Shown here piece by piece: positions 1 to 31,284 of a stretch of 31,284 bases of DNA (positions within the stretch are counted from its first letter, which is position 1; each line of letters starts with the position of its first letter). The notes under the pieces were generated by a model, which was not told the DNA's origin, did no database searches, and saw only the letters and a list, made by a program, of their open reading frames with translations. This DNA is from Phoronis pallida (Eukaryota; Phoronida; Phoronidae), in assembly GCA_028565715.1 (NCBI GenBank), contig JAOXYC010179801.1, forward strand, positions 1 to 31,284. Direction: 5' to 3'. The position numbers and the translations under genes were made by a program.

Positions 1-27
1 TTATTTTTAAAAATATCGTCAATTTTA

Positions 28-74
28 GCGTAGCGCGGCCGGCGCAGTTGGAGATTCTATGTGATAAGTTCTTG
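28..74 (+). other. Possible non-coding first exon (5' UTR)
   Basis: A locally GC-rich segment ends at a donor-like CTTG|GTGAGA. It could be a leader exon spliced to the acceptor at 1477-1478. There is no TATA box I would defend, and the left limit is arbitrary. An alternative, if the organism uses spliced-leader trans-splicing, is that 1478 is a trans-splice acceptor and no leader exon exists here. Confidence 0.2.
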
Positions 75-844
75 GTGAGACTCACAATTAATCAAGGCGG
101 CCGCAGGTTAAATGCCAAGCAATTTCACGAGCCAAAATGAATTCAATGAGAGACAATTTTTTAATGGCCCAAAATGCAAAGTTCTAGGTACATTTGGAAA
201 TACAACCAAAATAAAATTATTAGAAAAACAAAATGTTCGCACAAACAGTTACATTTAGTTAAATTCCACTTTAGAAAGATTTTATTATTTTCAAAAAACC
301 AAGTGAGTGAACTTTTTTGAGGGACTTTTTCAAAGTGGCTTTCTTAATTGTTGGATTAAAACGGTGCGGGAGCAAAAATTCCAGAAACAAAAAAACATTT
401 AGAAAATAATTAAGGAAGCATAAAAAGTTCACAAGGTTTAATTGGTTAGAAAAACATGTATGGTACTTTGAGGTTCCACTTGTTTTTCAATGGTTTGTAT
501 TGATTTTGTTTAGGTCATGCCCCAGCAGATGTTACATCTATATGACAAATGTTGGTGAAGATTGGTACGGTAACCATAACTCAATCTTTGATCTACGCCC
601 ATATGTGCTTGCTTCCAAATATCTTATTGAATAATTTAAATTAAAATTACAAAAATAATAAATGGTTAACCTATGGTTTAAAATGATTCCAACTTTTTGA
701 TTGAACATTAATATAGTTATTAGACTGTAAATGGAATTCCCATCAATGCGGGTTTTATTACCAGAACATAAATTTATTGAATAATAAATGGATATAATTA
801 ACAGATCACTGCTGTGACGACAATTAACTATATATAGATAAATT

Positions 845-915
845 TGGAATCTGAAAAACTTTTCTGACCCATCATGGGACTCAAACCCACGGCAGGCTTG
901 CAATCTAGGCAAGTG
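845..915 (-). repeat. Degenerate tRNA-derived SINE remnant
   Basis: Read on the minus strand it shows an A-box-like TTTGGTAGAGCAC, an anticodon-stem-like pair CTTGC/GCAAG around a 7-base loop, and a T-arm with stem GTGGG/CCCAT around the B-box-like GGTTTGAGTCC. The acceptor stem does not pair, so it is not a working tRNA gene. It is best read as the tRNA-related head of a SINE or a tRNA pseudogene. Confidence 0.55.
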
Positions 916-1478
916 CTCTACCAAATTTATTGTAACTTAATCAATATTGTGTTGTTGAGCACTTTTTATGTTACACTTTTTCGACACTTTTCCGAAGCCA
1001 TATAGCTCTTCAAAGCTTAAACTTCAAATGCAAGTTAATTACTGTGTGTAGTTTACTGGCAAATGATGTCATGTATAAACATTCAATACCTACGTGCAAT
1101 GTATTGATTACAACCGTACTAAATGTATTGCCGTACAGGTGTTTGCTTATATTGTGACATTATTGATTTTTCTTCACTTTCCTCAGAACTTAAGTGCTGT
1201 TTAAAATTTCTGGATTAATAAGAGTTGACTTGTGGTTTCTGATGAAATGTAAAAGGGAAATTCATGTTCATGGGATATATTATAGTTTTAAAGGTTGATA
1301 TTTTTGTTTCTTGTTTACTGTTCTGTGATAAAATTCTCAAAAGATTTTTTTTCTTAAAAATAGAGTTTCTTAAGAACTGAGGTCAAAATTATCTATATCC
1401 TGTTACTTTCCTGTTATTACCAGGTAATAAGTTTCAAATTTTAATTCAAATTTTAAATCATATTTCATCTATTTCCAG

Positions 1479-1561
1479 GATTTTACTGAGATTCACATAA
1501 AATAACAATGGGTTAGAATGGAAGGGAGGCTGCGCATTGGCGATAACCATGGTCGGAACTC
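1479..1561 (+). CDS. Exon 1: 5' UTR plus start codon (coding 1518-1561)
   Basis: The acceptor TTTCCAG ends at 1478 and the donor AACTC|GTAAGT follows 1561. The start ATG at 1518 has A at -3 and G at +4. It encodes MEGRLRIGDNHGRN and ends in phase 2 (TC), which joins exon 2 to make Ser. The 15-residue N-terminus is basic and not a signal peptide. This start was chosen because it is the first in-frame ATG that splices in phase to exon 2. The ATG at 1508 is stopped after one more codon. Confidence 0.75.
1508..1516 (+). promoter_or_regulatory. Two-codon upstream ORF (ATG-Gly-stop)
   Basis: ATG GGT TAG sits in a favourable context (A at -3, G at +4) and ends one base before the main start codon at 1518. 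A minimal uORF this close to the main ATG could reduce or tune translation, with re-initiation at 1518. The regulatory effect is inferred from position only. Confidence 0.5.
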
Positions 1562-4500
1562 GTAAGTGATTCAGAAATTCATACTACAATGTTAAGATAA
1601 ATTTCTATTATCAAGTATCCTTTGGTCTGTGGCTTAGGCTGTGGGCAACTACTGCACCACTTATTATGGGATAAACATTGATTATTTAAAGTGATCAATG
1701 AAATGTGAGGTAAGCTGAACCAAGACCCCAGATTGAAACTAATAAAACTAAATATTTAGAACAATTGAAGCTCCAATTAGTTTCAAGGATTAAAAATATA
1801 TTCTAAGATGGAATCACTTTTTTATAGATTCTCAGTCCAATAAAGGGACAATTAGCCAAACATTCATTTTCCTCAGGATCTACTTATAATGAAAATATTG
1901 ATCTCTATTCTTACTCATTGTAATACATTGACACCAATTCTGATTGTTCTTCAAAATCAATAGTCAATATCACTATTTGTCTTTGCCATGGCGCAGACAA
2001 ATGTTTAACTTGCACAGAAAATGTTTGATAAGCACTCAATAGACCAAAGTTTGTTAAATGACCAACTTAATTGAAATTAAACCAGAATAATATTGGGCTA
2101 GATATTTGTGCTTAGCATGGGCGGGTTCATTCAACCTTTCATTAATTGAGGAAAATTTAAAAGTTGCAAATTTTCAGATAGAACATGAGTTAAAAATTAC
2201 ATACCTTTGTTTGGATAAAAAAAAATTGCGCTCTCATAAGCATCCATGCCATAGTAAGTGTTCTCAGTCATTTTTTAAGCAATAAGAAATCCTGGAGGGT
2301 TTATGCAAATACTTTGTCAGTATTAGAAAAAGATTAAGTGAAACCAGTAGAATGTATGAGAGACTCAGAAAATTTGATTGGTCAAAACTCTGTAAAAATA
2401 AAAGACCTGTGGTCTTTTTAATTGCCTCAAGGTTAAAACTTTGCAATGAATGTAAGTAATCTATCTATGTTGGATCGTAATCAGTACGTGTGTACTCAAA
2501 CAGACTGAACTTTTCTTTAGCACCACATTCTTTGTAAACCACTTTTTCTTTTGATTTATATCTAAACAATAAAATAAGAAGACAATTGATTTCATATTTA
2601 AAGTTTGTTTGTGAACATGTACGCTTTTGATATAAAATCAATTTTTTTTTTATTAATTTCTTTGCGGCACACTGTGAGGAAATTTCTAAAAACATCAATC
2701 AATAATCTATTGTGAAGAGGATTTGTATATGTTACCTTGGTTACAGTTGACATATGATATCAGTACATTACGTACAATAAATTCTTAAATGTCAGGCAAA
2801 GTCAGTGTATAATTAACCGGATAACCCAACATTGATTTTACATTGTCCTCCAACCATAAAAGCATGACAAAACCCTTTCTCAATTCATTTGCGGACAGCA
2901 TGAGACGATCATGGTGAACATTTTTCTTTTATTTTTTTTTGTATTTTTGGCCTATTTCTGAATATTCAAAAAATTAATGTAGAAAATAACTCTTTCAATT
3001 TTTTATTTGTCCTTGTGGGGAGATCGTTTATATCTCTTCATGGTTAGTTTATAACCATTTATCATATTTCTTCTTTTGACAGGCCACAGTTCCCTAGTAA
3101 ATTCAACACACTTCCGGGCATAGGGGGCTCCCCTCAGCCCACTTATGAGAACCAGTTGGTACCCATGAGCGGAGGGGACAGGATGGATGGCTTAGACGCA
3201 GAAGAGAGAATACGCCAACTCGAAACACGCATCAACGTCACAGAAAAATCCAACAGAGCACTTCTGGAGGAAGTTGTTCGATTACAAAGTGAACTGAAGG
3301 GAACTGTTAGGAGAAATGAAGAGATTTTACGTGAAGAGCGTCAAGCTCGACATCAAATGGAGTCTAGTGCGCGGGCCGCCAATGACATCATTTCCCAGAT
3401 TGGTGCTCGGTTGAAGCGGACGGAGGAGAAGGTGCAGGAAGAGAGAGCCGCTGTTTCGGCGTTGGTGAATCATACTAAGAGTGTAGAACAGGCTGTGTTG
3501 GGGAGTCAACAAGAACTCATTAGTAGGAGGGACCTACAAGCTGCCAAGTAAGATTCATGAATATAGTTATTGTAAATAGATACCGTACACACCTGGGTAA
3601 TAGCCCACACTCGTATATCTCCAACCCCTTTTTGATGAAATTTCAATATTGTGCGAACAAAAACGCATGCTAAAATCACACTCGGCCCGTATAAGCCTAC
3701 CCGTTTTATGGGCATTCCCATTCTACGAACCATGGGCTTATACCAGGGTGTGTAGGGTAATATTTCAATTCATGTACCAGGACCGGATATCAATAGTTGA
3801 GCAACATTCCGTGCCCTTGATTACGTGTTATGAAAAGTTATTTGTTGAAAAAGTTTTTTCACCTAGAATGCAGCTAGACTGTTAGAAACGTTAAGATTTT
3901 TTCTCCATCATTCATAGTGTTAAGAATATTTCTAAAACTAACAATCGAACAAACCGGATGCGAGACTATGTTTTGATATTTATTTACAATTAATAATTGA
4001 AGAGCATGATAGTATTCATAAAGGTTTTTTGTTCATGTGAAGTCCTAAAGGAATATGATTTCTCATGGTATTTTTAACACCAATCGTTGAAAACAGGGTC
4101 TGAGCAAAAAACAACAAAGGAACAAACCAAATAAAAACTGAGACTGACATTTTAGATCTTATACGATAAAAGATTAAATAATGATAATTAAGCAATGCTT
4201 GATTATGAATAACTATGAATCTGTTCCAGCAACCATTTTGATCACATCATTTTCCTCAGTTGAGGGAATTAGGTCACGTGATGTGATATAAATGGTTGCT
4301 GGAACACATTCATAATCATTAATTAAGTTGTCGCATGAATGTTCATATCCGACTCTGTTAAGTTGAATATCAAAGGTAGTTACCTTGTCAGAGTCCAGTT
4401 TTGTTGAGCATGAAGAGCTTTCGTGACCATCGCAGTTGAAATTCTGTGGGAAGATCCCAACCTAAACAGAGGTCATGGTTATGAACTTCCCGCTATCTAC

Positions 4501-7500
4501 AAACAGCTGACTCCACGTCAGTAGCACGCTAGGTGTCACACCTAGTCACGTGGGCTGATGACGTCACACAACATCAGTACGAACCGACAAAGTGACCTCG
4601 ATGGTCACGAAAGCTCTTCATGCTCAACAAAACTGGACTCTGACAAGGTAACTACCTTTGATATTTATTAAGTTATTTTTTAAAAAAATGACTTTAATGT
4701 TATAAAGGTTTTTGAGAATACAAACTCCCTAGGACTGAAAATATTCAACAGCAAAGATATTTGAAAAAGAAAGGAGTACTTTCATGAATTAACTCGTAAC
4801 CTTTTAACTTCAAGAGTAATTGCCAATGGACAGTTTTTCTAGTCATTCATGCAAAATAATACAAATTAATGAATTTCAGACTGGAAGAACTGAGAAGTGA
4901 ACTAGACAACACGTCCAGAGCCAAGGACCAGTTAGAACGTGCACTATATAATGTGGTGGATGAGATGAGGCAGTTGAAGGGTAGAGTTGAGAACCAGTAT
5001 CAAGACTTCAGCACCGTGGCACAGGATCTGAAGAACAAATCTAAGAAGTTTGAAGACGACAATAGACAACAGGTAACTGGAGATAGGGAGTCTTTGATAA
5101 CAATTTGTGTCTAAGGTCTTAATTAACAAATTAATCCCTACTTATGTAAAACTATCAACTACGGTATTCTGATCATTTTGCGACACCCGCCATTTTGGGA
5201 CAATAAAAATTACCATATTCTCCCTAATAAGCGCCCCTGCCCCTATAAGCGCCCCCTAGCTGTTTTCAGATTTTGCTGGATTAAGCCCCCCCTTGCGACT
5301 TAAATTATCAACAACTTCGGCCCCTTGTTTTCCTCTCCCGAAACCTTACATCAAACTCATTTTTTTTGTAACTCCAACAAGTATTTCGGATGAAAAACAT
5401 GTTCCTTTAGTGTGTTTATTTTATTTTCAAGTCTTAACCCCTTTTTGATATTGAACACTTCAATTGCTCGCTTAAATAAGCTAACTGCATGCGTGAATCC
5501 TGAAAATTTCTTTCAAATAAGCGTCCCCCGTTTTCCCGAATTTTCCAAGCCACCGGGGCGCTTATTAGGGAGAATACGGTATTTGCAAATTTTAATAATT
5601 TTTTTCAATACTCTGTTCTGTGACAATTTTACATTAGGAATTGGGCAAATAAGAAAAATTGGGGTTTTTTATGTTCACCCTGAAAAAGTATACCCACAAT
5701 TTTGGGACAAGAAGTCAAATTTCCGAAAATAATTAATTTCAAAGTGTCCCAAAATGGCAAGAAAATACCGTATAATTGAAGGACAGCGTTTCATCCTCAT
5801 TTTCCATTGCCATGCCTTATTTAACCTATGTCAACTTTTAACAAAAACACGACAGTAGATCTCAGTTTTCTCGTATTGCAGTGTCGATCATTGAGTCAGG
5901 CTTTTAAAGTCTGTCGCCTTAGTTTTATTTTGGCCATTTTTTGATTTATATTTTTCAAAATACAAAACTTCAGAAATGTTTATGTATTTTCGCTATATTC
6001 AAACAGATTTGGACACTAAAGGGTTAAAAACTAGAGACAGTAAAGTCTATTACTAACTATATTGTGTTGTGAATACCACTTTCTAAGATTTCTAAACATT
6101 AATTTTGATTTTGCTCCGATTCGCATCTTTGGAATTGTAGAAGGTAAGGCGAAGGCTTCATAACTAGATAGAGTGTTGTGGTCAGCATAATAATTTCAAG
6201 ATAATATAATAATTATTGTATATTTAATGTGTAACTAATTGAAGTGTATTTATTTTTTGTTTAATATTTATTTGACAAATCTTTATCCTGGGTACCCTTC
6301 AGTGCCAGGTGCTGGTCTCCAAGCATACTTGAATTGGAAATAGTTTGAATATAAGTCGATGCCGGATACTAAAAAAATTCCTGGTTAATAATTGGCCGAA
6401 TGTGGAAATATTAAAATTCTTAAGAATCTTTGAAACATTTAAAGTCATACTTACGAATGTGAAATTATCAACTATTGAATGAGGCCACTTGCATTGGAAT
6501 TGTTGTTACAAATTGAATCCTTACATTTATCTGAACGAAAAACTACCTTCGCTACTTTTGGAAATCTCTATACAGGCGGCATATGTGACTTGATGAAATA
6601 TCTTGACGGGGTGTCAAGATAACTGAGATCAACTGTAACGTATTAACTTTGTGTTTTCTTTAAAGAATGGAGGTGGTCACACGAATTGGCAATGAAAAAT
6701 GATCAAACTGTGTTAAAGAAACGTATGAAATATCGTATTTCAATAATTGATAATTCTACATTCGTAAGTAGCGATATATGCGTTTAAGTTATGTAGGATG
6801 ATGGAAACAATGACTTAATTATTACAAATTCAACATACCATGCACACCCTGGTATAAGCCCATGGGCTTATAGATTGGGAATGCCAAAAATGAAGGGTTG
6901 GACTCATTAAGTCATGTGTGTACAAGCTCATAATTGATATTGTGTCAAAATAGGGACTGGGCTTATATCCATGGTGGGCTTATACCCGGGTGTGTACGTA
7001 ACTATATAGAGACATGATTGTGGGCTTATGTTGAGTGTGTGAAGTAATTTTTTGTTACTTTTGATTCACAGTTAGATCAAATGAGAAAACAGAATGAGAC
7101 ACATTCTCAAACAGAACAAACAACAACTCAGTTACGTGGACAGATTGAGAGCAGGTATGGTAATTTCTTAAAAATTTCTCCGTATGAGTATATGGTAAAA
7201 GCCCGCCATTTTTGAACACTTGGAAAATAATTCAAAGCCTCCAATTGAAATCTTGGACGAAATTGGCGGGCGATAAATTTGTACTTTTTGTTAGCGTTTC
7301 TGGAGGGATGGTTTCAGATCTGAGTGCAGCCTCCCCCATGTTGACTTTTGAAGAAAATAAAAATGATCTTTATTCACACTCTCTGTTTTTTTCTTCAGAT
7401 TATCAGAGTTGAGAGATGTTGTGGTTGATTTGCGTAATAAGCAAGACTCTGAAACTCAGGAGAGACGAATGCTAGAACAACAACTACAAGTGAAGTATGT

Positions 7501-10500
7501 CTTCAGCAAATATTTACCATGGATATTTTTTTTAGTTGATTTTTAGTGATTTACACGTTTCCTCTAAATCATTCTCTTGTTGGAATCAAAAAGAAGCAAT
7601 TTACTTGCAATTCTGTCAAGGTCTGACAAAGGTTTGAATTCAATACCAACTCTTATTCATAATAATCATTGCTCATTTTTTTATCCATTGATAAGTTATT
7701 TATTTTAATTTAAGAATCAAATTATTTCAAGTATGTGCCAACTTTTGCATACAGAACTCTCTTGCCAAATCAGAAGCTAACTTTACATGGCATTATAAAG
7801 CTGGATTTTACATGCAGTCACTTTTAATTGATATTTTACAGAATGAATGATCTCTCGTCTGCAATAAATGAGCAGAGTCGACGACGTGAGGAAGCTATGC
7901 ATGCTCTCGACTCGATAGGGAGAGAAAAGGAGCATGCGGCGGAGACTGAACGTGTCAGGCTTCAAGCTAAAATCAGCGAAATTGCAGAAGATGTCAGTAA
8001 ACGGATTCTCAACAAGGAAATTAAACTGCGTGATGAATCACACTCTAAATTCTCCCAGCTAGAAAGGGTATGGATATTTGGATAATTTCTGTTGCTGAAA
8101 CTTTGCAAGATTATCTGTCGAGATTGAGCTTGTTTTGAATATTTTCATGATATTTTACTTACAATGACTTGCATGATTCTTTAAGATCATACACTTTATC
8201 AATTTTTTCTATTAAAAGCACAAAACATCTCAGTGATTTTGATAAAAATGTCATCTTTTGTTTTCATTTTTCATATGAAATTGATACAAGATTTTATTAT
8301 ATTATTTACTAGGTAGTTGATGAAAAAATTGTGGTAAGAAAGGTCCTCCGTAAATTAATGTTGTCGTAAATCCAATTATAATTGTTGTAAGTAATTTTGG
8401 TACTAACAACAACAAAATGTCAACGGAAGTTGTCATTACTGCATTGAATGATGAATATGCCCTAGTGGTAATTTTTTTGAATTCATCCAATCACGAAGTA
8501 GAACTCACTTTGACCTGAACCTTGCTTTATGATTGGTTGAACCCAAGAAATCTCAGACCCCTGCCTGAATTAAATCATGAAGTCTTATAGTCATTGAATT
8601 TTCAGCATGCTTTGTCTGAAGTTCACTTTCTGATGGATTCAGACCTCATTAAAGCTTTTTCTTTGTATTGCATTTTTACACTGTATTTTGTATCTAAATG
8701 CACAACCTTGGACCTGCATGATTGTCTTATCAAATTATTCCGCACTCCTAGGAAGTTAAGGTAAAAATGATCTTTAGTTTCTATATAATTTCATGCATGA
8801 AGCACACTTTTTTTATAATTATTTATTACCTTATTTTTTATTTGCATTGTGCTTGTAGGTTGGTGGGCGGGGTTAGACTTGTGCAATAAAAATTTCAATT
8901 TGAATTATTGCCGATTGTAGGAATAGCAAAAATGATCATTTATCAAAATTGTGAAATTGAGGATCGCGGTTATTGACATATTAAATAGATTATAATTGCC
9001 AATTTATTCATTTGCTTTAAATCAATCATGATATATTGAAATATTTTGTAGGATATAGTACGTTCAGATTACATAACGTAGCAGTTGAAATTAAAAACAA
9101 CTTTTGAACTGTTTAGTTATCTCTTGTAGAAGAATAGTCGCTCTGATTGTTCAAAAATTCAAATTAGTGAAATTCAACGTCCATCCCTTTTCAAAACTCA
9201 TTTTAAATATGCGTAATCCTTTAAAACGCCAAATCATAATGCAATTTTATCCTTTATCCTGTTTGAATTTTATCAATCCATATACCTATTTACATATTTT
9301 CAGTTTTAGAAAAAAATGTATGAAAAGAAAAAGAAATAAATGGCCACTAAAATGATATATCGATATTAAGATTCCTTTTCATTCTAATATTTAAGTATTT
9401 GCTCATACATACCCTTTTAATGCTTTTATAAGAATTATAAAAAATAAATAAAAAATCCTTAATTGCTACACAATTTATAATTTGCCACTGTATGGTTGCA
9501 TGCGAGTGACTGCGTGGGGTTGCTAATGCACTTGTTTATTTTTGCTTACATCAGCAAATGCATGCAGAGCAACAGGCTAGGATTGACCATGAGAAGGAAA
9601 CCCGAGAAAGCTTCGAGAAACGATGGGAAAGTTTCAAGCGGCTAACAGACGATGATGTACAACAGGTTCGAGAATTACAAAAGGTTAGTATAGGTGAAGG
9701 TGGGCTTCAGCTGCTTCAATCAGTATATTTGTGTTTCCATGTACTTTCCACTACCTGCGTATGGGTAATAACACAATAAAGTCAGCAAAAAAAAGTTTTT
9801 ACTTGTCAAATAATGAATAATAATTATGTCAGCAACAAGACTTACAAAAAAGTTTTTACTTGAACAATGATTACATATATATGAACAATTAAACAAATTT
9901 TAAATAAAACACAGTAACACACACATTTTATTTGATATCGACTTCTCACTTGTTTTTTTCCTGCGAAACATTATTTATTAAATTATGTTAACTTTTTAAT
10001 TCAGAAACAATAGTTGTCAGGTCTTTTAAAAAGTCTATCTGTGCATCTGTTTTACTTCAATTGTTTAAATAAACCAAGTTACTTGCATTCAAATTTTTCA
10101 AGGCACTTGAGACTTTGTATACAAATAACCTTATAATGAGATTATTATAGACATTAGGCCATATTTATAATTATTGGTGTGGTCAGGCATCCTTATGATC
10201 ACATCGCTAGTTACCTAATTTACTCCATAAAAGAAAATGGTTCTGAAAATGTTTTGTGGCCTTACTGGGGCTGCATTTTTCAAAAAAAAATCCTTTGTGG
10301 AGGAAATAGGTCACTAGTCATGTGATCATATGGTTGCCTGCTCAGATTAAAAAGTATTTAATATTATATAACCAAACAACACAACTGATTAATAAATATG
10401 CCAATGGGGCTAGTTGACCAAAAGGCGGCAGTAGTGTATTATGTGACATTTTACAGAGGAGCAGCCTGGTCGTGCGTAAGATCAGCTAGAGAACCAGGTA

Positions 10501-13500
10501 ATACCACATAATACAATAGCGCCATCTGAGGAGTTCTTAGTTTGCCAACTAGACCCATTGTAGACATGTTTTTATTGAATTTTAGCTTGATCGGAGGAAA
10601 ACCAACGACACCCTCAGCAAATTGGACGAATCATTAAGTATACTCGAGCAAGAAAGTGAACAGCATAGAAAGCAAAGTGATAAAATTATAACTGCTGAAA
10701 TTAAATCCAGGTTTGTTCGATTCAGAATGTGGTTTAAGCTATGAAATAATTATGTTTGAAATAATGAGACTTGGTGAAATGTTATTCAAATGTTTGCAAA
10801 TTAGAACCAATAGTTCCAAGGAGTAATAGACATCTCCGCCTGGTCACATGGGGGGTACTTCGATTAAAAGTGGGTACAGATGTGCCGCGCTCAAGTTAAA
10901 AAGCACACCCATTTAGATACCCAGCAAAGCAAAGAAATGGTACCCATATGTATCCAAATTTGCCAAAATAATGCAAAATATAGACACCACCCCTACAATG
11001 GAAGTAATTCTCAAACAACAATTGTGTGACCATAATGAGTTCGTGCCAAAACAAAAAAAATTGAGGACTTTTCTTCTGTTTTAAATTTTAAGGCACAGTG
11101 ATGATATTTACAAACTACAAATCATTCTAGTGGCCAATTTAGTTTACCCAACAGTTGATTTTTCTTAACATTAAACATTGAAAAACATGACATAATCTTC
11201 ATCATATTATATTGAAAAACATGATTTAGTGTTTTTATACTATAAAGTGATGTATGTTTGCTTTGTTTTTATACTGTTATTTAGAACGTGTTTCTCAAAA
11301 TGTGTCAGTTGCTTATTTGTTTACCTTCAATTCAGGAAACACCATGAAAAGGCTTCCATGGATAGGATAGCAGACGTACAGGAGAAACTGAGCATGGCGA
11401 CGGCCACTTTACAGCAGGCTGTAGGGGGCACTGTCATGCAGATGCAGAAACAGGGCGAAAAGGTAGTAAACAAAGATAGACGGTTAGATCTAGTACATTT
11501 CAGTTTTTGATAACAGAATCCTAACATGGTTATAGCATAGTTGATTTAATTATTCTTGAAATGTTTTAGTATTTATTAAGTGAATGGGTTTTCAAAGGCA
11601 TTGAAGCTTCTTCTCCTAAAAATGCCATGAAAAAATTAAAAGAAGGAGTTATACTGCTAACATGAAAATACTATTTCCCGAAAAGGACAGAAAAATGCGA
11701 ATTCTTGTGATTTTCAATGCATGTGTCTCCAATCTTCTGGAAACACAAGTCTAGCATGCACAAAATTTTATGAAATTCAAAATGTATTCCTTTGCTTTAT
11801 TTTGATGATATTTAATCTAATTTTGTTTCAGGATCGTAACTTTTTTGCATATAACACTGTAATATCATGTTTTTTAGTTTGAAAGAGATATCGAAGATAT
11901 TAGACAGAATGGTGGGCGGTCTTCCATAAATGAAATTCTACTTGAAGAAAAAGTATTTTATACAAACATGTGTTTAATGTTGATAATATCTTTTTGATAG
12001 ATAACTGTAAAAATAGTTCGTTTTTCAGATTTCTCATCTCACCAACCTCATTATGATTTGATTTAATTTGCTTGTTTTATTATTTCTAGCCATGTACACT
12101 AGCGTTTTGTGTGGCGTTGTTCGTTGTTCATTGTTCGTCAATATCGTTTATTCAGGTGTAAGTCATAACCTACATCAAATAATATAGATTGAACTTGGTA
12201 ACTAATGTTTACTTACTAGATACAATTTGTTGTGATTTTAGCAATCTAGAGTGTGATTTAGAAACTAGAAGTTTATTTGTTGTTTGTGAACAAATTTTAA
12301 CTTTATATTACTAGCAAATGTAACAAAAAATATATAGTACACTTTTGAAACTGTAGTATCTTTATTTAAACTACAAACTAGTTATCTAAATAAGATTCAT
12401 TGAATTCAAAAATATATAAATTTTTACAGCCTTTGCTAAAATTATCATATTAAGAATATTAAAAAAGTTTGTATGAGCAGATTGCATTGAATATATTTAT
12501 CTAACACCTTTATATTGCATTATATAAATTTAAATTAGGTTGAGGAGGTGGCAAATGAAAAGATATCACGACTTGAAGATGACGTGAAGAAACTACAGGC
12601 AAAAGTAATTAACTATATTTTTGCTGTATTCAATTTTGTATTGCACTAAGGTTAATACAAGGATATTGAGTAGAAATTGAGTCAATTACTGGAAATAATT
12701 TGATCACTCACGTAACCTAGCGAACAAATTGCGTGGACTACAGGCTGACTAGTTTGAACAATGCTCATTTCGGTATATAATAATATAATAATAATAATAC
12801 CCAGTTCTTATATAGCGCTTTCCTTTCTTGATTCAGAAACTCAAAGGGCTTTGCAATACCCAATATCATTACCCAGGCATTTCATGTATATCAATCAAAC
12901 AGTTTAATTTTATTGTTAAATTGACATTCTATTCTTGAGTCACAGAAAGTGTATACATTTCCTATTACAAACACTCCGACATTTTATTTTGTTCCAAAAT
13001 TTTAGGTCCAGACAATGTTAAAACATTGGAAGAAAGATTCTGAGGCAGGGACATCTAAAAGGAAGGGAGCATCGCCCCGCATACCTGAAGTAATCGTATA
13101 TGTTTACTGACATGAAATTATGTTGTTTGTAATCTGTATTGTTTGATAATAATCTTCGGTAATAAAAATCCCATTATATACTTTCATATTATTGTAGCCC
13201 TATGAATTAACTTTCCTGTTTATTATTTTTTGTTTACTGCACATCGTAAAATATTATAACTAGTTGATAGATAATGCTAGTGTTATTTAAACATTGTTTT
13301 AGGGTTATTGTTAGATTTTCTATTTGTGATGTATTTTTTAGGATAACAATTCTATTATTTGTGAAGTATTATAATTTTATGTAAAGCCATATATGTTAGC
13401 TATATTTTTATAATCATGTTAATTTGCAGCAATGTATCATACAGTAAATGAATGATAGTAAAATTAAGAAATTCAATGATTTATACAGTTTTCCATTGAC

Positions 13501-16500
13501 ATTCCATTTACGTTTACCTCCAAATCTGAATTGGTAATGATAATTAGTTTAGTTTATGTAATTTCCTTGTGTTTCCTCATAAGCATGGGTTTCCGAGAGA
13601 AAGCTAACCAAAAATTGATTCAGTAATTTTGTTAATTAAAGTTCCCTAAAAAGGTGGTTTCTACTAGATATTCCCATAGTGTTTTTTAAAATACTTCCAG
13701 ACTAACTGTGCATGCTTCACACCAAATTTTCAGGACTCTGAACGAATGGATGAAGCGATGGTTGCTATTGAACGACTTCAGTCTGATCTAGAAAGGGTGA
13801 AAAAACACCAGAAAGCAAATTCTAGTGCTGGGCGAAAATCTGAGCAGCTAGATCAAGCACTAGAGGCGATAGAGGAGTTGAGGATTTCAATAGCGGATCT
13901 TAAAAAACGAACTAAGAGTATGACCACGCCTAGGAAGGAATCTCCAGCTGTTGATAATGTGAAAAAGGCAATAATCACATGAGTGTGGTCAATTAGATGT
14001 GACGACGATTGCGTTATTGATTTGTTTTTTTAATCAGTGATGGTTTATTAATATTATTTTCAGGAAATGGGTGAATTGTTTTTGGTGACTTTTCGTTGAT
14101 TTGATTTTAGATGTGGTGCAAATTTATTTGATGATCATTGCTTTTCAGGATATTGTGGTGTGATAAAATGTTTTCAGCTTGCAGTCAAGTGGTGACTTTG
14201 ATTTTTTTATGAATTTTTGTTGCATTTTTTAATTTTTGACATGCTATGTTTATGCAACAGTCAATCATGGTATTTTGTGTTTTCTGATGGTGTTTTTCAG
14301 CAGTGTAATTTTGTTGGTATAATTTCATCATTTGTTTTACTGTAATCTCCCTAATAAGTTCCCATGCTCTAATAGTACGGGTCACCCTAGGAGCTCTAGG
14401 ATTGAGCCAAATGTTAATGATGCCAACTAAAATGCATTCTTAAATAAACTTTGAAGTTCTTCAAGAAAACCTTGAAGTGCAAAATCTTTGTCGATGTAAA
14501 GAAAAAGAGGAAGAACCCAAAAATATGAAAAATACTTTGAGGAAAACCGAGTAACAAACAAGCACCTGGGACACTAATTAGAGAGAATTTGGTATTTTTA
14601 CTATCTATTTTATGTCAGTTATAAAATTAACAAAACTTATTACCTTTTATGGTTCTAACATAACATTGTGGAGTTTCTCAGTCATACACTTTTCTTTTTT
14701 CAAAATGAACTTGATCAAAAAAAAAACAATATTTTGATTGTGTTTCATGTTTTTCTTCTTTTTTTAGTTGAAGACAGAAGTTAAGGGTATGATTGATGAA
14801 AGCCTTCAGGCTCAGGGTGAAGAGATGAAAGATATACTCAGAAAGTTGAAAGATTTATCTGAAAAGGTCAATGAAGTCGAAGAACAACTTAAAGCAAAGA
14901 TGGCAAATGTAGGTTTCTACGTCTGCGATATTAAAATTGATTTTTTTGTATATTTCTGCAATCCTATCCTCATTTATGAAAAAAATGAAAGTTTGCTTTT
15001 TTGCCAACCTGAATTTTTTTCTGCCCATTCTTAATCTTTGAAGTGGTATGAATAATGTTCAGAAATGAATATTTAAATTGTAGAAAAAGCCTTAATTTAT
15101 AACTTTTGCACAAATGATGTTCAATTGAAATTTTGCAACATAAGATTCTCTGTTGGCTGACAAGACACTAACCTTTCTTACAAAGAATGTGGGTTATTTT
15201 GTTTAGCCCTGTACAATATGTACAGTACAGGGAACTTATAAGAGAATGTGCAGAAAAAAAAGTAATTGCAGCCTAAAATACATTATTTGACTTTTTGCAA
15301 ACTATGATGTAAAATTGAGGGTGGCCATTTTTCATGTCAAATATTCTTTAAGTGAGAAAATTCATCTGAGGTACCATAAAACATGAAATATGAAGATGGT
15401 ATAAAAAAACTTTTAAAAATTTATGGTTATATGGCCATTAGCAGTCTGCAGACGACATTGAAGTGGATGTAAGTTAACACATGATGCAATGCAAATATTT
15501 AGCTTCCTAGTATTTCTGAGGTCACCACAGCATGATTGCATGGCAAATAGTCAGTTTCTCTAAAGTTTGATTGTGATGATATTGAAATAAGTTCCATAAA
15601 TACTAGTTTCCAATCGAGATGTCATTTGAGATGATATTTCTTACACAAGGCTAAGTTTTCTATATGAACCAAGATTTTAACGAGGTTCTTATAGAAAACA
15701 AACCAAATATTAAGAGTAATTCATAAATGATGTCAAGATAGGAAAGTATTTTCAAACATGATCTTAAAAGGACCCAGTTTCTTCAATTTTTTTTCTGCCC
15801 ATGTAAAATGGGCCAATGATATGGGGAAATGCCATACTCAACTCCCTTAGGAGTATATGTAGCAGAGCTACAATCTAGAACTAAGTGTAACAGTCTCTCA
15901 CACACAATATGGTGTCAACTTTCCTATCCTTGGTGGATAGTGACGCAAAGGGTAAATTGGTTTGTCCAGAAACACAAATTCTACTGTCGGGATTTAATCA
16001 AATGGCCTCTGTGTTGAGAAGTGCATGCTTAATTATCACTGAGCCACCAGCACTTCTACATACAGGTACAACAGATTTTTCTGTATTTTTTTCTCATTTG
16101 TTTATTAATTTCTTAGCAATAAGCATGTATAGCGTTTCTATTAATTTTCATCTCTGCATTTTTTCTTAGCATGTTCTGGTAAGTCTGAAATTAATAAGAA
16201 AATTAAACAAAATCTACAGCTAAACCTGAGTTTTTGAACTTGAATCGGACACTTTATTCATCAAGACTGCTAATTTTACCATGTCGCCATATGAAACACA
16301 TTATGCGCTGTGTTCGTGCCCATTTTGATTACGCTATACCTGGGACTGCTAGAAACACATTCTTGGTGACTGTGTAAGACGTCCACACTCAGACTCGGAC
16401 ATTTTTACAACTTTAAGCTACAATCACTATAGAAATAATTGACTGAACATTGTCTGAATTTGATGCAAAGCGGTCATTGTGCGAGCTAAATGTCTGTTAA

Positions 16501-19500
16501 AACTATCAAGGGCCTTTGCTTAAATTACTCATCCAAGGAGTTCATTATAAAATCACAATGAATATGAAACTGCAAACTCCCTTGTTGAAGTGTCAAGTTT
16601 GAAAACTCAAGTTTAACTATCGTTTTAAGCACCAGAGTGGAGTTTGAATGGCAATCAGCCTTTAAAATCACTTTGGATTGACCAACTGAAGTTAATATCA
16701 TTCGCAATTTAAAAAAAGTTTTCTCAAATTCACATTGCTTCTTTAAGAAAAAGAAAAAGGTTTGCTTAAGTTGTTATTTTTCATGTTGTGTTATTTGTGT
16801 TATTTAATTCAATCCCAGAACATTTTTAGATTATTATTAAAAACTATGAAATCAATGTAAGTTTGCTCAATGATTATTTGTGTAAAAAGCCCTATACATG
16901 TTAAATCCTTTCCCATGCTTATTGTATTTTGTGATTTTTTTTATATTTTAGTTTCAGGGATATTTTTCGTCACAACATTAGTGTTAATGCATTTTAAAAA
17001 TGGTAAAAGTATCTGACCATCATAGCAACCATTTTTAGACATAACAACCTTTTTTACACAAGTTCTCAGCAATGATTTTGTAAATTTTGGCTGCCTAATA
17101 AATTGTTGGCAGACTAAAGATGACACTGTATGATGTGTTCAATAAAAATAAGGGATGTCACCATGACTTAGTGGAGGAATAATATGGACTGACAAACTCA
17201 GGCTCTTTAATATTCTGCAATGACATACTCTTTCCCTGTTAAAGATGAATAAACCTTATTCATGAACATGAAAGTCATAAAAACAAGTTGTAGTGAAACT
17301 TGCTCTCAATGACAGTTAAAACTACATGCACCATACTTGAACATGCCATAATTTCTGACTCCACAAATTAATTTGAATTACGTTCCTCAATAACTTTTCG
17401 TGCCTTGAATAAGTATCAAGCCTACCAGAGTTTCCCTCTCGCGAGTTTTGAACCCATCTCACGAACCACCCATAATTGGTTTTTCCCTCTCACAAACCAC
17501 CAAAGCTCTGTACTGTACCGAAGCCCTTTGTTGTCTCTGGTGGTTTGTGGCAGGGAATTTCTTAGCGTGAGAGGGAATAATTGTTTGTGGCGCGGAATAT
17601 CGCGTTAGTGCGAGAGCTTTGGTGGTTCGTGAGAGGGAAAAACTAATTATGGGTGGTTCGTGAGATGGATTCAAAATTCGTGAGAGGGAATCTGTGGTAG
17701 GCTTGACTATGGATGTAATATTTCAAACTGAAATAAGCAATTACATGTTCAGAGAATTTTTTGGTTTAGGATACTAACTAGTCTTGTTTTATATCCACAG
17801 AACACCAATGCAGCTAATAAAGCGATGCAGAGTAAACTGGATTCTATCACGGAATGGCAGGACAAGACGAAGAAAACCATCAAAGAAATGCAAGCAAGCA
17901 TCACTCAGATTCCTGAAGATGTAGGTTTTGTGAAACCCCGAGTCATTTTCATTCCATTTTCTAAATTTAATATCTTTGTTGTACTATTAGTAACCTTTCA
18001 ACGTTCAAATTAAGCAACATTCATATGTTTATTTTCCAGAAAGCAATTTTCCAACCAAAAAACGTCCAAATGCATAAGACACCCGAAAATAATTTTATTT
18101 TACTTGAAATATTGATAGACAGAATTTGATATTTTAAAAATTATTTATTATTCTAGGATTTTTGCTTTGAATTTTATTTTAGATTTCAGCATTTATTAAT
18201 GAATGAAATATGATACAGTATCCAATTTTGCCACGGTAGAACACAACTTCTTGCTTTGATTGTTAATTTGTACTACGGTTGTGTTTCTAGATTTATGCCG
18301 TTGAGGAGAAGTTTGAAGTGACCAAGTCAGACATGAGTATCAAAGTCAGTGAAGAAAAGGAGGAAAGGTATGATTATTTTTATTTAAAGACCCATGTTCG
18401 CTCTCTAAGGTCTAAAAACACATTTTGGGTTTTTTGGTGGGTCAGGATTGCATTATTGATGTTATGACCTTTGAGTAGAGCCAAACAAATAAGAAATCCG
18501 TCGTGTTTTAGTGATTTAATGCCAAACCGCTGATTCCTTGTTTGGGGTGGTTGGCATTAAATCACAACTATATGAGGGATTTTCGAGATGTTTGTCTCAA
18601 CTCAAAGTTCATAACTTCGTGAAGCCATTTCTGACTCAATAGAACTCCCAAATTGTGTTTCTAAACCTTGGCACAGCCTGAAACCGGTTGTGTTACTTTA
18701 ATTTTTCATGGAGCATATCATTATTCATTTTCTTTTTAAAATGCAACAATGAATGCTAAACTGTTTGAAAGTTTTGACATTTGGTACCCTGAGACATATG
18801 TTTAATGTATTGGTTTATAATGTGATTTTATATTTCGTTTATTGCATTATTTTGAAAATCGTAAGTTTAATAAAGATATACATTGCCGTATAATGTTTGA
18901 TTTATCTAAAATTTGCTAGTGATGTTACTATAATACAAACCATTTTCAATTTGGTACATTTAATTTTTTCCTAGAATCTTAATTGAATTGTTTGGTATGT
19001 AATTGGATTTTTCACTTCAATTGCTCTCTCATTGTCTTCAGGGAGAAAGAGTTTGAGAATTTGAAGAAGGAGGTTTCTCGTCTGATTCACCAGGCCCAGG
19101 CCCAACAACCTATCAAGCCTGGGGGCAAGCCAGCCCCCGCTACAGTCGCTGATGTTGACAATGTAAGTCTCCCTGTAAAAGACCTTCTATAATTGATAAT
19201 AGGGAAAGTTACTGTTAACTTTCAAACTAACCTTGTTTTTTTTAAAGTGTCTGGGGTTCATACAGGTTGAAAAAACCCTTAGAACTTCAAATGCAGTCAA
19301 AAGTTTTCTACAAATTATGTAGTTAAGTTTTTGATTTTGAGAAACTTAGTTTAAAAATTGCCAATTTTGATAATGAAACGGGATTTTTGTCCAATTTTCT
19401 CAAAAACATCATCAACATAACTGTAAACAGCCCAGATTTGTATGGAAAATTTACAAAAAAATATTTGAATGGTTTAAAACAAATATAAACAATACACTCT

Positions 19501-22500
19501 GCATGGGGCCATCAAAAGTTCTGACAAAAATAAGGAAAAATTTTAACTTTTCAAAGGTTTGAATTTTTTGTTAAAGATAATGTCTCCTCGTGGTCATGAT
19601 CTGGCATCAAACTAGAAATTTTGTGTAAGAGTAAACTAGAAATTTTGTGTAAGAGTCCTTCAATGAACATAACTAACTTGCATCTTAGTAAAAAAATTCA
19701 AAAAAAATCTGTAAACAGGCTTTTGGGAGCTTTTTGTATCCAAATCTAACCCTCTCTTAAGACTAGGTTAGACTTTTTTAGGATGAAAAGCTCTCAAATC
19801 ACCCCTAACAGATTGTTTTGATTTTTTTTACTCAGATGCAGGTTAATTATATACATCAAGGGACCCATACACAAAATTTCTAGTTGATTTGAATTTTGAC
19901 CCCAGATCCTCACCAACGAGGAGACAGTATCTTTAAGATTTTTTTGACACTTTGTTCCGTAACAGGTATCGTAATTTCGCTCTTGATAGTTTTTTTATTA
20001 AAATATCTAGAATTATTTAGGAATTTGTTTAAGAATTTAATACACTATAAGATAGTTAAATTATTGACAAAAATTTATACAAATAAAAACTGAATTCTGC
20101 CAACTAACCCAGGATGCTGTCAAGGATCTTCAAATGAAACATCAACGAGATGTTGAGCAGGTTTGGAACTTGAGTGCAAGTCTTCTGCATTTTTGTGCAT
20201 GATATTGGAGTTTTAATATTTACGAGTGATTTGTGATATTTTCAATTATGTTGCACGAGAAGTGATTTTATGTAATCAAAACAATTTTCTTGCACAATGT
20301 AGACAATATTCAGTTTCCTCTCTTTTTAAACAATATTTTATTTAGATAATACAATTTCATTATTTTTTCAATTTATTTTTTTGTGCAATTTATCATTTGT
20401 TTTTTAAAAATTGCTTTTGTTTGCATCTTTTTCGTAAAATGCACTTTATCCAAGAATTAGTTGCTGCATGTTTGGTGTGGATTGCTTCAAATACCGTCTT
20501 AAAAATCTCAACATTTCCAAAAAAAACCCGAAATAATATAATTTACCATCTGTAACACTAGTCCGTAGCCATTCAGCGCTACTGTGGATTGTATATTCCT
20601 TTGCACATACCTAATGTTAGTGCGACATTTGTGAACATGGAAAAAATATAGTACAGTCTGCAACAATTAAAAATTATAAATCAACAGAAGATCAAAACTA
20701 TTGAGTTTCATTTGATAGCAACTTTATTTTACGATTCAAATCTTTGAAATGTCCACCGTACATTTAAAATTCAGAGCACATTATATTTTGACTTATGGTT
20801 TCAAATGCTCATCTTGCAAAATCTTAAGTATGAAGATAAACAAATTAAATTTGATGTCAATTCTTCAAGCACTTTCACATTTTCATATAAAGTTTTTAAA
20901 AAAGCTAGGTAAATCGTTATTTCTACTTAGATTCACAGTGCAGGTAACAAATGTGGATTTTTATTGAAATATCAATATTTAAACAGTGTATAAACTAGAC
21001 AGTTTTAGAAGCTTTTAAAATGTGCCTTCATGACCTTAAAAGGCCATGAAAGCACATTTTTTGTAGATTGTTTTCAGTCCATTTTACCAAGCTGACTGAG
21101 GGTAGAAAAGGAAGCCATCAATATTAATTTCACTTAATCTTCCATTCTAGGTGCATGCCAGTATTCGTAAGCTTGCTGAGTCCGTCCAAACAGTGAAGAC
21201 AGTTCTAGGAATGAAGATTCAGTCAGAATCTAAAGCAGTAAGTTTCTTAAATTTTCTTTTAAGTCTAAGTAAAATATGTTATACTGGGGTCTAGGTAGCC
21301 AAGTTGGTAGAGCACTGTCCAGCCAACAGGAGACCTTAGTTCAATTCTCAGTCAAGTTTTGAACCTTTCTGTCTTTTCAAATAAAATATGATTTGTCAGC
21401 TTTTTTCTCAAATATCTTTCCTTAACTTTTCTGACTTTCTCTTTTAACACATGGTTGTTTCTTTAATCTGTGTTAATTCTCATTTCAAGTAATACAATTT
21501 CATTTTTGACAACAAAATACACTCTCATTTTCTATTATTTTGGTTTCTTCAGCTCTTAGATGAATTACATTGTTTTCTTTGCTTTATTGATTTCCTAAAT
21601 ACTCTCATGTTCTTTTATGCATTACAACTCCTTCTCCAACTTAAACTCATTTTCTTATTTTCTCATAGCGAGATGCCGACATTCAAACCTTAAGTTCTCG
21701 CATTTCGGAGCTTCGCCTTTTTATAACACTTTCCGGTGTTCAAATTCCGTCCCCGGATTTAGGCCAATCCTGGAATCAGCCACATTTCCATTACTCCAGT
21801 TTGATGGACGAGAGACAGGAAAGCATCCCTGAAAGAATTCCAGAAAGTGTCCCAATAATAAAAGTTGAAAGCGACATTGACTACCGAGAACCTATATCGG
21901 AAGAACCCGAACCTGTTATAGAAGAAAACAAACTTCTGGTTGAGAAAAAAGAAGCTTTACTTAAAGATGAACGTAGACCACCAGTCGAGGATTTCAAGCT
22001 GGAAAAAAGTGAAACAGTGACTGTTCTTCACCACCCTGCTGAAGGTGAATTGAAAAATGTTCCTGGCCAAGGTGAAGAAAAAATTGCAGACGGGGATGTA
22101 GGGGAGACAATTCCAAGTGTAGATGACCAAGGGGAGACGAACCCTGAGAAGCAAGAGCAAGGTGGGGAAATTGGTAATGATGACAAAATAGGTGATGAAA
22201 ATATAAACACAAACAAAGTATCTGAGGTGGAAGAAATAGAAGATGAAACACAGGCTAGTGATGCTGATAAAAGCAAACAGGAGGTTGATGAGGATCAACT
22301 GAAGAATGGACTTCCTGAAGAGGGCGCTGAGAATGATGAAAAGAAAAATGACGACAGTTCAGAGGGACAAGAAGTGAATAAACAGCCTGATAATTTGAAT
22401 GAAAATAAGAACGGGAAAAACAGTGATGACATGAAAACTGAAGAGGAACAAAAACCAACAAGTGATCAAAACCAAGACAAAAAGGAACCAGATATGCACA

Positions 22501-25500
22501 ACTTGTAAAAGACACGTTTTTGTCATCGCAACAGTATGTCAAACGTTGATTTACAACTAACACAGTTTTTTTGTTCTAACCTTTCCCCTATCACAAATCT
22601 GCATTTTGGTGAAACTGTGCACATGTTTACCCTCATTAATAATGTTGATGCATTAATAGCACTAATATACAATCAACCTTATATACTTGTCATACACTAT
22701 GATTGAAGAATCATAGACACTAAATGTCCTACCGCAATTAGCACAAATGTGACAAAGAAGACATTCCATGTGTCCATGTCTACGAGAGACTCAACGTTTG
22801 TGTTACTGCAGCTTGAAGAGTGATTCTATGTGTCCCTTATTATATATAATAACATAGCCTTGCCCACAAATCGACCACATTTACATTGCATGAGGGACTG
22901 TTACCTCAATACACAAGTTAAAATTTCCCAGTAGAAGGAGAAAACCCTTAAAATTGTATGGTTTATTTAAAAAAATGCATTATGAGGGATTATGTCACTA
23001 ATTCTTGGGACAATATAACACTGACTTCAATTAGTAAAATGCTAGTATTCAGTTATGCTGTCTAGTGATGGACAATTGGAATCACTCCCATTTAAAACTA
23101 ATGCACTTTGCATTATGGACACATGAAATCACCTTTAAGGCTATAAACTTCAATTATTTGGTTGTGATCAATTTTTGTTTATTTTACTAACATTCATGTT
23201 GTTACCGTATTGTTTCTCATATGTATACATTTCTTTTAAAATTCTAGATAACTTTAAAATCTTTTGGTAGTATCATAAATATTTCACACTATAACAAAAT
23301 ATTAATTTGAATTTTTGAGTCTGAATTGATTTTATTTATTATTCAACCAAATAGTACAAATTGAGGATTATGTTCCTAATTATATTTACTTGAAATTTAC
23401 AGCGAGAAGATGGAATAGACAAACTATCCAAAGAAATAGAGGAATTAAGAATAGTTATCGAACCATTACTGAACACTAAACCACATCCAAAACTGTTTGT
23501 GAAAACAAAAGATGACTTGGACGACCCGGAAGAAGCAGAAAGCAAGGCTCTTGAGATTAATAAATGGAATGTAGCCAATGCTTACAGGTATTTTGACTTC
23601 TCATACTTTTAAAACATTTTGATTTTATTTGGATATTAAAGATGCATAAGCCAAAAAAGTCATAAAAATAATTTTTATTTAGAACTGCGTGCACCATACT
23701 TGGAATATCCCAAAATTTCTGGCTCCACAAATTATTTTGAATGCGTTCCGCAGTGACTTTTCTGGCCTTAAATAACTATGGTTGGCCCAACCATAGTTTT
23801 TTAGGCTAGAATAGTCATTGAGGAACGCATTCCAAATAATTTGTGGAGCCAGAAATTTTGTGATATTCCAAGTATGGTGCACGCAGTTCTAAATAGGCAA
23901 GTTTCACTTCAATTTATTTTTATTACTTTTATTGGTCACCAATACGGCTTATGCATCTTACAGATTAATTCATTTTCAGAAAATGATTTTTTGAAATCTT
24001 TCTCTTTTTTAAAATATTTACATGTTGTGAGCATGATTCTCTTTAATTTGACATTTTGTTGTTTTATATCCTGATTTTAAGTTGATCAACTTTTGTTTGT
24101 TGTGGTTTCTAGACTTTTGTTGAAGATAAATTTCAGTTTTGACATTGAATGCTGTTCATCTTCTTTTTATGCACCATTTTCAAGACATAAAATGTGATCA
24201 TCATCACTCTTAAATGTATCTTGTATATTTTTTATTTTCTATTTTATTTTCAAGTGTTGTTTATATTATTTTCTGAACTGTGTTGTGCTATTTTTCAGTT
24301 GGTTGTTCATGAAATCTAAATGGGACTACATTCGATGGAAAGCCTCCACAAAAAATCTCCAAGATCCAGAAAACAATAACAATAGACTTTCAGTTACCCC
24401 CGTCCCCCACCCCCTTGGGCGTGCTCCCACTCCATCAAAACTAGACCCCGAAATAAACCCAACCCCTGAACCTGGTGGTGGACCCCCTAAATCACCTCCC
24501 CCAAAAACGCCGCCACCCAAGTCTGCGGAAGCTCCCCCTAGTGATCAAGACAAAAATAACGATTCTAATAAACCAGGCCCATCCAGCAAACCACCGTCTG
24601 GTAATAAAACGCCATCTGGTGGCAACAAGAGTGCTGAGAAATCTAAACCAGAGTGGTGATTTTGATTTTTGTTCTTTCCTTGTTGAAATAATCATATTCC
24701 TATTTTTAAAATGCCCTGAAATGGTAGTACCGTAATTATGATAATAATATTTAAAGTAATTGAAATGATAATAAAAAACCAGTGGAAATAATACCAATAA
24801 TACACCAGGTGTTATGATCCTAATGACTTATTTTCTAGAAATTTTACAAATTAGATTCTAAACAATAAATTGTTTTGTCTTTTCAAAATTTTACTCTTTC
24901 GGCCAGTGAAAACATACATTCATTTGAATTATAAACAATATATATTTACTCAATCCGCAACAGTTGCATGAATCTATGATCTCTTGTTGTTTTCATAATT
25001 CTCAAAAGTGCCATCAATAACAATATAAGATGTCTATCCCTCTCAAAGTTTCCCAACCGTACTGATAAAATTCATAACAGTCTTAAAGTTCGCAAACACC
25101 ATATTTGTGCTACTGATCATACTATCGGAGACAGGTGATAAAACATATCAGTAGGACAACTTATCAATTAAATGATGGAGAAGCTATCTTGCTAATTATC
25201 CACTTTCTTATCTACTCACCTAAACATGGGCTTAACTTGGCTGCCACTCCAATCCACTGGATATTGGGGTTGGTGCTTACATGATTTCGGGGTGATATTT
25301 TCTGCATTTGGATCTTCTGTTTGACAAAATAAACGCCTTTGTCTTTAAATACAGAGGATTACTTTACTTGAATATGTCTCCAAAATTCAAGAATGCATGA
25401 TCCATTTTTGGAGTTTTCAATTCAATTTGGGAAAAGTGAGGCGGGATTATGTAAACTGCCCTGAAATGTAACTCTTTTTAAAGAGTACTGTTAGCTTCAA

Positions 25501-28500
25501 GTTGAATTTCCCATGTGTGCTTTGCAATTTGGGAGTAGCCTTGCTCGAACCTGGACCATAACGATGTGTTCAGTGAAAACAAACAATTCTTGTGAGTTTT
25601 CCCTATTTTTAGTTTTGTTAGTTTTCATTTTGGTATTGTTTACATGTTAGGTATTTAAGCTGAGCTAATTTTCTTGGCTAGACCTATTTTGTTCCAGGAA
25701 ATGTGTCTGTATTCGTTAGCCTAGTTTTTGGCAAGAAAAAACCCAACAAGTTAATGTTTTCTTGAATATTTTATGTTGGAGAATTTGCAGCATTTATAAA
25801 TTGTGCCATGCACTTGTTTACTTTGCAATTTTGTTCACTTTCCGTCCATTTTGACATACTTATTAAAACTTCCTTCCATTCTGGTGTATTTTCAAACATC
25901 TAAAAGATATTTTAGAGGTAAAATTCTTGTACATCATTACTTTATTTGTTTTTTATTATAATTTTTTGTTCTGTTTTGATATCAAAACTTCACAATCAAG
26001 TAAAGAGCAATAACTATTAGTTATATCTTTGTCTGCCTGACTTGAAAATGTCAATGTCATAAATAATTCGTTCCAAGCGAGTATTCAGACATGTTTAGGT
26101 GCTCCTTTATTGACTTTATCACAAACTTTTGAAAAGGACTAGCAAAATTTCTTTCATGAAGAAAACAATTAGAATGTTTTACAAACAGATTAAAAGTTGA
26201 AGAAAAACCGACAAAGGCACAGTTTCAATATTTCAAAATATAAATATTTTTATCAGGAATTCGTAAAAGAAAAAATAATGAATGTCACTTGAGTATTCAA
26301 AGATAATTTCAAGTGAATTTCTTTTATGAGTTCCTGATGAAAACTATTTATATTTTGAATTATTGAAACTCTGCTTTTATCCATTATCTGAGGATCAGCA
26401 CTTGAATCATCTTTAGTTTACAGATTTCTCCTTATATTTTACAAACAGACTGCTTCTTAATTTTAAATTTAATGTTTAGGACCTTTCATTTTAAAGGCAT
26501 TCTAGTTATTATTTGCATAATTTTATTTTATTTTAACATTTGATGTGAATATGTTTTAAACCTAAAGCTTCCATTCACTTTACACACAACATTCCTATTT
26601 TTTGAAAAATATTCTAGATTTTATTTTTTGTTCGACTTGATTTGAATGAATTATATTGTTGTCACCGTCTTTCTGTTTTATATACTGTGAATTCAATTGA
26701 TTCTTTGTTTTATCTTGTTGTATTCTTGATTTCATTTATCAAAAAATTTAAAGGCATACATCGCGATCGTTGTATACAAGTTTATCATTTCCCTTAGTCA
26801 GCCCATATTACCACCTAATTGTGCATCTTTTAAAATTGATTTCAAATTTATAGTAACTAGTCTGAAATTGCTGTTCACTCTTCAGACGGAGAAAAGATTT
26901 AATTTATTTCAAACAAATTGCAAAGTGCGATGTATGTCTTTAAATTTGTTTCTGCTAACTGTTGTTTTAAATTTGTTTCTGCTAACTGTTGTTTTTATCA
27001 TGTTTTTTCTTGTAAATTTACGTTGTAGTTCTCAATAAAAAAGGTTATTCTCACAACTCTTATAATTTTGTGTTGCGCTTTCAAAGAATCTTTTAACTGT
27101 AGAAATAGGTTCATTTGACTCGATCACTCACTTTTAAAATTGTGCAAAATCTTTCAATGTCCGTCCGCCATTTTTGTCAAGCACTGTAATGAGAATGAGG
27201 CTGGTCTTGTGTAGAGTTGGTGTACTGTTTTCTAAGAATGGAATCGTACACATGGTCCAATTGATATTGCCCGACGTCCCTGTTCATGCAATCATTTCCA
27301 TGCATTCTGATGCGTATACTTTCTTTAATCCAACCTTTGCTTCGATCAGTGTCTCTGTCTATGATTTTTGATTCACTCCAATTAATCACATGATTAGATG
27401 AAGTGGCATTTTACGAGGAGTCAGCAGAAATCATTTGAACACAGATTTTTCACAAGTCGGCAATAACTTATCATAATACCAAATGAACCTATTTCTACTA
27501 ATTATCTACCAGTCAGATGAACTTTTTCGCTCATCTTTATATTAAAAGTGTTGAAACATATATATGCTTTATGAGGTTCACAAAGACTTTGGATAAAGAA
27601 TTTTTTTTTAATCTGTAGAGTTTTTCTTCGGAAAATTAGATAAAATGTTTTATATGCGGTCCCATTTTTTTAAAAAACGCCTCTACAAATCTTTTTATTC
27701 ATTTTTAAAGTGCATTTAAAGCTCCACAATTTTGTTTACTTGTATAATCATTAATGATGTTTTTTTGGCCACAGTAGTAATTTACACCAAGTTTTTTTTA
27801 TATAAAACTCCTTTATTCTCAACGTTTCACAAACAAGGCTGCTTGCATTCTCAAGAGACACAGGTAAAACTCGGCATAGACTTGTTTTCCCGCCAATTTT
27901 AGTTGTCATTTATATTACCTGTGTCTCTTGAAAATGCAAACAGCTTTGTTTGTGAAACGTTGAGAATAAAGATGGATTTTTTTTATATAACCTTGGTATT
28001 AAACTTTTTAATGTTTCTTTATTTATTGAAATCAGTATTGTACAGTATAGCCCAGATTACTTGCAAATGCGCTTCACAAGTAAATGACACAAGTAGAATT
28101 AATGTATAATAAAAAGCTTGAAGCAGCACGGAAATATTAAATTAACATATCAAAATACGGGGGGAAATGTTCGACAAACGTATTTGTGGATTAGCTCATT
28201 TTCAGCGGCTATCCCGAATTGATGACGCTCAAATATTCAAAGGAATCTGTTGAGGGTTTTGAAATATTAAACTGCGAAATTCAGAACTTTTTTATGAACG
28301 CACGTTAGCATTTTTTGCAGTTTCTTTGTTTTATAAAAGATATAGAAGTCGTGATCCTATTAGTGATACTAAATTATAAAAATAAAATCAAAAACACTGG
28401 AATTCAGTAATATTTGAAGTTCTAACATATCTTTTTCGTGCTGTCGCGTACTGCTTGTTTTGTGTGTCAATTAAATGTAGATAAAATAGGTTAGAACCCA

Positions 28501-30632
28501 ATTTTATTTACATGTATTTTTTGTCGTATAATTTATTATAATTATTTGATTTTTTCATATACACTTCTCAAAAAAAGTATGGAATATTTTTCATTGGCTT
28601 CGTATTTTCACATTATTCAAGGATTAAAGAAAAGACGTTTGATAGTGTAGTCTTTTATTAAGCGATCAAATGCAAGTTGAATACTTAATTTCTGAGGAGA
28701 AATAATGTAACTAAGGACGTTTTAAAAGTCGCTGAAGAAAACATATGGCAATTTTGAAGTATTCATAAAACTTGGGAGTATTCAATTAAACGCCCTTACA
28801 TGTATTATTTTCATTTATGTAAATAAAAAGCTAAAATACTTCCTGAAAGAAAAATCATTTACTTATACGCTATATGTATTTTTGAGCAATTTTATTGAAT
28901 ATTATTTGAATGAGAACATTTTTAATACTTAGAGAGGTTCGCTGTATTTTAATTCAATACTGGATTTATAGCAATGTACATATGATGGCTCCTGATGATT
29001 CAAAACCTATCTAATTAAAAATATCGTAATTCAATTAATTTCCAATGAAATTACATCAAAATACCTTCATTTCGTTAGTAAGTAATAGTTCTTTTGAACA
29101 CAACACATTTGAGGTTTGTATTTTACAAAAATGAAAATACCGATAAGGGAATCTTGTCAAATATGCCGTGTCTATTGAGAAATATGTCTTTTTCTTCACC
29201 TCTCATCTTGAAACGTCATAGTTTCATGATTTATTTTAAGAAATTGCCTTCATTTTCTTTCTAAAAGACCAAATTTTAACAATCGGCATTTTTCTTTCTT
29301 TCAATCATGAAATGTGAAAATACTACTCCGATGAAAAAAATATTTTCATGATAATATATTTATAACTTTTTTTGAGTAGTGTATAATAAAAATCTAATTA
29401 GTCACACTTCTCCGTTTTGTAAAATATACAAAACGAAAACCATGTTTTCGGAAATTAAAAGTTCCGACACTGAAATACAAACGTACTTGAGGGTGATTAT
29501 TAGTTTCTAACAGTCTGTGATCACCTGGCTTAAGCGGGATTCAAAACCAAAGGTTAGGCCGGTTCAGTGAGCTTTTGGAAATTCAGTATAAGTTTTTTTT
29601 AATATTCATAAGTAGAAAGCCCCTTTTTTGTTTCTCAAATCTAAATGAGTCATTTAGAGTCTCGGAGTCTTGATTTTTGATGGTCTGTAAAATGCGAACC
29701 AATTCTTTTCCTATCAAAACACAATAACGGGTCATTATTTTAAATTTCGAAAAATTTGAACAAATCGCCCTTCAGGTTCAGAGAGTTTTTAAAAGACTAG
29801 ATTCAACATAAAATTCACTTGATCACATTGTTACTCGCCCTCATAAGTGAAAATATAAACTTTCACAGTTCAAAAATGTCGTAGAAGTATAGTTGCCAAT
29901 TCATGGATGTTATTAAGCCTTCCACGTAGTATAACATAAACTTCATTATTGAAAGTTTACCTTACATGGAAATCCATTTTTTAACTATAAACGCTATGTT
30001 GTATCAAAATACATATTTTCAACATCATTTTTATTTGTAACTTACTGAATTCCTGAAATTATACATTTTTAATATATTTTTTTCCAATTTCTAGATGGCT
30101 ACGGTGGAAACGCAATCTTGTGAAAGATCTGCCGGGAAGAGAGGATGATGCCACTGAAACTGCGACTCAAGATGATGATGATGATGATAATGATGAAGAC
30201 GATGAAGATGATGATGAAGACGAAGATGAAGAAACTCCTGTTCCACCTAAGAAACTTCCAGTAAAGAAACAACCGGTAGAAGATGACGAAGATGATGACG
30301 AGGATGATGATGAGGATGACGAAGATCCGCCACCCAAGAAACCGCCACCTAAAAAGCCAATTGATGACGATGATGATGATGATGATGACGATGAAAATGA
30401 TACTCCACCGCCGAAGAAACCTCCTAAAAAGCCTGTTGATGACGACGATGATGATGACGATGATGACGACGATGAAGATGACGATCCTCCCCCGAAGAAG
30501 AAACCACCTCCTAAGAAACCGCCCGTTGATGACGATGATGATGATGACGACGATGACGATGATGAAGATGATCCACCACCAAAAAAGAAACCACCACCAA
30601 AGAAACCAGTCGATGATGACGACGACGACGAC

Positions 30633-30664
<32 letters not shown>

Positions 30665-30779
30665 CGATCCGCCTCCTAAAAAACCACCTCCTAAAAAACC
30701 ACCTGTTGATGACGATGACGATGATGACGACGACGACGATGATGACGATCCACCTCCCAAGAAACCAACAAAACGATAA
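1518..30779 (+). CDS. Multi-exon coiled-coil protein gene with three alternative C-terminal ends (whole-gene entry)
   Basis: Twenty coding exons, plus alternative ends, join in one frame. The summed shared exons (1-19) give 2541 nt, exactly 847 codons, with phase continuity at every junction. The predicted protein is hydrophilic and rich in Glu, Lys, Gln and Leu with heptad spacing, so a long coiled-coil rod is expected. There is no signal peptide or clear membrane segment. Linkers that break the coil lie near residues 550-570 (Lys/Ser), 630-650 (Thr/Pro/Lys) and 780-800 (Pro/Gly). The three possible tails are acidic Glu/Lys-rich (A), Pro-rich (B1) and poly-Asp with Pro/Lys spacers (B2). A structural or scaffold role is inferred from shape only. 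The conserved-looking stretch before the B tails (WNVANAYR followed by WLRWK) and the rod recall CCDC154-type proteins, but I cannot confirm this. The exon structure is well supported by ORFs and splice sites. Expression and isoform use are inferred. Confidence 0.85.
1562..3082 (+). other. Intron 1
   Basis: This is a 1.5-kb AT-rich intron with donor GTAAGT and acceptor TTCTTCTTTTGACAG. I see no exon or clear transposon in it. The minus-strand ORFs at 2264-2446 and 2465-2698 show no coding character and are treated as chance. Confidence 0.65.
3083..3547 (+). CDS. Exon 2: N-terminal Pro/Gly-rich head and first coiled coil
   Basis: It encodes residues about 15-170. A short head rich in Pro, Gly and Ser (PQFPSKFNTLPGIGG) is followed by a long heptad-rich helix that starts near LDAEERIRQLETRI and runs to SRRDLQAA. 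The ORF is open across the whole 465 nt. The acceptor has a good pyrimidine tract and the donor is CCAA|GTAAGA. It ends in phase 2. It is the longest exon of the rod and the strongest single piece of coding evidence. Confidence 0.9.
3581..3760. mobile_element. MITE-like fold-back element, family 1 copy a
   Basis: The left end TACCGTACACACCTGGGTAA is matched in inverted order by the right end with CCAGGGTGTGTAGGGTAA, giving about 25-bp imperfect terminal inverted repeats. It has the same ends and internal GGCATTCCCA motif as the element at 6836-7000. It begins 34 bp after exon 2. It has no coding capacity, and the ORFs crossing it are chance. Confidence 0.7.
4200..4319. mobile_element. MITE-like fold-back element, family 2 copy a
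   Basis: GATTATGAAT...TGTTCCAGCAACCAT on the left is answered by ATGGTTGCTGGAACACATTC and ATAATCA on the right. The loop region contains TGATCACAT and GTCACGTGATGTGA. The element is about 120 bp. Its AGCAACCAT and GATCACAT motifs also appear in the element at about 10180-10345. Confidence 0.7.
4366..4665. mobile_element. 300-bp inverted-repeat element with 67-bp perfect arms
   Basis: The left arm 4366-4432 and right arm 4599-4665 are exact reverse complements over 67 bp by eye. The unpaired centre is about 166 bp. The flanks share a TTAAGTT-like string (left TTAAGTTG, right TTAAGTTA) that may be a target-site duplication. Perfect arms suggest recent insertion. No ORF lies inside. Confidence 0.8.
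4880..5072 (+). CDS. Exon 3: coiled-coil rod
   Basis: It encodes residues about 170-234, from LEELRSELDNTSRAKDQLE to KKFEDDNRQQ, with regular Leu/Val/Met spacing of a coiled coil. It enters in phase 2 (AA+A gives Lys) and leaves in phase 0 at CAACAG|GTAACT. The reading frame is open throughout. Confidence 0.9.
5160..5772. mobile_element. Outer fold-back element interrupted by a second element
   Basis: TACGGTATT...GCCATTTTGGGACA at the left end is answered by TGTCCCAAAATGGC...AATACCGTA at the right end. The two ends enclose an independent inverted-repeat element at 5211-5581. This is a nested pair: the outer one was hit by the inner one. Confidence 0.65.
5211..5581. mobile_element. MITE-like element, family 3 (AAGCGCCCC-rich ends)
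   Basis: Ends TACCATATTCTCCCTAATAA and TTATTAGGGAGAATACGGTA are inverted copies, followed inward by AAGCGCCCC runs that are unusually GC-rich for this window. Similar TACCGTATT...AAGCGCCCC repeats are common in marine invertebrate genomes. A degenerate relative lies at 14338-14594. The ORF at 5412-5732 runs through its edge and is not a gene. Confidence 0.75.
6836..7000. mobile_element. MITE-like fold-back element, family 1 copy b
   Basis: The left end with CACACCCTGGTATAAGCCCA is answered on the right by TGGGCTTATACCCGGGTGTG. The internal GGGAATGCC motif matches copy a at 3581-3760 in the opposite orientation. It is about 165 bp. Confidence 0.75.
7072..7154 (+). CDS. Exon 4: coiled-coil rod, Gln/Thr-rich
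   Basis: It encodes about 27 residues, LDQMRKQNETHSQTEQ to GQIES, with a Gln/Thr-rich surface. The acceptor is TTTTGATTCACAG and the donor AGCAG|GTATGG. It enters phase 0 and leaves phase 2. It is too short to stand as an independent ORF but is fixed by phase with its neighbours. Confidence 0.85.
7155..7398 (+). other. Intron 4
   Basis: A short 244-bp intron, the smallest in the gene, with donor GTATGG and acceptor TTTTTTTCTTCAG. The ORF at 7212-7412 crosses it and is not coding. Confidence 0.8.
7399..7494 (+). CDS. Exon 5: coiled-coil rod
   Basis: It encodes LSELRDVVVDLRNKQDSETQ and on to MLEQQLQV. The heptad pattern is clear. It enters in phase 2 (AG+A gives Arg) and leaves in phase 2 at GTGAA|GTATGT. 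The acceptor is strong. Confidence 0.88.
7842..8067 (+). CDS. Exon 6: coiled-coil rod
   Basis: It encodes about 75 residues, from MNDLSSAINEQSRRREEAM through ERVRLQAKISEIAEDV to HSKFSQLER. The composition is strongly Glu/Arg/Lys-rich and helical. It enters in phase 2 (AA+A gives Lys), with acceptor TATTTTACAG. It leaves in phase 0 at GAAAGG|GTATGG. Confidence 0.9.
8068..9554 (+). other. Intron 6
   Basis: This 1.5-kb AT-rich intron has donor GTATGG and acceptor GCTTACATCAG. I see no clear repeat or exon. ORFs at 8302-8490 (minus) and 9104-9355 (plus) look like chance open frames in AT-rich DNA. Confidence 0.7.
9555..9683 (+). CDS. Exon 7: coiled-coil rod
   Basis: It encodes 43 residues, QMHAEQQARIDHEKETRESF to DDDVQQVRELQK. 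It is symmetrical (phase 0 in and out, 129 nt). The donor is CAAAAG|GTTAGT. A second GT donor-like site (CAACAG|GTTCGA at 9664/9665) lies inside in phase 0 and would shorten the exon by 6 codons if used. Confidence 0.88.
10180..10345. mobile_element. MITE-like fold-back element, family 2 copy b (diverged)
   Basis: GGTCAGGCAT...ATGATCACATCGCTAGTTACC on the left pairs imperfectly with GGTCACTAGTCATGTGATCAT and GGTTGCC on the right. It shares the GCAACCAT and GATCACAT blocks with 4200-4319, which suggests the same family. Confidence 0.6.
10399..10566. mobile_element. MITE-like fold-back element next to the exon 8 acceptor
   Basis: CCAATGGGGCTAGTTGACCA and GTGTATTATGTG on the left pair with CACATAATACAATAG and TTGCCAACTAGACCCATTG on the right. 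It ends only about 19 bp before the exon 8 acceptor AG, so the branch-point region of intron 7 probably lies in or beside the element. Confidence 0.7.
10586..10710 (+). CDS. Exon 8: coiled-coil rod
   Basis: It encodes LDRRKTNDTLSKLDESLSIL and on to DKIITAEIKS. It enters phase 0 and leaves phase 2 at TCCAG|GTTTGT. The frame is open and the heptad pattern regular. Confidence 0.88.
10711..11335 (+). other. Intron 8
   Basis: This 625-bp intron has acceptor TTACCTTCAATTCAG. A short direct repeat (TTGAAAAACATGA, about 11178 and 11212) is the only notable structure. Confidence 0.75.
11336..11462 (+). CDS. Exon 9: coiled-coil rod, Ala/Gln/Met-rich
   Basis: It encodes KHHEKASMDRIADVQEKLSM to MQMQKQGEK. 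It enters in phase 2 (AG+G gives Arg) and leaves in phase 0 at GAAAAG|GTAGTA. It has more Ala, Met and Gly (QQAVGGTVMQMQ) than the other rod exons. Confidence 0.9.
11463..11877 (+). other. Intron 9
   Basis: This 415-bp intron ends in the strong acceptor TCATGTTTTTTAG. No repeat or exon was recognised. Confidence 0.75.
11878..11952 (+). CDS. Exon 10: coiled-coil rod, short
   Basis: It encodes 25 residues, FERDIEDIRQNGGRSSINEI then LLEEK. It has phase 0 on both sides (75 nt). The donor AAA|GTATTT is weak, so this exon may be alternatively spliced. Its phase agrees with exons 9 and 11. Confidence 0.75.
11953..12538 (+). other. Intron 10
   Basis: This 586-bp intron lies between two weak splice sites (donor GTATTT, acceptor AAATTTAAATTAG with little pyrimidine tract). 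It contains a 66-nt exon-like segment at 12090-12155. Confidence 0.65.
12090..12155 (+). other. Candidate cassette exon encoding a hydrophobic segment
   Basis: It is framed by an acceptor TTATTATTTCTAG and a donor ATTCAG|GTGTAAG, is 66 nt long, and is open in phase 0, the phase of intron 10. It would add 22 residues that are hydrophobic and Cys-containing (PCTLAFCVALFVVH then CSSISFIQ), quite unlike the charged rod. It may simply be a chance pair of splice-like sites. Confidence 0.25.
12539..12604 (+). CDS. Exon 11: coiled-coil rod, 22 residues
   Basis: It encodes VEEVANEKISRLEDDVKKLQ then AK, a textbook heptad stretch. It is symmetrical phase 0, 66 nt, with donor GCAAAA|GTAATT. The acceptor lacks a strong pyrimidine tract. 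Confidence 0.82.
12605..13005 (+). other. Intron 11 with dispersed repeat
   Basis: This 401-bp intron has acceptor GTTCCAAAATTTTAG. The stretch 12775-12860 is a (TAA)n microsatellite followed by a dispersed repeat (see the separate entry). Confidence 0.75.
12775..12860 (+). repeat. TAA microsatellite and TATATAGCGC-type dispersed repeat
   Basis: ATAATAATAATAATA is followed by TTCTTATATAGCGCTTTCC and then CTCAAAGGGCTTTGCAATAC. This order (short trinucleotide run, TATATAGCGC, CAAAG-GCTTT) is a widespread dispersed repeat type in invertebrate genomes. Family assignment is from memory of the pattern. Confidence 0.5.
13006..13089 (+). CDS. Exon 12: end of a coil and Lys/Ser-rich linker
   Basis: It encodes 28 residues: VQTMLKHWKKDSEAGTSKRK followed by GASPRIPE. 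The basic SKRKGASPR segment breaks the coil and could be a linker, a nuclear-import-like patch or a phosphorylation region (inference). It is symmetrical phase 0, with donor CTGAA|GTAATC. Confidence 0.82.
13090..13733 (+). other. Intron 12
   Basis: A 644-bp AT-rich intron ending at ACCAAATTTTCAG. Nothing else was recognised in it. Confidence 0.75.
13734..13967 (+). CDS. Exon 13: coiled coil ending in a Thr/Pro/Lys linker (3' limit uncertain)
   Basis: It encodes DSERMDEAMVAIERLQSDLE through LEAIEELRISIADLKKR and then a non-helical SMTTPRKESPAVDNVKK. The frame stays open to a TGA at 13980-13982. The next exon needs phase 0, and no good GT donor exists in that phase. The best match is AAG|GCAATA at 13967/13968 (a GC-AG intron). 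A weak GT alternative is AAT|GTGAAA at 13958/13959. If neither is used, the exon would read through to the TGA and give a short truncated form. Confidence 0.8.
13968..14767 (+). other. Intron 13
   Basis: This 0.8-kb intron has a GC or weak GT donor and the strong acceptor TTTCTTCTTTTTTTAG. It contains a decayed family 3 fold-back element at 14338-14594. The minus-strand ORF at 14185-14385 is not considered coding. Confidence 0.65.
14338..14594. mobile_element. Degenerate MITE-like element, family 3 relative
   Basis: The left TACTGTAATCTCCCTAATAA and right CTAATTAGAGAGAATTTGGT are diverged copies of the 5211-5581 ends (TAxxxTATTCTCCCTAATAA type). The length is about 257 bp. More mismatches than in the 5211 copy suggest an older insertion. 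Confidence 0.55.
14768..14908 (+). CDS. Exon 14: coiled-coil rod
   Basis: It encodes 47 residues, LKTEVKGMIDESLQAQGEEM through LRKLKDLSEKVNEVEEQLKA to KMAN. Heptads are very regular. It is symmetrical phase 0, with donor GCAAAT|GTAGGT. Confidence 0.9.
15207..15232. repeat. Short palindrome
   Basis: CCCTGTAC, a spacer and GTACAGTACAGGG form a compact hairpin-capable inverted repeat of about 26 bp inside intron 14. No function can be assigned. Confidence 0.5.
15894..16065 (+). pseudogene. Orphan exon-like ORF, possibly a relic exon or gene fragment
   Basis: An open frame reads SLTHNMVSTFLSLVDSDAKG and then LVCPETQILLSGFNQMASVL to the donor-like ACAG|GTACAA at 16065/16066. The mixed hydrophobic/polar composition looks like a folded domain, not the coiled-coil rod and not random AT-rich sequence. 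Its best acceptor (GTAACAG) has no pyrimidine tract. The phases (0 in, 1 out) do not fit the host gene. Another frame just upstream (ending near 15900) is also open, which may indicate a frameshift at the CACACACA run. I do not recognise the family. It could be a relic exon, a fragment of a transposed gene, or chance. Confidence 0.35.
17242..17415. mobile_element. Left half of a 23639-type element, cut by another element
   Basis: AAGATGAATAAACC at 17242 matches the AAGATGCATAAGCC end of the 23639-23959 element. AAAGTCATAAAAA, GCACCATACTTG, CACAAATTA and CCTTGAATAA follow in the same order as in that copy. The match stops at 17415, where the next fold-back element starts, and the right half is not visible downstream of 17706. 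Confidence 0.6.
17416..17706. mobile_element. Long fold-back element with about 95-bp arms
   Basis: The left arm begins TCAAGCCTACCAGAGTTTCC and the right arm ends TCTGTGGTAGGCTTGA. Arms pair imperfectly over about 95 bp. Both carry repeated TTCGTGAGAGGGAA / TTCCCTCTC(G/A)CGA motifs and the ACCACCCATAATT block. It inserted into the half element at 17242-17415. ORFs on both strands here (17405-17608, 17459-17674) are products of the palindrome. Confidence 0.75.
17772..17778 (+). other. Perfect branch-point consensus TACTAAC
   Basis: TACTAAC stands 22 nt before the AG of the exon 15 acceptor (AG at 17799-17800), the position expected for a lariat branch point. It supports the exon 15 boundary. 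Confidence 0.6.
17801..17920 (+). CDS. Exon 15: coiled-coil rod
   Basis: It encodes 40 residues, NTNAANKAMQSKLDSITEWQ to KTIKEMQASITQIPED. It is symmetrical phase 0, 120 nt. The donor GAAGAT|GTAGGT resembles the exon 14 donor. Confidence 0.9.
17921..18290 (+). other. Intron 15
   Basis: A 370-bp intron ending at GTTGTGTTTCTAG. Nothing else was noted. Confidence 0.75.
18291..18367 (+). CDS. Exon 16: coiled-coil rod
   Basis: It encodes IYAVEEKFEVTKSDMSIKVS then EEKEE. It enters phase 0 and leaves phase 2 at GGAAAG|GTATGA. It is short (77 nt) and is fixed by phase to exons 15 and 17. Confidence 0.85.
18368..19041 (+). other. Intron 16
   Basis: This 674-bp intron has donor GTATGA and acceptor CTCATTGTCTTCAG. 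The fold-back element at 18405-18672 fills about 40 percent of it. Confidence 0.75.
18405..18672. mobile_element. Imperfect fold-back element, about 125-bp arms
   Basis: AAGGTCTAAAAACACATTTT...GTGATTTAATGCCAA on the left is answered by TTGGCATTAAATCAC...AAATTGTGTTTCTAAACCTTGG on the right. Arms are long but diverged, so the insertion looks old. It starts about 37 bp after exon 16. Confidence 0.7.
19042..19162 (+). CDS. Exon 17: last long heptads and a Pro/Gly linker
   Basis: It encodes EKEFENLKKEVSRLIHQAQA followed by a non-helical QQPIKPGGKPAPATVADVDN. The linker separates the main rod from the short C-terminal coil. It enters in phase 2 (AG+G gives Arg) and leaves phase 0 at the consensus donor AAT|GTAAGT. 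Confidence 0.9.
19163..20112 (+). other. Intron 17
   Basis: This 950-bp intron has the consensus donor GTAAGT and acceptor CAACTAACCCAG, with a CTAAC branch-point match close to the AG. It holds the fold-back element at 19571-19938. The ORF at 19896-20093 is not coding. Confidence 0.75.
19571..19938. mobile_element. Fold-back element with an internal direct duplication
   Basis: TTAAAGATAATGTCTCCTCG on the left pairs with CGAGGAGACAGTATCTTTAA on the right. Arms of about 150 bp continue through ACTAGAAATTTTGTGTA, TTGCATCTTAGTAAAAAAA and GGGAGCTTTT. The left arm carries a tandem copy of AAACTAGAAATTTTGTGTAA (about 19609-19656) that the right arm lacks. Confidence 0.7.
20113..20160 (+). CDS. Exon 18: 16-residue coil
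   Basis: It encodes DAVKDLQMKHQRDVEQ. It is a symmetrical 48-nt exon (phase 0) with acceptor CTAACCCAG and donor GAGCAG|GTTTGG. It could be skipped without changing the frame. Confidence 0.8.
20161..21150 (+). other. Intron 18
   Basis: A 990-bp AT-rich intron with a hairpin at 21017-21060 and acceptor CTTCCATTCTAG. The ORF at 20749-20967 is judged chance. Confidence 0.75.
21017..21060. repeat. Hairpin, about 20-bp arms
   Basis: AAAATGTGCCTTCATGACCT and GGCCATGAAAGCACATTTT form a near-perfect stem with a very small loop, about 90 bp before exon 19. It may be the core of a small fold-back element. Confidence 0.55.
21151..21237 (+). CDS. Exon 19: last shared exon, short coil
   Basis: It encodes VHASIRKLAESVQTVKTVLG then MKIQSESKA. 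It is symmetrical phase 0, with donor AAAGCA|GTAAGT. It is the branching point of the transcript: both the acceptor at 21668 and that at 23402 follow it in phase 0. Confidence 0.9.
21284..21362 (+). repeat. tRNA-derived SINE-like sequence
   Basis: TAGCCAAGTTGGTAGAGCAC (A-box and D-arm-like) and TTAGTTCAATTCTCAGTC (B-box-like) lie about 30-35 nt apart, as in tRNA-derived SINE heads. The cloverleaf is incomplete. It begins about 46 nt downstream of the exon 19 donor. Confidence 0.55.
21669..22508 (+). CDS. Exon 20A: alternative terminal exon, acidic Glu/Lys-rich tail (isoform A)
   Basis: The acceptor TTTTCTCATAG joins exon 19 in phase 0. The first residues RDADIQTLSSRISELR continue the coil. 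A short hydrophobic/Pro segment follows (LFITLSGVQIPSPDLGQSW). A long low-complexity tail rich in Glu, Asp, Lys, Asn and Gln then runs to a TAA at 22506-22508, giving 279 residues. The tail includes IIKVESD, which fits the psi-K-x-E form of SUMO sites (inference). It is likely disordered. No canonical AATAAA was seen in the 890 bp that follow. Variants such as CATAAA near 23274 are possible. Antisense ORFs over this exon are shadows of its codon bias. Confidence 0.85.
   Translation, partial: RDADIQTLSSRISELRLFITLSGVQIPSPDLGQSWNQPHFHYSSLMDERQESIPERIPESVPIIKVESDIDYREPISEEPEPVIEENKLLVEKKEALLKDERRPPVEDFKLEKSETVTVLHHPAEGELKNVPGQGEEKIADGDVGETIPSVDDQGETNPEKQEQGGEIGNDDKIGDENINTNKVSEVEEIEDETQASDADKSKQEVDEDQLKNGLPEEGAENDEKKNDDSSEGQEVNKQPDNLNENKNGKNSDDMKTEEEQKPTSDQNQDKKEPDMHNL
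22509..23402 (+). other. 3' UTR of isoform A, or intron for isoforms B
   Basis: AT-rich sequence with no further coding signal. It serves as 3' UTR after the TAA at 22508 and as part of the intron when exon 20B is used (acceptor TACTTGAAATTTACAG). Confidence 0.6.
23403..23587 (+). CDS. Exon 20B: alternative to 20A, coil and conserved-looking C-terminal segment (isoforms B)
   Basis: It encodes REDGIDKLSKEIEELRIVIE, then PLLNTKPHPKLFVKTKDDLD, DPEEAESKALEINKW and NVANAY. The first 16 residues resemble the start of exon 20A at half of the positions, so the two may be duplicated alternatives. It enters phase 0 and leaves phase 2 at TTACAG|GTATTT. The codon use and complex composition make it the most domain-like part of the C-terminus. 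Confidence 0.88.
23588..24298 (+). other. Intron 20B
   Basis: This 711-bp intron has donor GTATTT and acceptor GTGCTATTTTTCAG. It contains the fold-back element at 23639-23959 just after the donor. ORFs at 23679-23882 and 23841-24074 lie in or near the palindrome and are not genes. Confidence 0.75.
23639..23959. mobile_element. 321-bp fold-back element with long near-perfect arms
   Basis: Terminal AAGATGCATAAGCC at 23639 is matched by GGCTTATGCATCTT ending at 23959. Inside, GAACTGCGTGCACCATACTT...CTATGGTTGG pairs with CCAACCATAG...AAGTATGGTGCACGCAGTTC over about 100 bp per arm. A related half copy is at 17242-17415. Confidence 0.8.
24299..24659 (+). CDS. Exon 21B1: alternative terminal exon, Pro-rich tail (isoform B1)
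   Basis: It joins exon 20B in phase 2 (AG+T gives Ser) and encodes WLFMKSKWDYIRWKASTKNL, then a disordered tail rich in Pro, Lys, Asn, Ser and Gly (GGGPPKSPPPKTPPPKSAEA, NKPGPSSKPPSGNKTPSGG) ending KPEW and TGA at 24657-24659. The PPKxPPPK motifs could bind SH3/WW-type domains (inference). Its start shares a WL...RWK pattern with exon 21B2. The minus-strand ORFs here are shadows. Confidence 0.85.
24770..24775 (+). terminator. Polyadenylation signal AATAAA (isoform B1)
   Basis: AATAAA lies 111 nt after the B1 stop. A second copy at 24864-24869 is followed by a T/G-rich run (TTGTTTTGTCTTTTC), so cleavage after about 24885 is also likely. Confidence 0.55.
26208..26382. mobile_element. AT-rich fold-back element
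   Basis: CACAGTTTCAATATTTCAAA...TTTTTATCAGGAATTCGTAA pairs with TTTATGAGTTCCTGATGAAA...TTTGAATTATTGAAACTCTG. Arms are about 60 bp with a few mismatches. Confidence 0.7.
26939..26995 (+). repeat. Tandem duplication, 27-bp unit
   Basis: The unit TTTAAATTTGTTTCTGCTAA plus CTGTTGT occurs twice in a row with no mismatch seen, consistent with a recent duplication. Confidence 0.8.
27784..27998. mobile_element. Fold-back element with conserved arms
   Basis: CTTTATTCTCAACGTTTCAC and the following AAACAAGGCTGCTTGCATTC...GAGACACAGGTAA pair with TTACCTGTGTCTCTTGAAAA...TTTGTTTGTGAAACGTTGAG. Arms are about 70 bp with few mismatches, and poly-T/TATATAA ends extend the pairing to ACCAAG at both sides. Confidence 0.75.
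28560..29383. mobile_element. Non-autonomous Tc1/mariner-like DNA transposon (putative)
   Basis: TACACTTCTCAAAAAAAGTA at the left is answered by AACTTTTTTTGAGTAGTGTA at the right, and TA flanks both ends (28558-28559 and 29384-29385), as expected for a TA target duplication. The element is about 824 bp and shows no transposase frame, so it would need help in trans. The assignment rests on TIR and TA only. Confidence 0.6.
30095..30779 (+). CDS. Exon 21B2: alternative terminal exon, poly-Asp blocks with Pro/Lys spacers (isoform B2)
   Basis: It joins exon 20B in phase 2 (AG+A gives Arg) and encodes WLRWKRNLVKDLPGREDDAT, then seven acidic blocks (runs of Asp with some Glu, up to about 19 Asp in a row) separated by spacers of the form PPPKKPPPKKP. 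It ends KKPTKR and TAA at 30777-30779. Block plus spacer is about 25-35 residues. Asp codons alternate GAT and GAC instead of forming a pure trinucleotide run, which argues for selection on the protein or for an old repeat. The tail must be disordered and strongly charged. Ca2+ or basic-surface binding is an inference. ORFs on the minus strand and in another plus frame across it are artefacts of the repeat. Confidence 0.85.
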
Positions 30780-30789
30780 AAGTAACATG

Positions 30790-30795
30790 GTAAGT
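30790..30795 (+). other. Consensus splice donor 11 nt after the B2 stop
   Basis: ACATG|GTAAGT matches the donor consensus. It could start a 3' UTR intron leading to an exon outside the window, or be unused. Confidence 0.35.
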
Positions 30796-31284
30796 ATAGC
30801 TCCTGCAAGTGTCTATTTTATGATGCAAAATCCATTGACACAAAAGATCACGTGTTCTTTCGTTGGAGGCATCAATTTTCCGTTATTTCACTTTGGTTTG
30901 GCAAGTTTTACTTAAAACTGCAAATGTGGTAAAATCCAAAACAATAAACTAGCTTTTTTAAAACCTGATATCAAAGAACGTGAAAAAAATCCAAAGCATA
31001 ATAAAAAAAATACCAATAGGCCCTACAATAATGAAAACCACATAACCGACAGTGACTAAATTGAAACAGTTATGAGCAGAAATACTGTTCATTGATTGAA
31101 ACAAATAAAACCACTCGCTGAAAAAGAAACAAAAATTATCAATGTTTTAACGAGTTGACAACGTTTTTCTGACCTTAAGGTCACATTTCGTGTAAACTTT
31201 GCTTGTAATATGGACTAGAGGCTTGTTATAAATTGTTTTAATAATTCGTGATGACACACAAACTTTAGATAAGACAACTGGTCG
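30796..31284. other. 3' flank or 3' UTR of the gene
   Basis: AT-rich sequence, partly 3' UTR to about 30970. No further exon, repeat or RNA gene was recognised up to the window edge. Confidence 0.5.
30943..30948 (+). terminator. Possible polyadenylation signal AATAAA (isoform B2)
   Basis: AATAAA lies 164 nt after the B2 stop. It would be used only if the donor at 30790 is not. Confidence 0.45.

What the first reader, a model, noticed from the sequence alone, without database searches (positions are those of the whole stretch)
21151..30779. One rod, three chemically different tails by alternative terminal exons
After exon 19 the gene can end in a Glu/Lys-rich tail (20A), or take exon 20B and end in a Pro-rich tail (21B1) or a poly-Asp/Pro-Lys tail (21B2). 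All four junctions keep the frame by phase (0 for 19 to 20A or 20B, 2 for 20B to 21B1 or 21B2). A scaffold whose coiled coil is constant and whose disordered charged tail is swapped would be a neat way to change partners or location.
Basis: partly seen in the sequence, partly recalled or inferred. Interest (0 to 1): 0.75.

Follow-up and report, generated by a model that had tools for sequence, protein, structure and literature searches.

The report
Splice switch swaps CCDC154's tail
This animal gene belongs to the coiled-coil family CCDC154 and carries three in-frame candidate last exons, so alternative splicing would likely exchange a conserved, predicted helix for a predicted disordered acidic tail, and annotated proteins of a brachiopod and several molluscs part at the same place.

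Summary
The four junctions are real as sequence: GT/AG, in frame, at the stated coordinates. The gene is CCDC154 (Pfam PF15450; 82 relatives found). Mytilus and Magallana proteins also part at 20B|21B, and a Magallana prediction strings A, 20B, 21B1, 21B2 in the window's order.

The interpretation needs correcting: B tails are not only charged disorder. 20B and 21B together encode a conserved aromatic/basic segment, NKWxVYxAYRWLxWK; its 20B half is in 48 of 95 proteins held, from amphioxus to molluscs. AlphaFold2 predicts a separate helix there in a bryozoan B form and disorder in a mussel A form. So the choice after exon 19 would add or omit that helix. 20A and 20B start alike, suggesting exon duplication, clear only in this window.

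No RNA data for this species were available, 20A lacks a canonical poly(A) signal, and partner or location switching is inferred. Closest known kind: C-terminal exon choice in tropomyosin.

The parts
1518..21237 (+). Common part, 19 exons: 1518-1561, 3083-3547, 4880-5072, 7072-7154, 7399-7494, 7842-8067, 9555-9683, 10586-10710, 11336-11462, 11878-11952, 12539-12604, 13006-13089, 13734-13958, 14768-14908, 17801-17920, 18291-18367, 19042-19162, 20113-20160, 21151-21237
   Evidence: GT/AG ends and one open frame; matches CCDC154. Exon 10 has weak sites (acceptor 19th, donor 64th percentile).
21151..21237 (+). Exon 19, last common exon, phase-0 donor GCA|gtaagt
   Evidence: isoforms of other animals part just after it.
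21669..22508 (+). Exon 20A: about 19 more rod-like residues, then an acidic tail with stop
   Evidence: no AATAAA or ATTAAA before exon 20B.
23403..23587 (+). Exon 20B: rod end, linker with FVK, first half of the aromatic segment (INKWNVANAY), phase-2 donor
24299..24659 (+). Exon 21B1: SWLFMKSKWDYIRWK, then a Pro-rich tail ending in Trp, stop
   Evidence: matches the bryozoan and mollusc exon.
24770..24775 (+). AATAAA, candidate poly(A) signal of 21B1
30095..30779 (+). Exon 21B2: RWLRWKRNLVKDLPG, then Asp blocks alternating with PPPKK blocks, stop
   Evidence: 87-90 nt tandem repeat.
30943..30948 (+). AATAAA, candidate poly(A) signal of 21B2

Best explanation
This is a CCDC154-family gene whose common exons can be joined in frame to three different ends, a choice that likely switches the protein between a predicted disordered acidic tail (20A) and a conserved aromatic/basic segment, predicted to be helical, that is completed in two ways (20B plus 21B1 or 21B2). 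Shown by sequence: junctions, phases, stops, the conserved segment, and the same parting points in annotated proteins of other animals. Inferred: splicing to 20A competes with skipping to 20B at the exon 19 donor, and 21B1 competes with 21B2 at the 20B donor; the 21B exons need 20B because only 20B restores their frame. Inferred: 20A and 20B arose by exon duplication, since both begin with about 19 similar residues that extend the last rod helix. Inferred and untested: the helix docks the rod on a partner or structure, and the A form, lacking it, is a different pool of the scaffold.
For: In-frame GT/AG chain with all four junctions. CCDC154 Pfam match, 78.2 bits against a cut-off of 28, and 82 relatives. 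At 20B|21B, Mytilus edulis and Magallana pairs part right after NAY, and three M. trossulus forms differ there. Exon order A, 20B, 21B1, 21B2 in P0088 and A, 20B in P0027. Segment conservation in 21 chosen sequences; its 20B half in 48 of 95 proteins held. AlphaFold2: separate helix 672-706 in Bugula's B form, pLDDT under 50 for 727-892 in a mussel A form. 20A/20B first 19 residues: 9 identical, score 38, reached by 0 of 821 rod windows against either exon.
Against: No RNA evidence from this species. Most isoforms elsewhere are automated models; in Batillaria and Magallana the A member is a read-through prediction. No canonical poly(A) hexamer follows 20A. The window's 20A is no nearer to other A exons than to B exons (mean 22.4 against 23.7), so A orthology rests on position. 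In seven other genera the 20A/20B likeness is weaker: 0 to 2.7% of rod windows score as well; and one rod stretch scores 37 against the window's 20B. 21B2 matches Lingula's B tail poorly in its first 16 residues (score 7). The segment is absent from 47 of 95 proteins, among them pulmonate snail B forms and the hemichordate, sea urchin, crinoid, sea cucumber, annelid and anemone proteins held. The models rest on 22 and 14 sequences and have pTM 0.23 and 0.21.
Confidence: 0.68

Rival explanations
1. Alternative last exons are used, but the tails act only as disordered spacers of different charge and length; no specific partner is exchanged.
For: 20A, the rest of 21B1 and 21B2 are low-complexity and charged or Pro-rich; distal tails differ in composition between oysters (Arg/Ser-rich) and Lingula or the window (acidic, Pro-Lys).
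Against: The aromatic segment across 20B|21B is conserved over great distances, which a mere spacer would not need.
Confidence: 0.2
2. Only one route is used in this animal: 20A, or one of the 21B exons, is a relic or belongs to another transcript.
For: No RNA data; no canonical poly(A) signal after 20A before 20B; weak 20B acceptor (66th percentile).
Against: Open frames of 279 and 228 codons beyond chance, frame-keeping junctions, matches of 21B1 to other animals, and annotated use of both routes elsewhere.
Confidence: 0.12
3. 21B2 is not the last exon: an intron in its 3' untranslated part starts right after the stop, so the transcript ends outside the window. The protein would be the same.
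For: ATG|gtaagt follows the stop by 10 nt (exon end 30789) and ranks at the 99.6th percentile of 1,617 GT sites by the home-made score.
Against: AATAAA at 30943 would serve an unspliced 3' end.
Confidence: 0.35
4. 20A and 20B are not duplicates: two unrelated exons both continue the heptad pattern and look alike by convergence.
For: Weak likeness in other genera, and one rod stretch scores 37 against 20B by chance or constraint.
Against: 0 of 821 rod windows reach the 20A/20B score in the window; both start with an R codon in the same phase.
Confidence: 0.35

Closest known systems
CCDC154 (Pfam PF15450); a mouse mutant has osteopetrosis and hearing loss (PMC7889813, passages seen)
   Same: The rod matches the family above its cut-off, and full-length relatives are named CCDC154-like.
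   Different: The Pfam profile ends near exons 19/20 (position 528 of 530 falls at residue 717 of P0042), so the tails lie outside the family definition. Vertebrate members were not retrieved.
Tropomyosin, whose isoforms differ by alternative exons including the C-terminal one (PMC10512467, abstract and outline; PMC3807590 and others, listing only)
   Same: A coiled-coil rod whose binding properties change with exon choice.
   Different: No tropomyosin Pfam match. Here the swapped part lies beyond the rod: a predicted helix or a long disordered tail, with two successive choices.
Neurofilament heavy, paramyosin, golgin or SRRM2, the names given to relatives by annotation
   Same: Coiled coil plus repetitive charged tail.
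   Different: No intermediate-filament or myosin-tail Pfam match at E 0.1.

Membership tests
CCDC154 (PF15450) | Profile match above the curated cut-off | tested here: met
   78.2 bits against 28, residues 185-546 of the 931-residue query. The close relative P0011 itself scores 27.4, just under.
CCDC154 (PF15450) | Similarity over the whole rod to named members | tested here: met
   Lingula 46% identity over 96% of the query; Bugula protein named CCDC154 57% over 40%; tree of 24 rods.
CCDC154 (PF15450) | Role in bone and hearing as in the mouse mutant | not testable with these tools
   Phenotype known from PMC7889813 only.
Alternative last exons (splice class) | Two or more 3' exons, each in frame from the same donor and each with a stop | tested here: met
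Alternative last exons (splice class) | A poly(A) signal after each last exon | tested here: not met
   AATAAA after 21B1 and 21B2; neither AATAAA nor ATTAAA after 20A before exon 20B, only weaker variants such as AGTAAA at 23033.
Alternative last exons (splice class) | Transcripts of each form in this species | not testable with these tools
   No RNA data held for this genome.
Tropomyosin | Tropomyosin Pfam match | tested here: not met
   Not among the 4 families listed at E 0.1.
Intermediate filament / neurofilament, paramyosin | Filament or myosin-tail Pfam match | tested here: not met
   Not among the 4 families listed at E 0.1.

The most novel reading that the evidence does not exclude
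CCDC154 carries an ancient two-step splice code at its C-terminus, already present in the ancestor of brachiopods and molluscs: exon duplication made a switch that adds or removes an aromatic docking helix completed across a splice junction, and each form ends in its own signature (hydrophobic for A, Trp for B1, acidic and Pro-Lys repeats for B2), giving three scaffolds with different partners from one rod.
Probability: 0.38. Interest if true: 0.68.

Novelty: new variant of a known kind. Interest (0 to 1): 0.52.

Why it matters
CCDC154 is a conserved animal protein whose function is hardly known, linked to bone and hearing in mice. A conserved splice switch would mark the C-terminus as the part that evolution regulates and names the residues to test, the NKW..AYRWL.WK segment. 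It may also explain why automatic annotation calls relatives neurofilament, paramyosin, golgin or serine/arginine matrix protein: long repetitive tails, not the shared rod, seem to drive the name.

Tried and rejected
Membrane-binding amphipathic helix: hydrophobic moments of the 28-residue segment are not clearly above shuffles in any of 13 sequences (z -1.5 to 1.1; window B1 -0.95, B2 0.95; best 18-residue stretch z up to 1.6, Octopus), so it is not claimed. Poly-Asp biomineral protein: set aside because the protein starts MEGRLRIGDNHG with no evident signal peptide (by eye, no predictor run) and nemertean relatives have acidic tails too. Further 21B-like exons in 23590-31200: of 19 acceptor-linked frames matching a loose pattern, only 24299 and 30095 start with the W-containing motif. 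Homology of 21B1 with 21B2: not supported by ungapped comparison (score -5, 3,844 of 20,000 shuffles as good) and weak with gaps (411 of 5,000). Likeness of 21B2 to nemertean tails beyond the RWLxWK start: not supported (positions 7-16: 8,391 and 4,455 of 20,000 shuffles). Solved structures: no hit for the first 369 residues; a family profile gave 7 weak hits, E 0.007-0.098, taken as chance. Fold search was not used, since the models are mostly long helices. Papers: CCDC154 alone 40, 20 listed; with cilia 5; alternative splicing 2; mollusc 0; isoform and exon 4, 3 listed; 'domain-containing protein 154' 1. No listed title or abstract start treats CCDC154 tails or isoforms; the unlisted ones were not seen. 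Alternative last exon with tandem exon duplication: 0. Pairs set aside: Nucella (419 of 676 residues matched, probably two genes) and Patiria (parts in the same region, exon class unclear). Rows lacking the exon-19 anchor were not classified. Species lists were hand-picked, about one protein per genus, from the 95 held.

Full report
Observation. I rebuilt the gene from the sequence and checked it by script. Nineteen exons from 1518 to 21237 join with GT/AG ends in one open frame. From the phase-0 end of exon 19 the frame continues into 20A (21669-22508, stop) or 20B (23403-23587, leaving phase 2), and from 20B into 21B1 (24299-24659, stop) or 21B2 (30095-30779, stop). The predicted proteins have 1,123, 1,025 and 1,133 residues. 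The coordinates in the finding are exact. Joining 19 directly to 21B would shift the frame, so the second choice is open only after 20B. By length alone, 20A and 21B2 exceed chance (longest open frame 151 codons in 300 resamples), while 21B1 (120 codons) does not.

What the gene is. Pfam gives CCDC154, PF15450, 78.2 bits against a cut-off of 28. A protein search, which scored only the 7,990 candidates sharing most words, found 82 relatives: Lingula (46% identity over 96% of the query), nemerteans, molluscs, a bryozoan, annelids, echinoderms, hemichordates, amphioxus, a sea anemone and weaker ones. A tree of 24 rods puts the window with the bryozoan Bugula (99/97), then with Lingula (86/81, below the program's strong mark), so the animal is probably a lophophorate or near kin (inferred). 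In the 11.7 Mb held of its genome, the Bugula protein matches only this contig (8 matches).

The tail choice is seen in other animals. In eight genera two annotated proteins with near-identical rods part at one place. In Lingula, Ostrea, Mytilus trossulus, Mercenaria, Littorina, Batillaria and Magallana they share the exon-19 sequence plus one R and then differ; in Biomphalaria they part one residue earlier. In the window both 20A and 20B start with an R codon, so this is the 19|20 junction. At the second junction, Mytilus edulis and Magallana pairs share everything up to NAY and then differ, and three M. trossulus forms differ there: the place of the window's split codon. Lingula shows only the first parting point in the proteins held. 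The Magallana read-through (P0088) lists an A tail, part of 20B, 21B1 and 21B2 in that order, and the Batillaria one lists A then 20B: the window's exon order. Six proteins come from contigs of 2.4-3.4 kb that are at most about 1 kb longer than their frames; if those genes have introns, as here, they are spliced transcripts (inferred). All six carry a 20B-type sequence; one (P0024) ends before the segment. The other isoforms are mostly automated models, so they support the switch but do not count molecules.

What the tails are. 20A continues the rod for about 19 residues and is then acidic. AlphaFold2 on a mussel A form ends the rod helix at 725, 18 residues into the A exon, and gives pLDDT below 50 from 727 to 892. 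The B route differs: 20B ends the rod, adds a linker with F[VI]K, and begins a segment that 21B completes. Over 21 hand-picked sequences, window included, it reads [VI]N[KR]WxVYxAYRWLxWK, with N in 21, the first W in 18, the second Y in 19 and the W at the start of 21B in 20. The 20B half is in 48 of the 95 proteins held. It is missing in A forms and also in pulmonate B forms and in the hemichordate, sea urchin, crinoid, sea cucumber, annelid and anemone proteins held. On Bugula's B form AlphaFold2 gives a rod helix to 642 and a separate helix 672-706 across the junction, with ten-residue means of 71, 86, 79 and then 54. These are models of relatives from 22 and 14 sequences, so the helix is a prediction. 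The window's 21B1 aligns without gaps to the bryozoan and mollusc exon (score 47 with Bugula, 1 of 20,000 shuffles as good), and 21B2 to Liolophura and Patella (0 of 20,000 each), though beyond RWLxWK its likeness is modest (118 and 109 of 20,000) and with Lingula it is poor (score 7). The distal acidic and Pro-Lys repeat has a counterpart in Lingula, which ends PPPRKPPAKRR where the window ends PPPKKPTKR. Oysters have an Arg/Ser-rich tail there.

Origin. The first 19 residues of 20A and 20B share 9 identities, with a score that no rod window reaches against either exon (0 of 821 each), which fits tandem exon duplication. Cautions: one rod stretch scores 37 against 20B, just under the 38 observed, and in seven other genera 0 to 2.7% of rod windows score as well as the pair. 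The window's 20A is no nearer to other A exons than to B exons, so calling it their orthologue rests on position and isoform logic.

How it likely works. Splicing from exon 19 to the near exon 20A, with cleavage there, competes with skipping to 20B; from 20B the near 21B1 competes with 21B2, 6.5 kb away. By a home-made score 20A has a better acceptor than 20B (95th against 66th percentile), but no AATAAA or ATTAAA follows 20A before 20B, while both 21B exons have AATAAA. Use of 20A could thus depend on a weak poly(A) site, a common way to regulate such a choice (general knowledge, untested here). The product either lacks or carries the aromatic segment. I think it most likely that the segment docks the rod and that the A form is a different pool of the scaffold. 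A membrane role is not supported: the segment is not clearly amphipathic in any of 13 sequences. C-termini also differ by form. A ends in V, I, L or F in 12 of 15 rows, two others ending in W; B1 ends in W in the window and five other genera but not in four. This hints at C-terminal ligands but is small and phylogenetically uneven.

Known and new. Exon choice that changes a coiled-coil rod's binding is known in tropomyosin (PMC10512467, abstract and outline; others by listing). CCDC154 is known mainly from a mouse bone and hearing mutant (PMC7889813, passages). My searches listed nothing on its tails or isoforms; the library lacks most subscription papers. I rate it a new variant of a known kind.

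Noticed in passing
15445-15468: Candidate 24-nt microexon (SADDIEVD, phase 0, AG and GT ends, donor at the 98.5th percentile) between rod exons 14 and 15; Haliotis isoforms carry a 14-residue insert in the same stretch.
   Followed up: partly
23676-23895: Inverted repeat with 97-nt arms, 93% complementary, in the intron between 20B and 21B1. Similar copies lie at 41 places (82 strand-wise matches) in the 11.7 Mb held, like a short mobile element without genes.
   Followed up: partly
30787-30795: Strong donor-like ATG|gtaagt 10 nt after the 21B2 stop, 99.6th percentile of GT sites: a possible intron in the 3' untranslated part.
   Followed up: partly
22509-23402: No AATAAA or ATTAAA between the 20A stop and exon 20B; nearest variants include ACTAAA at 22719 and AGTAAA at 23033.
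   Followed up: partly
4366-4665; 17416-17706; 18407-18669; 19634-19885; 27811-27971: Further long inverted repeats in introns, one with 67-nt arms that are 100% complementary.
   Followed up: no
P0002 against P0001 (Lingula): An annotated form lacks 99 residues of the rod, so the rod itself may vary by splicing.
   Followed up: no
P0058 and P0064 (Patiria): Two sea star forms with near-identical rods differ at the C-terminus; one carries NRYSIYSAYWW, the other does not, so a similar switch may reach echinoderms.
   Followed up: partly
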